A stretch of DNA of 64,000 nt from Chloroflexota bacterium (GTDB taxonomy: Bacteria; Chloroflexota; Anaerolineae; Anaerolineales; Anaerolineaceae), in assembly GCA_021779955.1 (NCBI GenBank), contig JAJXZS010000005.1:1-64000 (forward strand), read 5' to 3'. The notes under the pieces are model-generated. The model worked only from the letters and a program-made list of their open reading frames with translations. It was not told the origin of the DNA and did not search any database. The position numbers were made by a program, and so were the translations under genes. How positions within the stretch are numbered: the stretch's first letter is position 1; every line of letters starts with the position of its first letter. Of the stretch, positions 1-64,000 are shown piece by piece.

Positions 1-201
1 CCCCTCAATGGGGACGCACGGATACAAAAATAAAATCCGGCCTTGATTGGCCGGACGATTTGAGCGGGCGATGGGAGTGCGCAGCCTCCCCCGCAGGGGG
101 ATTCGAATAGCATCCCCTCAATGGGGACGCACGGATATATTTTCTTGGGAGAGCGGGCGATGGGTTTCGAATATCATCCCCTCAATGGGGACGCACGGAT
201 A
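1..201. repeat. Three copies of a 26-bp palindrome-bearing repeat mixed with tRNA-Gly 3'-end fragments
   Basis: A 26-bp unit carrying the palindrome CCCCTCAATGGGG followed by ACGCACGGATA occurs at 1-24 (cut by the window edge), 112-137 and 176-201. Between the copies lie fragments identical to the 3' end of the real tRNA-Gly: GAGCGGGCGATGGG at 62-75 and 151-164, matching 240-253. These three anchors are exactly 89 bp apart. A CCGGCC...GGCCGG/GGTCGG hairpin block also recurs about 178 bp apart (near 35 and 213). This looks like local duplication of the end of a tRNA gene with an inserted short palindrome. It is not a CRISPR array because the 'spacers' are themselves repeats. Confidence 0.75.
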
Positions 202-240
202 TGGAAATAAAAATCCGGCCTTGTCAGGTCGGACGATTTG

Positions 241-312
241 AGCGGGCGATGGGATTCGAACCCACGAATATCAGCTTGGAAGGCTGACGCCTTACCACTT
301 GGCGACGCCCGC
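241..312 (-). tRNA. tRNA-Gly (anticodon TCC)
   Basis: Read on the minus strand, the acceptor GCGGGCG pairs with CGCCCGC. The anticodon loop is CTTCCAA, giving anticodon TCC, which reads GGA/GGG glycine codons. The T arm contains GTTCGAATC. The discriminator base is T and CCA is not encoded. Partial copies of its 3' end lie just downstream in its own direction (positions 62-175). Confidence 0.93.
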
Positions 313-577
313 TTGTCTCTTTATTTTGCTTTGCGGATTATACCATAATTCATTTTCACGATTAATTGAATTGAATCTACTGACGCTGAATCCTTTTGAA
401 GTAATAGAAACCAGATCAGAGTGAACTCGGATGAAAGCGTTCGATGCAAACGCGGATTAACTGGTTGATACGACCGCAATTTATCTGTAGAATAATGGAT
501 AAAGGGGGCGATAGGAAAAATTAAGCGATGGTTTCCCAATAACAAAACCTGACGATAAAAGGAAGCAGGTAGATGAC

Positions 578-835
578 ATGACTTCATTATTTAGACGATT
601 ATGGTCGGATCCAGCTGTAAAAGCACTCTTGATATGCATTGTTGCAATTGCCGTTGGATTCCTGGTTCCACCCAGCCTTCCGCTGATCGGGATCCTGTTC
701 CTCATCTGCGGCGCAATCGGCTTCTTTCGCACTGTCGGACCCAACCGGCCGTTTTGGGGGATTATCGCTATCGCCGGTTTGATCATTGTCAGTCTCATCG
801 GCCTGATTTTATTATTCGGCCTCAGCGTCAGTTGA
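578..835 (+). CDS. Small hypothetical membrane protein
   Basis: An 85-residue protein made almost entirely of three hydrophobic segments (about residues 14-30, 34-50 and 59-82) joined by short basic loops, so it should sit in the cytoplasmic membrane. The ATG is preceded by a weak AGG at 567-569. No enzymatic motif is visible and I do not recognise a family. It stands alone between the tRNA-Gly and the ROK regulator and shares no overlap with either. The codon pattern and the unbroken hydrophobic profile support a real gene, but the evidence is modest. Confidence 0.55.
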   Translation: MTSLFRRLWSDPAVKALLICIVAIAVGFLVPPSLPLIGILFLICGAIGFFRTVGPNRPFWGIIAIAGLIIVSLIGLILLFGLSVS

Positions 836-1022
836 TCCTGCGAGCTTTATCCTGCAGCCGCATCTTGAGGTGGTACCCCGCCCGCATGACGACTTGACAT
901 GGGGACTGGATATCTCCAATTGTGTAGAGGGAGAGGTCTCTCTTTCGACCGATTGATTCGCCCCCATCCTTTGAATCGCTTTGAATTCCTGCTTTGCTGC
1001 TTTGCCAACTTCCTTTTTTAAG

Positions 1023-1051
1023 TTGAAAAAGTAAGTTAATCTCTGTATAAT
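1023..1051 (+). promoter_or_regulatory. Sigma-70-type promoter of the ROK gene
   Basis: TTGAAA (1023-1028), a 17-bp spacer, then TATAAT (1046-1051). Transcription would start near 1058, about 60 bases before the ATG at 1117. Confidence 0.7.
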
Positions 1052-1116
1052 GTTTGTGTTCGTAATTCCCCTTATTCCCTATATAGTTCATACCCGGTGG
1101 AAAGAAGTTCAACCCA

Positions 1117-2325
1117 ATGAATTTTCAATCGGTCAACGTTAGCTTGATTCGCGAACAGAACCTCAGCCTGGTGCTGCAGTACCTGCTGCAGAATTCCCCG
1201 CAGACTTCGCGGACCGATCTGATGCGCCTGACCCATCTGAGCGGTACCACCGTCTCTGCCCTGGTGAACATCCTGCTCAATTCAGGCTTCGTTTCCGAAA
1301 CCGGCGTCGGAGAATCCATCGGCGGACGCCGGCCGATCACGCTCGAACTCAATCCTACCTTCGCTTACTCCATGGGGGTGGATATTGGCGCTTCGCACAT
1401 CACCTGCATGATCATCGATCTCAAGGGCAACGTTGTGGCCAGCCTTTCTGAGCCGTTCGATGTCATCCACAAGGCGCATGCCACCATGAAGCGCGCGAAG
1501 GAATTGCTCACCCGGATGCTCGAAATAGCCCACCTTGATCTTTCCAGGGTCGCAGGGCTGGGAGTTTCGATTCCCGCGCCTCTTGACGGTGAAAAACAGG
1601 ATCGCCTGCTGGCCTTTTACATGCCCGATTGGGAAGGCATGGTCGTTCTGGACGAATTGCGTCCCTTTTTCGACCTCCCCATGTTCCTGGAAAATGATGC
1701 CAATGCCGGGGGAATTGCCGAAAAGTGGTGGGGAGTTGGCAGGCAGCATCACAGCCTGGCCTTCATCAAGCTCGGGGTCGGCGTTGGCGCAGGGCTGATC
1801 ATCAACGATGAGATCTATCGGGGATTTGCCGGTTCGGCGGGCGAGATCGGGCATACGACGATCGAGTCAAAGGGACGCCTGTGCCGCTGCGGCAACCGCG
1901 GATGCATGGAGAGCTACGTGGGTATCCCCGGCATCCTCAAGGACGTGCAATCCCGCCGTGGCATCTCTGAAAGCAGCCTCATGACCATCGAAGATGTGAT
2001 TGCAGCAGCCAAAAACGGCGAACCGGTCAACACCGAGGTGCTTCAGACTGCCGGCCGCTACCTGGGCATCGCCATTGCCAACCTGCTCAACCTGGTCAAC
2101 CCCGAAATTGTGATCCTCAACGGCTACATCATGGATGCCGGCGACATGCTTATGCAGGAAGTCGTTTCATCGATGCTCGAGCGCACACTTCCGCTGCGGG
2201 CCGAGTTTACTCCCATAGTGGCCAGCCGTCTCGGCAGAGATGCAGTTGCCATGGGGGCGGCAACACTGGTCATTCATCAATCGATACAACCTGAATACAT
2301 CAACCGGTTCCTTCATCTTACATAA
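1117..2325 (+). CDS. ROK-family transcriptional regulator (NagC/XylR type)
   Basis: A 402-residue protein. Residues about 15-60 form a winged helix-turn-helix with the usual 'TSRTDLMRLTHLSGTTVS' character. The rest is an actin-like ROK sugar-kinase fold, with GVDIGASH at about 87-94 (phosphate loop), LENDANAGGIAE near 191, EIGH near 243 and the zinc-binding CRCGNRGCME at 256-265. Members of this family bind a sugar or sugar phosphate and repress nearby transport or catabolic genes. It lies just upstream of a sugar ABC importer on the same strand, which is its likely target; the ligand cannot be read from the sequence. It has a strong promoter of its own, and its stop codon is embedded in TAAGGAGGTGAT, a perfect complement of the 16S rRNA 3' end. 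Confidence 0.9.
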   Translation: MNFQSVNVSLIREQNLSLVLQYLLQNSPQTSRTDLMRLTHLSGTTVSALVNILLNSGFVSETGVGESIGGRRPITLELNPTFAYSMGVDIGASHITCMIIDLKGNVVASLSEPFDVIHKAHATMKRAKELLTRMLEIAHLDLSRVAGLGVSIPAPLDGEKQDRLLAFYMPDWEGMVVLDELRPFFDLPMFLENDANAGGIAEKWWGVGRQHHSLAFIKLGVGVGAGLIINDEIYRGFAGSAGEIGHTTIESKGRLCRCGNRGCMESYVGIPGILKDVQSRRGISESSLMTIEDVIAAAKNGEPVNTEVLQTAGRYLGIAIANLLNLVNPEIVILNGYIMDAGDMLMQEVVSSMLERTLPLRAEFTPIVASRLGRDAVAMGAATLVIHQSIQPEYINRFLHLT

Positions 2326-2440
2326 GGAGGTGATGCTTGATTCGCAGATTCTTGTCTGGTGACAATCGTAAAAGACGGTTTCACTAAGTCTAAAAAGGAG
2401 AAAGGAAAGGATCATGAAATAAGTACTTGTTGTTGTAAGT

Positions 2441-3805
2441 GTGTTGCTCGTCGCCTCGCTGCTACTCGCAGCCTGCGGCACACCCACCGCAGCCCCCACA
2501 ACTCCTCCCGCCGAAACAACTCAGCCCCCTGCGGAGACCACGCAGGCCCCCACCGAAGCTCCAACAACTGTGCAGACAGGTGGAGAAGTCGAAATCTTCT
2601 CCTGGTGGGTAGGTCCTGGTGAAGCAGATGGCCTGGCCGCGATGGTCAAGGTCTTCAACGCCGACTATCCGCAATACACCTTCGTGAATGCAGCAGTTGC
2701 CGGTGGCGCTGGCTCCAACGCCAAAGCCGTTCTGGCCACCCGTCTACAAGCTGGAAACCCGCCCGATTCATGGCAGGCACATGCCGGACAGGAAACCATC
2801 GCCAACTATGTGGCAGCCGGCCAGGTTCAGCCCCTGGATGATTTCTTCGCATCCACCGGTTTCGCATCTGTCCTCCCTGCAACCCTGATCCCCTTGATCT
2901 CGGCGAATGGACATCCATACAGCGTTCCCGTGAACATCCACCGCTCCAACGTGATGTGGTACAACCCGTCTGTCGTTCAGGCAGCCGGCGTGACCATCCC
3001 CGCTGGCGGCTTTACGACCTGGGATGATTTCTTCGCTGCATGCGAAAAGATCAAGGCCACCGGCAAGGTTTGCCTCTCCATGGGCAACGAAGGCTTCACC
3101 GCCATGCACCTCTTCGAGAACGTGATGATCGGCACCATTGGCGCGGATAAGTGGAACGGCCTCTGGCTCCCCACCCCCACGACCGATTGGGCCGGCGCCG
3201 ATGTGACCGCCGGACTCGCCAACTACGCAAAAGCTCTGAGCTACGTCAACAGCGATGCGGCCACTCTTTCTGACTGGCAGCCCGCTTCCAAGATGGTAGC
3301 CGATGGCGACGCCGCTTTCAACATCATGGGCGACTGGGCATATGGCTACTTCGCCAACCCCGACCCCAATGGTTTGGCGCTCACCCCGCACACCCAGTTC
3401 GATTGGTCTCCAGTTCCTGGAACCCAGGGCATCTTCGTCTTCCTCTCCGACTCCTTCGTGAAGCCTATTGGAAACAAGAACCCCGAAGGCACCATGGCCT
3501 GGTTGACCGTCGCCGCATCCAAAGCCGGACAGGAAGCCTTCAATCCGTTGAAGGGTTCCATCTGCGCCCGCACCGATTGCGACAAGTCGCTCTTCAGCGA
3601 ATACTCGCAGGGTGCCATGGCTGACTGGCTGTCCAATACCGTGGTCGGCAGCCTAACCCACGGTGTGGTTGCAGCTCCCGCCTGGCAGACAACGATCGAC
3701 ACCGCTCTGAAGTTGTTCATCGCCAGCGACCTTGGCACCAAAGCCCAGTCTGATTTCCAGGCTGCGCTCGTCGCTGCCTGCAAGTCAGACGGCACCTGCC
3801 AGTAG
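2441..3805 (+). CDS. ABC sugar transporter, lipoprotein substrate-binding protein (signal peptide start interrupted)
   Basis: A COG1653-type extracellular sugar-binding protein. The lipobox LLAAC is followed by a Pro/Thr-rich linker and a periplasmic-binding fold with the typical NPPDSWQAHAGQ and GDWAYGYF stretches, so it would be tethered to the outside of the membrane. The natural start appears to be ATG 2414, which has a perfect purine-rich ribosome site just before it (about 2395-2410). That start reads Met-Lys-stop: TAA at 2420-2422. Downstream, the same frame continues with the rest of a normal signal peptide, VLVVVSVLLVASLLLAAC. The longest unbroken frame starts at GTG 2441 and keeps a shortened signal with no basic N-terminus. 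Either this is a sequence error, a recent nonsense mutation, or a real late start. Two permease genes follow. Confidence 0.85.
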   Translation: MLLVASLLLAACGTPTAAPTTPPAETTQPPAETTQAPTEAPTTVQTGGEVEIFSWWVGPGEADGLAAMVKVFNADYPQYTFVNAAVAGGAGSNAKAVLATRLQAGNPPDSWQAHAGQETIANYVAAGQVQPLDDFFASTGFASVLPATLIPLISANGHPYSVPVNIHRSNVMWYNPSVVQAAGVTIPAGGFTTWDDFFAACEKIKATGKVCLSMGNEGFTAMHLFENVMIGTIGADKWNGLWLPTPTTDWAGADVTAGLANYAKALSYVNSDAATLSDWQPASKMVADGDAAFNIMGDWAYGYFANPDPNGLALTPHTQFDWSPVPGTQGIFVFLSDSFVKPIGNKNPEGTMAWLTVAASKAGQEAFNPLKGSICARTDCDKSLFSEYSQGAMADWLSNTVVGSLTHGVVAAPAWQTTIDTALKLFIASDLGTKAQSDFQAALVAACKSDGTCQ

Positions 3806-3832
3806 GCAATCCAGAGTAACAGCACAACCTTA

Positions 3833-3861
3833 TTGGGCGGCTCTTCAAAAGAGCCGCCCAA
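3833..3861 (+). terminator. Intercistronic hairpin after the binding-protein gene
   Basis: A 13-bp perfect stem, TTGGGCGGCTCTT (3833-3845) with AAGAGCCGCCCAA (3849-3861), and a 3-nt loop. There is no U tract. Such hairpins after a binding-protein gene usually stabilise the upstream message and lower expression of the permeases; that role is inferred here. Confidence 0.7.
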
Positions 3862-3945
3862 AATCCAAACATTTCAAAAAGTTCAAATGTACAATCAATT
3901 AGCGCTATTTTCCCGGATCATTACTCCTGACGAATAGAGGTGCCC

Positions 3946-5022
3946 GTGTTCAAGAATTTCACCTTCAAGCCCAGGATTTTAATTACTGCGATCGTCTTGT
4001 TGGTCGTTGGCGTAGCAGGCCTCTATTATTTCACTCATTCAAAGCTGATGATCGGCAGCTTTGATGTGACCTCATTGGGCATTTTGGTCGCCGGTTTGGT
4101 GATGTATTCAGCCATACCGGTAGCCATGACCATGATCGGCAATGAGACCTATCTCTCCATTGTCCTTATGCTCCCTTCGATCGCTGCGGTAGCTATATTT
4201 GTGTATGGTTTCATTGCCTGGTCCGTTCGGGTATCCTTTTCCAACTGGAAAGGACTAATTCCCAACTATACCTTTGTAGGTTTCAAGCAATATATCATCC
4301 TTTTCAGTAATGACCCGCGTTTCATGATCGACCTGCGCAACACAGCGGTCTTTACGGTTGGATTTATCCTGGGATGCCTGATCATTGGCCTGGGACTCGC
4401 AATTCTCCTCGATCAAAAGATCAAGGGGGAAAATCTCTTCAGGGGAATTTTCCTGCTGCCCATGTCGATTTCATTTATCGCTTCGGGTGTTGTCTGGAGT
4501 TGGTTGATGAGCTCGGCCACCGGTTCACGGATCACCGGCATCAACCTGATCTTCAAGTCGCTGGGACTGAATGGATTGATCAGTTTGTGGCACACCACTC
4601 CGCAGCCCTGGGGTATGGCGTTCACGATCATTCCGGCGGTGTGGCAACTCGCCGGCTACACCATGGCGATGTACCTCGGCGGCATGCGCAGCATTTCTGA
4701 CGATTTACGCGAAGCCGCGCGCGTGGACGGCGCTTCCGAATTCGAGATCTACCGTTATGTCATTTTGCCCTTGCTGCAGCCGATTACGCTGAGCGCTGTG
4801 ATCATTTTGGGGCATATGTCACTGAAAATCTTCGACTTGATCGTTGCCCTTGGCCGCGGCGACATCCGCCTTGACGTGCCCGGCATCTACATGTGGACGA
4901 CGACATTCTCCGGAAACAACTATGCACAGGGAGCCGCGATCGGCATCTTGATGCTGGTTGGGGTTGCGGTGCTTGTGATTCCTTATTTGGTTCAAAATAT
5001 GCGCACGGAGACCCAGGTATGA
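3946..5022 (+). CDS. ABC sugar transporter permease (MalF-like)
   Basis: About 358 residues with two extra N-terminal hydrophobic segments (about residues 10-27 and 42-60), then the six-segment binding-protein-dependent permease core. The EAA loop that docks the ATPase reads EAARVDGASEFEIYRYVILP. GTG 3946 is preferred over GTG 3940 because AGAGG (3936-3940) sits five bases upstream of it. The gene overlaps the next permease by ATGA, so they are co-translated. Together with the lipoprotein it makes an importer for an unidentified carbohydrate. No ATPase gene is present in the cluster, so a shared MsmX-type ATPase encoded elsewhere is assumed. Confidence 0.9.
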   Translation: MFKNFTFKPRILITAIVLLVVGVAGLYYFTHSKLMIGSFDVTSLGILVAGLVMYSAIPVAMTMIGNETYLSIVLMLPSIAAVAIFVYGFIAWSVRVSFSNWKGLIPNYTFVGFKQYIILFSNDPRFMIDLRNTAVFTVGFILGCLIIGLGLAILLDQKIKGENLFRGIFLLPMSISFIASGVVWSWLMSSATGSRITGINLIFKSLGLNGLISLWHTTPQPWGMAFTIIPAVWQLAGYTMAMYLGGMRSISDDLREAARVDGASEFEIYRYVILPLLQPITLSAVIILGHMSLKIFDLIVALGRGDIRLDVPGIYMWTTTFSGNNYAQGAAIGILMLVGVAVLVIPYLVQNMRTETQV

Positions 5023-5843
5023 TGCCACGCCGAATCGCCTCCCGTACTTTGATCTATCTCATCCTGATCCTGGCGTCTGCGTTCTTCTTGCTTCCGATCT
5101 ACCTCATGCTGCTGACAGGGGTTAAGCCTTTCGCCGAAGTCGATCTGAAGACGATGTGGAATCTTCCCTCCAGCCTCCACATCGAGAACTTCATCGCTGC
5201 CTGGGCCCAGCTTGCTCCCAACTTGAAAAACAGCCTGATCCTGGTCATTCCCGAGTCCATCCTCTCGTCTCTCCTGGGTTCGCTGAACGGATACCTGCTA
5301 TCCAAGTGGCGCTTCAAGAACTCGAACCTGATCTTCACCCTGATCCTGTTTGGCATGTTCATTCCGTACCAATCCATCCTCATCCCGCTGGTCAAATTTA
5401 TGGATTTTATCCAGCTTTACGGCGGGCTGCCCGGGTTGGTATTCGTGCACATCATTTACGGTATTCCGATCACCACCCTGATTTTCCGCAATTATTACGC
5501 GGGGATCTCCACTGAGATGCTCGAAGCCGGGCGAATCGATGGCGCCAGCCTGACCGGACTGTATCGCTTTCTCATCCTGCCGCTTTCGGCTCCCAGTTTT
5601 GCGGTCGTGATCATCTGGCAGTTCACCCAGGCCTGGAACGACTTCCTCTTCGCCGTAATTCTCACCAATCAGGCGTACTGGCCGGTTACGGTGGCTTTGA
5701 ACAACCTGGCGGGCAGCCAACTGGTGCAGTGGAACGTGCTCATGGCTGCAACGCTGCTCGCAGCCTTGCCTACTTTGCTCGTTTATCTGTTATTGGGCAG
5801 GTTCTTCGTCCGCGGATTGATGGCGGGCTCATTAAAGGGATAA
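5019..5843 (+). CDS. ABC sugar transporter permease (MalG-like)
   Basis: A 274-residue inner-membrane protein with six predicted membrane segments and the EAA docking loop EAGRIDGASLTGLYRFLILP. It is the second half of the heterodimeric channel. The start ATG 5019 overlaps the previous stop (ATGA) and has GGAG eight bases upstream at 5007-5010; ATG 5022 is an alternative one codon later. A strong hairpin terminator follows, closing the ROK-sugar importer unit. The family is clear, but the transported sugar is not. Confidence 0.92.
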   Translation: MMPRRIASRTLIYLILILASAFFLLPIYLMLLTGVKPFAEVDLKTMWNLPSSLHIENFIAAWAQLAPNLKNSLILVIPESILSSLLGSLNGYLLSKWRFKNSNLIFTLILFGMFIPYQSILIPLVKFMDFIQLYGGLPGLVFVHIIYGIPITTLIFRNYYAGISTEMLEAGRIDGASLTGLYRFLILPLSAPSFAVVIIWQFTQAWNDFLFAVILTNQAYWPVTVALNNLAGSQLVQWNVLMAATLLAALPTLLVYLLLGRFFVRGLMAGSLKG

Positions 5844-5852
5844 TCCACAGAC

Positions 5853-5884
5853 AAGAGCCGTCCAACAAGGACGGCTCTTTTGTT
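5853..5884 (+). terminator. Rho-independent terminator of the sugar importer operon
   Basis: Stem AAGAGCCGTCC (5853-5863) with GGACGGCTCTT (5869-5879), loop of five bases, followed by TTTTGTT. Confidence 0.85.
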
Positions 5885-5917
5885 ATTCAGACTCGGATGT
5901 GATTTCAGATTGCCGGA

Positions 5918-6568
5918 TCACCTTGCCGGCCTGGGAGGCGGGGGAGCCCGCTTGCTGATCACCGTCTGGATCACGATCCCTCCGATGCCGAGCGCGATCC
6001 AGTACAACGGCTGAAGATTCAATGCCATACCCAACAAGACCGCGCCGATGATGGCGGTCAATGCCGCGATCCAGAAATTGAACAACCAGAGCGTCAGGAT
6101 TCCGCTGGCCAGCGCGATCAGAAGGATTCCCAGCCATGGAGCAGAGTGGCCTCCAATGTACGGCCATATCTGCTGAACCAGACCGGCGCCGATCAGCGCG
6201 CCAATGATGAATATGCCGATCGATGTGGCCGTCATGGCGATGCCGACTCCGAGGATGGCGCCAATGATGAATCCGACAATCGCAATCCAATCGATCCCCG
6301 GCATGAAGTAAGCCGCAAGGTAAAAACCAACCGCTCCTCCGCCAAAGAAGCCGATGATCTGCAACAGCACCTTCACCAGCGAGAAGCCTGCCACCAGCAG
6401 GATCACGCCAACGATGCCCATGATCACGCGCGCCCATGGTTCGGCGGGATAGATCGGCGCAAGCGCGGTCACCGGAATACTGGGGATCGCCGTCGAACAG
6501 GCTGTCAACAGCATTCCCCCGCCCAAAAGGATCAGAAGGATTCCGAGAGGATTTCGAAATTGTCTCAT
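5918..6568 (-). CDS. DUF4203-like polytopic membrane lipoprotein
   Basis: A 216-residue protein with an N-terminal signal ending in a possible lipobox (LLTAC), followed by about six hydrophobic helices rich in Gly and Ala and a short Arg/Pro-rich C-terminal tail. The glycine-rich repeats GFFGGGAVGFYLAAYF and GFIIGAILGVGIAM resemble the DUF4203/TMEM198-type fold. Function is unknown. It is convergent with the sugar importer, separated by that operon's terminator. A same-strand frame spanning 5883-6581 has no membrane-protein pattern and is an artefact. Family assignment is tentative; the membrane location is firm. Confidence 0.65.
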   Translation of the reverse strand: MRQFRNPLGILLILLGGGMLLTACSTAIPSIPVTALAPIYPAEPWARVIMGIVGVILLVAGFSLVKVLLQIIGFFGGGAVGFYLAAYFMPGIDWIAIVGFIIGAILGVGIAMTATSIGIFIIGALIGAGLVQQIWPYIGGHSAPWLGILLIALASGILTLWLFNFWIAALTAIIGAVLLGMALNLQPLYWIALGIGGIVIQTVISKRAPPPPRPAR

Positions 6569-6679
6569 ATTCTTGGACCAACCCTTTTAAGTTTTGAGCT
6601 TTGGGAATATTATAGAAAATTCCACAGACAATAACAATACAATATTGAAAAGTGGATTGCGGCAGGTGAAGCAGTTGGT

Positions 6680-7423
6680 TTAGGGGATGACCTGGACAGA
6701 AGTGGGGCTCTTGCCAAGGGCTGCGACGAGCACCCTGTCATACTCAGGGTGTACGCTGTGCAGTGTCAACAGGTCGCTTGCATTGAGTGTGAGGGTGTCT
6801 GCCTGGTTGAATAATGCGATCTTGCTGCTGCCTGCGGGGATGCCCTTCAACCCACCTTCCGGGTCCAGGAGCATCCTCACTGTCCCTTCGAGAGTGATCA
6901 GGTTATCCATGGGGATGGCGGACAGGCGCGCGAACTGCTCGGGGCGGTGCACCCACTTGGCTGAAAGCGTTTTTCCGATCGCAGAAAGCCCGATGACTAC
7001 GATCACAGCATCCACCCAGGGGGGAATTACCGGCTCATTTTCGCCGGGCGCCTTGATCGGGTGCGACCTGGCCCCATCTGCTTCGACAATCACCGATACG
7101 CGCTTCTCACCGGCAAGTTTCACAATCTCATCCATCGCTTCACTTGAAGGACCGCGCATGCGATCGTCAGGCGTGCGGTCACCGGTGAGAAGCGATACTT
7201 TGTTTTCCAGCCAGGTTGAGGGCTCGAGTTCGCCATCATCATCGAGGATGAAATGCCTGTCAGCCAGGTCGAGTTGGTCGGTGCCAAGGTGCGTGGTTGT
7301 GGTTACCCAGGCTTTGCCCTTCACCTGTCTGGCAAGCTGAAAAACAACTGTCGTTTTCCCGCCCGCGCCAACAACCGCGATCTTGACCGGTTCACTCAAC
7401 CCCAGGCTCTCGAACAGGTTCAT
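6680..7423 (-). CDS. yqeC: YqeC-like selenium-dependent hydroxylase accessory protein
   Basis: A 247-residue protein starting with a P-loop, VGAGGKTTVVFQLA (about residues 18-31). This is followed by the family's conserved blocks WVTTTTHLG, VIVEADGARSHPIKAPGENEPVIPP and a late FNQAD, features of the YqeC group of putative GTP/ATP-binding maturation factors for selenium-containing molybdenum hydroxylases. Its start overlaps the yqeB stop by ATGA, so the two are translated together from the yqeB promoter. No molybdenum hydroxylase subunit lies in the window. The family is recognised with good confidence; the precise reaction is not established even for the family. Confidence 0.82.
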   Translation of the reverse strand: MNLFESLGLSEPVKIAVVGAGGKTTVVFQLARQVKGKAWVTTTTHLGTDQLDLADRHFILDDDGELEPSTWLENKVSLLTGDRTPDDRMRGPSSEAMDEIVKLAGEKRVSVIVEADGARSHPIKAPGENEPVIPPWVDAVIVVIGLSAIGKTLSAKWVHRPEQFARLSAIPMDNLITLEGTVRMLLDPEGGLKGIPAGSSKIALFNQADTLTLNASDLLTLHSVHPEYDRVLVAALGKSPTSVQVIP

Positions 7424-8250
7424 TTGCCAGGCCTTCCGAGCGCCGAGCGTATCTTGGGACGTGAAAGCAGCGCTTCGAGTACTCCTCCGCCCACCGCAAG
7501 CGCCTTGTCGGAGGCCCGGTTACACAGGCCGGGGTCGCAGCGCGGATCCAGGTCGCCGATTTTCAGCCCCTGCGCGACGGCGGTTCCACTGTGCAGCAAA
7601 CCGCGAATCACTCCTCTGAAGGGTGCAGTGACGGGCTCTCCATCGATTCGGGCAATCACTTCACCTAAATCGACGATTTCGCCAATCTCATGGATCGACA
7701 CAAAGCGCCCATTCCGGGCTGCACGAATCACTCTTTGGCTGCCGACGCCTTCGACCGTCTCGGGCTCTCCGGTGTCCATCTGCGCCTTACCCTGCCAATA
7801 CACCCTGCCGAGTGCAGCCCCGCGATTGGATTCGACCACCGCATCACAATTGATCCTAACTTCGAAACCCGGGCCGAGGCCGATGCTGAACATTCCCGGA
7901 TAGAGCGAATCGGATTCGGCATGTTTGAGCATCCTGCCGTCGACGACTGCCAGAAATGCCAGGTCACCTGTGATCCTGGCAAATGGATCTACCACAGCGG
8001 CAATCTTGCCGCTTTCTACGCTGCCCGCCACATCAGCAGCGCTTTTGCAAAGCACTGCGCTTACGCCTTCAACCTGCCACTCACCGGCGTAAACCGCTTC
8101 GGAGAACGAGGCATATCGCCTTACCGAGAGGGGTTCGGCAACTTCGCTTATGACGACTCCAAATCCGCTGCGGAACAGGCGCAATGCCACGCCGCTGGCG
8201 AGATCTCCGCCGCCGCGGATCAAGATCAAAGGCATATTGGTTTGGATCAT
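7420..8250 (-). CDS. yqeB: YqeB-like selenium-dependent molybdenum hydroxylase system protein
   Basis: About 276 residues. The N-terminus LILIRGGGDLASGVALRLF is a Rossmann-type dinucleotide loop, followed by VVISEVAEPLSVRR, as in the YqeB/EF2563 family that partners YqeC in maturing selenium-dependent molybdenum hydroxylases. The central part contains VDPFA and GLGPGFE. I place the start at ATG 8250 because TATAAT on the minus strand (8263-8258) leaves only seven bases before this codon, which suggests a leaderless message. A longer reading from 8280 would run upstream through that promoter. yqeC follows with a four-base overlap. Confidence 0.82.
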   Translation of the reverse strand: MIQTNMPLILIRGGGDLASGVALRLFRSGFGVVISEVAEPLSVRRYASFSEAVYAGEWQVEGVSAVLCKSAADVAGSVESGKIAAVVDPFARITGDLAFLAVVDGRMLKHAESDSLYPGMFSIGLGPGFEVRINCDAVVESNRGAALGRVYWQGKAQMDTGEPETVEGVGSQRVIRAARNGRFVSIHEIGEIVDLGEVIARIDGEPVTAPFRGVIRGLLHSGTAVAQGLKIGDLDPRCDPGLCNRASDKALAVGGGVLEALLSRPKIRSALGRPGK

Positions 8251-8257
8251 GGCGTGG

Positions 8258-8285
8258 ATTATACACTCCACGCCAGACAAAACAA
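8258..8285 (-). promoter_or_regulatory. Promoter of yqeBC, likely giving a leaderless transcript
   Basis: On the minus strand, TTGTTT (8285-8280), a 16-bp spacer and TATAAT (8263-8258). The start codon of yqeB begins at 8250, the expected transcription start. The -10 box sits inside a GGCGTGGA/TCCACGCC inverted repeat, and the -35 box is part of the T tract of the pepF terminator. Confidence 0.6.
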
Positions 8286-8309
8286 GAGAGCGGCAGCGCC
8301 GCTCTCTTG
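8275..8309 (-). terminator. Terminator of pepF
   Basis: Minus-strand stem CAAGAGAGCGGC (8309-8298) with GCCGCTCTCTTG (8294-8283), three-base loop, then TTTTGTC. It separates pepF from yqeB. Confidence 0.8.
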
Positions 8310-8328
8310 AGCATACAAAAATGATGGT

Positions 8329-10134
8329 TTAGAGCTTGCAGTAGTGATCCACCCGCTTTTCGATGATCTTCAGGCTGTCCTGCCAGAATCCCTTGCTGCG
8401 AATGTCGATGCCGAAACGCGCTGCCAGGTCGGCGGCAGGGGCTTCGCCGGTGCTCGCCAGTAGGTTTTCATAATCAGGGATGAAAGATGCGCCCCGCTTC
8501 TGGTAGATGGCATACAACCCTGTGCCGAAAAGCAGGCCGAAGGCATAGGGATAGTTATAGAAAGACAGGCCGGTGCTGTAATAATGCGGCTTCCAGGTCC
8601 ACATCCATTTTTGCAGGTGACGCTCATCCAGTCCGTTGCCGTAACTGGCTTTCTGGCAGTCGAGCATGATTTCGCACAATTCGTCGGCGCTGAGTTCTGC
8701 CTTCTCGCGGCGTTCGAAGACTTCTTTTTCGAACAGGTAGCGCGAGTAGATATCGACGACGATCTGGCTGTCGTTGTTCAATTGAGATTCAAGAATGGAT
8801 AGTTCCTCAGCTGGATTCTTCACCATCTCAAGCGCAGCGCTGGTGACGATGGTCTCGCACATGATCGACGCCGTTTCTGCAAGGGTCATTGGCGTGAATT
8901 TCTGGATCTCGGTCTTCCCTGCTTTGATTGCGCAATCGTTGTGGAAACCATGCCCGAGTTCATGCGCAACGGTGGAGACGGAATCGAACGAACCGTCGAA
9001 GTTGGTGAGCACCCGCGATTCGCCAACCCCGGGAACTTCCATGCAAAAAGCCCCGCCTCGTTTGCCGTTTCTCATTTCAGCATCGATCCAATTGTGGTCG
9101 AAGGCGCGTTTGGCGAAATTCGATAGATCCGGGGAGAACTTGCCGAAATTGGTGAGCACAAAGTCGCGCGTATCGGCCCAGGTATATGTCGTTTGCGATT
9201 CACCAACGGGAGCATTCAGATTCCACCAGGACAGTTTTTCTTCGCCAAACTGTTTGGCTTTCGCCACGAAATAGCGCCTGAACATGGGCAGCGAATCCTT
9301 CATCGCATCGAGCATGGCTTCCAGGGTTGCCCTGTCGATTCTCGAAGCATCCAGCGAACTATGGATGGCGTCTTTGCGCCCGCGATGGCGGTTGAGCGTG
9401 TTCACTTCGCCCTTGATCCCGTTCATCGCGGCTGCCAAAGGCTCTTTGACCGTTTCCCAAACCTTGTTCTCGGCTTCGTATCCGCGCCGGCGAACGTCCT
9501 CAACAGGATGAGATCGCAGGTTGATGATGGCGGTGATGGGCATTTGTTGAACCTTGCCGTCCATTTCGAAATCGACCGTGATTTGTGAAGTGACGGTTCC
9601 CTGCAGCTTGCTCCAGGCATTTCCGCTGCTCAACGACAACTCGGAAGCAAGCATCTCTTCAGGTTCAGACATCAGGTATTTGCTTTGCTCGGCGGCTTCT
9701 TTCAGATAGAACGCGTGAGCTTTCGTCACCGGATTCAGATCGACGAAATTAGGGATCTTTGCAGCCACGCTGCCGATCCATGCGCGCGTCTGGATTTCAA
9801 GCTTGTCCACATCGACCAGGATCTGCTCGAGCTCGGATTGTTTCTTGAGCGCTCCCTTGTCGAATGAATTGGTGGAAACGAAGGACTCGATATAGGCTCG
9901 CAGCGTTCCGGCAATGAGCAAGATATCGTTATAGCGCTTGACCAGATCGCTGGCCGTATCGGCCAGCACCTGGCTGGCGGATGACGCGTTGACTTTGCTG
10001 ACCTTGACCTCAAGGAATTTTTTCTGCTCAGCGATCAACGATTTCAACTTCGCGGTCGCAGCAGCATATTCTTTACTGGCCAGTGACGGGTAGACATTCG
10101 TCAGTTTCCAGTGGGGAAGAGTTTCGGGGCTCAT
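8329..10134 (-). CDS. pepF: Oligoendopeptidase F family zinc metallopeptidase (M3B)
   Basis: A 601-residue cytosolic peptidase, the usual length for PepF. The zinc site HELGH is at residues 391-395, with the third ligand in the downstream TLAETASIMCE helix. The N-terminal half is all-helical (LVKRYNDILLIAGTLRAYIES and similar), as expected of the M3 'clamp'. It degrades short peptides released from protein or peptide import. The start has AGGAGAAAG just upstream on the minus strand. It is followed by its own strong terminator, so it is monocistronic. No frameshift or missing catalytic residue is seen. Confidence 0.95.
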   Translation of the reverse strand: MSPETLPHWKLTNVYPSLASKEYAAATAKLKSLIAEQKKFLEVKVSKVNASSASQVLADTASDLVKRYNDILLIAGTLRAYIESFVSTNSFDKGALKKQSELEQILVDVDKLEIQTRAWIGSVAAKIPNFVDLNPVTKAHAFYLKEAAEQSKYLMSEPEEMLASELSLSSGNAWSKLQGTVTSQITVDFEMDGKVQQMPITAIINLRSHPVEDVRRRGYEAENKVWETVKEPLAAAMNGIKGEVNTLNRHRGRKDAIHSSLDASRIDRATLEAMLDAMKDSLPMFRRYFVAKAKQFGEEKLSWWNLNAPVGESQTTYTWADTRDFVLTNFGKFSPDLSNFAKRAFDHNWIDAEMRNGKRGGAFCMEVPGVGESRVLTNFDGSFDSVSTVAHELGHGFHNDCAIKAGKTEIQKFTPMTLAETASIMCETIVTSAALEMVKNPAEELSILESQLNNDSQIVVDIYSRYLFEKEVFERREKAELSADELCEIMLDCQKASYGNGLDERHLQKWMWTWKPHYYSTGLSFYNYPYAFGLLFGTGLYAIYQKRGASFIPDYENLLASTGEAPAADLAARFGIDIRSKGFWQDSLKIIEKRVDHYCKL

Positions 10135-10211
10135 GCTTTCTCCTTAATTAGAGTCTAAACGCAAGCTTGATTATACGGCTAAACCCCCGCAAGGTTCAAC
10201 CCGGCCCCCAT

Positions 10212-10934
10212 TCAGGCCTGGATGGCTTGCTTCCTGCCTGCCTGACTCCTGGCTCGCAAGATGCGATAGGCTGTTAGAATCGCGAGCACCCCAAACGTGG
10301 ATGTATAGATCAGCCGCGCCCAGTTGAAGGTCGCATCGGTGCCTGCGCCCAAACCATGGAACAGCGCAATGAGGTAGGTGAGGTAACTGAAATAATGAAT
10401 GAAGCGCCAGGCTTTTTTTGAAATCTTTCGCCTGACATAGAACGTGGCAGTGATCAGAATCCACAGGTAGAACGCGACCTGGCCGATGCCGACGTATCCT
10501 GGCCTGTAGTTGGTGATGGCAAACGGCGTCAGGACTTGAAGCGGCGATAACAGCAGGTAGCCGTCACCGATCAGGATCAGGCCGTGGAAAAGGGCGAAAA
10601 CCAGCCCCAGGATCGTAAAGTACTGGTGCAGGTCAATCGCAGTGGGCAGGCCGGGCCAGATCGCTGCGGCCTTGTTCGTTACGGAGACTCCAAGCACCAT
10701 CGATGCCCAGAGTAAAAAATAAGCGATAATTGCGCTCGATCTTGAAATGTACCAGAAAACTTTGGGTTGCTCTCCTGTAATCGAACTGCTCATCCCGGGC
10801 ACCCACGCAGGTAAAACCAGGATCGCGGCTGCTGCGCCACCCACCGTGGCGAGGATGAGCAGCAGCAATGCCCAGGGGCTGATCGATGGCGTGATTTGTT
10901 CGATGTCAGTTGCATTCTTGACGTTTTGGTCCAT
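10212..10934 (-). CDS. Ferric-reductase-like transmembrane protein
   Basis: About 240 residues with seven hydrophobic segments and histidines placed as in the heme-binding ferric-reductase/MsrQ-like domain (LHQYFTILGLVFALFHGLIL and HYFSYLTYLIALFHGLGAG). Such proteins pass electrons across the membrane through b-type hemes. I choose ATG 10934, which has GGAG five bases upstream and overlaps the end of apbE by 29 bases. A longer frame to 11009 would lie inside apbE. It is the last gene of a four-gene operon with a PepSY protein, a Pro-rich anchored protein and apbE, which suggests an extracytoplasmic flavin-linked electron route (inference). Confidence 0.82.
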   Translation of the reverse strand: MDQNVKNATDIEQITPSISPWALLLLILATVGGAAAAILVLPAWVPGMSSSITGEQPKVFWYISRSSAIIAYFLLWASMVLGVSVTNKAAAIWPGLPTAIDLHQYFTILGLVFALFHGLILIGDGYLLLSPLQVLTPFAITNYRPGYVGIGQVAFYLWILITATFYVRRKISKKAWRFIHYFSYLTYLIALFHGLGAGTDATFNWARLIYTSTFGVLAILTAYRILRARSQAGRKQAIQA

Positions 10935-11859
10935 CTTGACTCCACAAATAACTTTCGAATAATGAACTAAGAATAATTTCACCGTTCTCCAATTGGAGAA
11001 GGTAGGCAATACCTGGTTGCTCGTCCAGCCATGCCTGCCCGCGCGCGCTTCCCAGGATCACCGCTGCCTTCGCCGCCGCTTCTGCGCTCATGACATCTCC
11101 TGCGATGATCGTGGCAGAGAACACATCGCCGACGGCAGGCATTCCTGTCCAGGGGTCGATCAAATGATGCATCACCTCGCCGCCAACCAGCCAGCGCCTG
11201 TAATCCTTGCCCGATGTGGCGATTCCCCTTCCGCCCACCTCGATCAATGCCACATGTTCCTCAGGCGCAAGCGGATTTTCTACACCGATCAGCCAGGGCA
11301 TGCCGTCTGCCATTTGACCGCTGATGGCAATGTCGCCGCCTGCGTTGACCAGGCACGGGGCAAATTCGTCAAGCCTTTGCATGGCCTGATGGGCGGCCCA
11401 ACCCTTCACGAACCCGCCCAGGTCGACATGGACACCCTCCGGCAGCAGCACCCGGTTTGCAGAGGCATCGATCTCGAACATGCAGGCATCCGGCGGCACA
11501 GGCAGATGACCAAGATCAAGCCCGCGGGATTGCGCCTTCAGCGCATCGAAATCGACATCGTAGCCGCTGTAGATCAGCGCATTCAGAACGAGCGGGGTGA
11601 CCGCACCCCGGGTGACCTCGCGCATGGTCTGCGCCAGTTCCAACAGAGTCATGAGCGACTTGCTTGCATCGAAGGGTTTCCCGTTCGAGCGATTCAAGCG
11701 GCTCAACTCGCTTTCCGGGCGAAAACGGCTGAAAGTGTTCTCCCATTCCTCGAACCACAAAGGAACCTGGTGAACAATCTCGAGCACTTTGCTTTCAGTG
11801 CTGTCAACTGCCACCAGGATCTTTGAACCCATTGCTCGAAATTCGAGCTTTTGGATCAT
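10906..11859 (-). CDS. apbE: FAD:protein FMN transferase (ApbE family)
   Basis: A 317-residue enzyme that attaches FMN from FAD covalently to a threonine of extracytoplasmic flavoproteins. Family blocks are visible in order: MGSKILVAVD near the start, FSRFRPESELSRLN, VHVDLGGFVKGWAAHQA, CLVNAGGDIAISG, SGKDYRRW, HHLIDPWTGMP and AEAAAKAAVILG. No signal peptide or lipobox is present, unlike many exported ApbE proteins. The start ATG overlaps the preceding gene's stop (ATGA). No protein with the usual FMN-acceptor motif is evident in the operon, so its target is open. Confidence 0.92.
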   Translation of the reverse strand: MIQKLEFRAMGSKILVAVDSTESKVLEIVHQVPLWFEEWENTFSRFRPESELSRLNRSNGKPFDASKSLMTLLELAQTMREVTRGAVTPLVLNALIYSGYDVDFDALKAQSRGLDLGHLPVPPDACMFEIDASANRVLLPEGVHVDLGGFVKGWAAHQAMQRLDEFAPCLVNAGGDIAISGQMADGMPWLIGVENPLAPEEHVALIEVGGRGIATSGKDYRRWLVGGEVMHHLIDPWTGMPAVGDVFSATIIAGDVMSAEAAAKAAVILGSARGQAWLDEQPGIAYLLQLENGEIILSSLFESYLWSQDGPKRQECN

Positions 11860-12317
11860 TTCGATGAGCCGGTCGCCGTTGTGGGGACAGGAGTGCTGGG
11901 CACCGGCGTCGCCGGCGCGGCGGTGACAACTGGGTCGTTTGCTGCGGGCGCCGGTGCGGAGTTGCTATCGCTCGGCGCTGAATTGCCGGATTGTGTTGAC
12001 CTTGCGGGCAAATTTGCCAGGATCGTTGCTTTTGCCGGAGGCGTTACCAGCCTCAGGCTGCTCAGGGGTGGATTGGGGGATGCGCCTGGCTCCAGGGTTG
12101 GATCGAGATTCACCTGCACAAGCGGCGCCACAGTCGGCAGTGACGGTAATTCAAGTGTGGTTTCGATAGTATCGCTGGCCTGCTGAGCTTCCACCAGGCT
12201 TTGATTCGAGATCACGTTCCACAGGCCTACTGTGCCTGCCACCGATGTCAGTGCGAGCAGGGCTTTGGTTGCGCCCGGAACGAATTTCCTTTTCTTTTTA
12301 CCCGGTAGATTTTCCAT
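11856..12317 (-). CDS. Membrane-anchored Pro/Ala/Thr-rich hypothetical protein
   Basis: A 153-residue protein with a basic N-terminus (KKKRKF), one hydrophobic segment at about residues 16-37, and then a long disordered tail of Pro, Ala, Ser and Thr ending TTATGSSK. It is probably a bitopic protein with an external low-complexity stalk. It is the second gene of the PepSY-apbE-ferric-reductase operon and overlaps apbE by four bases, which makes a structural or acceptor role in that redox system plausible. No known domain is visible. Confidence 0.65.
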   Translation of the reverse strand: MENLPGKKKRKFVPGATKALLALTSVAGTVGLWNVISNQSLVEAQQASDTIETTLELPSLPTVAPLVQVNLDPTLEPGASPNPPLSSLRLVTPPAKATILANLPARSTQSGNSAPSDSNSAPAPAANDPVVTAAPATPVPSTPVPTTATGSSK

Positions 12318-12371
12318 GATATTTTTGATCGATATTTCTATCGCTTCCTTTCTTATGGCTGTTGCAGCCGG

Positions 12372-13130
12372 CTAATCGTCTACTTCGGGCCCGCTTTCTT
12401 GTTCTTCAGTGGGCGCCGGTGTTGGTTCGCTTGTGCCGGTGCTCTGATGGGAATCTTCGGTTTCAGTCTCGTGAATCGATGTCGTGCTCGATCCGGCAGG
12501 TATCTTCACCGCCAGGATCTTCCCGGTTAAACTGACATAAACCACCTTGCCGTTGGTGAATGTAATTTCGTACACGCTGCTGCCGTTGTAGCTTGTCACA
12601 GCAGCCGCCTGGATGTCTCCGCTGCCGATATAGGCTACGGCGAGCCGGGCAGCCTGCTCGGCACTGATGGTCTGCGCCGAGGGAGCCTGGATGGCATTGA
12701 ACAGGATTTCTCCAGTCGTTGCATCCACATAGATATTGCCGTTCTGGAACCGCACTTCGTATGCGGCAGTGCCGTCATAATTCACCAGCTCCGGTTCACT
12801 CAGCGCATAATCCCCTGCCGATTGGTATGCGATGGCCATTGCAGTCTGCGCATCAACCGGATAACTGTTCTTGCCTGCGTTTTCGGTGATTGTCTTTGCC
12901 ATGGCGGTGATCTGCTGGTTCGCCTGCTCCAGTTCGCCGTTCGCCTGGGCAAGCAGTGCCTGATACTCGGCTTCGCGTGCCTGGTAGGTGGCTACGGCGC
13001 TTGCGGCATTCACCTTTGGCGCGCCGGTTGACCGGTTGTTTGCCAGTACGCTTGTCACAACGCCGCCCGCGATCACCACAAGGAAGACCACGACGAAAAT
13101 CGAGATGAGTAAACTTTTATTCTTGAACAT
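12372..13130 (-). CDS. Membrane-anchored protein with two PepSY domains
   Basis: A 252-residue protein. Residues about 5-30 form a signal anchor. A short coiled-coil follows (YQAREAEYQALLAQANGELEQANQ). Then come two PepSY-like repeats, each ending in the same pattern: AYEVRFQNGNIYVDATTGEI at about 124-143 and VYEITFTNGKVVYVSLTGKI further on. The tail is Pro/Thr/Glu-rich. PepSY modules often occur in extracytoplasmic redox or protease-inhibitor proteins. It heads the apbE operon and faces away from the two-component system at 13268, which may control it (inference). Confidence 0.8.
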   Translation of the reverse strand: MFKNKSLLISIFVVVFLVVIAGGVVTSVLANNRSTGAPKVNAASAVATYQAREAEYQALLAQANGELEQANQQITAMAKTITENAGKNSYPVDAQTAMAIAYQSAGDYALSEPELVNYDGTAAYEVRFQNGNIYVDATTGEILFNAIQAPSAQTISAEQAARLAVAYIGSGDIQAAAVTSYNGSSVYEITFTNGKVVYVSLTGKILAVKIPAGSSTTSIHETETEDSHQSTGTSEPTPAPTEEQESGPEVDD

Positions 13131-13267
13131 GCAATTCCTCCTATCCAGATTCCCCTATTCCCAGATATAATTTATCCGATTTGGATTGACCTTTTCTTGA
13201 GAATTGTGCCGAGTTTTCCAATCCAATTCCAAGATTCACGCATTTTAATGGTAGGAAGGATAAGCTC

Positions 13268-13951
13268 ATGCGGGTACTTCTGATCGAGGACGATTTGCGT
13301 CTTTCGGGGTTGATCTGTAACGTGCTGAATGAAGAGAAATTCAACGTCGATACAGCCGAAGATGGCAACACCGGATTGGAATTAGCTCTCAGGGATACTT
13401 ACGAAATCATCATTCTGGATTGGATGCTCCCAGGCAGAGATGGACCTTCCATCTGCAGGGTGGCAAGGTCTGCACGCGTCCATTCCGCCATCCTGATCCT
13501 TACCGCCAGGGGGCAGGTCGAAGATCGCGTTGCCGGGCTCGAGAGCGGCGCAGACGATTACCTGGTCAAGCCGTTTTCATTCGAAGAACTGATTGCCCGC
13601 CTGCATGCCCTGAGCCGCCGCTTCAACACCGGCGTAAGCGACACGAATGAGCTCCGCCTTGGTTCTCTCGTGATGGATATCAAAGCCCACACCATCCGGC
13701 GCGGCGAAACCCCCATCGAACTCACCAAACGGGAATGGGATCTGCTCGAATACTTCCTGCGCAACCCCAATCAAACCCTAAGCCGTCAATCGATCATGGA
13801 CTACGTATGGTCCTACGATCGCAATGTGCAACCCGAGATGGTCGACGTGTATGTCTCCTACCTGCGTCAGAAGCTGCGATCCTCCGGCTTGGCTGACCCG
13901 ATCACGACTGTGCGGGGGTTTGGATACCGCCTGGAAGGAAATCATGCTTAA
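13268..13951 (+). CDS. OmpR-family response regulator
   Basis: A 227-residue protein. The receiver domain carries EDD at 7-9, the phospho-acceptor D51 in LDWMLPGRDG, and the conserved Lys in YLVKPFSFEEL. A C-terminal winged helix follows with LTKREWDLLEYFLRNPNQTLSR and TTVRGFGYRLE. It should bind direct-repeat DNA sites when phosphorylated by the kinase encoded next, which it overlaps by eight bases. The divergent PepSY-apbE operon is the nearest candidate target. The start ATG is preceded by AGGAAGGATAAGC. Confidence 0.95.
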   Translation: MRVLLIEDDLRLSGLICNVLNEEKFNVDTAEDGNTGLELALRDTYEIIILDWMLPGRDGPSICRVARSARVHSAILILTARGQVEDRVAGLESGADDYLVKPFSFEELIARLHALSRRFNTGVSDTNELRLGSLVMDIKAHTIRRGETPIELTKREWDLLEYFLRNPNQTLSRQSIMDYVWSYDRNVQPEMVDVYVSYLRQKLRSSGLADPITTVRGFGYRLEGNHA

Positions 13952-15320
13952 GGACCTTCGCCTGCGATTAACTTTGCTCTTTCTGCTCATCGGGGTGGGG
14001 CTTGTGGCAGTGCTCAGCATTGTCACCTACAGCCTGCTCAGGTATTACTTCATCTCAAGCACTGACCAGGCGCTGAAGGCGAAAATGGGCCTGCAATTTA
14101 TCGCCCTCAATGCGCCAATCCCGGCGGACCTGTATGAGTCCATCAGTACTTCGCGTTTATTCGCCATCGATACCATGACGATCCCATCAGACAATGAGAC
14201 GCCTGCGATCGACGCTGCAGATAAAAACGAGGAGGCAACAGAAGCCCGCAATCGAGGGCTGCAGGAAAGCGAACTCGCAGATATCTTTGTAATCCCGCTT
14301 TCGATAACCGGAACGCCGGCTAAAGGGTCTACCAGTTCGCTCAGTCCGGCCGTCACAGACCAGGCTGCCTTCGCCCAGGCGATACAATCCGGGTCTGACC
14401 TGCGCACCGTCACAACTTCAGATGGCATCCCCATCCGCTTGTTGACTTACCGCATTTCCAGCCAGGCAGGCATTGCTGCCATCCAGGCAGGCGTTTCGCT
14501 TCAACCCGAGATGAATGTGCTCGCCCAATTGCTTCGCGGACTCATATTGATTGGCGCTGGTAGCGTCTTCTTCATCGGGACAGGCGCCTGGCTTCTGGCG
14601 GGTCGCTATATTCGCCGCACTCAACTGGCATTCGAAAAACAGCAGTCCTTTGTAGCCAACGCGAGCCACGAACTGCGCGCGCCTCTCACCCTCATCCGCG
14701 CGGGTATCGAGGTAGCCAAACGCGAATCCAGGGATCCCAGGCAGATCGCCCTGCTCGACAATTCTCTAGCGGATGCCGACTACATGAAGCGGCTCATCGA
14801 AGATTTGCTCCTGCTTTCGCGCCTGGACACCCAGACTGTCCGCCTGGAGAAGGAGCCGGTCCAATTCCCGGATTTCCTGCAGACTGTCGCCCAAAAGATG
14901 GAAGTGATTGCTGCCGGGTCGGACGTCTCCATCAGCGCGGAATCCGATGCCTTTCAATTGTCTGCGGACCCGAACCGGCTGCAGCAGGTGCTCTTCATCC
15001 TCGTAGATAACGCCGTGCGCAACAATCGGCCTGGCGGCTTTATCAGGCTGACTGGCAGGCTGGCAGGAGACCACGCCATGATCGCTGTCATCGATTCGGG
15101 CAAGGGCATCCCGGAGGAGCATCTCGAGAAGGTTTTCGACCGCTTCTACACGGTAGACGACGGTTCGAAGGCTGCGCAAAAGGGCAGCGGGCTCGGCCTC
15201 TCGATTGCCAGCGGGCTGATCCACGCCCACCAGGGGCGCATCAAGATTGCAAGCAAGCCGGGCAAAGGCACTGCGGTGACGATCACGCTTCCTCTCAAAA
15301 CCAAATCGGTGCGGAAGTAG
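13944..15320 (+). CDS. Sensor histidine kinase
   Basis: About 458 residues. Membrane segments at about 10-31 and 195-220 enclose an extracytoplasmic sensor region of about 165 residues with no recognised fold. The dimerisation domain has the phosphorylated H242 in NASHELRAPLTLI. The ATP-binding domain has the N box (VDNAVRNN), the G1 box (DSGKGIPEEHLEKVFDRFY) and the G2 box (GSGLGLSI). It starts at ATG 13944, inside the last codons of the regulator gene; a longer upstream reading overlaps the regulator and is not used. It is the partner of the response regulator. Confidence 0.95.
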   Translation: MLKDLRLRLTLLFLLIGVGLVAVLSIVTYSLLRYYFISSTDQALKAKMGLQFIALNAPIPADLYESISTSRLFAIDTMTIPSDNETPAIDAADKNEEATEARNRGLQESELADIFVIPLSITGTPAKGSTSSLSPAVTDQAAFAQAIQSGSDLRTVTTSDGIPIRLLTYRISSQAGIAAIQAGVSLQPEMNVLAQLLRGLILIGAGSVFFIGTGAWLLAGRYIRRTQLAFEKQQSFVANASHELRAPLTLIRAGIEVAKRESRDPRQIALLDNSLADADYMKRLIEDLLLLSRLDTQTVRLEKEPVQFPDFLQTVAQKMEVIAAGSDVSISAESDAFQLSADPNRLQQVLFILVDNAVRNNRPGGFIRLTGRLAGDHAMIAVIDSGKGIPEEHLEKVFDRFYTVDDGSKAAQKGSGLGLSIASGLIHAHQGRIKIASKPGKGTAVTITLPLKTKSVRK

Positions 15321-15406
15321 ACACTTTTCGAGAAGTCAGGTGTTATTCTTGGTGATAAAATACCATGGCAATTGCATTATTCAACCGTTTTGGGGTGGAG
15401 GAATAA

Positions 15407-15961
15407 ATGGCACAAGATCGTACGCGCAAGATCGTTGTCGCAGGGGTTCTGTCGGCAATTTCCATTCTGTTGGGTCTCACCCGGTGGGGGTTCCTGCCCT
15501 GGTTCAGCGGCACTTCCCTGACCATTATGCACGTGCCTGTGATTATCGGAGCAATCCTCGAAGGACCGATCGTAGGCGGCGTGATTGGCCTCATCTTTGG
15601 CCTGTTCAGTTGGATCCAGTCGGTCGCTCCCAATGGAACTGGCGACATCATCTTCAGCAATATCGTCATCGCGGTATTGCCTCGCCTTTTCATCGGGCCG
15701 GTCGCATGGTTGGTCTATACCGCGCTCAAGCGCTGGCAGGTACCTGCCATCATCGTAGGTGCAATTGCGGGCTCCGCCACCAATACGGTGCTCGTTCTGG
15801 GTTTGATCGGATTGTGGGGTCTGTTCCCCTGGGCGTTGATTGCCACGACGGCCGTGGTCAACGGCTTGCCTGAGATCGTCATCTCAGCCGTGATCACGCT
15901 GCTGGTTGTTGCAATCGTCCGCCAGATTCGTGTTGGAAAGAAGCAGGGATCCCAGGTCTAG
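15407..15961 (+). CDS. ECF transporter substrate-specificity (S) component
   Basis: A 184-residue membrane protein with about six helices. An early basic end, DRTRKIVVAGVLSAISILLG, provides the Ala-rich helix that binds the T component. It then has MHVPVIIGAILEGPIVGGVIGLIFG, typical of the ECF S fold. S components bind a vitamin or related micronutrient; the substrate is not readable here. It has a good ribosome site (GGTGGAGG) and ends three bases from the tail of the oppositely oriented ecfT. A shared importer with the genes at 15965-18530 is likely. Thiamine is possible from the neighbourhood, but this gene has no visible riboswitch. Confidence 0.85.
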   Translation: MAQDRTRKIVVAGVLSAISILLGLTRWGFLPWFSGTSLTIMHVPVIIGAILEGPIVGGVIGLIFGLFSWIQSVAPNGTGDIIFSNIVIAVLPRLFIGPVAWLVYTALKRWQVPAIIVGAIAGSATNTVLVLGLIGLWGLFPWALIATTAVVNGLPEIVISAVITLLVVAIVRQIRVGKKQGSQV

Positions 15962-15964
15962 AGT

Positions 15965-16792
15965 CTAGATTTTTGGAGCAAACAGGGTCGTGGCAGCAAT
16001 GGCGAGCAGCGCGAGAATGAACAAGGCATCGCGCCAGTTGAATGTGTATTCGAACATGCTGGTGCGATTTGCTTTAAATCCATAGGCCCTCGCATCCATC
16101 GCCAGCGCCATCGTTTCAGACCGGCGCAGACTCGTGGTGAAGAGCGGGATGATGAGCGGAATGATCTGCCTGACCCGGCTGACCAATCCCTTCGATTTGC
16201 CTCCCCATTCCGCCCCGCGTGAAGCCTGCGCCTTGGCAATCCGTTCTGCCGATTGCGCCAGGAAGGGGATGAAGCGCAGGGTCACCTGGATTACCATCAC
16301 GAAATCCATGGTGGGAATGCCGATGCGATTGAGCGGCGTGAGCAGCTTCTGCAGCCCGTGAATCATCTCTGATGTCGAAGTGACGAAGGACATCAGGCTG
16401 ATCGCAAGGATCAGCGTGAAGAAGCGCAGAATGATCAGGATGCCTGAGAGGATTCCGGCGACCGATAAGACAACCGGACCCAGCCTGAAGATGATCGATG
16501 TTCCCGGGTTCGGGTAGAAGAAGAACTGCAGCACCGCAATGATGATCATGAAAGGCAGGGGCGGCAGCAGACCCTTCAAGGCGAACTTGAGCGGGATGCG
16601 CGAGAGCAGAATACCTGCGATCACCGCAATCAGGCCGATTCCGACGCCGATTTTTGATGTACTGAAAGTGATCGCAAGCATCATCAGCCCAAAGCCGACT
16701 ATTTTGGCGCGCGGGTCCATGCGGTGGAGCACCGACCCTGTCGGAATGTACTGCCCGATCGTTGCGCTGGGGAGGAATTCGAACTCACTCAT
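15965..16792 (-). CDS. ecfT: ECF transporter transmembrane (T) component
   Basis: A 275-residue protein of the CbiQ/EcfT family. It has several membrane helices followed by the long coupling helices with the two Ala-Arg-Gly type motifs, read here as AQASRGAEWGG and AMDARAYGF, which dock on the ATPases. HRMDPRAKI near the N-terminus is also typical. The start overlaps the end of the ATPase gene by eight bases, so the two are co-expressed. It scaffolds S and A components in the membrane. Confidence 0.93.
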   Translation of the reverse strand: MSEFEFLPSATIGQYIPTGSVLHRMDPRAKIVGFGLMMLAITFSTSKIGVGIGLIAVIAGILLSRIPLKFALKGLLPPLPFMIIIAVLQFFFYPNPGTSIIFRLGPVVLSVAGILSGILIILRFFTLILAISLMSFVTSTSEMIHGLQKLLTPLNRIGIPTMDFVMVIQVTLRFIPFLAQSAERIAKAQASRGAEWGGKSKGLVSRVRQIIPLIIPLFTTSLRRSETMALAMDARAYGFKANRTSMFEYTFNWRDALFILALLAIAATTLFAPKI

Positions 16793-18530
16793 CGCTTCCT
16801 CCGTCCACCAGGTTGGTGACCTCGTCCGCGATCGCCCGCAGCGTCACCGACGTGGGTGAGATTGGCCAGCCGCGGTAGCGCAAGCCCTGGGCCAGCCGGA
16901 CCGAAGTCGGTTGCTCCAGTCCTGCTCCGAGCAGCATTTGGCGGTCGGTGAAGGCTTCATAGACCGGCTGTGTCACCAGGCTTTCACCCTTCGAAAGGAC
17001 GGTCAGGTTTTGCACCATCTCGGCGATATCGTCCATGTTGTGCGAAGAGAAGAGAATCTGCACTCCCTCGCCCTGGAGCTGCTGCAAATTCCCAAGCAGA
17101 TTGCGGCGTGAGCGCGGGTCGAGTCCTGCGGTAGGTTCGTCAAGCACGAGAATCGAGGGGCGGATCGCCAGTGTTGAAGCGAGCGCCACTTTGCGCATTT
17201 CTCCCCCGCTCAACGTGCTTGTGATGCGATCTTTGAAACCTTCGAAATCCAGCCCCACCAGTTCCATCGCCCATCTCACGCGTTCGCGTAGGCCTTCAGC
17301 CCCATACATCATCCGGGGGCCGTAAGCGATCTCGTCGCCCACGTATTGCTCGAAGAAATACAGCTCGGGATTCTGGAATACCAGCCCGGCGTAGCGCCGC
17401 AGCCCTTTGACGTCCAGGTCCGCGCTCGTGAGATCGAACTGTCCAACCCGCATATGGCCGTGCTGCGGGCGGTAGAGGCCGTTGAGATGCTGCAGCAAGG
17501 TTGATTTGCCCGATCCAGTCGCGCCGACTAATCCATGCGGTATATTCTTTTTGACATCCAGAGAGACATTCACCAGGGCAGTCTGCGCCAGGGGTGTGCC
17601 CTCCATGTACACATGGCTCAGATCGCGAATCTCGATCTCGTTCGGCAGGTTGTCTGTACCCGCAGTGGCTGGTCGTGCCGGGGCTTTCAGCGTGCCTTCG
17701 TAAACCGGGATGGATTCAAGGAGCTGGTTGAAATCAGCCGTCGGGCTCTTGATGCCCGGGAACAGGAAAGGGAAGCGGTAATAGAAACGCGTGGCTGCGG
17801 GCTGCTCAAGTCCGCTCCGGGTGATCAGCTCTGCATCTGAGAACAAGGCCTGGGGCGATCCGTCAAAGGTGAGCTTCCCTCCGTCAAGCAGAAGCGCCCT
17901 GCGGCCCAGAATTACCTCTTCCATGAAATGGGTGATGAAAATGACGGTGATACCCATGCGGTTGAGATCCGCCATGCGGTTGAGCACATCCCGCCTTCCC
18001 GCAGGGTCGAGCATGGCCGTCGTTTCGTCGAAGATGATGCACTGCGGCTGCATGGCCAATACACCCGCAAGTGCAACCCGCTGCATTTGCCCTGCAGAAA
18101 GCAGATGGGGTTCGCGCCTTTTTTGCTCGCTCATGTTGACGAGTTCGAGCGCCTGGTCCACTTCTTCGCGAATGACCTTGGGCAGGCGGCACAGATTTTC
18201 GGGCCCGAACGCCACGTCCTCTTCGACGACGGTTGCGACGATCTGATCTTCAGGATGCTGAAAGACCATGCCAACATTGGCGCGGATTTGTGGGTGAGAC
18301 GCGATATCGCGTGTATCCATCCCCCTGACGAGCACCTTGCCGCTCGTGGGTTGGAGAAGCGCATTTAGATGTCTTGCCAGTGTGGTTTTGCCCGAGCCGT
18401 TCGCCCCCACCAGGGCAATAAACTCGCCCTCATCGATCTTGAAATGGATATCGTTCAACGCCGGCGCGAGGGCTTCTCCGCTGCCGGGATGCCTGTATAC
18501 GAGATGATCCACCTGGATCAAAGGATTCAA
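16785..18530 (-). CDS. ecfA: ECF transporter ATPase, fused A-A' (two ABC domains in one chain)
   Basis: A 581-residue protein with two complete ABC ATPase modules: Walker A GANGSGKTT near residue 41 with LSAGQMQRVALAG and IIFDETTAML, and a second GATGSGKST near 340 with LSGGEMRKVALAS and LVLDEPTAGLD. The first module's signature is LSAGQ rather than LSGGQ, and the first Walker B ends DETTA. Most ECF systems use two separate subunits; a natural fusion is a known variant. It energises uptake by the T and S components. A TATAAT-like -10 is visible on the minus strand at 18582-18577. Confidence 0.93.
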   Translation of the reverse strand: MNPLIQVDHLVYRHPGSGEALAPALNDIHFKIDEGEFIALVGANGSGKTTLARHLNALLQPTSGKVLVRGMDTRDIASHPQIRANVGMVFQHPEDQIVATVVEEDVAFGPENLCRLPKVIREEVDQALELVNMSEQKRREPHLLSAGQMQRVALAGVLAMQPQCIIFDETTAMLDPAGRRDVLNRMADLNRMGITVIFITHFMEEVILGRRALLLDGGKLTFDGSPQALFSDAELITRSGLEQPAATRFYYRFPFLFPGIKSPTADFNQLLESIPVYEGTLKAPARPATAGTDNLPNEIEIRDLSHVYMEGTPLAQTALVNVSLDVKKNIPHGLVGATGSGKSTLLQHLNGLYRPQHGHMRVGQFDLTSADLDVKGLRRYAGLVFQNPELYFFEQYVGDEIAYGPRMMYGAEGLRERVRWAMELVGLDFEGFKDRITSTLSGGEMRKVALASTLAIRPSILVLDEPTAGLDPRSRRNLLGNLQQLQGEGVQILFSSHNMDDIAEMVQNLTVLSKGESLVTQPVYEAFTDRQMLLGAGLEQPTSVRLAQGLRYRGWPISPTSVTLRAIADEVTNLVDGGSDE

Positions 18531-18698
18531 TGCTGATTCCTGTTCTACGGCTTTTTGCTATTCAGATACGCTTCGAATTATAACGGCGTTTGATCGTCAC
18601 GGCTGAAGAGGTTGATGCTTCTTCATCGATCCAACCTTCGATGCCAAAACGCATTCCCTTGCGGGCTGGGAGAGTTTTCCTCCTGGCTTGTTTTATTC

Positions 18699-18727
18699 TT
18701 GACTTTAGCGGTTATTCGTTCTATACT
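18699..18727 (+). promoter_or_regulatory. Promoter of the thiamine operon
   Basis: TTGACT (18699-18704), a 17-bp spacer and TATACT (18722-18727). Transcription would begin about at 18734, just before the TPP aptamer. Confidence 0.75.
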
Positions 18728-18740
18728 CCAATCAAAGAAT

Positions 18741-18838
18741 AGCACTGGGGAGCCTGGTTCGACAGGCTGAGAGGAGAACTTGAGGTTCTCGACCCGCATA
18801 ACCTGATCCGGATAATGCCGGCGGAGGGAGCATCGCAG
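18741..18838 (+). promoter_or_regulatory. TPP (THI-box) riboswitch aptamer
   Basis: The conserved blocks appear in order: GGGGAGCC near 18746, GGCTGAGAGGAGAA (the CUGAGA loop) near 18766, GACCCGCATAACCTGATC near 18790, and GGATAATGCCGGCGGAGGGA ending near 18829. It binds thiamine pyrophosphate. It is followed directly by a terminator hairpin and then by thiN, so it should turn the operon off when TPP is plentiful. Confidence 0.96.
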
Positions 18839-18850
18839 TTCAAACCACCA

Positions 18851-18874
18851 AACCCTCCCAGGCGGAGGGTTTTT
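18851..18874 (+). terminator. Riboswitch-controlled terminator overlapping the thiN ribosome site
   Basis: Stem AACCCTCC (18851-18858) with GGAGGGTT (18864-18871), five-base loop, and a run of T at 18870-18874. The 3' arm GGAGGG is also the only Shine-Dalgarno sequence for thiN (ATG 18877). GGCGGAGGG here (18861-18869) duplicates 18820-18828 in the aptamer, so the CCCTCC arm has two alternative partners. Confidence 0.85.
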
Positions 18875-18876
18875 AT

Positions 18877-19539
18877 ATGCCAGAACAAAGCGTTGCGATT
18901 TTTGCCAACGGTGAAATGCCTGCTTACGATTGGGCCAGGGGATGGTTTTCGCCCGATGACACGATCGTTGCAGTCGACGGCGGGCTGAATCATTGCCTCG
19001 CCCTTGGCATTACTCCCTACCTGCTCCTGGGTGATCTGGATTCCATCACATCTGCTCAGGCGGGCGATATGGCTGCCCGCGGTGTGCGCATCGAAAAGTA
19101 CCCGGCCGAGAAAGACGAGACCGACCTCGAACTTGCGCTTCTCTGGGCTGCGCGCAGGGACTTTAGTCGCATTCTCGTGTTTGCGGCTCTCGGCGGGCGT
19201 ATCGACCAGACCATCGCCAATCTCTCGCTGCTCCTCCTCCCGCAACTGGCAAATATCGACGTCCGCGTCTTGGACCAAACCAATGAGATTTTCCTGATCA
19301 CCCGCGAAACCACCATTACAGGCCATCCCGGCGATATCGTCTCACTGCTGCCCTGGGGCGGGTCTGCCCTCGGCGTCACCACTCGAAACCTGCAATATCC
19401 GCTTCATGAAGCCATTCTCACTCCCGACCGCTCGCGCGGGGTCAGCAATGTCATGCTGGGCGAGTCCGCTTCGGTCAGCCTGGAAGAGGGATCGCTTTTG
19501 TGCATTCATTCTCATCCCTGGCGCTTCGCGCCTGAATAA
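18877..19539 (+). CDS. thiN: Thiamine pyrophosphokinase
   Basis: A 220-residue enzyme that converts thiamine to TPP by transferring pyrophosphate from ATP. Diagnostic blocks are VAVDGGLNHCLALGI (about 32-46), LLLGDLDSI (50-58), YPAEKDETDLELAL (75-88) and LGGRIDQTIANL. It is the first gene under the TPP riboswitch. Its start lies three bases after the terminator's T run, so both transcription and ribosome access may be under TPP control. The uptake genes follow, which makes this a salvage rather than a synthesis operon. No frameshift is seen. Confidence 0.95.
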   Translation: MPEQSVAIFANGEMPAYDWARGWFSPDDTIVAVDGGLNHCLALGITPYLLLGDLDSITSAQAGDMAARGVRIEKYPAEKDETDLELALLWAARRDFSRILVFAALGGRIDQTIANLSLLLLPQLANIDVRVLDQTNEIFLITRETTITGHPGDIVSLLPWGGSALGVTTRNLQYPLHEAILTPDRSRGVSNVMLGESASVSLEEGSLLCIHSHPWRFAPE

Positions 19540-19553
19540 GAAAGAGGAACAAG

Positions 19554-20630
19554 ATGAAATCGAAATGGCTTTTAATTCTGTTGACCGGCATCATGTTCGC
19601 CGCTTTGGCGGCTGCATGCGCACAAAAGCCGGCCGGTCCAACCACGCTCACCGTGATCACGCACGATTCGTTTTCGGCCAGCCCCGATGTGATTACCGCC
19701 TTCGAGACCGCCAATAATGCAAAACTGGTTTTTCTCAAGAGCGGCGACGCAGGGACAGCCCTCAACCGTGTGATCCTCTCGAAGAACAATCCTGAGGGCG
19801 ATGTTTTCTACGGGGTGGATAACACATTCCTCTCTCGCGCGATCTCTGAAGGCATCTACGAGCCCTATCTCTCGCCCGAGGCGGCGAATATCGATTCGCA
19901 GTTCATGCTTGCTCCAAACAACGATGCCATGCCCGTTGATTATGGCGATGTCTGCATCAACTACGACAAAGCCTACTTTGCCCAGCACAACCTGGCAGTT
20001 CCCACGTCTCTCGAAGACCTCACCAGGCCGGAATATGGACCTCAGAACGGCAGCAAGGACGGTTTGCTGGTGATGGAGAATCCTGCCACCTCTTCGCCCG
20101 GTTTGGCTTTCCTGATGGCGACCATTGCTCACTTCGGCCAGGACAATTACCTCGCTTATTGGAAGCAGCTCAAGCAGAACGGGCTGGTCGTTGTGGCCGA
20201 TTGGGAAACGGCATATTACACCAATTTCAGCGGCTCATCGGGCAAGGGACCTCAACCCATGGTCGTCTCTTATGCCTCCTCGCCCGCTGCCGAGGTTGTT
20301 TACGCTTCCACACCCCTGACGGAGTCTCCCACGGCTTCCATCACGGCTCCGGGCACGTGCTTTCGCCAGATCGAGTTCGTCGGCATTCTCAAGGGCACCA
20401 AAAACCTGGCTCTAGCTCAAAAATTCGTCGATTATATGCTGAGCGTCAAGTTCCAGGAAGATATGCCCCTGCAAATGTTCGTTTACCCTGTCAATCGCAA
20501 TGCTGCGCTGCCAGACGCCTTTGTCAAATACGCCCAGGTTGCCCAGGATCCGGCCACGCTCGACCCGGCTCTCATCGCACAGAATCGCGACAAGTGGATT
20601 GCTGACTGGACAAGCACGGTGCTTCAATAG
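19554..20630 (+). CDS. thiB: Thiamine ABC transporter substrate-binding lipoprotein
   Basis: A 358-residue protein with a signal peptide and lipobox (ALAAAC, Cys at 22). The mature part matches the ThiB family: LTVITHDSFSASPDVI, FLKSGDAGTALNRVILSKNNPEGDVFYGVDNTFLSRA, VDYGDVCINYDK and SYASSPAAEVVY. It captures thiamine (or TPP) outside the membrane and delivers it to ThiP. A good AAGAGGAACAAG site precedes the ATG. It is the second gene in the riboswitch operon, 14 bases after thiN. Confidence 0.93.
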   Translation: MKSKWLLILLTGIMFAALAAACAQKPAGPTTLTVITHDSFSASPDVITAFETANNAKLVFLKSGDAGTALNRVILSKNNPEGDVFYGVDNTFLSRAISEGIYEPYLSPEAANIDSQFMLAPNNDAMPVDYGDVCINYDKAYFAQHNLAVPTSLEDLTRPEYGPQNGSKDGLLVMENPATSSPGLAFLMATIAHFGQDNYLAYWKQLKQNGLVVVADWETAYYTNFSGSSGKGPQPMVVSYASSPAAEVVYASTPLTESPTASITAPGTCFRQIEFVGILKGTKNLALAQKFVDYMLSVKFQEDMPLQMFVYPVNRNAALPDAFVKYAQVAQDPATLDPALIAQNRDKWIADWTSTVLQ

Positions 20631-20639
20631 GGGGTCCGG

Positions 20640-22322
20640 TTGACGCGTAGACCAAGCCGCTGGCTGAACAATCTGCTTTGGGTTGTTCCTTTGATCTTCT
20701 TGGGGACTCTCTTTTTCTATCCCCTTGTCACCATTCTACGCCTTGCGTTTTCTGAAACCTTTGCCCGGGTCGAGCCCATCCAGGCAAGCACCATTCTGCA
20801 TCCACTCTGGTTCACCATCTGGCAGGCTGTCCTCTCCGCTGCATTAACTCTCCTGGCGGGTTTGCCGGCGGCTTACGTATTCGCCAAATTCAACTTCCCG
20901 GGTAAGCAGCTTCTCAAGGTTTTAACCACGCTGCCTTTCATTCTGCCCACTGTGGTTGCGGCGGCAGGCATCAATGCGCTGCTTGGACCGCGGGGATGGC
21001 TGAACATGGGTCTGGAACAGCTCCTCAACGTGACGTCTCCGCCTGTGCAGATTACCAACACCCTGGCAGCCATCCTGATTGCCCACGTCTTCTACAACAT
21101 CCCCATCGTGATCCGTGTCGTGGGGAGCGCCTGGGCGCAACTCGATCCCAAGATGGAACAGGCAGCCAGGGTGCTCGGGGCTTCGCGCACCCAAGTCACG
21201 ACAAGAGTTACCCTTCCCCTGCTGCGACCTTCCATCATCGCAGCCGCGTTGCTCGTCTTCCTGTTCGATTTCACCAGTTTTGGCGTCATTCTTATCCTTG
21301 GCGGTCCGCAGTTCCAGACCCTTGAAGTTGCCATCTATACCCAGGCGCTTTCTTTCTTCAACCTGCCGGTGGCAGGCTTGCTTTCGCTCGTCCAGATCAT
21401 GTGCACACTGGTGGTCACCTGGGTGTATTCGCGGCTTGCCAGGGGGATGAACATCCCTCTGCTGCCGTGCCTGAAAGGGGAGGGGATGCGGGCTCCGCGC
21501 CTGCCCGTCGAAAAGGTCATCGTGGCCTTGATGATCGTCTTCCTGATCTTGCTGCAGGTTTTCCCGCTCGCTGCACTCGTCTCCAGTTCGGTCACCCGCT
21601 TCGAAGCGAATCGGGGTGAGCGCGGACCCATCCAGACCGGTTTCACCCTCGATTACTACCGCGCCCTCTTTACCAATATCAGCAACTCCATTTTCTACGT
21701 TTCGCCTGCCAGGGCAGCCCTGAATTCGTTGATCTATGCTATCGTGACCGTGTTGATTTCGGTCACTTTTGGCCTCATGGCTGCCTACGCGCTGACCCGC
21801 GCCAGGCATGGACGCTGGCTGATGGACCTCGCCATCATGCTCCCGCTGGGCACCTCGGCGGTGACGCTCGGCCTTGGATTCATCGTCGCATTCAATGGTC
21901 CGCCCCTTGATATCTTGACCTTCCCCCTGCTGATTCCGTTTGCGCATAGCCTTGTGGCTCTGCCCTTTGTGGTGCGCACAGTCCAACCTGCGCTTGCTTC
22001 GATCCCTGCCAGCTACCGGCAAGCAGCCTCGGTACTTGGCGCCACTCCCTGGCAGGTTTGGACCAGGGTCGAAGCGCCCATCATCAGCCGGGCTGCCCTG
22101 GTTGGTGCGATATTCTCTTTCACCATCTCGCTTGGCGAGTTCGGTGCGACCAGTTTCCTGGCGCGTTCCGATATGATCACCCTGCCGATTGCCATCTACC
22201 GCTACCTCTCGCAGCCCGGCGCGCTGAACTTCGGGCAGGCCATGGCGATGTCGACCGTGCTGCTCCTGGTTTGTGGCTCGGCGATCTTCGCGCTCGAAAA
22301 GATCCAGGGAACGTCAGCCTGA
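20640..22322 (+). CDS. thiP: Thiamine ABC transporter permease (two fused permease halves)
   Basis: A 560-residue membrane protein of about twelve helices, built from two homologous halves as in ThiP and the iron permease FbpB. Each half has an EAA-type loop: EQAARVLGASRTQVTTRVTLP in the first and RQAASVLGATPWQVWTRVEAP in the second. The likely start is TTG 20640, with AGGGGG just upstream and only nine bases after thiB. It forms the channel with ThiQ. The fusion, the neighbours and the riboswitch together support thiamine as substrate. Confidence 0.93.
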   Translation: MTRRPSRWLNNLLWVVPLIFLGTLFFYPLVTILRLAFSETFARVEPIQASTILHPLWFTIWQAVLSAALTLLAGLPAAYVFAKFNFPGKQLLKVLTTLPFILPTVVAAAGINALLGPRGWLNMGLEQLLNVTSPPVQITNTLAAILIAHVFYNIPIVIRVVGSAWAQLDPKMEQAARVLGASRTQVTTRVTLPLLRPSIIAAALLVFLFDFTSFGVILILGGPQFQTLEVAIYTQALSFFNLPVAGLLSLVQIMCTLVVTWVYSRLARGMNIPLLPCLKGEGMRAPRLPVEKVIVALMIVFLILLQVFPLAALVSSSVTRFEANRGERGPIQTGFTLDYYRALFTNISNSIFYVSPARAALNSLIYAIVTVLISVTFGLMAAYALTRARHGRWLMDLAIMLPLGTSAVTLGLGFIVAFNGPPLDILTFPLLIPFAHSLVALPFVVRTVQPALASIPASYRQAASVLGATPWQVWTRVEAPIISRAALVGAIFSFTISLGEFGATSFLARSDMITLPIAIYRYLSQPGALNFGQAMAMSTVLLLVCGSAIFALEKIQGTSA

Positions 22323-22331
22323 CAATGCAGA

Positions 22332-23396
22332 ATGGAGTTTGAATTGGATACTCTGACCGTCGATCATGTCGCCAAGAACTACGAAAGTCAGCCCCTGCTC
22401 ATCGATCTCTCGCTGGAGGTCCATTCAGGTGAGCTGGTCTGCCTGCTTGGACGGTCTGGCAGCGGCAAAAGCACCCTCCTCAGGATCATCGCCGGTATCG
22501 AACCTGCAGACAGCGGACGTGTCCTCTGGAATGGCGAAGACCTGACCTCGGTGCCAACCCACCGGCGCGGTTTTGGCTTGATGTTCCAGGACTTTGCCCT
22601 CTTTCCGCATCTCGATGTGCGCCAGAACGTTGCCTTTGGATTGGCGCTTCAAAGGCTGCCCGAAAGCGAGATCGCCAGCCGCGTCGATTCTGCTCTCGAA
22701 AGCGTCAACATGCGCGGTTTCGCCAGGCGAAGAGTGACTGACCTTTCTGGCGGCGAACAGCAGCGTGTGGCTTTGGCGCGTTCGCTGGCGCCCCGCCCCA
22801 GGCTGCTGATGCTCGATGAACCCCTCGGCGCGCTGGACAGGGCGCTCCGCGGTCAACTGCAGGAGGAACTCCGCGAGCAGCTTCACCGCACCGGCATTCC
22901 GGCCATCTACGTCACGCACGACCAGGACGAAGCCCTTGCGCTTGCCGATCGGATAGCCCTGCTGCATAGCGGGCGAATCGAGCAATCAGGCGCGCCAGGC
23001 GAAGTCTACGCCAGGCCCGCCAGCCAATGGGTGGCGGAGTTCCTGGGAATGTCCAACCTGCTGCCGGGAGAAGTGATTGGCACCGCTCCTCTGACCGTCC
23101 GTACAGGATACGGCATCTTCAAGCCCGAAACGGCGCCTGAGCCGCGCGCCGGCGAAAGGGGGCGGCTGCTGCTCAAACCATACGGAGCCGATCTCATTCC
23201 TGCAGCGCAAGATGCCGACACGCTTTCTGGGAAGGTCATCTCGAGTACGTTTCAAATCGATCATTACCTGGTGAAGCTTGAACTCGCTCCCGGCCTGGTC
23301 TTTGACTTCACCATGCGAGAACAGGCGAAGGAAGGGGAGACCATCCACCTGAAACTCAGTCCCGAGTCGCAGATTTGGTTCAAGGAGGCTCAATGA
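22332..23396 (+). CDS. thiQ: Thiamine ABC transporter ATPase
   Basis: A 354-residue ABC ATPase. Walker A is LLGRSGSGKST (38-48), the signature is LSGGEQQRVALARSLA, Walker B is LLMLDEPLGALD, and the switch His is in YVTHDQDEALALADRI. After about residue 235 there is a C-terminal TOBE-like domain, as in CysA/PotA-type ATPases. Classical ThiQ proteins are about 215-235 residues and lack that extension, so this is a longer variant. It overlaps the DUF402 gene by ATGA. Confidence 0.9.
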   Translation: MEFELDTLTVDHVAKNYESQPLLIDLSLEVHSGELVCLLGRSGSGKSTLLRIIAGIEPADSGRVLWNGEDLTSVPTHRRGFGLMFQDFALFPHLDVRQNVAFGLALQRLPESEIASRVDSALESVNMRGFARRRVTDLSGGEQQRVALARSLAPRPRLLMLDEPLGALDRALRGQLQEELREQLHRTGIPAIYVTHDQDEALALADRIALLHSGRIEQSGAPGEVYARPASQWVAEFLGMSNLLPGEVIGTAPLTVRTGYGIFKPETAPEPRAGERGRLLLKPYGADLIPAAQDADTLSGKVISSTFQIDHYLVKLELAPGLVFDFTMREQAKEGETIHLKLSPESQIWFKEAQ

Positions 23397-23857
23397 CCAG
23401 CGCTGTGACAGTGATCAAGCAGAATCTCGCAGGCGAGGAAACCTGGCGCTACACAGGCACCTTGCTGCGAAGTGATGCGCATTCGATCCTCATCGAAGCA
23501 TATTTCAACCGCCCCGATCTGCCTTTTCACGGCATCGTGTTCGCCCAGGGCGATCGATTCATCGAGCAATACTTCGATGACCGCTGGTACAACATCTACG
23601 AAATCCATGACCGGCTGAACGGTAAGCTCAAGGCCTGGTACTGCAACATCACCCGTCCTGCCGAGATCTCTTACGATCGCATTGCCTACGTGGATCTTGC
23701 GCTCGATCTGCTCGTCCTGCCAGATGGCGCTCAGCTCGACCTCGACGCCGACGAATTTGAAGCTCTCGACCTGGACATCGATGAGCACAAGCAGGCGCTC
23801 CGCGCGCTTGCTGAACTGCGAACGCTCTTCAAACATCCACGTCCATTCGAGATTTGA
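23393..23857 (+). CDS. DUF402 family protein, possible (di/tri)phosphatase
   Basis: A 154-residue protein matching the DUF402 (FomD/Ntdp-like) barrel: FNRPDLPFHGIVFAQGDRFIEQYF, RWYNIYEIHD, KAWYCNITRPAEIS and a metal-binding acidic patch YVDLALDLLVLPDGAQLDLDADEFE. Characterised relatives hydrolyse nucleoside di- and triphosphates or other phosphoesters. It starts inside the thiQ stop (ATGA), so it belongs to the TPP-controlled operon. A role on thiamine phosphates is an attractive inference but not shown by the sequence. The start is ATG 23393 rather than an earlier frame reading through thiQ. Confidence 0.85.
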   Translation: MTSAVTVIKQNLAGEETWRYTGTLLRSDAHSILIEAYFNRPDLPFHGIVFAQGDRFIEQYFDDRWYNIYEIHDRLNGKLKAWYCNITRPAEISYDRIAYVDLALDLLVLPDGAQLDLDADEFEALDLDIDEHKQALRALAELRTLFKHPRPFEI

Positions 23858-23920
23858 CAAGGATCGCGACTGTGTGCTCGCCATGATTCCCGCCCCCAAG
23901 CCCGGGAGCGGCCTTTCCCC

Positions 23921-24133
23921 CGCCGGGTGATTCCAGAAGCACAGGTCGTCACTTCGTGAGTAGTCCAATTACACGCAATAAACCCTCCCTTCAGGGAGGG
24001 TTGGGTAGGTCGTAATAGCCCTGATGATGTCTTTCTCTCGCCGGGTGATTCCAGAAGCACAGGTCGTAACTTCGTGAATATTCCAAATCCCACACAAAAA
24101 GCCCTCCCTTCAGGGAGGGTTGGGTAGGTCGTG
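23921..24133. repeat. Two tandem ~94-bp repeats ending in an 18-bp hairpin
   Basis: Copy A is about 23921-24014 and copy B about 24039-24133. Both begin CGCCGGGTGATTCCAGAAGC and end with the palindrome CCCTCCCTTCAGGGAGGG (23983-24000 and 24102-24119) followed by TTGGGTAGGTCGT. They lie just after the thiamine operon and may act as its terminator. The same hairpin recurs at 38551-38568 and 59165-59182. Confidence 0.85.
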
Positions 24134-24138
24134 ACTTT

Positions 24139-24324
24139 TTATCTTCCCAGAATCAAGCTTCTGATTTCTCCCCCGAACAACCCGAACACTGCCAGCAGCA
24201 CAATCGACATAACGCAAAATCCCAAAACCATCAGCCCTGCCACCAGCCATAGTTGACGTTTTCTGCGCGCCACCTCTTCAGGCGGAAGCTGCGGCTTCTC
24301 ATCCGGCTCGTGCGGCTGATCCAT
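24139..24324 (-). CDS. Small single-span membrane protein
   Basis: A 61-residue protein. A charged Pro-rich N-terminus (HEPDEKPQLPPEEVARRKRQ) is followed by one hydrophobic helix at about 26-50 and a short tail. Its start codon ATG 24324 shares a base with the stop of the DUF4126 gene (TGATG-type junction), which supports translation coupling and a real gene. It resembles no family I can name. Confidence 0.6.
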   Translation of the reverse strand: MDQPHEPDEKPQLPPEEVARRKRQLWLVAGLMVLGFCVMSIVLLAVFGLFGGEIRSLILGR

Positions 24325-24905
24325 CAGCGCCTCTCGATGTCTGGCGTCTCGGGGCGCTTTTTGAAGATCAGCTTGGTCACGACGATGGTGGTGACGAGCA
24401 CGATCGCGCAGGCGATAATCACCGGCACGACGATGGACAGGAACGAGACCACCGTTGAGGTAGCGTCTTCCGCCATGCTTACCGGGATGTTGCCCACGCC
24501 GCCTGTCGTTGCGGTGACAGCCGGGCGGACCACGAGCGATTTGATGGCATGCACGCCGCCGGCCACCAGCAGGCCCGCGATCAGCGCGAGCACCGGGTCG
24601 ACATGGGCGATGGTCGAGCTTTCCGCGGCAAATACGATTGCGCCCGCGGCAGGTCGCACAAAGGTCTGGATGATGTCGTTGACATGGTTGACCGCCGGGA
24701 CCTTATCTGCGAAGAACTCGACGATGGAAAGCAGGATCAACACCCCGATCACCCACCACGAAGTCAGCGTATCCCATGGACTGGTTAGGCTAATCAAATT
24801 GGTGAATTTAGCCAGCAGCGCAACCGTCAGCAATGGGATGTAGGCGTTCAAACCCGCGCTGGCGGAAAGTCCAAAAGCCGAAAAGATGTTGAATATAGCT
24901 TCCAT
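24324..24905 (-). CDS. DUF4126 family membrane protein
   Basis: A 193-residue polytopic protein with the DUF4126 pattern: ASAGLNAYIPLLTVALLAKF near the N-terminus, VEFFADKVPAVNHVNDIIQTFVRPAAGAIV in the middle, and a Gly/Ala-rich repeat AGLLVAGGVHAIKS. It has about five hydrophobic helices and a basic tail. The family is widespread, often next to redox or lipid genes, and has no proven function. It is upstream of, and coupled to, the small membrane protein at 24139. Confidence 0.85.
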   Translation of the reverse strand: MEAIFNIFSAFGLSASAGLNAYIPLLTVALLAKFTNLISLTSPWDTLTSWWVIGVLILLSIVEFFADKVPAVNHVNDIIQTFVRPAAGAIVFAAESSTIAHVDPVLALIAGLLVAGGVHAIKSLVVRPAVTATTGGVGNIPVSMAEDATSTVVSFLSIVVPVIIACAIVLVTTIVVTKLIFKKRPETPDIERR

Positions 24906-24923
24906 TTCACTTCCTCGAATCCA

Positions 24924-25724
24924 TCATAACATAAAACCTTGCCACGTTCCTGTCAGAGCGAAACGCAGTCCATCCATCAATCCGAGCTGTACCATTGCCG
25001 TCAGCCCGCCCAACAGGAACAGCCAGGCAGCATCCTGCCAGCGATTCAAAGTGTTGTCCTTCTTCAAAGCCAGCGTCCATAACAGGGTGTAGACCATCGT
25101 CAGCAAAAGGATCACGCTGACCGCCGAAAGGATCGCCAGTGGAAAATACGACAGGGGTAAATCCAGCACAACCAGCAGGAGCATTCCTGCTCCGGAAGCA
25201 GCGCAAATCCCGAGCAGCCGGTAGGAGTTGAGCAGCGGCTCTTCCGAGGCATCTGTCCAAAGCACCGAATTCCAGATGGACATCAGCATGGCGCCCAGCG
25301 CGATGCCCATGCCGGCGCCGGAGATCAGGCGTAAAAGGTTGGACGGAGTGTACAATCCGTGCAAGCCATTGATGATGGAAGCCGTTGAGTTGATGCCGTC
25401 GATTGCATAGAATGCCAGAAACGCAAATAACACCCACCGTAAATTCGCCTTGGGGAATCCCCCCCGCCTGGCATGTGAACTCAAGACCGCGATTGTTGCC
25501 AAAGCTCCAAGAAAAAGTCCTGTGCATCTGCTGCACAGGGGCAGCAACTTGCCCTGGATACTAAACGTATGCGATGCGATTTGGTGGCACACACCGTATC
25601 CAATGGCCAGCAGTTTGCCCTGCAGCCCCGCAGGCGCAAGCGCCAGCCACAACCCGGTCATGATGCTGATTAGGAGTAAGATACCGGCGAGTCTCTTGTG
25701 TTCAGGCAAACGGATGGAGATCAT
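24924..25724 (-). CDS. DUF2085 family membrane protein
   Basis: A 266-residue membrane protein with the DUF2085 signature near residue 45-70: CHQIASHTFSIQGKLLPLCS followed by RCTGLFLGA. It has about seven to eight helices. The conserved His/Cys cluster suggests metal or disulfide chemistry at the outer face, but no activity is known. It is on the same strand as the DUF4126 gene with an 18-base gap and is probably co-transcribed. Confidence 0.85.
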   Translation of the reverse strand: MISIRLPEHKRLAGILLLISIMTGLWLALAPAGLQGKLLAIGYGVCHQIASHTFSIQGKLLPLCSRCTGLFLGALATIAVLSSHARRGGFPKANLRWVLFAFLAFYAIDGINSTASIINGLHGLYTPSNLLRLISGAGMGIALGAMLMSIWNSVLWTDASEEPLLNSYRLLGICAASGAGMLLLVVLDLPLSYFPLAILSAVSVILLLTMVYTLLWTLALKKDNTLNRWQDAAWLFLLGGLTAMVQLGLMDGLRFALTGTWQGFML

Positions 25725-25780
25725 GCATGGGATTATACGGAAGAGCCCTGCTCAGGGCAAGCCCGCTTTTCAAGGTAAAC

Positions 25781-25809
25781 TTGACAGAGGCCACCGATTA
25801 TGGTTTACT
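25781..25809 (+). promoter_or_regulatory. Promoter with flanking inverted repeat, for the microgene at 25858
   Basis: TTGACA (25781-25786), 17 bp, TTTACT (25804-25809). GTAAAC (25775-25780) and GTTTAC (25803-25808) form an inverted repeat that abuts the -35 box and covers the -10 box, as an operator would. Confidence 0.55.
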
Positions 25810-25857
25810 AAATGTGTAAATCAATTTCATACCTGCTATCCTAACGAAGAGGAGGCG

Positions 25858-25920
25858 ATGTCTACGATGAATAATAGTTTTGAACAATGCGCTGCGGCAT
25901 CCCTCCTCTCGATGATGTAG
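25858..25920 (+). CDS. Putative 20-residue microprotein or leader peptide with structured RNA
   Basis: ATG 25858 has an excellent Shine-Dalgarno (GAGGAGG, 25850-25856) and encodes MSTMNNSFEQCAAASLLSMM, then TAG. The second half of the frame forms a long hairpin with the bases after the stop: GCGCTGCGGC (25889-25898) with GCCGCAGCGC (25925-25934), extended by TCCC/GGGA. A second hairpin that looks like a terminator follows at 25943-25969. There is a good promoter upstream. It could be a stand-alone microprotein, an sRNA, or a leader controlling pepT 129 bases downstream. No run of a single codon suggests classical attenuation. Nothing recognisable in the peptide. Confidence 0.45.
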   Translation: MSTMNNSFEQCAAASLLSMM

Positions 25921-25942
25921 GGAAGCCGCAGCGCAACAACAC

Positions 25943-25976
25943 AGAAGACCGTCAGAACGACGGTCTTCTGCTTTAA
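25943..25976 (+). terminator. Terminator after the microgene
   Basis: Perfect 11-bp stem AGAAGACCGTC (25943-25953) with GACGGTCTTCT (25959-25969), five-base loop, then GCTTTAAATT. The T run is short. Confidence 0.7.
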
Positions 25977-25988
25977 ATTCCTTTCGAA

Positions 25989-26018
25989 TTGCGCACTGAA
26001 ATCCCTTCGGACTATAAT
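25989..26018 (+). promoter_or_regulatory. Likely pepT promoter
   Basis: TTGCGC (25989-25994), an 18-bp spacer and a consensus TATAAT (26013-26018), 31 bases before the pepT start. This argues that pepT can be transcribed independently of the upstream microgene. Confidence 0.55.
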
Positions 26019-26048
26019 TAGATCACCGCTAATCTATCTGGAGGAAGA

Positions 26049-27272
26049 ATGACCTCAGCTAAAGAACGACTATTGCGCTACGTCAAAATCGATACCCAAT
26101 CCGCGCGCGATACAGACCAGGTACCCAGCACGACGAAGCAATTCGACCTGGCGAAGCTCCTCGTCAAGGAACTCACCGAGCTTGGACTGAAGGACATCAG
26201 CCTGGACGAGCATTGCTATGTTATGGCGACCCTGCCCGCAAACAACTCCGGGAAAGTCCCTGTGGTTGGATTCATTGCCCATATGGACACCAGTCCTGAT
26301 ATGTCAGGAACGAATGTCAATCCGCAGATTATCGAGAAGTACGATGGCGGCGATATCGTGCTCAATGCGGAAAAGAATGTTCATCTCTCGCCAGATATCT
26401 TTCCCGAGTTGAAAAAATACGTGGGACAGGAGCTGATCACGACCGACGGCACCACCCTTCTTGGCGCTGACGACAAAGCAGGCGTCGCTTCCATTATGGC
26501 TGCCATGGAGCATCTCGTCACTCATCCCGAGATCAAGCACGGCACGGTCAAAGTCGGCTTCACGCCCGATGAAGAAGTAGGTCACGGAGCAGATTTCTTC
26601 GACGTCAAGAAATTCGGCGCCGAATTTGCCTACACCATGGACGGCGGTGAACTTGGCGAAGTGGAGTATGAGACTTTCAACGCCGCCGAAGCCCAGATCG
26701 AAGTGTTCGGCAAGAACGTTCATCCGGGCACAGCCAAGGATAAGATGATCAACAGCCTGCTCGTGGCGATGGAATTCAACGCCATGCTGCCTGTGAACGA
26801 GCGTCCGGAGTTCACCGCAGGATATGAAGGTTTCTTCCACCCATTCATCATCGAAGGTGACGTGGAACATACGCGGGTGGTCTACATTGTGCGCGACCAC
26901 AGCCGGGCAAAATTCGAAAACCGCAAGAGCATCATGCTCAAAGCCGCCGATTACCTGAACGCCCGCTACGGCGCAGGCACGGTAAAGGTCGCCCTCAAGG
27001 ACCAATACTACAACATGCGCGAGAAGATCGAACCCTTCCCCTATATCATGGACTACGCCAGGGAAGCGATCATCGAAGCCGGCATCAAACCCATCACCAT
27101 GCCTGTGCGGGGCGGCACCGACGGCTCGCGCCTTTCCTATATGGGATTGCCCTGTCCGAATCTCTTTACGGGCGGCTTCAACTATCACGGCAAATACGAG
27201 TGCATCCCGCCTGCTGCGCTTGAAAAATCCGTCGAGGTCATCGTTCGGATTGTCCAAAAGATCGCGGGTTAA
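26049..27272 (+). CDS. pepT: Peptidase T (tripeptide aminopeptidase, M20B)
   Basis: A 407-residue cytosolic di-zinc peptidase that removes the N-terminal residue of tripeptides. Key parts: FIAHMDTSPDMSG near residue 77 (first His/Asp zinc ligands), LLGADDKAGVASIMAA (bridging Asp), FTPDEEVGHGADFFDV (catalytic Glu), TMDGGELGEVEYE, and the dimer/substrate region PVRGGTDGSRLSYMGLPCPNLFTGG. Length and motifs are normal for PepT. Strong Shine-Dalgarno CTGGAGGAAG. A 9-bp hairpin (27307-27332) lies after the stop. Confidence 0.96.
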   Translation: MTSAKERLLRYVKIDTQSARDTDQVPSTTKQFDLAKLLVKELTELGLKDISLDEHCYVMATLPANNSGKVPVVGFIAHMDTSPDMSGTNVNPQIIEKYDGGDIVLNAEKNVHLSPDIFPELKKYVGQELITTDGTTLLGADDKAGVASIMAAMEHLVTHPEIKHGTVKVGFTPDEEVGHGADFFDVKKFGAEFAYTMDGGELGEVEYETFNAAEAQIEVFGKNVHPGTAKDKMINSLLVAMEFNAMLPVNERPEFTAGYEGFFHPFIIEGDVEHTRVVYIVRDHSRAKFENRKSIMLKAADYLNARYGAGTVKVALKDQYYNMREKIEPFPYIMDYAREAIIEAGIKPITMPVRGGTDGSRLSYMGLPCPNLFTGGFNYHGKYECIPPAALEKSVEVIVRIVQKIAG

Positions 27273-27306
27273 TGACCGGGAATCGGTATTCGAAAACCGT
27301 TCAAAA

Positions 27307-27332
27307 ACAGTCACCCGGGGATTGGTGACTGT
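27307..27332 (+). terminator. Hairpin downstream of pepT
   Basis: ACAGTCACC (27307-27315) pairs perfectly with GGTGACTGT (27324-27332), with an eight-base loop. No T run follows, so it may protect the 3' end rather than terminate. Confidence 0.5.
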
Positions 27333-27369
27333 GGATGAGGACAGACACATTCGCCTGTAGTATCTGTAA

Positions 27370-27537
27370 GGGAGGGTCTGCGCGGAAAAGCACGTCGATC
27401 TGAAAATGGCAAGACCCTCCCGCCAAATCAAACCTCTGCGATGGGAGGATTAGCCCTTACTGAATGAGAGGGGATGGGGCGAGACGGGCTGGTCTCGTGG
27501 TCTGGAAAAACGAGAGGTACACCGTATAGACCAGCCC
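27370..27537. repeat. Two matched inverted repeats with 10-bp stems and 32-nt loops
   Basis: Element 1: GGGAGGGTCT (27370-27379) with AGACCCTCCC (27412-27421). Element 2: GGGCTGGTCT (27486-27495) with AGACCAGCCC (27528-27537). Each stem is perfect, each loop is exactly 32 bases, each closes with GGTCT/AGACC, and both loops contain GGAAAA about eight bases in. They lie between the convergent pepT and EamA genes. The function is unknown. Confidence 0.65.
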
Positions 27538-27561
27538 TTACATGGTCTGGTTGGCTATTTC

Positions 27562-28440
27562 TTAAACCGCCGCTTCTTCCAACCTGACAATCTTCCTCTT
27601 CACATACACTTCATTGATCACCAGTGACAGGCCGATGATCGTGCCGCCGATTGCCAGTGAAACCACATTAGCCTGCTCGCCAAACACCACAAGCGAGACC
27701 AGGATTGCCAGCGGGATCTTCAAATCGTTGAAAATCGCCAGCGCGCCGGCATCGACTTTGCGCGCGCCTAAATTCCAAAGGAAGAAACAAATTCCCGAAG
27801 CAAACGCACCCAGGTAAATCAGCGTCAGCCAGTGCGTTGCAGTCAGATGCAGGGAGGCGAACGGAGTGAAAATCGCGCTCACTACGCCCGTTCCTGCGAA
27901 TGCGCCCAGGTACAGGATGCCAAACACATCCCTGTCCTTGAGTTCCTTTTCGCCCGCCATGATACGCCTGTAATAGACCTGTCCGAAGGCGAATCCCAGG
28001 TTCGAGACCTGCACCAGCAGAAAGCCCAGCCAGAGTTCGCTTGAGACGGTCTGCCCGCGTTCGATCACGTATGTCCCGATCACGGCCAGCACCGATGTCA
28101 GCAGGAAGGCAGGGTTGAACTTCTTTCGCAGCGCGTCATTGATGAGTGTGACGTAAATGGGAGTGAAGATGGTGAAAAGGGCAACTTCGTACGCCTCCAA
28201 ATACTGGAAGGAAGCCGTGTAAGCAATGTACATGATGCCGAATTGGAGGAATCCCGTCAAAGCGAGAGGGAGCAGGTGTTTGGGTGCAATTTTCCTGAAC
28301 CTGATAAATGGCAGAAACACGGCAAGCGAAAACGCCATGCGTGCAAAAGAGACAAAATTGGTATCGATGCCCGCCAGGTTGCCCTTGATCAGGCTAAAGG
28401 AAAACGCCCACGCTATCGATACCGCTAACAGATACAGCAT
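27562..28440 (-). CDS. EamA/DMT-family transporter
   Basis: A 292-residue protein with ten predicted membrane helices in two five-helix repeats, as in drug/metabolite transporters: SIAWAFSFSLIKGNL at the N-terminus and NLGARKVDAGALAIFNDLKIPLAILVSLVVFGE in the second repeat. It probably exports or exchanges a small metabolite; the substrate is unknown. It is convergent with pepT and has its own upstream region at 28441-28500. No partner genes are evident. Confidence 0.88.
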   Translation of the reverse strand: MLYLLAVSIAWAFSFSLIKGNLAGIDTNFVSFARMAFSLAVFLPFIRFRKIAPKHLLPLALTGFLQFGIMYIAYTASFQYLEAYEVALFTIFTPIYVTLINDALRKKFNPAFLLTSVLAVIGTYVIERGQTVSSELWLGFLLVQVSNLGFAFGQVYYRRIMAGEKELKDRDVFGILYLGAFAGTGVVSAIFTPFASLHLTATHWLTLIYLGAFASGICFFLWNLGARKVDAGALAIFNDLKIPLAILVSLVVFGEQANVVSLAIGGTIIGLSLVINEVYVKRKIVRLEEAAV

Positions 28441-28624
28441 ACTTCTCTCGTTATTCGGGATTGTCTGATGATAACACGCGTTGATATCGACTGGACATGT
28501 AGAAAATCACCCGTGCTCCCGCCGATTTTCCCGGATTGCTCCCACGAAACGAAAGCATTTTTCAGGGGTTAGGATTAATATCAATGATGCTTGATCAATA
28601 AATATCCTTTTGCGGGAGCAACTC

Positions 28625-29857
28625 ATGGCAGAGCTTGATTTCAAGGTATACAGGTACCGTTGGGTCGTATTGGCTGTTTTCATGTTTGTCAACCTCACCA
28701 TCCAGGGGTTGTGGATCGCCTACGCGCCCATCATGGAGCCGGCTGCGAACTTCTACGGCGTCAGCGATCTGCAAATCGGCCTCCTCTCGATGGTGTTCAT
28801 GATCGCGTTCCTTCCGCTTTCCATCCCGGTTTCGTGGCTGATCGATACTTACGGGTTCAAGCTGGCGGTTGGCATTGGCGTGGTCTTGATGTCGATTTTC
28901 GGCATCCTGCGCGGGCTCGCAGGCGCGAATTACACCCTGGTGCTGATCAGCACCATTGGTATCGCAGTTGCCCAACCTTTTCTCTTGAACACCTGGATGA
29001 AGGTGCCTGCAAACTGGTTTGCCATCAAGGAACGGGCCACAGCTGTAGGCCTGGTGACGCTTGCCAACCTGGTCGGCATGGGCCTGGGAATGGTTTTATC
29101 CCCCATCCTCATCGAGACGATGTCCATTCCCCATATTCAATTACTCTATGGTGTGGTCGCAGCTTTTTCGGCATCGCTCTTTCTCCTCTTCGCCAGGGAA
29201 AACCCGCCAACGCCGCCATGTCCTGCCGGCATGGAGGCTCGAGCGCTCATGCTGGACGGCCTCAAGCAGGCGCTGAAGGTGAAGGAATTCTGGTACTGGC
29301 TGCTGATCACCTTTATCGGACTGGGCTTATTTAACGGCATTACCACCTGGATCGAAGGTATCGTTCGACCGCGCGGCTTCACTCCGACGGATGCCGGCAC
29401 CCTGGGCGCTGCTTTACTTGGCGGCGGGATTTTAGGGGCTGTGATTCTTCCCGCTCTATCTGATAAATACCAGAAACGCCAGCTATTCCTTTATGTGGGG
29501 GTGAGCCTGGCAATCCCGGGTTTGATTGGCATTGCCTATGCACAATCGCTATGGCTGCTGCTCCTCTCGGGCTTCTGGATGGGCTTCTTCCTGGTCAGCG
29601 CCAATCCCATCGGCATGCAGTATTCAGCGGAGAAGACTTATCCCACTCCCGAAGGCACCCTGAATGGGCTGATCCAACTCTTCGGACAGGCATCGGTGGT
29701 ATTCGTCTATATCATGGAAGCGTTTCGCGCCCCGGACGGCTCTTATACCAATGCTTTGCTCTTCGGAGCCGCAATGTTGCTTGTCTGTTTGATGTTGGTC
29801 ATAGGTATGAAGGACGTACCCGAGGTCGAACTGAAAAGCGAACCGGAGTCTGCCTGA
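28625..29857 (+). CDS. Major facilitator superfamily transporter
   Basis: A 410-residue protein with twelve hydrophobic helices. The loop after helix 2 reads DTYGFKLAVGIG rather than the full MFS motif. ERATAVGLVTLANLVGMGLGM (helix 5) and PALSDKYQKRQ in the central loop fit the MFS fold. ATG 28625 has GGGAG six bases upstream; an alternative TTG at 28610 lies upstream of that site. The substrate is unknown. It ends in a bidirectional terminator shared with the histidine kinase gene on the other strand. Confidence 0.88.
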   Translation: MAELDFKVYRYRWVVLAVFMFVNLTIQGLWIAYAPIMEPAANFYGVSDLQIGLLSMVFMIAFLPLSIPVSWLIDTYGFKLAVGIGVVLMSIFGILRGLAGANYTLVLISTIGIAVAQPFLLNTWMKVPANWFAIKERATAVGLVTLANLVGMGLGMVLSPILIETMSIPHIQLLYGVVAAFSASLFLLFARENPPTPPCPAGMEARALMLDGLKQALKVKEFWYWLLITFIGLGLFNGITTWIEGIVRPRGFTPTDAGTLGAALLGGGILGAVILPALSDKYQKRQLFLYVGVSLAIPGLIGIAYAQSLWLLLLSGFWMGFFLVSANPIGMQYSAEKTYPTPEGTLNGLIQLFGQASVVFVYIMEAFRAPDGSYTNALLFGAAMLLVCLMLVIGMKDVPEVELKSEPESA

Positions 29858-29872
29858 CTCGGGTTCGCTTTT
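29834..29872. terminator. Bidirectional terminator between the MFS and sensor-kinase genes
   Basis: AAAAGCGAACC (29834-29844) pairs with GGTTCGCTTTT (29862-29872), with an inner GAGTC/GACTC helix. The A and T runs at each end make it usable from both sides. Its left arm lies within the last codons of the MFS gene. Confidence 0.8.
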
Positions 29873-29874
29873 GA

Positions 29875-31269
29875 TTATTCCGATTCCGTTTCTTTCGGCA
29901 ATTGAATGGTGATCTTCAATCCGCCTTCAGGGCAGCGACTTGCGCTGATCTTGCCTCCCTGCGCTTCGATCAGCTGCTTGGCGATCGTCAGCCCCAAGCC
30001 CGCTCCGCCCGTTGCCCGCGCGCGGCTTTTTTCGCTCCGCCAGAAGCGGGTAAACACCCATTCCAATTGATCTTCAGGCACTCCGGGTCCGTTGTCAGAG
30101 ATCGACAGTTCGACGCTGCCGTCCACCGTGCCCAGGTCTAACTTGATCCATCCCTTGCCTGGAATGTAGCGCAGCGAATTGGCAATGATATTCCCGATAA
30201 CCTGTTCTGTTCGCTGAGGGTCGGCGACTACATTTGGCAGCGAGTCTGGCGCATTCATCGTTATGGTCACATCCTGGCTCGCTGCTTGAGCTTCGAATAC
30301 ATTGACCACGCGCTGCGCGAGGTCCTTGAGGTTGACCGACTTGGTCTCGTAATGCAATTGGTGAGATTCTGCAAGTGTGAGCAGCCGCAAGTCCTCGACC
30401 AGGCGCTCCAGCAAATAGGTTTCCTCGAGCGCAGGCGCGATACTGGCTTCGTTGGCCGGATAAACCCCGTCGACGATGCCCTCCAGGCGCCCGCGTAAAA
30501 CAGAGAGTGGCGTTCTGAGCTCGTGAGCGATATCTGCGGTCATGTTCTTGCGCTCGCGGTCATTCTGTTCAAGAGCCTCGGTCATGGAATTGAAGTGCTC
30601 GCCAAGCATTGCCAGGTCGTCGGTGCGTTTGCTGGGCGGAATGCGCGCTGTAAAGTCGCCCTTACCGACTTTCTCGGCTGCGTCGATCACATCTGCCAGC
30701 GGATCGACCACTTTGCGCATCAAGAAGACTGCAAAAATCAGTGTGAGAATACCCAGAAACAGCGAAACGATGATAATCGGGTTCATCACCGAAAAAGTCT
30801 GCACAATGGGGTGGAAGGGATCCTGCCTGTCTTGAATCAAGTAGCCGATCACCATTTCGTTGACACTGAGCTGTACGATGTTTTGCCCGGGCGACACCTC
30901 GTACATCTGCCCGATGAGAGGGCTGTTCGGGTTTCCATGATCGATGATCACATCTCCCTGGGCATCCAGCAGCACCGAACGATGCCAATCGATGCTTGCC
31001 AGGGGGCCGCCTGGAACATTGGACTGGCTTAACAGGGAATTGATACCTGTCCAGTCTCCCTTACCAATATAGAAAGCCTCCAGCAGCGAAGCATTCGGCG
31101 CTCTAAAGAGCAGGTTCTCCTGATTTCGCTGAATAATCGTATAGATTGTGACGCCGGTAATCGAAACGATCAGAAGGCTGACGACGGCAATAAACGCTCT
31201 CAGCAGAGAAAGGATCAGCCTTTTGCGAATTTGCTTAACAGAAGACGTTTCTTTTCTTTTCAGATTCAT
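29875..31269 (-). CDS. Sensor histidine kinase with HAMP domain
   Basis: A 464-residue kinase. Helices at about 18-45 and 162-184 flank an external sensor of about 115 residues. A HAMP linker follows (MRKVVDPLADVIDAAEKVGKGDFTARI). The phospho-acceptor is H249 in ADIAHELRTPLSVLRG. The ATP lid carries SDNGPGVPEDQLEWVFTRFWR and GGAGLGLTIAK. It overlaps the response regulator by ATGA and is the last gene of the six-gene MacAB-like operon, so it probably senses the condition (such as cell-envelope stress or a toxic compound) that the exporter relieves. That is inference. Confidence 0.95.
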   Translation of the reverse strand: MNLKRKETSSVKQIRKRLILSLLRAFIAVVSLLIVSITGVTIYTIIQRNQENLLFRAPNASLLEAFYIGKGDWTGINSLLSQSNVPGGPLASIDWHRSVLLDAQGDVIIDHGNPNSPLIGQMYEVSPGQNIVQLSVNEMVIGYLIQDRQDPFHPIVQTFSVMNPIIIVSLFLGILTLIFAVFLMRKVVDPLADVIDAAEKVGKGDFTARIPPSKRTDDLAMLGEHFNSMTEALEQNDRERKNMTADIAHELRTPLSVLRGRLEGIVDGVYPANEASIAPALEETYLLERLVEDLRLLTLAESHQLHYETKSVNLKDLAQRVVNVFEAQAASQDVTITMNAPDSLPNVVADPQRTEQVIGNIIANSLRYIPGKGWIKLDLGTVDGSVELSISDNGPGVPEDQLEWVFTRFWRSEKSRARATGGAGLGLTIAKQLIEAQGGKISASRCPEGGLKITIQLPKETESE

Positions 31270-31946
31270 GAGGTAACAAACTTATATCCAACACCGTGCA
31301 CGGTGATGATGTACTTGGGTTCACTTTCGGCAGGTTCGATTTTCTTGCGCAGATTGCGGATGTGCGAATCGACGGCACGTTCGTAACTTTCGAACGCCAC
31401 ACCTCTTACGGCGATCAGCAGCTGCGAGCGGGTGAAGATGCGGCCTGGTTGGTTGGCCAGGGCTGCGAGCAGCTCGAATTCGGTCGGAGTGAGCGACTTT
31501 TCGCCTTCGGGCGTAATTGCCACATAACGATTGCGGTCGAGCGTGATATCGCCAGCTCTCAAAACTTCAGCCGGGGTTCCTCCATTGGCACGCCGAAGTA
31601 CAGCCCGAACGCGGCCAACCAACTCGCGCGGGCTGAAGGGTTTGGTGATGTAGTCGTCCGCGCCAAGCTCGAGGCCGATCAACTTGTCGGCTTCTTCCAC
31701 CCGGGCGGTCAGCATGATGATGGGCACGTTGCTTTCGCGTCGAATCTCGCGGCAGACATCCAATCCGTCCATCCCCGGCATCATCAGGTCGAGTACGATC
31801 AGGTCGGGATGTTCCCTGTGGAACAAAGAGATTGCGGATCTTCCGTCATTGGCTGAGATGACGTCGAAGAAAGCAGCTTTCAGGTAATCTTCACAAATTT
31901 CGACGATCTTTCTTTCATCGTCGACGAGCAGGATTTTCTTTGCCAT
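31266..31946 (-). CDS. OmpR-family response regulator
   Basis: A 226-residue protein. The receiver has DDE at 9-11, phospho-acceptor D53 in VLDLMMPGMDG, and the Lys in YITKPFSPREL. The C-terminal winged helix has LTPTEFELLAALANQPGRIFTR and ITVHGVGYKFV. It is fifth in the exporter operon, just before its kinase. Direct repeats of GTGTA and CTTAG spaced 11 bp apart in front of the operon (36111-36169) are a good match to how OmpR-type regulators bind, so autoregulation is likely. Confidence 0.95.
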   Translation of the reverse strand: MAKKILLVDDERKIVEICEDYLKAAFFDVISANDGRSAISLFHREHPDLIVLDLMMPGMDGLDVCREIRRESNVPIIMLTARVEEADKLIGLELGADDYITKPFSPRELVGRVRAVLRRANGGTPAEVLRAGDITLDRNRYVAITPEGEKSLTPTEFELLAALANQPGRIFTRSQLLIAVRGVAFESYERAVDSHIRNLRKKIEPAESEPKYIITVHGVGYKFVTS

Positions 31947-32029
31947 TTTATATCCATTTTGGAGCTGGTCCTGATTCGGACCAGGGCGGTCGACTCTAAA
32001 TCGGATAAAGTTGACCGCCCTGCATTAGA

Positions 32030-32623
32030 TTATACCGCCGCTTGCGGTTTTGGCGCCCTCATGCTGAGGATGCTGAAGACCACCACACCCACGGCGAGAA
32101 GGAGAATTGCGATATTCGAGATCAGATTAAACGCGGTGAAGAACGGCCGGAACAGTGCCGGCACGGTCAGCCCAAAGGCCAGGGCAGCCAGAATGACTGC
32201 CAGGATTGCTCCCCAGCGTTTCTTAAGCCATATTCCGGCAATCGCCAACAGTCCGATGACGATTACGGTAATGCGGTATGCGCCTGTCAGGATGGAGAAC
32301 ACGCGGGTCAACCCTGAATTCGCGTTGAACGAGCGTCCGCCCTGCGTCAGGTGGTTGGGATTGAAATTGCCGTTGCCCTGCTGGAAGTAGCCGCCATTGC
32401 CTGATCCTTGCGAAGGCAGGTTGTTCGGATTAAACCCTTGCACGATGCGTCCGTTTCCGCCGGCAAAGCCGTTCCTCCCCGCCAGGCGATTGAGCCCGAC
32501 CAGCGGAAAAACAGCGTATACGATGATCAGCAGCAGGAGCAATCCTGCTGCCAGGATCGTGATCACCGAGCGGCCTTTGAAGAGGCCTGGTTTCTTGGTT
32601 GGTTCAACGGTTGTTTCATTCAT
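32030..32623 (-). CDS. Membrane protein with Gly/Asn-rich external loop
   Basis: A 197-residue protein. A first hydrophobic helix (about 20-42) is followed by an external loop of about 65 residues rich in Gly, Asn and Gln (GNGGYFQQGNGNFNPN), then three helices and a short basic end. It overlaps the FtsX-type permease by eight bases, so it is part of the exporter operon. No known family; it could be an accessory or sensing component. Confidence 0.7.
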   Translation of the reverse strand: MNETTVEPTKKPGLFKGRSVITILAAGLLLLLIIVYAVFPLVGLNRLAGRNGFAGGNGRIVQGFNPNNLPSQGSGNGGYFQQGNGNFNPNHLTQGGRSFNANSGLTRVFSILTGAYRITVIVIGLLAIAGIWLKKRWGAILAVILAALAFGLTVPALFRPFFTAFNLISNIAILLLAVGVVVFSILSMRAPKPQAAV

Positions 32624-33845
32624 ATCTGAGTGCCTCGATTGGTGAAAGTTTTGATGCCTGATACGCCGGATAGATTCCGAAGAACAGGCCGATCAGTGCT
32701 GCTGAACCGAAGGACAGTGCGATTGTCCCTGCAGTGATGGAGGCATGGATCAGGCCGGAGAGGGAAACGAGTAGCGAAATAGCCACTCCCAGCAGAATAC
32801 CCACCACTCCTCCCAAAATGGCCAGGGTCATTGTCTCGATCAGGAACTGGAACAGGATGGCCCTGCGCGGTGCTCCAACTGCCTTGCGCAACCCGATTTC
32901 TCGTGTGCGTTCAGTTACCGATACGAGCGAGATATTCATAATCCCGATGCCGCCAACGATCAGCGATATTGCGGCGATGGCGCCCAGGAACAGAGTCAGA
33001 GTGCTTGTGATGGACGACAAAGTGGAAAGAGCTTGTGCCTGGCTCGAAACGGTGAAAGGCAGAGTGTCGGTCAACCCCAGTCCGTGGGTTCCCCGCAGGA
33101 TGATGTCGACTTGCGAAATCACTGAATTAACGTCGTTCGCTGTTGCGGCTGAAAGAGCGATGCTCGAGAGTGTGCGCTGCCCATTCAGCATCGCCCGCGA
33201 ACCAAATAGATACGTGTAGCCTGTTTCGATGGGGATGAGGATCGAGTTGTCGCCCGAGCCGAACGAAGCCGATCCGCTGGTGGTGAGCACGCCCACCACT
33301 TCGTAATCGCTGTTGTTGATGGTCACGCTGCGACCTACCGGATTCAGTCCGCTAAAAAGCTCAGATGCCACAGTCGAGCCGATGACGATGACCTTCGAAC
33401 GGAGATCGTTATCAGATGCCAGCAGAGGTCTGCCGCTTGAAACCGTATAGGCATGAACGGTGAAGTAATCTTCATTTGTGCCCGTTATCTGGTAGCTCGA
33501 CGTATTGTCCTGGTAGGTGACTTGCTCAGGTGAACTATAAATAGGGGCAATCGCCAAAACATTCGTCGCGTTCTGCAGTATGGCTGTATAGTCGTCATAA
33601 AACAGTGTCGATGTCGTCCCGCCTACGACACCAGGTGTGAAGGAACGCGAACCGGCGATCGTAATCAAATTCGAGCCGAGGCTTTCCACACGGCTGGTCA
33701 CACCCGCAGTCACGCCCTGCCCGATCGAGAGAAGCGCAACTACCGCTGCAACACCGATAACGATCCCCAGCAAGGTCAAAAATGACCTCAACAAGTTCGA
33801 CGTAAGTGAACGAAATGCCACGCGGATATTATTGAGCAGGTTCAT
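32616..33845 (-). CDS. MacB/FtsX-type ABC permease
   Basis: A 409-residue permease with the MacB topology: one N-terminal helix (NLLRSFLTLLGIVIGVAAVVALLSIG), a large extracytoplasmic domain (about 45-275), and three C-terminal helices including TREIGLRKAVGAPRRAILFQFLIE. Such permeases transmit ATPase motion to the outside rather than forming a channel. It overlaps the ATPase gene by 17 bases. With the adaptor and ATPase it forms a MacAB-like system; in a cell without a typical outer membrane the adaptor may act at the cell surface (inference). Confidence 0.92.
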   Translation of the reverse strand: MNLLNNIRVAFRSLTSNLLRSFLTLLGIVIGVAAVVALLSIGQGVTAGVTSRVESLGSNLITIAGSRSFTPGVVGGTTSTLFYDDYTAILQNATNVLAIAPIYSSPEQVTYQDNTSSYQITGTNEDYFTVHAYTVSSGRPLLASDNDLRSKVIVIGSTVASELFSGLNPVGRSVTINNSDYEVVGVLTTSGSASFGSGDNSILIPIETGYTYLFGSRAMLNGQRTLSSIALSAATANDVNSVISQVDIILRGTHGLGLTDTLPFTVSSQAQALSTLSSITSTLTLFLGAIAAISLIVGGIGIMNISLVSVTERTREIGLRKAVGAPRRAILFQFLIETMTLAILGGVVGILLGVAISLLVSLSGLIHASITAGTIALSFGSAALIGLFFGIYPAYQASKLSPIEALRYE

Positions 33846-34608
33846 GCCGCACCTCGTGTTTCCCTTTTCTCATCCCATTCAGGCTGTCGATCTCTTCATC
33901 CGGCCGGGGTGTCCCGGCTGCGATTGGGTTCTTCACCATTTCCTCGAACACGATCTTGCCATCCTTCAGATGGATGATTCTTTCGGTATGCCTGGCGATA
34001 AAGGGGTCATGCGTGACGTACACAACCGTGAGATGTTTTTCTTTATGCAATGTCTGGAACAGAGAAATGATCTCGGAGCCGCTCTTGCTGTCCAGGTTGC
34101 CGGTCGGCTCATCCGCCAGCAGGATGGCCGGGTCGTTCACCAGGGCGCGGGCAATTGCCACCCGCTGCTGCTGCCCGCCTGAGAGTTGGTTGGGACGATG
34201 ATGCATCCGGTCCTCGAGACCTACCACCCTCAAAGCCTCTTTGGCTTTCTCGCTTCGTTGTTTGGCGGTAACTCCATCATAAATGAGAGGTAGTTCAACG
34301 TTTTCCAGTGCGCTCGTCCTCGGAAGTAAATTGAATTGCTGAAAAACGAAGCCGATCTGATGAGCCCGCAGATTCGCCAGTTGGTTTTCATTCAATTTGC
34401 CTACTTCCTGCTGGTTGATCATGTAAGACCCTTTGGTTGGAACATCCAGGCAGCCAAGGATTGCCATGAGCGTGCTTTTGCCTGAGCCTGATGGCCCCAT
34501 AATGGCCACCATCTCGCCGTCATCGATCTTCAGCGTTACCCCATCCAGCGCATGAACGTCGGAATCGCCAAGGGAATATATTTTGTAAAGATCTTTTACT
34601 TCGATCAT
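33829..34608 (-). CDS. ABC transporter ATPase (MacB/LolD type)
   Basis: A 259-residue ATPase with Walker A GPSGSGKST (about 38-46), Q loop FVFQQFNLLPR, signature LSGGQQQRVAIARAL, Walker B ILLADEPTGNLD and the switch in VVYVTHDPFIA. 'PTGNLDSKSG' is typical of the MacB/LolD/FtsE group. A C-terminal extension of about 30 charged residues follows. It energises the permease encoded next, with which it overlaps, and sits 29 bases after the adaptor gene. Confidence 0.94.
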   Translation of the reverse strand: MIEVKDLYKIYSLGDSDVHALDGVTLKIDDGEMVAIMGPSGSGKSTLMAILGCLDVPTKGSYMINQQEVGKLNENQLANLRAHQIGFVFQQFNLLPRTSALENVELPLIYDGVTAKQRSEKAKEALRVVGLEDRMHHRPNQLSGGQQQRVAIARALVNDPAILLADEPTGNLDSKSGSEIISLFQTLHKEKHLTVVYVTHDPFIARHTERIIHLKDGKIVFEEMVKNPIAAGTPRPDEEIDSLNGMRKGKHEVRHEPAQ

Positions 34609-34637
34609 TCAGACCTCACTCGATTCGTCGTTATGCT

Positions 34638-36062
34638 CTAGGGAGCTAAGATTCCGCCGCCAAACCCGCCGCCGCGGTTGTTGGATGTGGATGTGCTGGA
34701 CGTGCCTGAACTCGCGGAAGTGATTTCGACAACATCGCCGACTTTCAGATCGCCTTTTACCACAACTTCAGTGCCGATGATCTTGCCGCTCACTACCGAA
34801 ACGCGCTCGGATTTGCCGTTGGCGATGCGGATCACATATTCGCCTTGCGCATCGTTCTGCACGGCGAGCACGGGTACGGTCAGCATGCTTTGCGGCTGGC
34901 TCACCGTGATCACCGCATCAGCAGTTGCACCGATGAGAATTTGAGGATCTGTCTTGTCGAGGGTTACCCGAACGGTGTAATTCACCACGCCCGAGCTGGT
35001 AATACCAATGGGATTGATGGAGGTGACCTTGCCCGAAATATTCAAGCCGCTAACAGCGGCAAATGTGACCGCTGCTGTATCTCCGACCTTGACCTGTGAG
35101 ATCTGTGTCTCGTCGATCAGTACATCGACGTAATATTGCGAAGAGTTCACGATCACGGCCGCTTCATCGCCGGTGTTTACCAGGTCGCCCTGTTGGTTAT
35201 CGAGCACAACGACCGTACCGCTAAAGGGGGCAATGATGTTCATGTTGTTGACAGTTGCCTGCGCTGCTTCGACGTTAGCCTGTGCAGCAGCGATCTGGTC
35301 GGCAGTGGGTCCGTCTTTGACCAGGTCATATGCCCGTTGGGCATCATCCAATGCCGCTTTAGCCACGGCCAGTTCTGCCTGCGTCACTGCCTTATCGGTG
35401 CTGCTTTCAGCCGATTGGTAATACTTCAAGTTCAGCTCGAGAGTATTGAGCTGCATTTGGGCGGAAAGCAGGTTCGCTTTTGCCTGCGCTTTGCGGGCAT
35501 CCGTATCGGATGCTTCACTGAAGCTGTTGTAGCGATTCTGTGCATCGCTCACTGTCGTCTGCTGAATGATGATCTGCTGTTGCAGGTAGGCGATCTCGTC
35601 TGTTGTACCATGCGGGATGGATGCGCCGTAACTCGACCCGAGCGCGTCGTTATAAGTCACCTGGGCGTTCGCCAGCGTGAGTTGGGCTTCCGCTGCTGCC
35701 GATTTGGATTCCATCAGATCGGTAAGCGCCTGTTTGGCGCTCGTTAGGTCGCTCTGGGCTAAAATGATGCTCGATGGCACGGTTGTCGGATCCAAAGAAA
35801 GCAAAACGTCGCCCTTGGTTACCGTATCTCCGTTCTTGACATTAACTTCCGAAATTGTTCCGCTGGTTCCCCAGTTCAAGGTTGCCATTTGGACTGGTTC
35901 GACCGATCCGCTCGATTCGACCGTATCTGTCACGGTCACTTCTTTGACAACACCTGTGCTATATTGTGTGCTGTTGGTGCTCGTAGAGCATCCTGCCAAT
36001 ATCCCCCCGATCAGGACCACCGACACAACTAAAGAAATGCCCGACAACCGTCGCTTGTGCAT
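34638..36062 (-). CDS. MacA-like periplasmic adaptor lipoprotein (HlyD family)
   Basis: About 474 residues. The start is ATG 36062, with AAGGAG seven bases upstream on the minus strand; a longer frame to 36131 would run through the regulatory repeats. A signal peptide ends in the lipobox ILAGC. A lipoyl half-motif follows, then a long helical coiled coil (about 120-290, many Ala, Gln, Leu), the second lipoyl half (IIAPFSGTVVVLDNQQGDLV), a barrel and a membrane-proximal domain. The tail is Ser/Thr/Gly-rich. It is first in the exporter operon. Confidence 0.9.
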   Translation of the reverse strand: MHKRRLSGISLVVSVVLIGGILAGCSTSTNSTQYSTGVVKEVTVTDTVESSGSVEPVQMATLNWGTSGTISEVNVKNGDTVTKGDVLLSLDPTTVPSSIILAQSDLTSAKQALTDLMESKSAAAEAQLTLANAQVTYNDALGSSYGASIPHGTTDEIAYLQQQIIIQQTTVSDAQNRYNSFSEASDTDARKAQAKANLLSAQMQLNTLELNLKYYQSAESSTDKAVTQAELAVAKAALDDAQRAYDLVKDGPTADQIAAAQANVEAAQATVNNMNIIAPFSGTVVVLDNQQGDLVNTGDEAAVIVNSSQYYVDVLIDETQISQVKVGDTAAVTFAAVSGLNISGKVTSINPIGITSSGVVNYTVRVTLDKTDPQILIGATADAVITVSQPQSMLTVPVLAVQNDAQGEYVIRIANGKSERVSVVSGKIIGTEVVVKGDLKVGDVVEITSASSGTSSTSTSNNRGGGFGGGILAP

Positions 36063-36110
36063 ATTTCGCTCCTTCTGAAGATGTAGACATCTAGACGATA
36101 CGTTTCTTGT

Positions 36111-36169
36111 GTGTAAAAAATGTGTAGACACGGTGTAGAACTATCGACCGAGTCTTAGTTGATTCTTAG
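36111..36169. promoter_or_regulatory. Direct-repeat operator region of the exporter operon
   Basis: GTGTA occurs at 36111-36115, 36122-36126 and 36133-36137, exactly 11 bp apart. CTTAG follows at 36154-36158 and 36165-36169, again 11 bp apart. OmpR-type regulators bind such direct repeats spaced one helical turn apart. It lies 49-107 bases upstream of the adaptor start. Confidence 0.5.
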
Positions 36170-36308
36170 CTTTGCACAATTTGCGCTATTGAATTCGATA
36201 TACGATTGGTGCTATCCTTTTTTCAATCACGCTGTTTGTTGTGTCTGCGCCCGCGTGATGGCGGATGGATAAGTCATCGCAGGCACGGAATCGGATGAAA
36301 GGAGCAAT

Positions 36309-37787
36309 ATGGATCAAACCTGTGATCCTGTCACGATCGTGATTTTTGGGGCTTCTGGCGACCTTACCTGGAGAAAATTGATTCCAGGGCTTTACAACAA
36401 CTTCAAAAAGGGGCGACTGAATGAGTGCGCGCACATCATTGGTTATGCAAGGCGCCCATATAACGATGAATCCTGGCGCGAAGAGCTCAAGAGCGGGGTC
36501 GTCGAAAACTCTCCGGATACTTTTGTGGATGCAGATTGGGCGAGATTCGCGAAGCTGCTGACTTATTTTCAGGGCAATCTTGACGTACCCGAAGATTACG
36601 AAAGACTTGCTTCCTATTTATCAAAACTTGAAGGAGGCGATGCGAACCGCCTGTATTACCTGGCAACCGCTCCAGAGCATTACCCCCTGGTTGCGCGTTA
36701 CCTGGGCAGAGCTAAAATGGCCAAATCGGCGAATGAAAAGGACTGGCGCAGGATTATTATCGAAAAGCCTTTCGGAGAAGACCTGAAGTCAGCCCAGGCA
36801 CTCAACCGCACACTGCATTCGGTCTTCGATGAATCCCAAATTTACCGTATCGATCATTATCTGGGTAAAGAGACTGCCCAAAATATTTTGTTCTTCCGCT
36901 TTGCCAATACCATCATCGAACCGGTCTGGAACCGGCGTTATGTCAACAACGTGCAAATCACCGTAGCCGAATCTGTCGACATTGCCAACCGCGGCCCCTA
37001 CTATGACAAAGCCGGCGTGGTACGCGACATGTTCCAGAATCACCTGCTCTCCCTCCTCTCGCTGGTTGCCATGGAACCTCCGAGCACCTTCCGCCCCGAA
37101 GCCGTGCGGAACGAAAAGATCAAGGTTTTGGAAAGTATCCGGCCCATCAACCTGAACGACACAGTGCGGGGACAATACGAAGGTTACCGGAAAGCCGATC
37201 GGGTTTCGCCAAATTCGAAAACCGCCACTTTTGCGGCAATCAAGCTCTACGTCGACAACTGGCGCTGGGAGGGTGTTCCCTTTTACCTGAGATCGGGCAA
37301 AACCCTGGCACGTAAAGACTCGGAGATCATTGTGGAATTCAAGAAGCCGCCTCACATGCTGTTCTACCTGCCGCCCGACATGCCTGTAACACCCAACATC
37401 TTTTCGCTGCATATTCAGCCCGACGAGGGAATCCACTTCAAGTTCGAAGTCAAGAAGCCGGATTCTGAGCAGGAAGTGCGCTCGGTTTTGATGGATTTTC
37501 ATTACCGCAGTTCATTCGATCAGCCCCTGCCTGATGCATACGAACGCCTGCTGCTTGAAGCGTTGGCCGGTGATGCATCGTTGTACACCCGCAGTGATGC
37601 AATCGAGCAAGCCTGGCGTCTTATTGATCCGATCAGTCAGGGATGGGAGTCGACGAATCAACCGCCGCTCATGATTTATCCCGTGGGCAGCTGGGGTCCC
37701 GCCGCTTCGGATGAGTTGCTGGCCCGTGACGGCAATGTCTGGCGTCAGGGATTTGAGGAGGAGGCAAATGTCCATGTTGGAGATTGA
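36309..37787 (+). CDS. zwf: Glucose-6-phosphate 1-dehydrogenase
   Basis: A 492-residue enzyme of normal length that oxidises glucose 6-phosphate to 6-phosphogluconolactone with NADP+. [11 protein letters not shown] (14-24) is the nucleotide-binding loop; RIDHYLGKE (about 179-187) holds the substrate Lys/His region; [16 protein letters not shown] is the C-terminal domain marker. Shine-Dalgarno AAAGGAGCAAT. It overlaps pgl by 20 bases, so the first two steps of the oxidative pentose phosphate pathway are co-translated. No 6-phosphogluconate dehydrogenase gene lies in the window. Confidence 0.97.
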
Positions 37788-38505
37788 AACACTTCAAGAT
37801 CCTGCCGCCATCGCTGTAAGGGCAGCCGATATTTTTATGGCAGATGCTGTTGCTGCGATTCGTTCGCGCGGCTCCTTTTCGGTGGCTTTGTCAGGCGGTT
37901 CAACGCCGTTGGGTCAGTACGGTATGCTTACCCACGAGCCATATTTAGGCAAGATCTATTGGCCAAAGTGCTTTCTTTTCTGGGGAGACGAGCGCTGCGT
38001 ACCCCCCAACGATACCGACAGCAACTACCTGCGCGCGATGGTGACCTTGATCTCCAAAATCCCCATTCCCATCGGGAATATCCATCGCATTCACGGTGAA
38101 CTGCCGGCCGAGCAGGCGGCTGCGGCGTACGAATCTGAATTGCGGTCTCATTTTGGTTCTCTGCCGATCTTCGACCTGATTCTTCTTGGTATCGGTCCTG
38201 ACGGGCACACGGCCTCACTGTTCCCGGGCACGTCAGCGCTTGAGGAGAAAGAGAAGTGGGTCGTCAGCGTGCCTCACTCCACTCCGCCGCCTCCGCTCGT
38301 CGATCGCGTCAGTCTTACTTTACCCGTGATTGATGCTGCAAGGCACGTCGTATTTCTCGCCGCCGGCGCAGAAAAGGCAGAAATCGTGGCTCGAATCTTC
38401 AGTAAAGATAGGTCTGAACCTCTCTTGCCCGCCCAACGAGTCGATCCCCACCCTGGCAAGTTGACCTGGCTGCTCGATCAGTCTGCTGCTTCACGCCTGT
38501 CCTAA
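37768..38505 (+). CDS. pgl: 6-phosphogluconolactonase
   Basis: About 245 residues of the DevB/SOL family that hydrolyses 6-phosphogluconolactone. Motifs are [18 protein letters not shown] (phosphate site), [18 protein letters not shown] (read here as [12 protein letters not shown]) and [16 protein letters not shown] (catalytic His). ATG 37768 has GGAGGAGG just upstream inside the end of zwf; ATG 37774 is a second option. The C-terminus [17 protein letters not shown] is typical. It completes the zwf-pgl pair. Confidence 0.95.
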
Positions 38506-38540
38506 GCAGACTGTGCAGGAATGGTTCACTGCTAAATCTG

Positions 38541-38640
38541 ACCTACCCAACCCTCCCTTCAGGGAGGGCTTTATTTCCCTTCCCTCGCCGCACTTGCGCC
38601 CTACGTTAGGGTCAGGGAAGGGCGGGGGTTAGGTCGTTCT
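38541..38640. repeat. Copy of the dispersed GGGAGGG hairpin repeat plus related GC-rich palindromes
   Basis: The palindrome CCCTCCCTTCAGGGAGGG at 38551-38568 is preceded by ACCTACCCAA, the same orientation-flipped flank seen at 23983-24014. It is followed by a second imperfect palindrome up to TTAGGTCGTTC near 38634. It lies after pgl and may also serve as a terminator. Confidence 0.75.
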
Positions 38641-38773
38641 TCCCCTCATAGAGGTTTTTGCTTTATCTCGAACACTCTTCCTACCTCTGTCGTTTGCTTT
38701 TGTCTATACTCAGATCGCATCGACCGCGTTCGCCAATCGTCCTTTCTGCTTTCTAAGCAAGAAGGAGGCCGCC

Positions 38774-39110
38774 ATGGAATCGCCCCCACTCTCTCCATGG
38801 TGACGCAGCGGTCTTAATCGGTATGCTCGTTGGTTTTTCCGTTCTCATCTTCAATTAAATCAGAGTTTGCTTCACCCGCCCGCCCATCCTCAAACAAATG
38901 ACCGCAGCAACTTCGGTCCTCTTCACAGGTGACGATATCCTCGCCGGGCAGCAGGTCTTCCTCAAATATGGGCTGATGGATAACGGCGTAATCTGGAGAC
39001 ACGGCGCCTATCTCGGACCCGCCAGCATCTTCGGATTCCTGGGCGTCATCCCGATTGCCATTGGAACGGTCATGGCGTACTTCAAGATGCGGTATCTGCC
39101 GCAGTCATAA
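38774..39110 (+). pseudogene. Remnant of a quinol-dependent nitric oxide reductase (qNOR/NorB) gene
   Basis: An intact AAGAAGGAGG ribosome site precedes ATG 38774 (MESPPLSPW, the typical qNOR 'SPWW' start), but the frame breaks at about 38800. The next frame continues AVLIGMLVGFSVLIF, the first membrane helix, hits TAA at 38856, then resumes PPILK...VLFTGDDILAGQQVF LKYGLMDNG...HGAYLGP, the diagnostic qNOR external domain. After that the sequence jumps to a short hydrophobic tail (GVIPIAIGTVMAYF) and stops at 39110. The entire catalytic heme-copper-like domain of several hundred residues is missing. It is dead: one frameshift, one stop and one large deletion. Confidence 0.85.
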
Positions 39111-39143
39111 GGAGGCAACCCGCTTCTGTACCAGCAACCCTGC

Positions 39144-39875
39144 TTACTTCCACTTGGTGAGGATCTCTTCCCTCTGGAACGTTGCTTTCACCAGGAAGAA
39201 CACAACCACGTCGATGACAGCCACTATTGCCGCCCCGATCAGCAAATTGGTCGTCGTCAGATCGAGCACTTTTGTTTCTGACAGTACATACACGGCCCCC
39301 ATGGGCAGCATGATCAGCGCGCCAAGTTGTTGGGCGCTGCGCACATCGTTGGAGCGCGAAGAGATCAAAACGTTATATCCGACGCTCAAAAGGCAGGCAA
39401 GCGGTCCAAGCAGGAACACGATGATCACAATATTCCAATTGGGATAATAGAAATAGCCCAGCAAGTTGTGGGTGAACAGGTCCACCAGGGTCGCGAATAT
39501 CAATACACCCACAAAGTTGGCGCCGATGGCAGGCAGAAAAGCCGCGATGCTCTTCCCTGCCAGGATCTCTTCATCGGTTGTTGGCGTGGCCAGCAACGGT
39601 TCCAGGCTTTTCTGAACTTTTTCACCGACCAGGCTGTACGAGGCAATCCCCACTGGCGCCAGGGCTGCGCCGATCACAAACAAGAAAGAAAAGGCGTTCA
39701 GAAGAATGGGGAGTGACGCCGCGGCGCCAGGCTTGGAAGTCACGAAGCGAATCACGAACGGCAAGCCAATCGAGACAATAACTTCGAAATAGAAGATTGA
39801 ATAAAAGATGCTCTTCCTTTTTGTGAAGGTTTTGAAATCCTTCGATGCAACCATCCACGCTTTTGAGAGTCTCAT
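39144..39875 (-). CDS. ABC-2 type exporter permease
   Basis: A 243-residue membrane protein with six helices and the loop GEKVQKSLEPLLATPTTDEEILAGKSIAAFLPAI, a hallmark of ABC-2 permeases (EKExxTLexLLxTPxs-like). It probably extrudes a peptide, lipid or drug together with the ATPase whose gene ends four bases into it (ATGA overlap). An N-terminal cytoplasmic stretch KAWMVASKDFKTFTKRKS precedes helix one. The substrate is unknown. Confidence 0.88.
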   Translation of the reverse strand: MRLSKAWMVASKDFKTFTKRKSIFYSIFYFEVIVSIGLPFVIRFVTSKPGAAASLPILLNAFSFLFVIGAALAPVGIASYSLVGEKVQKSLEPLLATPTTDEEILAGKSIAAFLPAIGANFVGVLIFATLVDLFTHNLLGYFYYPNWNIVIIVFLLGPLACLLSVGYNVLISSRSNDVRSAQQLGALIMLPMGAVYVLSETKVLDLTTTNLLIGAAIVAVIDVVVFFLVKATFQREEILTKWK

Positions 39876-40801
39876 TTTGTCTCTTCTATGACCTTGAGAT
39901 AGGTCTCTTCCAAACCGGGATTGAGCTGTGTAACATACTGGATTCGCCCGCCAGCATCGACAATCGCCTGAACAAAATCAGGGTTTTCCTTCTGCGGATC
40001 GGTCAATGACAGGACGATTTTATTCTCTTCGACGCTCAAATCTTTGGGCGAATATCTTCTCACCGCTGCCAGGATTTGGTCATTTACCTCTTCCACCTGG
40101 ATGACCGTCTTGCTTCCCCACACGGTCTTCTCCAACTCTTCCGGCGTGTTGATGGTCAGCAGTTTCGTCTTCAAAATCCCGATCCGATCACAAATCCGTT
40201 GGGCTTCAGCCAGGTTATGCGTGTTGATGAAAATCGTCTTCCCCTCTTTCTTGAGCTGCAGGATAATGTCTCTCACCACCCGGGCAGATTCCGGGTCGAG
40301 GTTGGCTGTCGGCTCATCGAAGAAGAGTAGTTTGGGGTCGTGAATCAACGCCCTGGCGATCGCAACCTTCTGTCTCATCCCTTTGGAATAATTGCTGACT
40401 GGCTGATCCTTCTTGTCCCATAGCTCCATCATCGTCAGGAAATGTTCAATATTCACTTTTCTGACGTCTTCAGGGCATTCATAAAGCTTGCCGTAATAGT
40501 CGAGGTTCTCATACGCGCTCAACTCATCATACAAGCCAATATTATCGGGCACCAGCCCGATCAACTTTCGGATCGCCAGGGAAGCCGTTCCATCATCGCC
40601 AATTTGATATCCCGCAATTTGAGCATCGCCGCTGGTTTTGGAAATCAGGCAACAAAGCATCCTGATCGTGGTGGTTTTCCCGGCCCCGTTCGGACCGAGC
40701 AAACCAAACACCTCTCCCTCAGCCACGGAAAAGGTCAGGTTGTCGACCGCCGTGAACTCTCCAAACTTTTTGGATAGATTCTTTACTTCGATCATGCTCA
40801 T
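39872..40801 (-). CDS. ABC-2 type exporter ATPase
   Basis: A 309-residue ATPase with Walker A GPNGAGKTT (about 38-46), signature YSKGMRQKVAIARALI, Walker B LLFFDEPTANLD and switch FINTHNLAEAQRI. After about residue 215 there is a DUF4162-like C-terminal domain (VNDQILAAVRRYSPKDLSV...). It overlaps the permease on one side and a 69-residue membrane protein on the other, making a three-gene operon. The first codons MSMIEVKNLSKKFG are partly duplicated at 41167, see the remnant there. Confidence 0.93.
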   Translation of the reverse strand: MSMIEVKNLSKKFGEFTAVDNLTFSVAEGEVFGLLGPNGAGKTTTIRMLCCLISKTSGDAQIAGYQIGDDGTASLAIRKLIGLVPDNIGLYDELSAYENLDYYGKLYECPEDVRKVNIEHFLTMMELWDKKDQPVSNYSKGMRQKVAIARALIHDPKLLFFDEPTANLDPESARVVRDIILQLKKEGKTIFINTHNLAEAQRICDRIGILKTKLLTINTPEELEKTVWGSKTVIQVEEVNDQILAAVRRYSPKDLSVEENKIVLSLTDPQKENPDFVQAIVDAGGRIQYVTQLNPGLEETYLKVIEETK

Positions 40802-41007
40802 TTTTGTTTGTTGATTCCTTTACGGCCAAACGCGGACCAGACGGTTATCCCGATGAGGATTACGCAGGAAATGATCCAGATAATGAAAGGCGTCTTTGGA
40901 ACAGCCCCGGTCTGCGAACTGATTCTATTGAAAACAACAATACCCAGGACGATGTCTGCAATGGTTAGCCCCAAGGGGATTCTTATGGATAATTTCACCA
41001 GCTTCAT
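40798..41007 (-). CDS. Small two-helix membrane protein of the exporter operon
   Basis: A 69-residue protein with hydrophobic helices at about 11-27 and 41-60, starting MKLVKLSIRIPLGLTIADI and ending in a basic tail. Its stop overlaps the ATPase start (ATGA), so it is translated with the exporter. It has a clear paralogue at 41180-41371 with the same layout (IPLxxTI...RISxxTG.xP.T.FI.WI..xVILIGITxWS). Function unknown. Confidence 0.75.
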   Translation of the reverse strand: MKLVKLSIRIPLGLTIADIVLGIVVFNRISSQTGAVPKTPFIIWIISCVILIGITVWSAFGRKGINKQK

Positions 41008-41048
41008 TTTGGTTTCCTTGTGCGGTTCTTTCCTGGTGAACTCATTTC

Positions 41049-41167
41049 AAGAAAGTATACACTCAGTATAAGGAAAATCCTTCAAAACAACACCTGTTGT
41101 TGACTAGGTCGGAGCATCGACCGCGGCGATCCTCAGTTTGTTTCTCCATGTTCTTGACTTCAATCAT
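41049..41167 (-). pseudogene. Truncated duplicate of the exporter ATPase start
   Basis: After the second small membrane gene, ATG 41167 (minus) begins MIEVKNMEKQTED, matching the first residues of the ATPase at 40801 (MSMIEVKNLSKKFGE) with the same spacing after the small gene. The match then fades and the frame ends after about 35 residues, near 41060. It indicates that the small gene and the ATPase were duplicated together and the second ATPase copy was deleted. Confidence 0.55.
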
Positions 41168-41179
41168 GCTAATAACTGA

Positions 41180-41371
41180 CTATGCCTTCTTCCGGTTTCG
41201 CATCCATGACCAGATCGTGATCCCGATGAGGATGACGGAGGCCACGATCCAGAGGATGAACCAGGTTGTCGGAAACGGCCCTGTTTTTGTGGATATCCTC
41301 ATGAATGCAATAATCCCCGTGATGACGACAATGATGGTGACGACCAATGGAATTCTCAAGGATAACTTCAT
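41180..41371 (-). CDS. Paralogue of the small two-helix membrane protein
   Basis: A 63-residue protein, two hydrophobic helices (about 6-22 and 35-54) and the tail WMRNRKKA. ATG 41371 has AGGGGTG just upstream on the minus strand; a longer reading to 41470 has no such site. It shares IPLVVTI, RISTKTG, FILWI and VILIGITIWS with the 69-residue protein at 40798. It appears intact although the ATPase copy behind it is a stub. Confidence 0.65.
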   Translation of the reverse strand: MKLSLRIPLVVTIIVVITGIIAFMRISTKTGPFPTTWFILWIVASVILIGITIWSWMRNRKKA

Positions 41372-41643
41372 TTTGCACCCCTTTTCCGGTCGGCTTATGC
41401 CCGACACCCGAGCAGATAGGTCTGACTTTTCATACGAAACCATTATAGGTCGCGGAAGATTAAAACCCAATTAGTGTCATGCAAAGATTTGTTCAAGCTC
41501 TTGAAACAGGGTTTCCCCTTAATGAACTTTAGCGAGCGCAAACCAGAATTTCTGAAATGATGGCATTGACTTCGCCATCTCCGGTCACTTCGCGCTCGAA
41601 TTCTGCTGCGGCTGCGCAACCGATGCCTCCTGGCGCGGGATCC

Positions 41644-41941
41644 CTATTTCTTGCGCGCAGACACCTGCACCTCAAAGCTCTCTGCCATGTAGACGCTGGT
41701 CTCCCCTTTTCCGCAGCCCGGGTCGAGAACCTTCTGCCCGGGCTTGAGTTCCAACTTGCGCAGCGTCCTCACGGTCAGGTACAGACCACCCCGTCCTCAC
41801 GGTCAGGTACAGACCACCCCTACCAAAAAATTCGCGGTAGATGTCGTCCCGCGAATAGCCATCCAGCTCAAGGTAGGCTGCCCGGTCAGGCTGCTGAAAG
41901 GTGGCCAGGATTTGTCGAATCTCGGCATCGGTCCGGTTCAT
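41644..41941 (-). pseudogene. SAM-dependent methyltransferase gene broken by a 28-bp tandem duplication
   Basis: On the minus strand, ATG 41941 (AAGGGG just upstream) reads MNRTDAEIRQILATFQQPDR...FFGRGGLYLTVRT. Then a 28-bp unit is exactly repeated (41764-41791 and 41792-41819) and the frame is lost. Removing one unit restores LRKLELKPGQKVLDPGCGKG followed by ETSVYMAESFEVQVSARKK and stop TAG at 41644. VLDPGCGKGE is the SAM-binding motif I. Even the restored protein is only about 90 residues, so the gene was probably already truncated. No acceptor can be named. Confidence 0.75.
41764..41819. repeat. Exact 28-bp tandem duplication
   Basis: The unit CGTCCTCACGGTCAGGTACA plus GACCACCC occurs twice head to tail at 41764-41791 and 41792-41819. 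Its length is not a multiple of three, and it shifts the methyltransferase frame. Confidence 0.95.
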
Positions 41942-42100
41942 ATTCAACCCCTTGATTTGTGCTTAGTCGATGGAAATCAGGATAGAACAGATGTGATTTT
42001 CAGAAGTGTTCTTGTACAGGGGAATTGGTCGAAAAGCATCGCGCTGTCCTCGTTCTTTAACATGATGGCATCGTCGCAGCCTTACCGCAGGCATGGTCGC

Positions 42101-42129
42101 TTCAACCAGAATCCGCCGCGTGCTATAAT
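42101..42129 (+). promoter_or_regulatory. Promoter of the DUF1801 gene
   Basis: Weak -35 TTCAAC (42101-42106), 17 bp, and consensus TATAAT (42124-42129), 52 bases before GTG 42181. Confidence 0.5.
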
Positions 42130-42180
42130 TATTCACACAAAAATGATAATAATTCGCGCAATTGCTGCGAGGAGGTTACG

Positions 42181-42648
42181 GTGAGTCCAAGAAAAGAAAC
42201 CACTGAAAGCGTAAAAGAGTCAACAAAAAGCTCAATATCTACCAGGGGGTTTACAGCAGAAGAAAAAGCTGCCATGCGGGAGCGGATCAAGGAGGAACGG
42301 GCAGCCGGGACTGCCGCTGAAGCGGAGAGCGCCGTGCTTGCCAGGATCGCCGAGATGGTTGAGCCTGACCGCTCCATGGCGAAGCGCATTCACGCCATAG
42401 TCAAAGAGACAGCGCCTTCGCTCACTTCAAGGCTTTGGTATGGCATGCCCGCATATGGCAGGGAAGGCAAGATCATCTGCTGGTTCCAGGACGCAGCCAA
42501 GTTCAAGGCTCGCTATGCCACTTTTAGCTTCAGCGATGGAGCGAAACTCGACGAGGGCGCCATGTGGCCGATTTCTTATGCGTTGATGGAATTGACACCC
42601 GCTGCGGAGGCGAAGCTCCGCGCCTTGGTGAAGAAGGCGGTGGGGTAG
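42181..42648 (+). CDS. DUF1801 (YdhG/iron-chaperone-like) protein
   Basis: A 155-residue cytosolic protein. The N-terminal 40 residues are charged and probably helical ([18 protein letters not shown]). From about residue 60 it matches the DUF1801 fold: [40 protein letters not shown] and [31 protein letters not shown]. The fold is related to frataxin-like and iron-handling proteins, but activity here is unknown. GTG 42181 has GAGGAGG upstream. It is a single gene at the left edge of the AT-rich accessory patch. Confidence 0.85.
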
Positions 42649-42686
42649 TCTACCGAACAATCTGGGGGTCATCAAGGAGGTAATCA

Positions 42687-42785
42687 ATGGGTTGGTTTGG
42701 GCAAAGATCAAACTATTATATTTATACGATGCCTCCGATCTCGATATGCTATAGAAATACGGAAAAATCAATATGTACCGTTTGA
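42687..42785 (+). CDS. Possible 32-residue small protein
   Basis: ATG 42687 is preceded by a perfect AAGGAGGT (42675-42682) and opens a 32-codon frame rich in Tyr and Ile (beginning MGWFGQRSNYYIYTMPP), ending TGA 42783-42785 inside the Fic promoter region. The ribosome site is the main evidence. It could be a degraded start of a longer gene. I do not recognise it. Confidence 0.3.
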   Translation: MGWFGQRSNYYIYTMPPISICYRNTEKSICTV

Positions 42786-42818
42786 TATATTGCAAAAATT
42801 AGAAAAAGTTGATATATT
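42782..42818 (+). promoter_or_regulatory. Fic promoter overlapped by a 10-bp direct repeat
   Basis: TTGCAA (42790-42795), 17 bp, TATATT (42813-42818), with the start codon only nine bases further on, so the message would be nearly leaderless. TTGATATATT occurs at 42782-42791 and 42809-42818, touching both promoter boxes. The Fic protein carries a winged helix, so autorepression is plausible. Confidence 0.5.
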
Positions 42819-42827
42819 AAATGCATC

Positions 42828-43907
42828 ATGTTGTTCGATGCATCATATCCCTACGCACTTCCAGCCCTTCCGCCGGCGGTCAAAATATCCAATACCGATT
42901 TTGGAGACCTTTTGATCAAAGCGCGAGTTGGGCTCGCTGAGCTAAAGGGCGCTTGCGGGCAGCTGCCAAATCCACTACTCTTGATTTCGCCTGCTGTGAT
43001 CCGTGAGTCAGTAGCAAGTTCGAACATCGAGAATATCAACACAACCGTGGCTGAAGTGCTGCAATGGCAGTTGTTTCCTGAATCTGAACGACGCCAGCCG
43101 GATAAGGAAGTCTTGCGCTACCGTGAAGCTCTGATCTGGGGATATGGCCAGCTCGATAGATATCCGCTGAGTTCACGCATTATCACCGGGATTCAGAGTT
43201 CTCTCATTCCGGATGGAAGTGGAGCTTTCAGGCGGGAACAAAATTCCATTGCCAACAACCGGACGCGTGAGATCCGTTATACTCCTCCGCCTGCGAATGA
43301 AATTCCCCGATTGATCTCAAACTGGGAACGGTTCGTGAATGCTGATGATGAAAGCATTGACCCCTTGATTCGCGCCATCATTGCGCATTATCAATTCGAA
43401 GCGATCCACCCTTTCAGAGACGGGAACGGCCGCACAGGGAGGATCCTGCTGGTGCTCCAGCTCGTCCAAAGTAAATTACTTTCATTGCCTGTGCTATACC
43501 TCAGCGGGTATATCAATCGCCATCGCAGCGACTATTACGACCGGCTGCTTGCGGTCACTATCGATGAGGATTGGCATGGCTATATCCAATACATGCTGGA
43601 AGGGATTTGCGACCAGGCATCGGTAACCCAGAAGACCTTTGAAGAAATTCTTGCGCTCTACCGCGAATACCGCGAAAGGCTGCGCAAAGATCACGCTAAA
43701 ATATACAGCACGGAACTCGCAGAAGCTCTTTTTACGTACCCTGTGCTATCACCTACACGGCTGGCCGAAGTGCTCCACAAGCACTACATCACCACCGGCC
43801 GCTATCTTAACCAATTGTCCGATGCAGGCATCCTGACTGCAGCCGTTGTCGGCAAGTATCATCTCTTTGCCAACCACCGCCTGATCAAAATTCTGGAGCA
43901 GGGTTAA
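42828..43907 (+). CDS. Fic-family protein with C-terminal winged helix
   Basis: A 359-residue protein. The N-terminal part carries the inhibitory motif SSNIEN (residues 64-69, S-x3-E-N), which blocks ATP in class II Fic proteins. The Fic core motif HPFRDGNGRTGR is complete, with catalytic His 194. Residues about 285-355 form a winged helix (TRLAEVLHKHYITTGRYLNQLSDAGILTA). Such proteins transfer AMP (or a related group) to a target protein, or remove it. There is no Shine-Dalgarno; ATG 42828 fits a leaderless start. It is next to the reverse transcriptase in an AT-rich patch. Target unknown. Confidence 0.9.
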   Translation: MLFDASYPYALPALPPAVKISNTDFGDLLIKARVGLAELKGACGQLPNPLLLISPAVIRESVASSNIENINTTVAEVLQWQLFPESERRQPDKEVLRYREALIWGYGQLDRYPLSSRIITGIQSSLIPDGSGAFRREQNSIANNRTREIRYTPPPANEIPRLISNWERFVNADDESIDPLIRAIIAHYQFEAIHPFRDGNGRTGRILLVLQLVQSKLLSLPVLYLSGYINRHRSDYYDRLLAVTIDEDWHGYIQYMLEGICDQASVTQKTFEEILALYREYRERLRKDHAKIYSTELAEALFTYPVLSPTRLAEVLHKHYITTGRYLNQLSDAGILTAAVVGKYHLFANHRLIKILEQG

Positions 43908-44290
43908 GAAGAAGATTTCGTTGGAGGAACATGTTTTCTCCTGAACTGGTTTCTGTTGGCTTCTAATTAGTACTTGTGCAGCAAACCCTTGGGTGCACGC
44001 TTGAAAACTAGGCGAAGATCAATTAGGGCCCGCACGAAACTTGAATTATTATGCTTCAAGGCTGCCCTCTATGCATTGTTAAAAATCTCATGATGATGCT
44101 ATAATTTTCCCATACTAAATATTCTTGAGAATCTGAAATAGCTATGACAATCAGGGCGGTGTGGAGCATGCCAATTCACTTTTCGAATAAATATATTATT
44201 GCAGGCTGCAATTCATTTCAAAGCAAAAAACGCTTGATGGGTGTATTTTTGTCCTGCTGAGATTAGCTTCTAAGAGTACGAGGGGAATAT
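43908..44290 (+). ncRNA. Candidate non-coding RNA region and 5' leader of the reverse transcriptase
   Basis: 383 bases with no credible gene. Hairpins: GTGC...GCAC (43976-43998) with an inner ACCC TT GGGT, CTTGAA/TTCAAG (44003-44008 and 44055-44060), and ATTGC AGGCT GCAAT near 44200. A promoter at 44076-44105 would give a leader of about 180 bases ending in GAGGGG before the start codon. Several defence reverse transcriptases use an upstream RNA as template, so this region is the first place to look. The call rests on position and structure only. Confidence 0.35.
44076..44105 (+). promoter_or_regulatory. Promoter of the reverse transcriptase leader
   Basis: TTGTTA (44076-44081), 18 bp, TATAAT (44100-44105). 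Confidence 0.55.
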
Positions 44291-45787
44291 ATGAAGAAAT
44301 TTATTGATCTTGCGTCCGTAGAAGCCAGTAGCCATTTTCTTAAAGGTGCTAGTTACTTCAACTCTGACTTGCCATCATATATAAGCTTTGAACCCATTTT
44401 AGCTGAAGTATCCGTAGTTTTAGGATCGAGCAATTATGCTACATTTCGATCAGCAAAACCAGCGAATTTTTCAGGTGTAAATTACAATTTCTTGTCAAAT
44501 AAAGACGGCAAATTTGCTTGGCGGCCATTGGAATTGATACACCCAGTGATCTATGTATCTCTTGTAAATGCGATTTGCAGTAAGGATAATTGGAGCTTGA
44601 TTAAATCGCGATTCTCCGACTACAAGAGCAATGTTGTTGAGTGTTGTAGCGACCCTGTAATTTCTCTCGATGAAGAAAAGGATGTTGCAAAGCAAATTAC
44701 AAGTTGGTGGCAAAACTTCGAACAGCGATCGTTATGCTATTCATTGGAGTTCAGTCATATTCTTCATACCGATGTAACAGATTGTTATGGCTCTCTTTAC
44801 ACACATAGCATTTCTTGGGCATTACATGGACTAGAAAAATCGAAGAAAAATAAAGGTGACAAAACTCTATTAGGGAACATCATCGATTCACATATTCAAG
44901 AAAGTCGATATGGGCAAACCAATGGCATTTCTCAAGGTTCCGTTCTAATGGACTTTGTAGCTGAGATTGTCCTCGGTTATGTAGATGAACAGATTTCTAT
45001 ATCTCTTAATGACAAAAAGGATTTCAAGATATTAAGATATCGAGATGACTATCGCATATTCGCAAATAGTGATGAGCGTGTTGAAGAAATCTTAAAGACG
45101 ATCAGCCAAAAACTATGGATGGTAGGCATGCGGTTAGCGGTTTCAAAGACTGTATTGAGCAGGAACGTTGTCGAAGGTTCAATTAAACCAGAAAAACTAG
45201 CAGGTATTGATTTGCAGGATTTAGGAGTTGCGAATGCCCAGACTATCCAGAAACAACTTTTGAGATTGCATTCATTTGGACAACGCTTCCCTAACAGCGG
45301 AGCACTTAGACGTCTTGTTAGCGAATTCCACACAAAGATTTCTAAAGAACCTATTACTCTTAACGACCTCGAAGTACAAATTGCCATTGCTACGGACATA
45401 GGATTTGTCTCTCCATCAACATTTCCTGCTATAGCTGGCATTCTGAGCCACCTCATATCAAAGGCTTCTTCTGCAGATAAGGATCGGCTTTGGAACAAAG
45501 TCTGTCAGAAAATGCGGCGTGTGCCATATAATGGCTATCTTGAAATATGGCTGCAGCGCGTAACAAAACCGAAAACACTTGGGATGCAGTTCACTAGTGA
45601 TGAGTATATTTGTAGAATTGTGAATGGCGAACCTATTGACTTATGGGAGAACAGGTGGATTAAAAGCCCAGAACTCAAAGAAGCATTGCATTCATCAAGA
45701 ATATTCGACGAGGCTAAATCTGATGTTGGAGAAGTAATCCAACCTGAAGAAGTTGAACTTTATACAAGAAAAGCTTTGCAGTATTAG
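44291..45787 (+). CDS. Stand-alone reverse transcriptase, defence-associated (DRT/Abi-like) type
   Basis: A 498-residue protein. Catalytic motif A is HTDVTDCYGSLYTHSISWAL (Asp 161); NGISQGSVLMDFVAEI (211-226) is the template-positioning motif B; LRYRDDYRIF (248-257) is motif C with the two Asp at 252-253. TDxxxxYxSIYTHSxxWAL and YRDDYRIF differ from retron and group II intron enzymes (YADD) and fit the unknown-group/abortive-infection RTs. About 240 residues after the palm are helical (FGQRFPNSGALRRLV, NGYLEIWLQRVTKPK), like the alpha-repeat tail of Abi-type RTs. There is no maturase, endonuclease or nitrilase domain. It is AT-rich unlike its neighbours and probably horizontally acquired. The exact class is not assigned. 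Confidence 0.88.
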   Translation: MKKFIDLASVEASSHFLKGASYFNSDLPSYISFEPILAEVSVVLGSSNYATFRSAKPANFSGVNYNFLSNKDGKFAWRPLELIHPVIYVSLVNAICSKDNWSLIKSRFSDYKSNVVECCSDPVISLDEEKDVAKQITSWWQNFEQRSLCYSLEFSHILHTDVTDCYGSLYTHSISWALHGLEKSKKNKGDKTLLGNIIDSHIQESRYGQTNGISQGSVLMDFVAEIVLGYVDEQISISLNDKKDFKILRYRDDYRIFANSDERVEEILKTISQKLWMVGMRLAVSKTVLSRNVVEGSIKPEKLAGIDLQDLGVANAQTIQKQLLRLHSFGQRFPNSGALRRLVSEFHTKISKEPITLNDLEVQIAIATDIGFVSPSTFPAIAGILSHLISKASSADKDRLWNKVCQKMRRVPYNGYLEIWLQRVTKPKTLGMQFTSDEYICRIVNGEPIDLWENRWIKSPELKEALHSSRIFDEAKSDVGEVIQPEEVELYTRKALQY

Positions 45788-45790
45788 ATG

Positions 45791-45865
45791 CAAAACCAAA
45801 ATCTGTAGCATATAGGCAATCGAGGCATCTATCTTTAAATAGCTAAAGGTAATTATTTGGTTTTG
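45791..45865 (+). ncRNA. Structured element directly after the reverse transcriptase
   Basis: A perfect 10-bp inverted repeat, CAAAACCAAA (45791-45800) with TTTGGTTTTG (45856-45865), encloses 55 bases. Inside, TAGC/GCTA and CTAT/ATAG can pair, giving a branched fold of about 75 nt that begins four bases after the RT stop. It may be a terminator, a processing signal or an RNA partner. No T run follows. Confidence 0.4.
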
Positions 45866-45999
45866 GTCCTGAAAGGAATATAACCTGGGACGTGATTAGC
45901 CTACCCCGCATTAACATAAAGTATCTTTATGGCTTCCACTAAAATTCGTCAGGTTATCCTCTCAATTCGGATTATATGTCTCAATCATTAAATAGTAAG

Positions 46000-46072
46000 T
46001 GCCCCCAACCAGATTCGAACTGGTGTTTTGGCCTTGAGAGGGCCACGTCCTGGGCCACTAGACAATGGGGGC
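46000..46072 (-). tRNA. tRNA-Glu (anticodon CTC)
   Basis: On the minus strand, acceptor GCCCCCA pairs with TGGGGGC. The D arm reads GTCTAGTGGCCCAGGAC, typical of tRNA-Glu, the anticodon loop is CTCTCAA (anticodon CTC), and the T arm is CCAGTTCGAATCTGG. Discriminator A; CCA is not encoded. It bounds the right side of the AT-rich accessory patch. Confidence 0.95.
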
Positions 46073-46161
46073 GTCTGAGTTCCAAAATTCTATCATGCCT
46101 CCCATTCACTGTCAACGAATTCGCCTATTCCCAAACCTTTCGTATAGATATATAATTGTAT

Positions 46162-46190
46162 TTGACTTGCTTTCCCACTAGTGCTATCAT
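46162..46190 (+). promoter_or_regulatory. Promoter of the yacL-like gene
   Basis: TTGACT (46162-46167), 17 bp, TATCAT (46185-46190). Confidence 0.65.
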
Positions 46191-46254
46191 TTTTGTACCT
46201 GGCAATCATCAATTTTCATCCAGCACCTTAACATGCACTTATTGGAGTTATTTT

Positions 46255-47349
46255 ATGAGCACTGAAACTATTTTTCGCCTCCTGGGCGCGATCATTCTTA
46301 CCATCGTTGGAATGATTTGGGGTCAGCAGCTTGGCATTTCCGCCAATCAAAATCCCCTCCCCGGCACGCTCTCCGTCGAACAATACACTTTCGCGGTCGG
46401 ACTGGTCGGCGCCCTGATCGGGTTGATCGTCACTCCCTACTTTACCACCCGCCCTGCTCGGTTGTTAAGAGATGTTTTCAAAAGGGTTTCTGCGCAAACC
46501 CTCTTTTCGGGTTTAATCGGCGCCATCGCAGGCCTTATCATCGCGGCGCTGCTGGCGTATCCACTATCCCTGTTACCCACCCCCTTTGGACAGGTCATGC
46601 CATTCCTGGCAGTGATCTTCTTTGGCTATACCGGCATGGCACTCTTCGTCATGCGCCAGGGCGATTTCGTGGGCGTCTTGTCCGCGTTGCGCGGAAACGG
46701 CGGTACCACCAAAGAGAACCAGGCCAGCGCCTGGTCTGAGCGCACCATTCTGCTCGATACCAGTGTGATCATCGACGGCCGCATCGCCGATATTTCGCGC
46801 ACAGGCTTTCTCCCCGGATCGCTCCTGATTCCCAGGTTCGTGCTCAATGAACTTCAATACATTGCCGATTCCCCGGACGCGATGCGCAGGCAGCGTGGCA
46901 GGCGCGGCATGGAAGTGCTCGCTTCTCTCCAAAAGGAACCCACCATTCCCGTCCGCATCTCCGACATCGACGTTGAAGGCGTGCGCGAGGTGGATGACAA
47001 GCTGGTCGTCCTGGCCAGGCAGCTCAAGTGCCCCATCCTTACCAATGACTACAATCTCAACCGTGTGGCCGAGCTCCAGGGCGTGATCGTGCTCAACGTC
47101 AATGAACTGGCAAATGCAGTAAAATCAGTCTTGCTTCCCGGCGAGGTGATGACGGTGCATGTCATCCAGGAAGGCCGCGAGTCGGGCCAGGGGGTTGGCT
47201 ATATGGATGATGGCACCATGGTCGTTGTCGAAAACGGCAGAGAATACATGGACCGCGAGATTACTGTGATGGTCACCAAAGTGCTGCAGACAGCCGCAGG
47301 GCGCATGATCTTCGCGAGGCCGGAAGAATCGAATGGTTCGGATCATTAG
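46255..47349 (+). CDS. YacL-like membrane-anchored PIN-TRAM RNase
   Basis: About 364 residues. Four N-terminal membrane helices (up to about residue 140) are followed by a PIN nuclease domain with acidic residues in place: ILLDTSVIIDGRIADI, RFVLNELQYIAD, VREVDDKLVVLAR and ILTNDYNLN. A C-terminal TRAM domain follows (LPGEVMTVHVIQEGRESGQGVGYMDDGTMVVV). Start ATG 46255 has GGAG upstream; an earlier in-frame start lies at or before the promoter. It precedes cysS and rlmB, the same neighbourhood as Firmicutes yacL. It probably cleaves RNA at the membrane. Confidence 0.9.
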   Translation: MSTETIFRLLGAIILTIVGMIWGQQLGISANQNPLPGTLSVEQYTFAVGLVGALIGLIVTPYFTTRPARLLRDVFKRVSAQTLFSGLIGAIAGLIIAALLAYPLSLLPTPFGQVMPFLAVIFFGYTGMALFVMRQGDFVGVLSALRGNGGTTKENQASAWSERTILLDTSVIIDGRIADISRTGFLPGSLLIPRFVLNELQYIADSPDAMRRQRGRRGMEVLASLQKEPTIPVRISDIDVEGVREVDDKLVVLARQLKCPILTNDYNLNRVAELQGVIVLNVNELANAVKSVLLPGEVMTVHVIQEGRESGQGVGYMDDGTMVVVENGREYMDREITVMVTKVLQTAAGRMIFARPEESNGSDH

Positions 47350-47361
47350 AGGAGTAGTGGC

Positions 47362-48762
47362 ATGACATTGAAGGTATACAACACGTTAGGCCGCAAGAAA
47401 GAGGAATTCAAGACCCTGCATTCGGGCAAGGTTTCCATGTACGTCTGCGGTCCCACCGTCTACTCCAAGGCGCATATCGGTCATGCGATGAGCGCGCTCG
47501 TTTTTGATATCATCCGCCGCTACCTCGAATATCGCGGTTACGAGGTGCGCCACGTCATGAATTTTACCGATGTGGACGACAAGATTATCCTGCGCGCGAA
47601 GAAAATGGGCGTCGACCCCTTTGCCCTGGGTGAAGGGTACATTCACGAATTTGAACAGCATCTCAAGGATTTCAAAATCCTGCCTGCCACGGTCAACCCG
47701 CGTGCGACTCACGAAATGCCCGAGATTATCGAAATGATCCAGGGGCTCGTCGACAAGGGCTATGCCTACCAGGTCGATGGCGATGTCTACTTCCGTGTTG
47801 AGAAAGATGCCCATTACGGCAAGCTCTCAGGTCGCAAGCTCGACGACATGCAGGCCGGCGCGCGCGTCGACGTGGACGAGCGCAAGGAAAACCCCATGGA
47901 CTTTGCCCTCTGGAAGGCTGCCAAGCCGGGTGAACCTGCCTGGGAATCGCCGTGGGGCAGCGGCCGTCCGGGTTGGCACATTGAATGCTCGGCGATGAAC
48001 CTGGCGTATCTTGGCGAGCAGATCGATATCCATGGCGGCGGAAACGACCTCATCTTCCCGCACCACGAGAACGAGATTGCCCAGACCGAAAGCTTCACGG
48101 GCAAACCCTTTGCCCGATATTGGATCCACAACGGTATGCTGCAGTTGATGGGCGAGAAAATGTCCAAGTCGATCGGCAACCTGGTGACCATCGAGGAATT
48201 CCTCTCGCTTCACTCGCCGGATGTTCTGCGCATGCTCGTGCTGAACTCCGGGTATCGCAACCCGCTCTCCTATTCCGAAAGCATCCTCGATCAGGTCGAA
48301 AGCGGGCTCGAACGCCTGCGTGGAGGGATGAAGTGCCAGCTTCCAGGTGCCAAAGGCGCTTCCGAACAATGCCTGAAAGATCTTGCCGCGGGGATCGAGA
48401 GGGTTAAGACCGGATTTGTCGAAGCCATGGACGATGATTTCAACACGGCAGGCGCGCTGGGTGGACTTTTCGACTTCGTCAAAGTGATCAACCAGGCTCG
48501 CGCCGAAGGTGCGACAGACGCCGAGCTTAAATCTGCCCGTGCAACTCTCTGCGAACTCACGTCGGTTCTCGGTCTCACGCTCGAAAAAGAGAAAACCGGA
48601 TCAGCCCAGTTGGACGGAGTTGTGGACCTGCTTATCGAAATTCGCCGTGACTTGCGCGCCAACAAACTCTGGGTGCTTTCGGATAAGATTCGCGACCGCC
48701 TGGCTGCCATGGGCATACTTCTCGAAGACAGCAAAGAAGGCACATCCTGGCGCTGGCAGTGA
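47362..48762 (+). CDS. cysS: Cysteinyl-tRNA synthetase
   Basis: A 466-residue class I synthetase of usual length. VCGPTVYSKAHIGHAMSALVFD holds the zinc Cys and the HIGH motif (38-41). GWHIECSAMN and GGNDLIFPHHENEIAQ hold the remaining zinc ligands and active-site residues. KMSKSIGN (about 267-274) is the KMSKS loop. The variant YSKAHIGHAMSALVF instead of the common YDxAHIGHARTxVxF marks an unusual subgroup but leaves catalytic residues intact. It follows the PIN-TRAM gene by 12 bases and precedes rlmB by 7. Confidence 0.97.
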   Translation: MTLKVYNTLGRKKEEFKTLHSGKVSMYVCGPTVYSKAHIGHAMSALVFDIIRRYLEYRGYEVRHVMNFTDVDDKIILRAKKMGVDPFALGEGYIHEFEQHLKDFKILPATVNPRATHEMPEIIEMIQGLVDKGYAYQVDGDVYFRVEKDAHYGKLSGRKLDDMQAGARVDVDERKENPMDFALWKAAKPGEPAWESPWGSGRPGWHIECSAMNLAYLGEQIDIHGGGNDLIFPHHENEIAQTESFTGKPFARYWIHNGMLQLMGEKMSKSIGNLVTIEEFLSLHSPDVLRMLVLNSGYRNPLSYSESILDQVESGLERLRGGMKCQLPGAKGASEQCLKDLAAGIERVKTGFVEAMDDDFNTAGALGGLFDFVKVINQARAEGATDAELKSARATLCELTSVLGLTLEKEKTGSAQLDGVVDLLIEIRRDLRANKLWVLSDKIRDRLAAMGILLEDSKEGTSWRWQ

Positions 48763-48769
48763 GGGCTCA

Positions 48770-49531
48770 TTGAAAGAATGGATCATCGGGCGAAATCCCG
48801 TCATTGAAGTGCTTCAGGCGAAACGCAGAGATGTGTTTCGCCTCCTTGTTGCCTCGGGCGTTGACGAGAAGGGGCGCGTCCACGAGATCATGTCGCTTGC
48901 CGCGAGCCGCAAGATACCCATCGAGCGCGTTCCGCGCGAAAGGCTGATCCCCATGGGTGAGAATCCACAGGGGGTTGCGCTTGAGGTCAGCGCGTATCCT
49001 TACGCCGACCTGGCAGACATTTTCGAGCGCGCTGCAGAACGCAAGGAAGATCTTTTTATCCTCATTCTCGACATCATCCAAAACCCCCAAAACCTGGGCA
49101 CCCTGCTGCGAACGGCTGAAGCTGCAGGCGTCCACGGTGTGATCATCCCCCTGCGCCGCGCCGCAGACGTAACCCCCGCGGTCGTTTCGGCATCTGCAGG
49201 CGCCAGCGAGCATATGCTCATCATTCAAGAGAACCTCGTCCGCGCCATCGACACGCTCAAGAAACACGATGTGTGGGTCGTTGGCCTGGAGGGCAGTGAA
49301 GAAGCCAGACCGATTGAGGAAGTTCCTCTCACCGGGCCGCTGGCGTTGGTGGTCGGCAATGAAGGCGAGGGGATGCGCCTGCTGGTGCGCGAATCCTGCG
49401 ATTTCCTTCTCAAGCTGCCAATGCACGGCCGCATCGAATCGCTCAATGCCGCCGTCGCAGGCTCCATCGTCATCTATCAGGTGGTTTTAGCCCGCCAAAA
49501 ACAATCTCCCTCCCCGCAGGAGATGCCTTGA
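48770..49531 (+). CDS. rlmB: 23S rRNA 2'-O-guanosine methyltransferase (RlmB/TrmH family)
   Basis: About 253 residues. The N-terminal substrate-binding domain begins KEWIIGRNPVIEVLQAK. The SPOUT knot carries LDIIQNPQNLGTLLRTAEAAGVHGVIIP, LVVGNEGEGMRLLV and PMHGRIESLNAAVAGSIVIYQ. It uses SAM to methylate a ribose in 23S rRNA. The start is TTG 48770, with GAGGG four bases upstream; earlier readings overlap cysS. Position after cysS matches the common bacterial order. Confidence 0.94.
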   Translation: MKEWIIGRNPVIEVLQAKRRDVFRLLVASGVDEKGRVHEIMSLAASRKIPIERVPRERLIPMGENPQGVALEVSAYPYADLADIFERAAERKEDLFILILDIIQNPQNLGTLLRTAEAAGVHGVIIPLRRAADVTPAVVSASAGASEHMLIIQENLVRAIDTLKKHDVWVVGLEGSEEARPIEEVPLTGPLALVVGNEGEGMRLLVRESCDFLLKLPMHGRIESLNAAVAGSIVIYQVVLARQKQSPSPQEMP

Positions 49532-49596
49532 CCTGGTATTTCGTCCTGCCCAATCCTTGCCTGTTGAGTGGTTTGCCATCCTCAGCTTTTCGCCAA

Positions 49597-49626
49597 TCAT
49601 CCTGAGCGCAGCGAAGGATCTTCAAC
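49597..49626. repeat. Single copy of a dispersed CATCCTGAGCGCAGCGAAGG repeat
   Basis: ATCATCCTGAGCGCAGCGAA followed by GGATCTTCAA matches the inverted ends of the element at 53157-53272. Confidence 0.6.
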
Positions 49627-49666
49627 TTGCTCTTATACACCCCTTCACCCTGCCCCCATTCACTGT

Positions 49667-49716
49667 AAAAAAAACCACCCGAGTGAACATCTCAAAAATC
49701 GTCCCTTCGGGTGGTT
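49667..49716 (-). terminator. Terminator of the serS/DUF456 transcript
   Basis: On the minus strand, AACCACCCGA (49716-49707) pairs with TCGGGTGGTT (49682-49673), followed by a run of eight T (49674-49667). The loop is 24 bases. Confidence 0.75.
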
Positions 49717-49731
49717 AGTATCTTCACGCCC

Positions 49732-50235
49732 CTATCGGATGAGCAGCATCCACACCACCCATAGCCCGATCATCACTACTCCAATGAAGAAGCGGATGAT
49801 CATCGCCAGGCCGCAGCCCCTCAAAATCCCTCCGGTGGACCTCAACCCTGCTTCAAAATCCCGGTTACGAATCCATTCCACTGTGAGGATGCCCACCACA
49901 GCGGCAATGATCCCGCCGAATGGCGGCAGCAAGATTGTCCCCGTGATGCCAGCCGCGATCGCGACTGCGATCGAGATCCACGATGCACCGGACTTGTGCG
50001 CCTCTCTGCCCATCATCACGTTGTCGATGATGTTCCCGCCGATCATCAATAGGGTGATCACGCCAAAGATGATCCCTGTAGGTAGGGTGAACCCTTTGAC
50101 GATTCCGAAAGTCAAAATCGCGATCCAGATGATCGTCAGGCCGGGCACGATGTACAGGAAAAGGCTGAACAATCCGATCGCCATGATCACGGCCAGCACA
50201 GGCACGAACCACGAGGAATTCGCGATGGCTTCCAT
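49732..50235 (-). CDS. DUF456 family membrane protein
   Basis: About 167 residues with five hydrophobic helices. The DUF456 pattern is clear: GLFSLFLYIVPGLTIIWIAILTFGI, GNIIDNVMMGREAHKSGASW and a Gly-rich TGTILLPPFGGIIAAVVG with GILTVEWIRNRDFEAGLRST. I prefer the start at ATG 50235, just after the serS stop, over ATG 50268 inside serS. It is probably co-transcribed with serS. Function unknown. Confidence 0.8.
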   Translation of the reverse strand: MEAIANSSWFVPVLAVIMAIGLFSLFLYIVPGLTIIWIAILTFGIVKGFTLPTGIIFGVITLLMIGGNIIDNVMMGREAHKSGASWISIAVAIAAGITGTILLPPFGGIIAAVVGILTVEWIRNRDFEAGLRSTGGILRGCGLAMIIRFFIGVVMIGLWVVWMLLIR

Positions 50236-50237
50236 CT

Positions 50238-51506
50238 CTACTTGATCACTTCCACTCCGCCCATCCACGGCCGGAGCACCTCGGGCACCACGATCGAGCC
50301 GTCAGCCTGCTGATTGTTTTCGAGTACCGCGATCAGCGTTCTTGGCAAGCCCAGGCCCGAGCCGTTCAGGGTGTGAACCAGCCGGGGTTTGCCGCCTTCT
50401 GCAGGCTTGTAACGGATGTTCGCACGCCTTGCCTGGAAATCGCCGACATTTGACACTGACGACACCTCGAGCCATTCGTCCTGGCCTGCAGCCCAAACCT
50501 CGACGTCGTAGGTGATCTTTGCGTTGAATCCCAGGTCGCCGGTGCACAGGCGTTTGATGCGATAGGGCAGGCCGAGTCCTTTACAGGTGGCTTCGGCATC
50601 GCCAAGCATCTTCTCGAGCTCCTTATCCGACTCCTCTGGCTTCGCATAGATATACATTTCAACCTTGTCGAATTGGTGGCCGCGTTTGATTCCGCGCACA
50701 TCTCGCCCTGCGCTCATCTTCTCGCGCCTGAAACATGGCGTATAGGCCGTGTAGCGCATCGGCAGCGTTTCTTCATCGAGGATTTCATCCCGGTACATCC
50801 CTGTCAGCGGAACCTCTGCTGTGGGCACCCACCAGTAGTCTTCCTCGGCGTCGTGGTACAGATTATCGACGAACTTGGGCAGTTGGCCGGAGGCAAACAA
50901 CGTTTCGGACTTTACCATGAAGGGTGTGTAGCGTTCTTCGTATCCCTGCTGGTTATGCAGTGCCAGCATCCACGAGATCAGCGCCCGCTCCAGCCTGGCA
51001 CCCAACCCGTTGAGGATATAGAATCGTGTCCCGGTCAGCTTCACCCCCCGGTCGAAGTCGATGATGTTCAGCTTCGTCCCCAGGTCCCAATGCGGCAGGG
51101 GAGTGAAGTCGAAATGCGGAACTTCGCCTTCGTATCTCAAGACCACATTCTCGCTGTCGTCCTTGCCGTACGGCGTGCTCGGATCTGGCAGGTTGGGGAT
51201 GGACGCCACCACGTACTTCAGCTTCTCGTCGACCTCGCGCACCCGATCGTCCAACCTGGCGATTTCGTCGCCGACCACGCGCATGGCGTCGATCTTCTGT
51301 TGGCGTTCGGCCGGATCTTTGAGCTTGCTGATTTCCTTGCTGACGGCGTTGCGCTCAGCCTTGAGCTTTTCCACCTGGTTCAGCAGGCTGCGGCGCTCTG
51401 CATCCAGCTTCAGCACTTCGTCCACCGGCACATCGTCCATTTGACGATCCCGCAGCGCCTTCTTCACGAGCTCAGGGTTTTCACGAATGAGATTGAGATC
51501 GAGCAT
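50238..51506 (-). CDS. serS: Seryl-tRNA synthetase
   Basis: A 422-residue class II synthetase that charges tRNA-Ser (and tRNA-Sec). The N-terminal coiled-coil arm is clear ([28 protein letters not shown]). Motif 2 is [29 protein letters not shown], and motif 3 is [19 protein letters not shown]. Length is normal. It is preceded by a T-box leader with a probable serine (UCC) specifier and a consensus promoter, so expression should rise when tRNA-Ser is uncharged. Confidence 0.97.
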
Positions 51507-51529
51507 CTTGCACCTCTCTTGAGAAATAA

Positions 51530-51770
51530 TAACGCCCCCGATCCTTTGCAGGACGAGGGGCGCGCTCGTGGTGCCACCTGCTTTCGCTCAAAATTGAGCC
51601 TTGTTGTGCGGTAACGGCAGCTCCGGCTTTCTTACGACATCGATTTTTGATGTCCCTGCGAAAGCGACCCACCCTTTCGGGCGTCCGGGTTGGATTGTTT
51701 CGATTTCGCTGCCGTCTCGCACCAACCGCCGGCTCTCTGGAAGCTCCACCGAACTTATTTCCCGGGTAGG
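51530..51770 (-). promoter_or_regulatory. T-box riboswitch of serS with terminator
   Basis: Read on the minus strand, AGAGAGCCGG and GGTGCGA blocks of stem I come first (near 51738-51715). The candidate specifier UCC (51694-51692) follows, next to the CCCGG arm that pairs with CCGGG near 51765. Then the T-box core GGTGGCACCACGAGCGC lies near 51580. The terminator pairs GCGCCCCTCGTCC with GGATCGGGGGCG and ends in TTATTATTT near 51530. Uncharged tRNA-Ser should bind the specifier and core and allow read-through. Confidence 0.88.
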
Positions 51771-51786
51771 TCTCTGAATTTTCTAG

Positions 51787-51814
51787 ATTATACTCCGCCC
51801 AAACTGCCTGTCAA
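51787..51814 (-). promoter_or_regulatory. Promoter of serS
   Basis: On the minus strand, consensus TTGACA (51814-51809), 16 bp, consensus TATAAT (51792-51787). Confidence 0.85.
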
Positions 51815-51917
51815 GCAATACAACTCAAGTCCTTGAACCTGTTTGATTCCTCTTGGTTGCGTTAACCTCAAGCGTCTCCCACGAATGATCACAGTATCTG
51901 CCACATGCTCTAGATCC

Positions 51918-51982
51918 ATAATGACTGATGCCTAATGACTGATCCCTAATCCCTAATCACTAATCCCTAATCACTAATCACC
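51918..51982. repeat. Short tandem repeat of a CTAATC/CTGATC-type unit
   Basis: About seven imperfect copies of a 9-10 bp unit (CCTAATCAC, CCTAATCC, ATGACTGATG) lie between the serS promoter and the end of the prenyltransferase gene. A simple repeat of this kind can change copy number. Confidence 0.8.
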
Positions 51983-51987
51983 TTTCC

Positions 51988-53028
51988 TCAATGCAGTACT
52001 CCCCACAACGCCGTCTGGATGATCATTGCCAGGATAAAAACGCCGCCGTATAACCGCGTATGCACCATGCCTGCCCCGACGAACCACAGCGGCCAGAAGC
52101 TCTCCGTTCCAGGCGGCGGCTCGGTTGGACGCGGATGGGTGAACGCGCTCCAGATGAAATCGCGTTCACTCTTTTTGAGCAGCAGCGGAGTCAGCCAAAC
52201 GAGCAGAATCAGCCAGCTGAAAAACTGTGGCAGCACGAAGACATAGACCAGAGGCAGAATGTACATCAAGGCAAAAATGACAAGCACGATGATTCGTGAC
52301 GTCTTTTCCGACATCAGCGAAGGCAGTGTATGGATGTGCTTCGCGCGATCTTCATTGCGCTTGTCCATGTGCTTGCCAAAGATCACCACTGATACAGCCA
52401 GGCCCCACAAGACGCTTGCCAATACGGCTCCCCAGCTCCAAATCCCCGTGATGGCATAATAACCGCCAGCGATCATCAAAGGTCCCCAAACCAGGAACAC
52501 GCTAATTTCACCAAGCGCAAAGAACTTGAGCGGGTAGGTGTAAAAGAGCACAAAGAAGGCTCCAATGGCCATGAGCAGCAGCGTGATCAGTGGATTTCCG
52601 GGCGTCGTGATTCCCTGGGTCAGGATTAAAACGACACCGCAGGCAGCCGCAATCGCCCCGGAAACGCCGATATAGGTGTAAAACTGGCGTTTGGATAGCA
52701 ATCCGGCTTCGAGTGTTTGCGGTCCATATTGGGTACGGAAGTAATTATCCTTATCCACACCGTGGGCTGAATCGGTCAGGTCGTTGACCAGGTTGTTCGT
52801 GCCGTGCGCAAAATACAGGCCGAATAACACCAGCAGGAATCTCCACCAGTTGAACATGCCCTGCGTTGCGGCCATCAGTCCTGCGATGATCGCTGCCATT
52901 GGCGTCACCACCACGGCTGCGGCCCTTACCGCCACCAGCCACCTTGCCACAATGTCCAGTTTGTCCCACTCTTCTTTCGAAACGTGTGGCATGACCTTGA
53001 GTGCCTTCATCCACATTTGAACGTTCAT
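51988..53028 (-). CDS. UbiA-family prenyltransferase (MenA-like)
   Basis: A 346-residue membrane enzyme with about nine helices. The first Asp-rich motif is NNLVNDLTDSAHGVDKDN (about 78-95), and a second site near FGKHMDKRNEDRAK carries further acidic residues. An N-terminal 30-residue soluble stretch precedes helix one. Such enzymes attach a polyprenyl chain to an aromatic ring; 1,4-dihydroxy-2-naphthoate (menaquinone synthesis) is most likely, but ring or chain specificity cannot be read. It is a single gene, separate from serS. Confidence 0.85.
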   Translation of the reverse strand: MNVQMWMKALKVMPHVSKEEWDKLDIVARWLVAVRAAAVVVTPMAAIIAGLMAATQGMFNWWRFLLVLFGLYFAHGTNNLVNDLTDSAHGVDKDNYFRTQYGPQTLEAGLLSKRQFYTYIGVSGAIAAACGVVLILTQGITTPGNPLITLLLMAIGAFFVLFYTYPLKFFALGEISVFLVWGPLMIAGGYYAITGIWSWGAVLASVLWGLAVSVVIFGKHMDKRNEDRAKHIHTLPSLMSEKTSRIIVLVIFALMYILPLVYVFVLPQFFSWLILLVWLTPLLLKKSERDFIWSAFTHPRPTEPPPGTESFWPLWFVGAGMVHTRLYGGVFILAMIIQTALWGVLH

Positions 53029-53156
53029 ATCTCCCTCACTGAACCAATACTTTCAACTTGAGCACATTTCTATTATAAATGAATCCAACCATAAAACTCC
53101 AATTTTTCCGAGAATGATCCATCCTTGTTTATCAAACTGAACGCCGCGCACTGTCT

Positions 53157-53272
53157 GTCATGCTGAACGGAGCGAGGTATCCTCAACCAACTCTTGCAGG
53201 CATCGATGCTTCTTCAAAGTGTCTGCCTCTGAAGTGGTCAGCTGAAGATCCTTCGCGTCGCCCAGGATGATG
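53157..53272. repeat. Small palindromic (MITE-like) element
   Basis: About 28-bp imperfect inverted ends: TCATGCTGAACGGAGCGAGG with TATCCTCA at the left (from 53158), and TGAAGATCCTTCGCGTCGCC with CAGGATGA at the right (to 53272). The 60-bp middle has no gene. A single end-like copy lies at 49597-49626. The rest of the interval 53029-53443 holds nothing else I can name. Confidence 0.6.
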
Positions 53273-53443
53273 ATATTTACGCTACAGGCCGCAAGGCATA
53301 TCCCGGGCCTCGTTTTTCGATTCTCTGTTCTCAATTCCATGAACACCCACTATCGGCTCTCACCCTTGTGCTTTTACGATTCTCGAATCTTGAAAATCGT
53401 TTCTCCGTCTTTTTAAGATACAATTAACCGCGAGGTTCAAACC

Positions 53444-54055
53444 ATGGATGAAACTCAACTGATCCAGGCGGCTCTGGCTGGAGAATTGGATGCCTTCAAC
53501 CGGTTGGTCCTGGCGTACCAGGACCTGGCATACAACGTTGCCTACCGCATGATGGGCGACGAAGACGATGCGTCTGATGCCACCCAAACTGCTTTCATCT
53601 CGGCTTACAAGAATCTTCGCAGTTATCGGGGAGGTTCGTTCAAAGCCTGGGTCCTCCGCATGGTTACCAATTCCTGCTATGACGAACTCCGCCGCAAGCA
53701 GCGCCACCCCACAACTCCTCTCGAGCCCAAGACAGACGCCGATGGCGACGAACTCGACACCCCCCGCTGGATCGCCTCGGATGATCCCCTGCCTGAGGAT
53801 CGCCTCGAGGTGAAGGAACTCGAGCACGCCATCCAGCACTGTCTCGAGAAGCTATCCGTTGAATTTCGATCCGTCCTGGTCATGGTCGATTTGCAGGGCC
53901 TCGACTATGAAGAGGTCGCAATGAGCGCCAATGTGCCGCTCGGAACCATCAAATCGCGCCTGGCTCGCGCACGTTTCAAACTACGAGATTGCCTGCGCGG
54001 ATTTCAGGAACTATTACCGGTAGAATTTCGTCATAAAGATGAGATAAAACAATGA
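53444..54055 (+). CDS. ECF-type RNA polymerase sigma factor
   Basis: A 203-residue sigma-70-family factor. Region 2 is DAFNRLVLAYQDLAYNVAYR...DDASDATQTAFISAYKNL...FKAWVLRMVTNSCYDELRR; region 4 is LEKLSVEFRSVLVMVDLQGLDYEEVAMSANVPLGTIKSRLARAR. Between them is a charged linker of about 40 residues. It overlaps the following gene by ATGA, which encodes a membrane anti-sigma candidate. Target genes are not evident in the window. Confidence 0.94.
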   Translation: MDETQLIQAALAGELDAFNRLVLAYQDLAYNVAYRMMGDEDDASDATQTAFISAYKNLRSYRGGSFKAWVLRMVTNSCYDELRRKQRHPTTPLEPKTDADGDELDTPRWIASDDPLPEDRLEVKELEHAIQHCLEKLSVEFRSVLVMVDLQGLDYEEVAMSANVPLGTIKSRLARARFKLRDCLRGFQELLPVEFRHKDEIKQ

Positions 54056-54906
54056 AAGATACTCTCCCCACCCAAGATTTAATTCTCATCTCCAGTTACC
54101 TCGACGACATGCTTTCGCCTGAGCTCAAAGCGAAAGTCGAAGTTCGCGCTGAACAAGATCCGCTATTCCGCTCCACGCTCGACGAAATGGCTTATGCCCG
54201 CCGCCTCCTGCGTTCTCTTCCCATCAAACGTGCTCCCCGCAATTTCACCCTCAGCCAAAAATACGCGCAAGAACCCAGGCGCTTCGTTTTTCAACCGGCT
54301 TTTGCCTTTGCTTCGGTCGTCGCCACTGCGGTGACGATCGTCATCCTTGCGGGCTCTCTCTTCTTCCCCGGCATCTTCGCAGCCAGGACAGCCGCGCCTG
54401 CAAGCTCAGAACTGGCGCCTTTGGCTGCCCTGAACGCCACTGATACGGCGCGCAGCGCCAAACAGCCAGGTTCAACCCAGGCGCCGCCCTTGATTCTTTG
54501 GAACGGCGTTCCTTACGGTCAGGGCGCTACAGGCATGGGCGGCGGCGGCGGCGGCGCAGCGAATTATCCGCCCATTGGCGGAGCCGAAGGCAGCGGACTC
54601 GGCATCGGCGGAGGCGCGGCCACTCCTCCAGAAACCTTGCCGCAACCCACCCCGGAAGCCACAGAGCAACCGAATCTCTCGGCACAATCCCAACCCACCC
54701 CCAACACGGATACGCTCATCTTGGGCATTGCACCCAAGGATGAACAGGGCCAGGAAATCACTCCCAGCTCAAGTGATAAGTCAGGACAATCCACACAGGC
54801 GAAGCTTCCTCGGCCTTTGACCACGGCCAACATCCTGGAAATCGTCTTTGGTTCCATTGCCGTGATCGCTGGAGCGTTGGCACTGATCCTGCGCCGGCGG
54901 TCCTGA
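54052..54906 (+). CDS. Putative membrane anti-sigma factor
   Basis: A 284-residue protein. The cytoplasmic N-terminus (LILISSYLDDMLSPELKAKVEVRAEQDP) resembles anti-sigma helices but lacks the HxxxCxxC zinc motif. A membrane helix lies at about 83-107. The external part is rich in Gly, Ala and Pro (GMGGGGGGAANYPPIGG), then Pro/Thr/Gln, and a second helix near the end (ILEIVFGSIAVIAGALALIL) is followed by RRRS. Coupling to the sigma gene by ATGA is the best evidence for its role. The sorting-like end suggests the outer part spans the cell wall or loops back. Confidence 0.75.
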   Translation: MKDTLPTQDLILISSYLDDMLSPELKAKVEVRAEQDPLFRSTLDEMAYARRLLRSLPIKRAPRNFTLSQKYAQEPRRFVFQPAFAFASVVATAVTIVILAGSLFFPGIFAARTAAPASSELAPLAALNATDTARSAKQPGSTQAPPLILWNGVPYGQGATGMGGGGGGAANYPPIGGAEGSGLGIGGGAATPPETLPQPTPEATEQPNLSAQSQPTPNTDTLILGIAPKDEQGQEITPSSSDKSGQSTQAKLPRPLTTANILEIVFGSIAVIAGALALILRRRS

Positions 54907-54907
54907 T

Positions 54908-55414
54908 TTGCCCTCCCCGCGACCCTTCACGTATTGTCCCATGTGCGCCACACCTCTCGTTATCAAAGAGGTGATGGGCGAGCTTCGGCCTGCCTGCCCC
55001 AACTGCGGGTTCGTCCAATATGACGATCCCAAGGTGGCTGCGGGTGTACTGCTGGTCGAAGATCGGCGCGTCCTCCTCGTCAGGCGCATTATGGAACCTC
55101 ACGCAGGCTCCTGGAGCATTCCCGCCGGCTTCGTCAACGCCTATGAAGATCCGCAGGCTGCCGCCATCCGCGAATGCCGTGAAGAGACCGGGCTCGAAGT
55201 GAACTCTCTCGTCCTCTTCGATCTTCTTTCGGGGCGTGAACATCCCCGCGGAGCCGACATCCTCCTTGTCTACATCGCCCAACTCGCCGGCGGCGCGCTC
55301 CGTGCTGCGGATGACGTCGACCGCGCCGAATGGTTCCCGCTCGGCGCGCTTCCCCCGCTTGCCTTCACCTCCACCCGCAAGATTCTCGATCGCATCAGCA
55401 CCCCGCCTGCCTGA
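54908..55414 (+). CDS. Nudix hydrolase with N-terminal zinc ribbon
   Basis: A 168-residue protein. Residues about 10-35 form a zinc ribbon (CPMCATPL...CPNCGF). The Nudix box is GFVNAYEDPQAAAIRECREETGLEVNSL, complete with its REXXEE core. NudC-like and ADP-ribose pyrophosphatase-like relatives hydrolyse nucleotide sugars or NADH; the exact substrate is not set by the visible residues. The start appears to be TTG 54908, one base after the previous stop, as no ATG precedes the zinc ribbon. Confidence 0.9.
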   Translation: MPSPRPFTYCPMCATPLVIKEVMGELRPACPNCGFVQYDDPKVAAGVLLVEDRRVLLVRRIMEPHAGSWSIPAGFVNAYEDPQAAAIRECREETGLEVNSLVLFDLLSGREHPRGADILLVYIAQLAGGALRAADDVDRAEWFPLGALPPLAFTSTRKILDRISTPPA

Positions 55415-55514
55415 CAGGCAGCACCGGGGGTTAATCTCCAGTTCTCATCCCATGATAAAATGGTATGGAAGCTGCATCTCTTCTTTCATGCAGCACACAC
55501 CATCCAGAGACGCC

Positions 55515-57863
55515 ATGCCCCGCAAACCGCTGACCAGAAAATCGCAATCCAAATCCGCCCCTTCGCGCAAATCGAAAACCTCAAAACGCGGCTATCCACT
55601 TTCGCGCTCCCAATTTCACCTCTCCCCCGAGCGCAAGATGGATCTCATCGGCGTGTTGATTGCAGCCGCGGGGCTGTTGATGATTCTCTCCTTCTTCTCC
55701 ACCGAAGAGGGCATGGTCACGACCTGGATTTCGACCATCCTCAAGCAGGTTGCCGGTTGGGGCGCCTTCATCATCTCGATCGCCTTTTTCCTGGTGGGCC
55801 TCTGGTTCGTCTTCCGCAAAGTTGAACGTTTTCCCCGCGTTTCCGCGGGACGCATCTCGGGGATCGTCCTGCTCTACCTCAACCTCCTGGGTTGGTTCGC
55901 GTACGCCGTCCCTGGTTTTGACGCTGCGAAGGCCGGCACTGCCGGGGGATACCTCGGAGGCGGCATCTATTGGCTCCTCTCGCAGGCGTTGGGGCGCCCT
56001 GGCGCATGGTTTGCCCTCGCCGCCGCTTCGCTGATCTCCATCGTCTTTATCGCCGACCTCTCGATTCCAGAAATCTTCGAGCGTATCGGCGGACTGTTCA
56101 CCAGGCTGCCGAAGCCCCGCCCTGCTCTTGAATCTCAACCCAAATTCGAGAGGAAGGCGAGACCCGACACTGCCAGCCGCGGCGAACCCCTTCCTGACGG
56201 CTTCAACCCGATCAACTTCTCGGATGCTTCCGCCATTGACCGCGCGGCGGCCGGCCTGCGCACGCGCAAAGCCGAAGATCGCCCCCAGCGGACGCCGTCC
56301 CCCGCTTCCTCCCAGGCCGGCAACGTCAGCGTTCCCCAATCGGTCATGGAGCAGGAGCCCGTCCTTGCCGCTGCCAAACCCGGGAGACCCTGGGAGCTTC
56401 CCATTCTCGACACTGTTCTCGACCCTGTAAGCCCGGCCGCCATCCAGACCCATTACGACAAAGAGCGTTCGCGCATCATCGAAGAAACCCTCGCATCCTT
56501 TGGCGCTCCGGCCCACGTGGTCGAAATCCATCGCGGACCTACCGTCACCCAGTTTGGCGTCGAGCCCGATTTCATCGAGTCGCGCAATGGACGCACGCGC
56601 GTTCGCGTCTCCAAAATCGTCAACCTGGCCGATGACCTCGCCCTTGCGCTGGCTGCCCAGCGCATCCGCATCCAGGCGCCGGTGCCGGGCCGCAGCTATG
56701 TCGGCATCGAAGTGCCAAACAGCGAGATCAGCCGCGTTGCCCTGCGCGAAGTCATGGAAAGCGAAGCCTTTCGCAAGATCAAATCCAACCTCAAATTTGC
56801 CCTGGGTAAGGACGTGGCCGGCAAGCCCATTTGCGCCGATCTGACCAACATGCCCCATCTCCTCATCGCAGGCACCACCAACTCGGGCAAGTCGGTCTGC
56901 GTCAATGCCATCCTCTCCTGCCTGCTGCTCAGCAACACCCCTGATGACATGCGCCTGATCCTTGTCGACCCCAAGCGCGTGGAGCTCACCGGCTACAATG
57001 GCATTCCGCATTTGCTCGCCCCCGTCGTCGTCGATGCCGAGAAGGTCGTCGGCGCGCTGCAGTGGATGCTTCACGAGATGGACCTGCGCTACAAGCGATT
57101 CGCCAATGCCGGCGCGCGCAATATCGCCGAGTACAACAAGCGCGGCGGCGAGCATCTGCCCTACCTCGTGGTTGTCATCGATGAACTCGCCGATCTGATG
57201 ATGCTGGCTCCCGAAGAGACGGAGCGCTCGATCACCCGCCTGGCCCAGCTTGCCCGCGCCACAGGCATTCACCTGATCATCGCCACCCAGCGCCCCTCGG
57301 TTGACGTGGTCACGGGTCTGATCAAGGCCAATTTCCCCGCCCGTATCGCGTTTGCCGTGGCTTCAGGCGTCGACAGCCGGGTCATCCTCGACCAGCCTGG
57401 CGCCGAGAAGCTCCTCGGGCGCGGAGATATGCTCTTCCAGGCGCCGGATGCCTCTGCCCCCGTGCGCCTCCAGGGCGCCTACGTCGCGGATGGCGAGATC
57501 TCGCGCCTCGTCGATGCCTGGCGTCTGATCGCCATGAACGACGGCGGCAACGCCGTGCAAACCGAAAAGCTCTTCATGGACACCTCGCTGCCCAGCGGCG
57601 TGCCGCTCAAACAGGGCGCCCTGTTCAACGAATCGGATGGCACCTCCGGCGACCCCATGCTCAGCGAAGCGGTCGAACTCGTCCGCCGCGAAGGACGCGC
57701 CAGCATCTCCATGCTCCAGCGCCGCCTGCGCGTTGGATACACCCGCGCCGCCCGCCTGATCGACGCCATGGAAGACAGGGGCATCATCGGCCCGCAGGTC
57801 ATCGGCTCGCAGGTGCGTGAAGTGCTCGATTACGGCCAGACCGCCCCGCCGCAGGAAGAGTGA
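55515..57863 (+). CDS. ftsK: FtsK/SpoIIIE DNA translocase
   Basis: About 782 residues. Four to five membrane helices lie in residues about 45-190. A Pro/Arg-rich linker follows, then the FtsK alpha/beta motor: ERSRIIEETLASFGAPAHVVEIHRGPTVTQF and Walker A AGTTNSGKSVCV (around 453-464), with LVVVIDELADLMM as Walker B. The C-terminal gamma winged helix reads EAVELVRREGRASISMLQRRL and GYTRAARLIDAMEDRGIIGP. It pumps DNA at the division septum. ATG 55515 is preferred; starts at 55488 and 55452 are possible but lie at the likely promoter. A terminator follows. Confidence 0.94.
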   Translation: MPRKPLTRKSQSKSAPSRKSKTSKRGYPLSRSQFHLSPERKMDLIGVLIAAAGLLMILSFFSTEEGMVTTWISTILKQVAGWGAFIISIAFFLVGLWFVFRKVERFPRVSAGRISGIVLLYLNLLGWFAYAVPGFDAAKAGTAGGYLGGGIYWLLSQALGRPGAWFALAAASLISIVFIADLSIPEIFERIGGLFTRLPKPRPALESQPKFERKARPDTASRGEPLPDGFNPINFSDASAIDRAAAGLRTRKAEDRPQRTPSPASSQAGNVSVPQSVMEQEPVLAAAKPGRPWELPILDTVLDPVSPAAIQTHYDKERSRIIEETLASFGAPAHVVEIHRGPTVTQFGVEPDFIESRNGRTRVRVSKIVNLADDLALALAAQRIRIQAPVPGRSYVGIEVPNSEISRVALREVMESEAFRKIKSNLKFALGKDVAGKPICADLTNMPHLLIAGTTNSGKSVCVNAILSCLLLSNTPDDMRLILVDPKRVELTGYNGIPHLLAPVVVDAEKVVGALQWMLHEMDLRYKRFANAGARNIAEYNKRGGEHLPYLVVVIDELADLMMLAPEETERSITRLAQLARATGIHLIIATQRPSVDVVTGLIKANFPARIAFAVASGVDSRVILDQPGAEKLLGRGDMLFQAPDASAPVRLQGAYVADGEISRLVDAWRLIAMNDGGNAVQTEKLFMDTSLPSGVPLKQGALFNESDGTSGDPMLSEAVELVRREGRASISMLQRRLRVGYTRAARLIDAMEDRGIIGPQVIGSQVREVLDYGQTAPPQEE

Positions 57864-57872
57864 TCAAACAGC

Positions 57873-57908
57873 AAATCGGGAATCTGTTGCTGGATTCCCG
57901 ATTTCTTT
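57873..57908 (+). terminator. Terminator of ftsK
   Basis: AAATCGGGAATC (57873-57884) pairs perfectly with GATTCCCGATTT (57893-57904), eight-base loop, then CTTT. Confidence 0.8.
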
Positions 57909-57998
57909 AGCTGCTTGTATACTCGCATTCGACTGGCCGGCGCGCCGTTCCACTGATATTTCACCATCGGCTTGCGGATCGGATCGAAGCCTCCTGAA

Positions 57999-59012
57999 TT
58001 ATTCGCACCTGAATTCGGTCTTCTCACCTGAAGTCATGCTGCCTGTGAGCGTGCCGCCGCCGCAGCCGTAAGCGGTGTAGGCGTATGTGCCTGCGCACAC
58101 GTCGATAGTCTGCTCCCCAGGGCCTACGCGGAACTTGAATGAGGCAGGCCCTGACAGGTACAGCGTGACGGTGGCGCCTGTCTTATTGGAGATATAGATC
58201 ACCGAATTGACGCTGCAGGAGAGCGTGGCAATCGGCACTTTGGAAGTGACGCTCGGTTTGGGCGTCAGGGTAAGCGTGGGCGTCCGGGTGGGCCTGAGCG
58301 TGCGCGTCGCGGTGGGGGTGCGGGTCAAAGTTGGCGTGAGTGTGCGCGTGGGCGTCGGCGTGAGCGTGCCTTTGACGGCCAGCGTCACCGTGATGGTGGC
58401 GATGTGCTCGGGGTCGACCTGGTAGATATACTCGATCACCGTGCCGGGCTCGTAAAGGTTCCAACCGTCTGTGATGCGCGAGTTGATGGTGAAACCCAGG
58501 CGGATGCGGTGGATCTCGTCGATCTTCCAGCCCGACAGCGCAGCGCCCACCCAGGCGGCGGCGTATTCGTTGCCGTCTTTGTCGATATATGGTTGGGTGG
58601 TGCTGAAGTCCGGCTGGTAATACGGTTTGCCGTCGATATCGAAGAAAGGCGTGATATTCTGCAGGTTTTGCTCCAGGATCAACCTGTCTCGGGCGATCCA
58701 GGCGGCATGGAAGCTGATCGCGGCCTCGTAGGGCACCGTCACAGGGTACGTGATCCCCGGTTCGATGGGCGAAGTGATGTAATTGGAGATGACGTTTGGC
58801 ACGGGGCACGAGCCGACCACGGGGCAGGCGAGAATCGTGAGCGGAGGGGGCGGCGTGGCCGTCGGGGTGACTGTGCGCGTTGGCGTGACCGTGACGGTGG
58901 AGGTGGGCGTGGCGAGATAGTCGTCGATGGCCGAGGTGAGCTTGTCGCAGCCGGACAGGAAGGACACAAACAGGAGGATCAGTCCAACCCGCGGGAGAGA
59001 TTTCAGCTTCAT
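57999..59012 (-). CDS. Secreted lipoprotein with Pro/Thr repeats
   Basis: A 337-residue lipoprotein (lipobox FLSGC). Two low-complexity Thr-Pro stretches (about 36-55, and 217-250 with TPTRTLTPTLTRTPT) surround a middle domain of about 150 residues (ITSPIEPGITYPVTVPYEAAISF...) with no family I recognise. The end (about 260-337) is a Cys-containing beta-rich domain: CSVNSVIYISNKTGATVTLYL...CAGTYAYTAYGCGGG. TP-rich linkers of this kind are common in Anaerolineae surface proteins. Function unknown. Confidence 0.8.
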   Translation of the reverse strand: MKLKSLPRVGLILLFVSFLSGCDKLTSAIDDYLATPTSTVTVTPTRTVTPTATPPPPLTILACPVVGSCPVPNVISNYITSPIEPGITYPVTVPYEAAISFHAAWIARDRLILEQNLQNITPFFDIDGKPYYQPDFSTTQPYIDKDGNEYAAAWVGAALSGWKIDEIHRIRLGFTINSRITDGWNLYEPGTVIEYIYQVDPEHIATITVTLAVKGTLTPTPTRTLTPTLTRTPTATRTLRPTRTPTLTLTPKPSVTSKVPIATLSCSVNSVIYISNKTGATVTLYLSGPASFKFRVGPGEQTIDVCAGTYAYTAYGCGGGTLTGSMTSGEKTEFRCE

Positions 59013-59089
59013 AACATCCCTTTGAATGGCAAAGCGTTACTTATTGATTATACAGAAAATCGCGATACTCAGAAATGACCAAATCCCTG

Positions 59090-59290
59090 CCCACTCTCGA
59101 TTCCCGATTTCTGTTTCGCGTCTCGACCTCACCCCACCCTCTCCTAAAGGAGAGGGCTTAAACTCCCTCCCTTCAGGGAGGGCTGGGGTAGGTTGTGTTG
59201 CCCTTCTCCTCCACTCCCCATTCTCCAATCTCTGCTCCTTGACGCTTCTCGAATCTCGATTCACGGTTCTCTCGCTATTTCATGGTATAG
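59090..59290. repeat. GGGAGGG hairpin repeat and TCTCG-rich repeat block
   Basis: CCCTCCCTTCAGGGAGGG at 59165-59182, followed by CTGGGGTAGGTTGT, is another copy of the dispersed hairpin. A near-palindrome CCCTCTCCTAAAGGAGAGGG lies just before it, near 59137. Flanking short runs of TTCTCGAATCTCGATTC resemble the larger block at 59611-59878. The rest of the interval 59013-59329 has no gene. Confidence 0.7.
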
Positions 59291-59329
59291 TGAATGCAGT
59301 GAACCTTATCACAAGAGATTGAGTGAATT

Positions 59330-59515
59330 ATGCCAACCGTAATAGACCCTGTCTGCAAAATGGTCGTCAACCCCAAAACCACAAAATTCAAGACCGAATA
59401 CTACGGTCGAACCTACTACTTCTGCTGCCAGGAATGCCTGGACGAATTCGAGAAGAACCCCGAAAAGTATCTCGCCACTTCGAAAACCACCACCCACTCC
59501 AAACGCGAAGATTAA
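59330..59515 (+). CDS. YHS-domain protein
   Basis: A 61-residue protein consisting of a YHS (TRASH-like) metal-binding domain: DPVCKMVVN near residue 6, YYGRTYYFCCQECLDEFEKNPEKYL after it. Cys 9 and the CCQEC cluster probably bind copper or another metal. Such small proteins act as metal carriers or sit with metal ATPases, none of which is nearby. ATG 59330 lies after a TATAGT-type -10 near 59284. Confidence 0.9.
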   Translation: MPTVIDPVCKMVVNPKTTKFKTEYYGRTYYFCCQECLDEFEKNPEKYLATSKTTTHSKRED

Positions 59516-59610
59516 CTTCACCGCATCCGTCCCAAAAAGGCGCCGCATCCGGCGCCCATTTTGACATTTAAAACCCACCCTGCCGCCCGCGCTCGGCCCC
59601 CGCTCTGAAC

Positions 59611-59878
59611 CGGTTCTCTGCTCTTTCTCGGTTCTCGTCTCTCGACGTTTTTCCGGTTCTCGGTTCTCGAATCTCGGCTCTCGATTCTTTCACGGTTCTC
59701 GGCTCTCGATTCTTTCACCGTTCTCGACTCACGGTTCTTTCACGGTTCTCGACTCACGGTTCTCGACTCTCGATTTTTTCACCGTTCTCGACTCTCGATT
59801 CTTTCACCGTACTCGTTTCTCGGATCTCGACTCTCGATTCTTTTACCGTTCTCGACTCACGGTTCTCGACTCTCGGTA
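59611..59878. repeat. Large imperfect tandem repeat of GGTTCTCGACTCTCGATTCT-type units
   Basis: About ten to twelve variants of a roughly 24-bp unit, (A/C)CGGTTCTCGACTC(T/A)CG followed by ATTCTTTC, run from 59611 to 59878, just past the stop of the pentapeptide gene. On the other strand it is GAGAACCG-rich. Similar short runs occur near 59090-59115, 59225-59280 and 53320-53395. No protein is encoded. Confidence 0.85.
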
Positions 59879-59882
59879 TTTA

Positions 59883-60833
59883 TTAAGCCCTCATCCCCAG
59901 CGACTCCTTCATTTCCTTCTGACGCAAAAACTCCCTCCCCTTGTCGTTCGTGACCTTTCGCCCATCCGGCAGGATCGTATCCACCAGGATCGCCTGCTCC
60001 AGCAGCGCCAGGCTGTCGACACGCGAAGCGTCCGCATCGCTCAGGATGCAGTTCTTCAGATTCGCGCGCATCAGGTTCGCGTCGTTGAGCCGCGTGTCCC
60101 GCAGATCGGCGCCTTCCAGGTTGCTGCCCTCGAAGCGCGTCTTGCGCAGATTGCTCCTCGCCAGCGTCGCCCCCCGCAGGTCGGCGTTGCGCAGGAACGA
60201 GATACTCATATTGACTCCCGCCAGGTGACTGTTCGCCAGTTGAGCCTCGTCCATCTGTATGTTCGTCAGGTCCACGCTGTCCAGGCAGATCCCTTCCAGC
60301 TTCGCGTCGTAAATGACAGCGTGGCTGAAGTCCGTGCCGGTCAGCTCCACCTGCGGATCCGCTCCGCTCAACAGGCCGTTCTCGTGGAGCAGGCACAGCA
60401 GTTCGCCCCTGCCCCTGCCGTCCAGATCTGGCAGGACCTCGCGCGCAAGCTCGAGCACCTTCGGCCCCGCAGCATCCTCTTTTGACTCCGCCAGCGCGCC
60501 GCGAATGGCCTCGAAAGCGCGCTCCTTCTTCTCTTTACGCAGCGCCGCCGCGGCCCGCCTGGCCTCACGCGCCTGCGCGCGGTGAGCGTCCATTTTTACC
60601 GTTTCGCGTTCCATCAGCCGGAAGGCAATGGACAGGATCAGCGCCGTCAGCGCGAGCTCGATCTGCTGGATGAGTGAAAATGACGAAGTGCCGCTCCACG
60701 CCATCCACGGCAGAGTGCGCAGGCCGGGCGTGAAGAGGCTGATGCCTGTCCAGGCAATTGCGACTACGGTGACGGCCAATGCAAGGATGCGCACCCAGCC
60801 CCAAATGTTTTGCGGCTTCCCGAAAAGATTCAT
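59883..60833 (-). CDS. Membrane protein with pentapeptide repeats
   Basis: A 316-residue protein. Two membrane helices (about 10-30 and 45-66) are followed by a basic, Ala-rich coiled stretch (EAIRGALAESK...), then a right-handed pentapeptide-repeat helix at about 175-270: NADLRGATLARSNLRKTRFEGSNLEGADLRDTRLNDANLMRANLKNC with A(D/N)LxX periodicity. The tail is charged. The repeats form a rod-like surface for protein contacts; the role is unknown. It is a single gene beside the repeat block. Confidence 0.88.
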   Translation of the reverse strand: MNLFGKPQNIWGWVRILALAVTVVAIAWTGISLFTPGLRTLPWMAWSGTSSFSLIQQIELALTALILSIAFRLMERETVKMDAHRAQAREARRAAAALRKEKKERAFEAIRGALAESKEDAAGPKVLELAREVLPDLDGRGRGELLCLLHENGLLSGADPQVELTGTDFSHAVIYDAKLEGICLDSVDLTNIQMDEAQLANSHLAGVNMSISFLRNADLRGATLARSNLRKTRFEGSNLEGADLRDTRLNDANLMRANLKNCILSDADASRVDSLALLEQAILVDTILPDGRKVTNDKGREFLRQKEMKESLGMRA

Positions 60834-61079
60834 GAAATACCTCGTTTTGCAGATCAGGAATGGAGATAAGGAGAATTGTTGTAGATCATTGAATTATACA
60901 CACACATCGATAGCGACGTGTCGGCCCCGTTACACTGCTCCAGGTTCTATTATCTCTGCGAGGTTGAATAGAATATATATTCAATAAATCTGCAAAATGG
61001 TGTAAGATTATTTTGCTGCATTTCATCAATGAACAAAACGGGGGGAAGCTCACCTCGGCCATCATTTGGAGAAGCAACC

Positions 61080-62948
61080 ATGACTGAATACCCGGAAAAA
61101 CTTGATTTGAGTTCCTTGGATTTAGCAGAAGAGCATAGACAAGAAATTCTGGCTTTGTTTCCCGAAGTTCGTACCGAAGACGGCAAGATTGACTTCGACC
61201 GCCTCAAACTGGCCCTGGGTGAGACGGTAGACGTGGGCAAAGAGCGCTACGGCATGAATTGGCCTGGCAAAGCGGACTGCTTCCGCGCCATACAAACGCC
61301 CAGCACAGGCACGTTATTGCCCTGTCCCGAAGAGAGTGTCAACTTCGATACCACCGAAAACCTCATCATCGAAGGCGACAACCTCGAAGTGCTCAAGCTG
61401 CTGCAAAAGTCTTACCTGGGCAAGATCAAAATGATCTATATCGACCCGCCCTATAACACAGGCAATGACTTTATTTATCCGGACAACTATACCGAAAGTA
61501 TGCAAACTTACCTGGAATATACCGGTCAGGTGGATTCTGAAGGCAAAAAGTTCTGTACTAACAGTGATACGGATGGTCGGTTTCATTCGCGCTGGATGAA
61601 CATGATGTATCCACGTCTTTATCTGGCTAGGAATTTATTATGCGAAAATGGAACAATTTTTATATCCATTGATGACAACGAACTAGCAAATTTGCGAGAA
61701 TTATGCGATGAGGTCTTAGGGCAAGAAAACTTTATTGCTACAATTATCTGGCATAAAATGGATAGTCCAAAGAATTCTGCTATTCACTTCAGTGTTGACC
61801 ATGATTACGTAGTTCTCTATGCACGGAATTCTGAATTGTGGCGTCCAAATCCGCTTCAAAGAACATCTAAAATGGTATCTCGTTATAAGAATCCTGATAA
61901 TGACCCTCGCGGCCCTTGGTTATTAAGTGACCTCGCGGCTAGAAATTTTTATAGCCAGGGACGCTATGCTATAACAACTCCATCAGGAAAAATCATTCAA
62001 GGTCCTCCAGCCGGTAGTTATTGGCGAGTTAGTAATGAGAGATTTATTGAATTAGATAAGGATAACAGAATTTGGTGGGGAGAATCGGGGAATAATCGGC
62101 CTGGAATTAAGCGATTTCTTTCAGAGGTTAGGGAAGGAGTTGTTCCTCAAACATATTGGCCTTGGCAAGAAGTAGGTAGCACAAGAAATGCAAAACAAGA
62201 ATTTAGCCAATTAATGGAAGCGAATAGTGGAGAAAATCTATTTATTACTCCTAAACCCACTGAATTAATAAGGAAAATGCTCCGAATCGCATCAGCAAGC
62301 GATTCAATCGTTCTTGATTTCTTTGCTGGCACTGGAACTACCGCACAGGCTGTTCTTGATCTAAATGTCGAAGATAATGGAAAAAGAAAATTCATTCTAG
62401 TTCAATTACCTGAACCAAATAACCAAGAGAATTATCTTACTATTTCCGATGTAACTAAAGATAGAGTAAAACGTGTAATCAATCTTATCAATAAGAAAAA
62501 GACTAACAAGTTATCATTAAAACCAGATACTGACCTTGGTTTTCGATTCTTTAAACTCTCAAATTCCAACTTCAAACCCTGGAATGCCGAACTGCCCAAA
62601 GATGCCGCAGCTCTCGCAAAGCAGCTTGAATTGCACATTGAGCATGTTCGCGACGGCCGCAGCCAAAACGATATTCTCTATGAACTGCTCCTCAAAAGCG
62701 GTTTTCCTCTTACTACTCCAGTCGAATCACTCACTTTAGCTGGCAAAAAGGTTTTCAGCGTGGCTGGCGGCGAGCTTTTGATTTGCCTGGAACCGGATCT
62801 GACCATGGAAGTGATCCGCGCCATGGCCACTCGCAAGCCGGAGCGCGTCGTCTGCCTGGATGCCGGTTTTGCCGGTAACGATCAGCTAAAGACCAATGCT
62901 GTTGAAATTTTCAAGACCCAAGACGTCCCCAGTTTTAAAACGGTGTGA
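61080..62948 (+). CDS. mod: Type III restriction-modification DNA methyltransferase (Mod)
   Basis: About 622 residues. Catalytic motif IV is IDPPYNTGNDF (DPPY at 122-125) and the SAM motif I is FFAGTGTTAQAVLDLN near residue 413. The order IV then I marks a beta-class N6-adenine enzyme, with the target recognition domain between. The N-terminus (LALGETVDVGKERYGMNWPGK) and C-terminus fit type III Mod. Start ATG 61080 has GGAG upstream. The middle (about 61590-62560) is much more AT-rich than either end, suggesting exchange of the recognition region. The Res subunit is not in the window and may follow. Confidence 0.92.
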   Translation: MTEYPEKLDLSSLDLAEEHRQEILALFPEVRTEDGKIDFDRLKLALGETVDVGKERYGMNWPGKADCFRAIQTPSTGTLLPCPEESVNFDTTENLIIEGDNLEVLKLLQKSYLGKIKMIYIDPPYNTGNDFIYPDNYTESMQTYLEYTGQVDSEGKKFCTNSDTDGRFHSRWMNMMYPRLYLARNLLCENGTIFISIDDNELANLRELCDEVLGQENFIATIIWHKMDSPKNSAIHFSVDHDYVVLYARNSELWRPNPLQRTSKMVSRYKNPDNDPRGPWLLSDLAARNFYSQGRYAITTPSGKIIQGPPAGSYWRVSNERFIELDKDNRIWWGESGNNRPGIKRFLSEVREGVVPQTYWPWQEVGSTRNAKQEFSQLMEANSGENLFITPKPTELIRKMLRIASASDSIVLDFFAGTGTTAQAVLDLNVEDNGKRKFILVQLPEPNNQENYLTISDVTKDRVKRVINLINKKKTNKLSLKPDTDLGFRFFKLSNSNFKPWNAELPKDAAALAKQLELHIEHVRDGRSQNDILYELLLKSGFPLTTPVESLTLAGKKVFSVAGGELLICLEPDLTMEVIRAMATRKPERVVCLDAGFAGNDQLKTNAVEIFKTQDVPSFKTV

Positions 62949-62949
62949 T

Positions 62950-63360
62950 ATGGACCACGAAATACCCGAACAACACGAAAATAAAGGAAAGTTAGTTTAT
63001 AAAGAAGAAAGTTACGCAATTCAGGGAGCTATATTTGAAGTTTATCGGACAATGGGTTGCGGCTTTCTTGAAGCCGTTTATCAAGAATGTTTGTGCAAAG
63101 AGTTTTCTGCTTGCCATATCCCTTTTCGTGCACAAGTAGAATTACTACTAAAATATAAAGATGAGACATTATTACAAACGTATAAGCCCGATTTTATTTG
63201 TTACGATAAGATCGTTATCGAATTGAAGGCACTCAAAGATGTTGGAGATGAACACCGAGCTCAGGTATTTAATTATTTAAATGCTACAGGTTTCCGATTG
63301 GGATTACTGGTAAATTTTGGCCATTTTCCTCGTGCAACGATTGAAAGAATTGTTCTGTAA
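62950..63360 (+). CDS. GxxExxY-family protein (PD-(D/E)XK-like)
   Basis: A 136-residue protein with the family motif GCGFLEAVYQECL and a nuclease-like core: YKPDFICYDKIVIELKAL (PD...E-x-K). The C-terminal FNYLNATGFRLGLLVNFG is also typical. Start ATG 62950 lies one base after the mod stop, so it is translated as part of the mod operon. The family is often found near defence or mobile genes and is thought to be nuclease-related, without a shown activity. Confidence 0.88.
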   Translation: MDHEIPEQHENKGKLVYKEESYAIQGAIFEVYRTMGCGFLEAVYQECLCKEFSACHIPFRAQVELLLKYKDETLLQTYKPDFICYDKIVIELKALKDVGDEHRAQVFNYLNATGFRLGLLVNFGHFPRATIERIVL

Positions 63361-63428
63361 AAGATAATCATTTCGTGTATTTTGTGTCTTTCGTGGTTAA
63401 GAAATGGGAAATAGTGAAAGTAGAAATT

Positions 63429-64000
63429 ATGGCTGAAAAACAAATACACCGTGAAGGCGAGATCATCTTTTACACAACTACTGAAGGAGTCGTCAAAGTA
63501 GAGGTGGTTTACCAGGGAGAGACTTTCTGGTTGAGCCAGCGTAGCATGGCCGAACTCTATGCTGTAGATCGTTCTGTGATTACCAAGCACATAGGCAATA
63601 TCTTCAAAACAAACGAACTGGATGAAAATTCAGTATGTGCAAAAATTGCACATACTGCCGCTGATGGAAAAACTTATACTTCTCAGTTTTACAATCTGGA
63701 TATGATTATCGCCGTTGGTTATCGTGTCAATAGCTTGCGCGCGACCCAATTTCGCATTTGGGCCACCCAAACTTTGCGTGAGTTTATTGTCAAGGGCTTT
63801 GTTCTGGACGACGAACGTCTTAAATTAAATAAACGCTTCGGGCCAGATTATTTCGATGAGCTTCTCGAACGGATTCGTGAGATCCGTGCTAGCGAGCGCC
63901 GCTTCTATTTGAAGATCACCGACATTTACGAACAATGCAGCATCGATTACTCCCCCACTGCTGAAATCACAAAGACATTCTTCCAGACCGTTCAGAATAA
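63429..64000 (+). CDS. RhuM-family protein (partial, runs off the window)
   Basis: The first 190 codons of an open frame, starting ATG 63429 and cut by the window end. It reads GEIIFYTTTEGVVKVEVVYQ, ETFWLSQRSMAELYAVDRSVITKHIGNIF, FYNLDMIIAVGYRVNSLRATQFRIWATQTLREFIVKGFVLDDERL: the RhuM (virulence protein) pattern with a helix-turn-helix-like KilA-type core. Such genes are common in restriction-modification islands. The function is not known. It has no strong ribosome site; it lies 68 bases after the GxxExxY gene. Confidence 0.9.
   Translation, partial: MAEKQIHREGEIIFYTTTEGVVKVEVVYQGETFWLSQRSMAELYAVDRSVITKHIGNIFKTNELDENSVCAKIAHTAADGKTYTSQFYNLDMIIAVGYRVNSLRATQFRIWATQTLREFIVKGFVLDDERLKLNKRFGPDYFDELLERIREIRASERRFYLKITDIYEQCSIDYSPTAEITKTFFQTVQN

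Follow-up and report, generated by a model that had tools for sequence, protein, structure and literature searches.

What kind of reverse transcriptase (RT) is encoded at 44291-45787 of this Chloroflexota contig, and could it protect its host against phage? The gene lies in the window, by which we mean the whole 64-kb stretch of DNA analysed here. A first-pass annotation had read it as a stand-alone, defence-associated RT of the unknown-group/Abi kind.

An intact RT gene in an AT-rich patch

The gene and its immediate surroundings comprise the following features:
42828..43907, + strand: SoFic-like protein, neighbour (Pfam Fic_N, Fic and SoFic-like_C)
44076..44105, + strand: promoter-like site TTGTTA-18-TATAAT, its second hexamer preceded by TG (consensus scan only, 10/12 positions)
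44280..44285, + strand: Shine-Dalgarno-like GAGGGG, 5 nt ahead of the ATG (read from the sequence)
44291..45787, + strand: AbiP2-family DNA polymerase with RT fold, 498 aa (PADLOC, PDB sequence match, AlphaFold2 and Foldseek)
45999..46072, - strand: tRNA-Glu (CTC) (ARAGORN; Rfam tRNA, 61.8 bits)

The ORF at 44291-45787 (+) begins with ATG and runs through 498 codons to its stop in an intact frame. Reading it confirmed the RT motifs quoted in the first-pass annotation, namely TDVTDCYGSLYTHSISWAL, NGISQGS (from N211) and YRDDYRIF (from Y250), with the catalytic pair Asp252-Asp253. RVT_1 is the sole Pfam domain of the protein (E 4.8e-10), and because it is the only match there is no fused nitrilase or maturase domain at the Pfam threshold (E 0.001), in agreement with the stand-alone enzyme that had been described. 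The host genome (2.83 Mb in 56 contigs) contains one RVT_1 match, which is this gene.

The composition of the patch is indeed unlike that of its surroundings, as first noted: GC content is 39.1% in the RT gene and 38.8% in the patch at 43908-45998, compared with 54.1% in the 64-kb window, and 0.013% of the window's 2091-bp stretches are as low in GC as the patch or lower. Away from the patch, the lowest value for a 2091-bp stretch is 39.7%, and this minimum presumably sits in a second AT-rich patch at 61-64 kb. Among relatives, GC content drops in the RT gene relative to the remainder of its locus at 49 of the 54 loci with at least 50% identity and at 44 of 47 loci below 50% identity, the latter including near-duplicate prophage loci. 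Low GC relative to the surroundings is a habit of the AbiP2 family, which is a caveat on the AT-rich patch.

Pfam and ARAGORN confirm the Fic gene and the tRNA as neighbours. The SoFic-like protein scores 351 bits with the PADLOC SoFic profile and 309.7 bits with the NCBIfam SoFic model, under the cut-off of 550. On the right of the RT gene, the 3' end of tRNA-Glu (CTC) points toward it, 211 nt past its stop codon, and a PIN/TRAM protein (Pfam) lies beyond the tRNA. The three neighbouring proteins scanned with Pfam were the Fic protein, a DUF1801 protein and this PIN/TRAM protein. The promoter-like site ends 185 nt upstream of the start codon; the consensus scan of 43900-46080 returned 10 sites, against 5.6 (sd 2.0) in shuffles.

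Elsewhere in the window, the second AT-rich patch (61029-64000, continuing to G000:C35:70288) has 40-44% GC. It carries a type III restriction methyltransferase, which scores 677 bits with PADLOC MTase_III, and, besides a small ORF, a gene truncated by the window end that scores 277 bits as the defence candidate PDC-S05. A 993-aa ORF beyond that end may be the restriction subunit. A perfect 28-nt tandem duplication occupies 41764-41819, and one further feature was annotated:
18736-18846, + strand: TPP riboswitch (Rfam RF00059, 64.3 bits)

Profiles, tree and predicted fold place the protein in AbiP2

The PADLOC AbiP2 profile matched residues 1-494 of the protein over profile positions 4-486 of 489 with 626.5 bits, far ahead of RT_UG14 (167.5 bits), DRT6 (155), DRT4 (UG15; 140), DRT3b (113) and AbiK (97), and it also matched all 60 rows of an alignment of the window protein with 59 relatives. 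The eight NCBIfam models listed for the protein, none of them an AbiP2 model, all scored under their curated cut-offs. Several named classes were rejected on these scores: DRT4 (UG15), for which Drt4 gave 132.3 bits (cut-off 450); group II intron RTs, for which group_II_RT_mat gave 43.3 bits (cut-off 300) and Pfam gave no maturase domain at E 0.001; and retron RTs, for which the sole retron model listed, retron_St85, gave 27.9 bits (cut-off 235). The remaining models were Drt3b (108 bits, cut-off 350), Drt5 (36, 550), Drt3a (25, 200), AbiA (21, 250) and Drt2 (19, 390).

The structural comparisons point the same way. The best solved structure by sequence is Abi-P2, PDB 7r08 (245 bits, E 1.2e-71, residues 1-491), and an AlphaFold2 model built from the 60-row alignment (pLDDT 90.1, pTM 0.90) superimposes on 7r08 in Foldseek with TM scores of 0.84 (query) and 0.86 (target) over 520 columns. 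Scores fall to 0.65 for DRT6, 0.63 for UG15, 0.62 for DRT4, 0.57 for AbiK and at most 0.48 for AbiA, and further to about 0.39 for group II RTs, 0.33 for the DGR RT 8ubd and 0.29-0.33 for DRT2 and DRT9. The model also contains the long helical tail that had been anticipated, helices alone following the palm, with its boundary (about residue 291) read from the predicted secondary structure:
45161..45784, + strand: C-terminal helical domain, about residues 291-498

A tree of residues 60-300 was computed for 49 rows, with labels taken from PADLOC and NCBIfam scores where rows had been scanned; the labels of the DGR-like and some other rows are ours, given on motif and size. P2-EC30 was not a row, and the P2-like viral rows L113 and L115 were. 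Thirty AbiP2 rows, the window's among them, form one clade (support 99/90), and the window RT falls inside a 17-row AbiP2 subclade (100/100), in a tree in which the five group II rows are not one group and no branch divides the outgroup from all other rows. Seven rows, several of them outgroup, have very long branches whose joins, the program warns, may be unsure. The AbiP2 clade excludes the group II, retron, UG5 and DGR-like rows. The four DGR-like rows form a separate clade (99/98), and with the TM score of 0.33 for 8ubd this led us to reject a DGR RT.

The NCBIfam cut-offs and the tree thus uphold the initial placement outside retrons, group II introns and DGR enzymes, and no clustering of the palm domain with group II or DGR RTs was seen. 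The initial class assignment survives in part: the protein is of the Abi/UG type, but it does not belong to an unknown group, since profile, tree and fold all identify full-length AbiP2, and an undefined UG family is ruled out by the same three lines. By these sequence and model comparisons, the gene at 44291-45787 is a complete AbiP2 gene, of a family already known. What had been an undefined RT can now be read against a family whose structure has been solved and whose priming residue is mapped, so that its activity could be tested by a few point mutants.

The predicted priming tyrosine and the catalytic residues are retained

The residues in question are encoded as follows:
44378..44380, + strand: Tyr30 codon (predicted priming tyrosine; aligns with E. 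coli Abi-P2 Tyr61)
44771..44773, + strand: Asp161 codon, first catalytic Asp (Asp in 102/102 rows)
45044..45049, + strand: Asp252-Asp253 codons, in RYRDDY (Asp in 102/102 rows)

In E. coli Abi-P2, Tyr61 lies on the loop that joins helices 2 and 3, and the Y61F protein makes no DNA while Y46F still polymerizes, as described in PMC9508834. Tyr61 was identified as the tyrosine of LPAYINF from that paper's numbering (residues 1-541 of 546) together with a hand-counted alignment to 7r08. LPAYINF aligns with LPSYISF of the window protein, whose tyrosine is Tyr30, and Tyr46 aligns with His15. In the AlphaFold2 model, Tyr30 is likewise in a loop, between helices 19-22 and 34-44.

Conservation was scored over 102 distinct near-full-length rows (those aligned from query residue 15 or earlier to 430 or later), obtained from 118 loci by dropping 11 that were partial, split or weak (L053, L062, L075, L077, L078, L080, L083, L084, L092, L131 and L132) and six exact duplicates, among them P2-EC30 (L008), which is identical to another row, and by adding the window. 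Tyr30 is kept in all 102 rows, as is Pro28, and Phe33 in 101, giving a PxYxxF priming motif, whereas position 15, the Tyr46 equivalent, varies (H in 43, Y in 34, F in 25). RYRDDY, KDGxxxW and CYGSLYT are invariant in part by construction, having served as search patterns; Tyr30 was absent from all search patterns used. The other motif residues tested are likewise kept in the window protein. Conservation of PxYxxF across the sampled rows therefore lends comparative support to a single-residue priming result that comes from one E. coli protein.

No recurrent partner gene or conserved RNA flank found

Some defence RTs, such as DRT2, DRT9 and DRT10, are templated by an ncRNA, and such a template could be accommodated here in the intergenic stretches on either side of the gene, 43908-44290 (383 nt, upstream) and 45788-45998 (211 nt, downstream), which are both long enough; the promoter-like site ahead of the start codon would suit it as well. 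The flanks themselves speak against this reading. When 300-nt pieces from the window and 54 relatives of at least 50% identity were compared by blastn, the upstream pieces matched in 6 of 1485 pairs and the downstream pieces in 5 of 1431 (54 rows were long enough), no pair involving the window, whereas two 300-nt coding controls matched in 1344 and 1472 of 1485 pairs; this comparison is at blastn level, and a lineage-specific or fast-changing ncRNA could escape it. RNA folding of the flanks was no better than that of shuffles (z -0.86 and -0.45), and Rfam at gathering scores returned two tRNAs and the TPP riboswitch in the whole window and nothing in the RT flanks. The enzyme is moreover of the AbiP2 lineage, and the member of it that has been studied works with no nucleic acid added, by the account in PMC9508834, and the DRT2 and DRT9 structures resemble the model poorly (TM 0.29-0.33). 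We therefore regard an ncRNA-templated RT as very improbable.

Protein partners were sought among 572 neighbouring ORFs of at least 80 aa, taken from the window and the 54 relatives within flanks that reached 6 kb unless the contig ended sooner. Just two clusters are shared by at least three loci, and neither is Fic: one spans eight loci and includes the window's putative ABC-type ATPase 4.4 kb away, and the other comes from three rhizobia with conserved surroundings. The Fic gene was considered as a partner and rejected, as it did not recur across the window and these 54 relatives. A Fic relative is present in 7 of 16 genomes of the host genus, the window's own included, and in one of the 16 (G011, L157:3331-4847) a different Fic (36% identity) occupies the same 3' side of the same tRNA-Glu with no RT, which points to variability of the spot rather than to a Fic-RT system.

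In some type I-C loci, RTs related to AbiP2 have been proposed to act in CRISPR spacer acquisition (PMC8934634), a role that could in principle extend to this gene. Such a role seems scarcely credible here, given that direct repeats of at least 16 nt in 41500-47500 include no CRISPR-like array, that the three Pfam-scanned neighbours are the Fic, DUF1801 and PIN/TRAM proteins, and that no recurrent neighbour cluster at the 54 relatives is of the cas kind. With flanks unconserved, partners not recurrent and folding ordinary, the locus looks like a one-gene system: by these sequence comparisons, the AbiP2 gene may act alone, without ncRNA or partner gene.

AbiP2 is spread widely and patchily across bacteria

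A scan of genome contigs confirmed 388 relatives, and only the best 80 of them were retained. Forty of these best 80 have at least 60% identity (60-72%) and come from at least 11 named phyla plus one record with no resolved phylum, led by Pseudomonadota (22) and Chloroflexota (6), with the proviso that many are MAG contigs and some phylum labels may be wrong. Plasmids yielded 198 matching records, 112 of them with one place covering at least 80% of the query; phage records yielded eight, six covering at least 80%, with P2-EC30 and P2-EC58 among them; and IMG/VR yielded 28 loci, one a weak partial match. At E ≤0.001, the gene has matches in 14 of 400 Chloroflexota genomes, and in 5 of the 400, counting the window's own, the match is nearly full length with an identity of at least 39%. 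Four of 101 relatives of the host genome match, three at full length, and G043 and G029 are in the host's family. Within the host genus, the gene is present in 1 of 16 genomes.

The suggestion of a single-gene RT defence system that this gene might define or extend in Chloroflexota did not hold: AbiP2 is a known family found in at least 11 phyla, and a Chloroflexota-specific family was rejected on the relatives of 60-72% identity. AbiP2 goes back to studies of P2-like prophages (as cited in PMC9508834), and RT surveys list it as a class (PMC8934634, PMC4244168). The stem "Chloroflex" is absent from the main texts of the two surveys, and a literature search combining Chloroflexi with Abi and RT terms found nothing related; we do not claim AbiP2 in Chloroflexota as previously unreported. 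What the window presents is a known single-gene defence, moving widely between bacteria, in a new host.

Occurrence in a single genome of the genus, with no partner gene found, might also suggest an RT that is inactive, or domesticated, and plays no part in defence. We consider this quite improbable, since the frame is uninterrupted, Tyr30, the three Asp residues and the other tested motif residues are kept, and a patchy spread at 60-72% identity across phyla fits a selected mobile gene.

Some Anaerolineae relatives lie in small tRNA-bounded units

The position beside a tRNA invites comparison with other genomes. A relative of the PIN/TRAM gene is present in 14 of 16 genus genomes; upstream of it lies tRNA-Glu (CTC) in seven of the 14, the window's included, tRNA-Gly in two, and no tRNA that could be found in five, whose loci are cut short by contig ends. 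By eye, from translations, the nearest gene on the 3' side of tRNA-Glu differs among the seven. In the window, a repeat of the tRNA-Glu end was sought and no match of 11 nt or more occurred within 36001-56000, with which a separate comparison over 38001-45980 agreed; against 43901-44290, the best local alignment scored 17, equalled in 19 of 100 shuffles.

Two relatives do have such repeats. In genome G043 (L022:8078-9956, the same locus as L031, DUED01000030), the AbiP2 gene has an intact tRNA-Asn on one side and, on the other, a copy of that tRNA's 3' end (37 nt, 94.6%) that starts 90 nt past the RT gene, in a unit of ~1.8 kb with the RT as sole ORF above 100 aa. In the Anaerolineaceae contig DMCS01000040 (L056:5909-8330), the RT gene and a 201-aa ORF, which has a sub-threshold HepT-like hint only, lie between a copy of the tRNA-Gly 3' end (24 nt, exact, 68 nt ahead of the RT gene) and an intact tRNA-Gly, in a unit of ~2.4 kb. 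Besides the RT and the 201-aa ORF, neither unit contains an integrase-sized ORF. Phage_integrase matches number 10 in the host genome (G000), 4 in G043 and 3 in G029, none on the RT contig.

Direct repeats of at least 20 nt flank the gene within 1500 nt at 3 of 99 loci, against 0 of 457 displaced placements, and those of at least 15 nt at 6 of 99 against 7 of 457; within 450 nt, the figures are 2 of 99 against 0 of 1133 (at least 20 nt) and 4 of 99 against 3 of 1133 (at least 16 nt), counts that are not independent because the 99 loci include near-duplicates and the control placements overlap. Two of the three loci with repeats of at least 20 nt are the tRNA units, as the third, L087, is an hsdS-like 3'-end repeat. 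ARAGORN found tRNAs at 4 of 54 loci, three of them (L031, L043 and L056) less than 1 kb from the RT; we call no tRNA enrichment, since three or four loci are too few. At L043, the nearby tRNA-Arg has its 5' end facing the gene, and no repeat spans the gene. An empty counterpart of the tRNA-Asn site was sought at the loci of 19 relatives around the kinase that neighbours the unit in G043, with 1.5-kb flanks (20 loci were fetched, one being G043 itself), and none was found: 18 are without tRNA-Asn, and L210 has one further from the kinase.

Other settings were observed as well. The closest relative among the best 80 of the 388 (71% identity) is at L025:3800-7300 (MEWR01000025), where the RT lies between the second and third of four attC-like cores (TAACGCnAnCCGTT) in what looks like an integron cassette array; its contig is labelled Abawacabacteria, which may be a binning error, and the L025 pattern finds no such core in the 64-kb window. 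At L087:2059-8610, an AbiP2 relative follows an hsdS-like ORF whose 3' end recurs after the RT, and the locus reads, with labels given by eye from translations, as a type I restriction-modification locus; L085 has a shorter repeat at the same distances. In the P2-like phage pro147 (L009:556-4545), AbiP2 adjoins an annotated reverse transcriptase and a retron Ec48 effector.

These observations leave room for a tentative model, which we think possible but rather unlikely, in which Anaerolineae AbiP2 would be an integrase-less unit of ~2 kb that enters tRNA 3' ends and is moved in trans, the window copy being such an insertion at tRNA-Glu with its distal repeat decayed. The recombinases of other elements would then supply the movement. 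If true, a tRNA-nested element could hardly be smaller than this one-gene phage defence. The two tRNA-bounded units point to a way in which a defence made of one gene may spread among genomes that have had little study.

Proposed mechanism and comparison with known systems

The published account of Abi-P2 from prophage P2-EC30 describes a trimer that synthesizes DNA without a template and needs no added nucleic acid, and it states that orf570 of P2-EC30 protects E. coli against T5 (PMC9508834). The class 1 UG/Abi RTs studied so far are described as template-free (PMC13174585, PMC13275509). The role in defence of the undefined single-stranded DNA is, according to PMC13275509, yet to be determined, and PMC13174585 likewise calls it unclear how the synthesis modes drive defence, the DRT3b product being ordered and not random.

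As judged from alignment and model, the window protein has the family, the fold, the three catalytic aspartates and the predicted priming tyrosine. By analogy with E. coli Abi-P2, it would form a homo-oligomer, a trimer, in which the Asp161/252/253 site would join the first nucleotide to the hydroxyl of Tyr30, in the fingers loop, and the covalently attached single DNA strand would then be extended without a template. More tentatively, this polymerase activity may stop phage production during infection. The gene was probably acquired by horizontal transfer, beside a tRNA-Glu whose neighbouring genes vary within the genus. Because identity to the studied member is only 32%, the oligomeric state, product and trigger may differ from those of Abi-P2. 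As a whole, we consider it highly probable that the gene encodes an AbiP2 polymerase, oligomeric and primed at Tyr30, which would make single-stranded DNA without a template and serve as a horizontally acquired, single-gene phage defence.

Set against known systems, group II intron, retron and DGR RTs have the RVT_1 palm in common with the window RT but fall outside the AbiP2 clade, with TM scores of about 0.3-0.4. UG14, DRT6, DRT4 (UG15), DRT3b and AbiK are closer in combining an RT palm with a C-terminal domain, yet they reach 97-167 PADLOC bits and, where solved, TM scores of 0.65 at most. In the Anaerolineae contig DUED01000030 (L031/L022, 69% identity) and in DMCS01000040 (L056, 62%), AbiP2 likewise lies near a tRNA 3' end, in units closed by a copy of that end, whereas none was found in the window. 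The nearest studied system is Abi-P2 of E. coli prophage P2-EC30 (orf570; PDB 7r08; PMC9508834). It differs in being 32% identical, in an ORF annotated as 31 N-terminal residues longer, and in its place in a P2-like prophage, whereas the window gene is chromosomal, tRNA-adjacent and from Chloroflexota. The two are alike in their full-length alignment and fold (TM 0.84/0.86), in the Asp triad, the RYRDDY box and the priming tyrosine in PxYxxF, and in being single genes in spots believed to be horizontally acquired.
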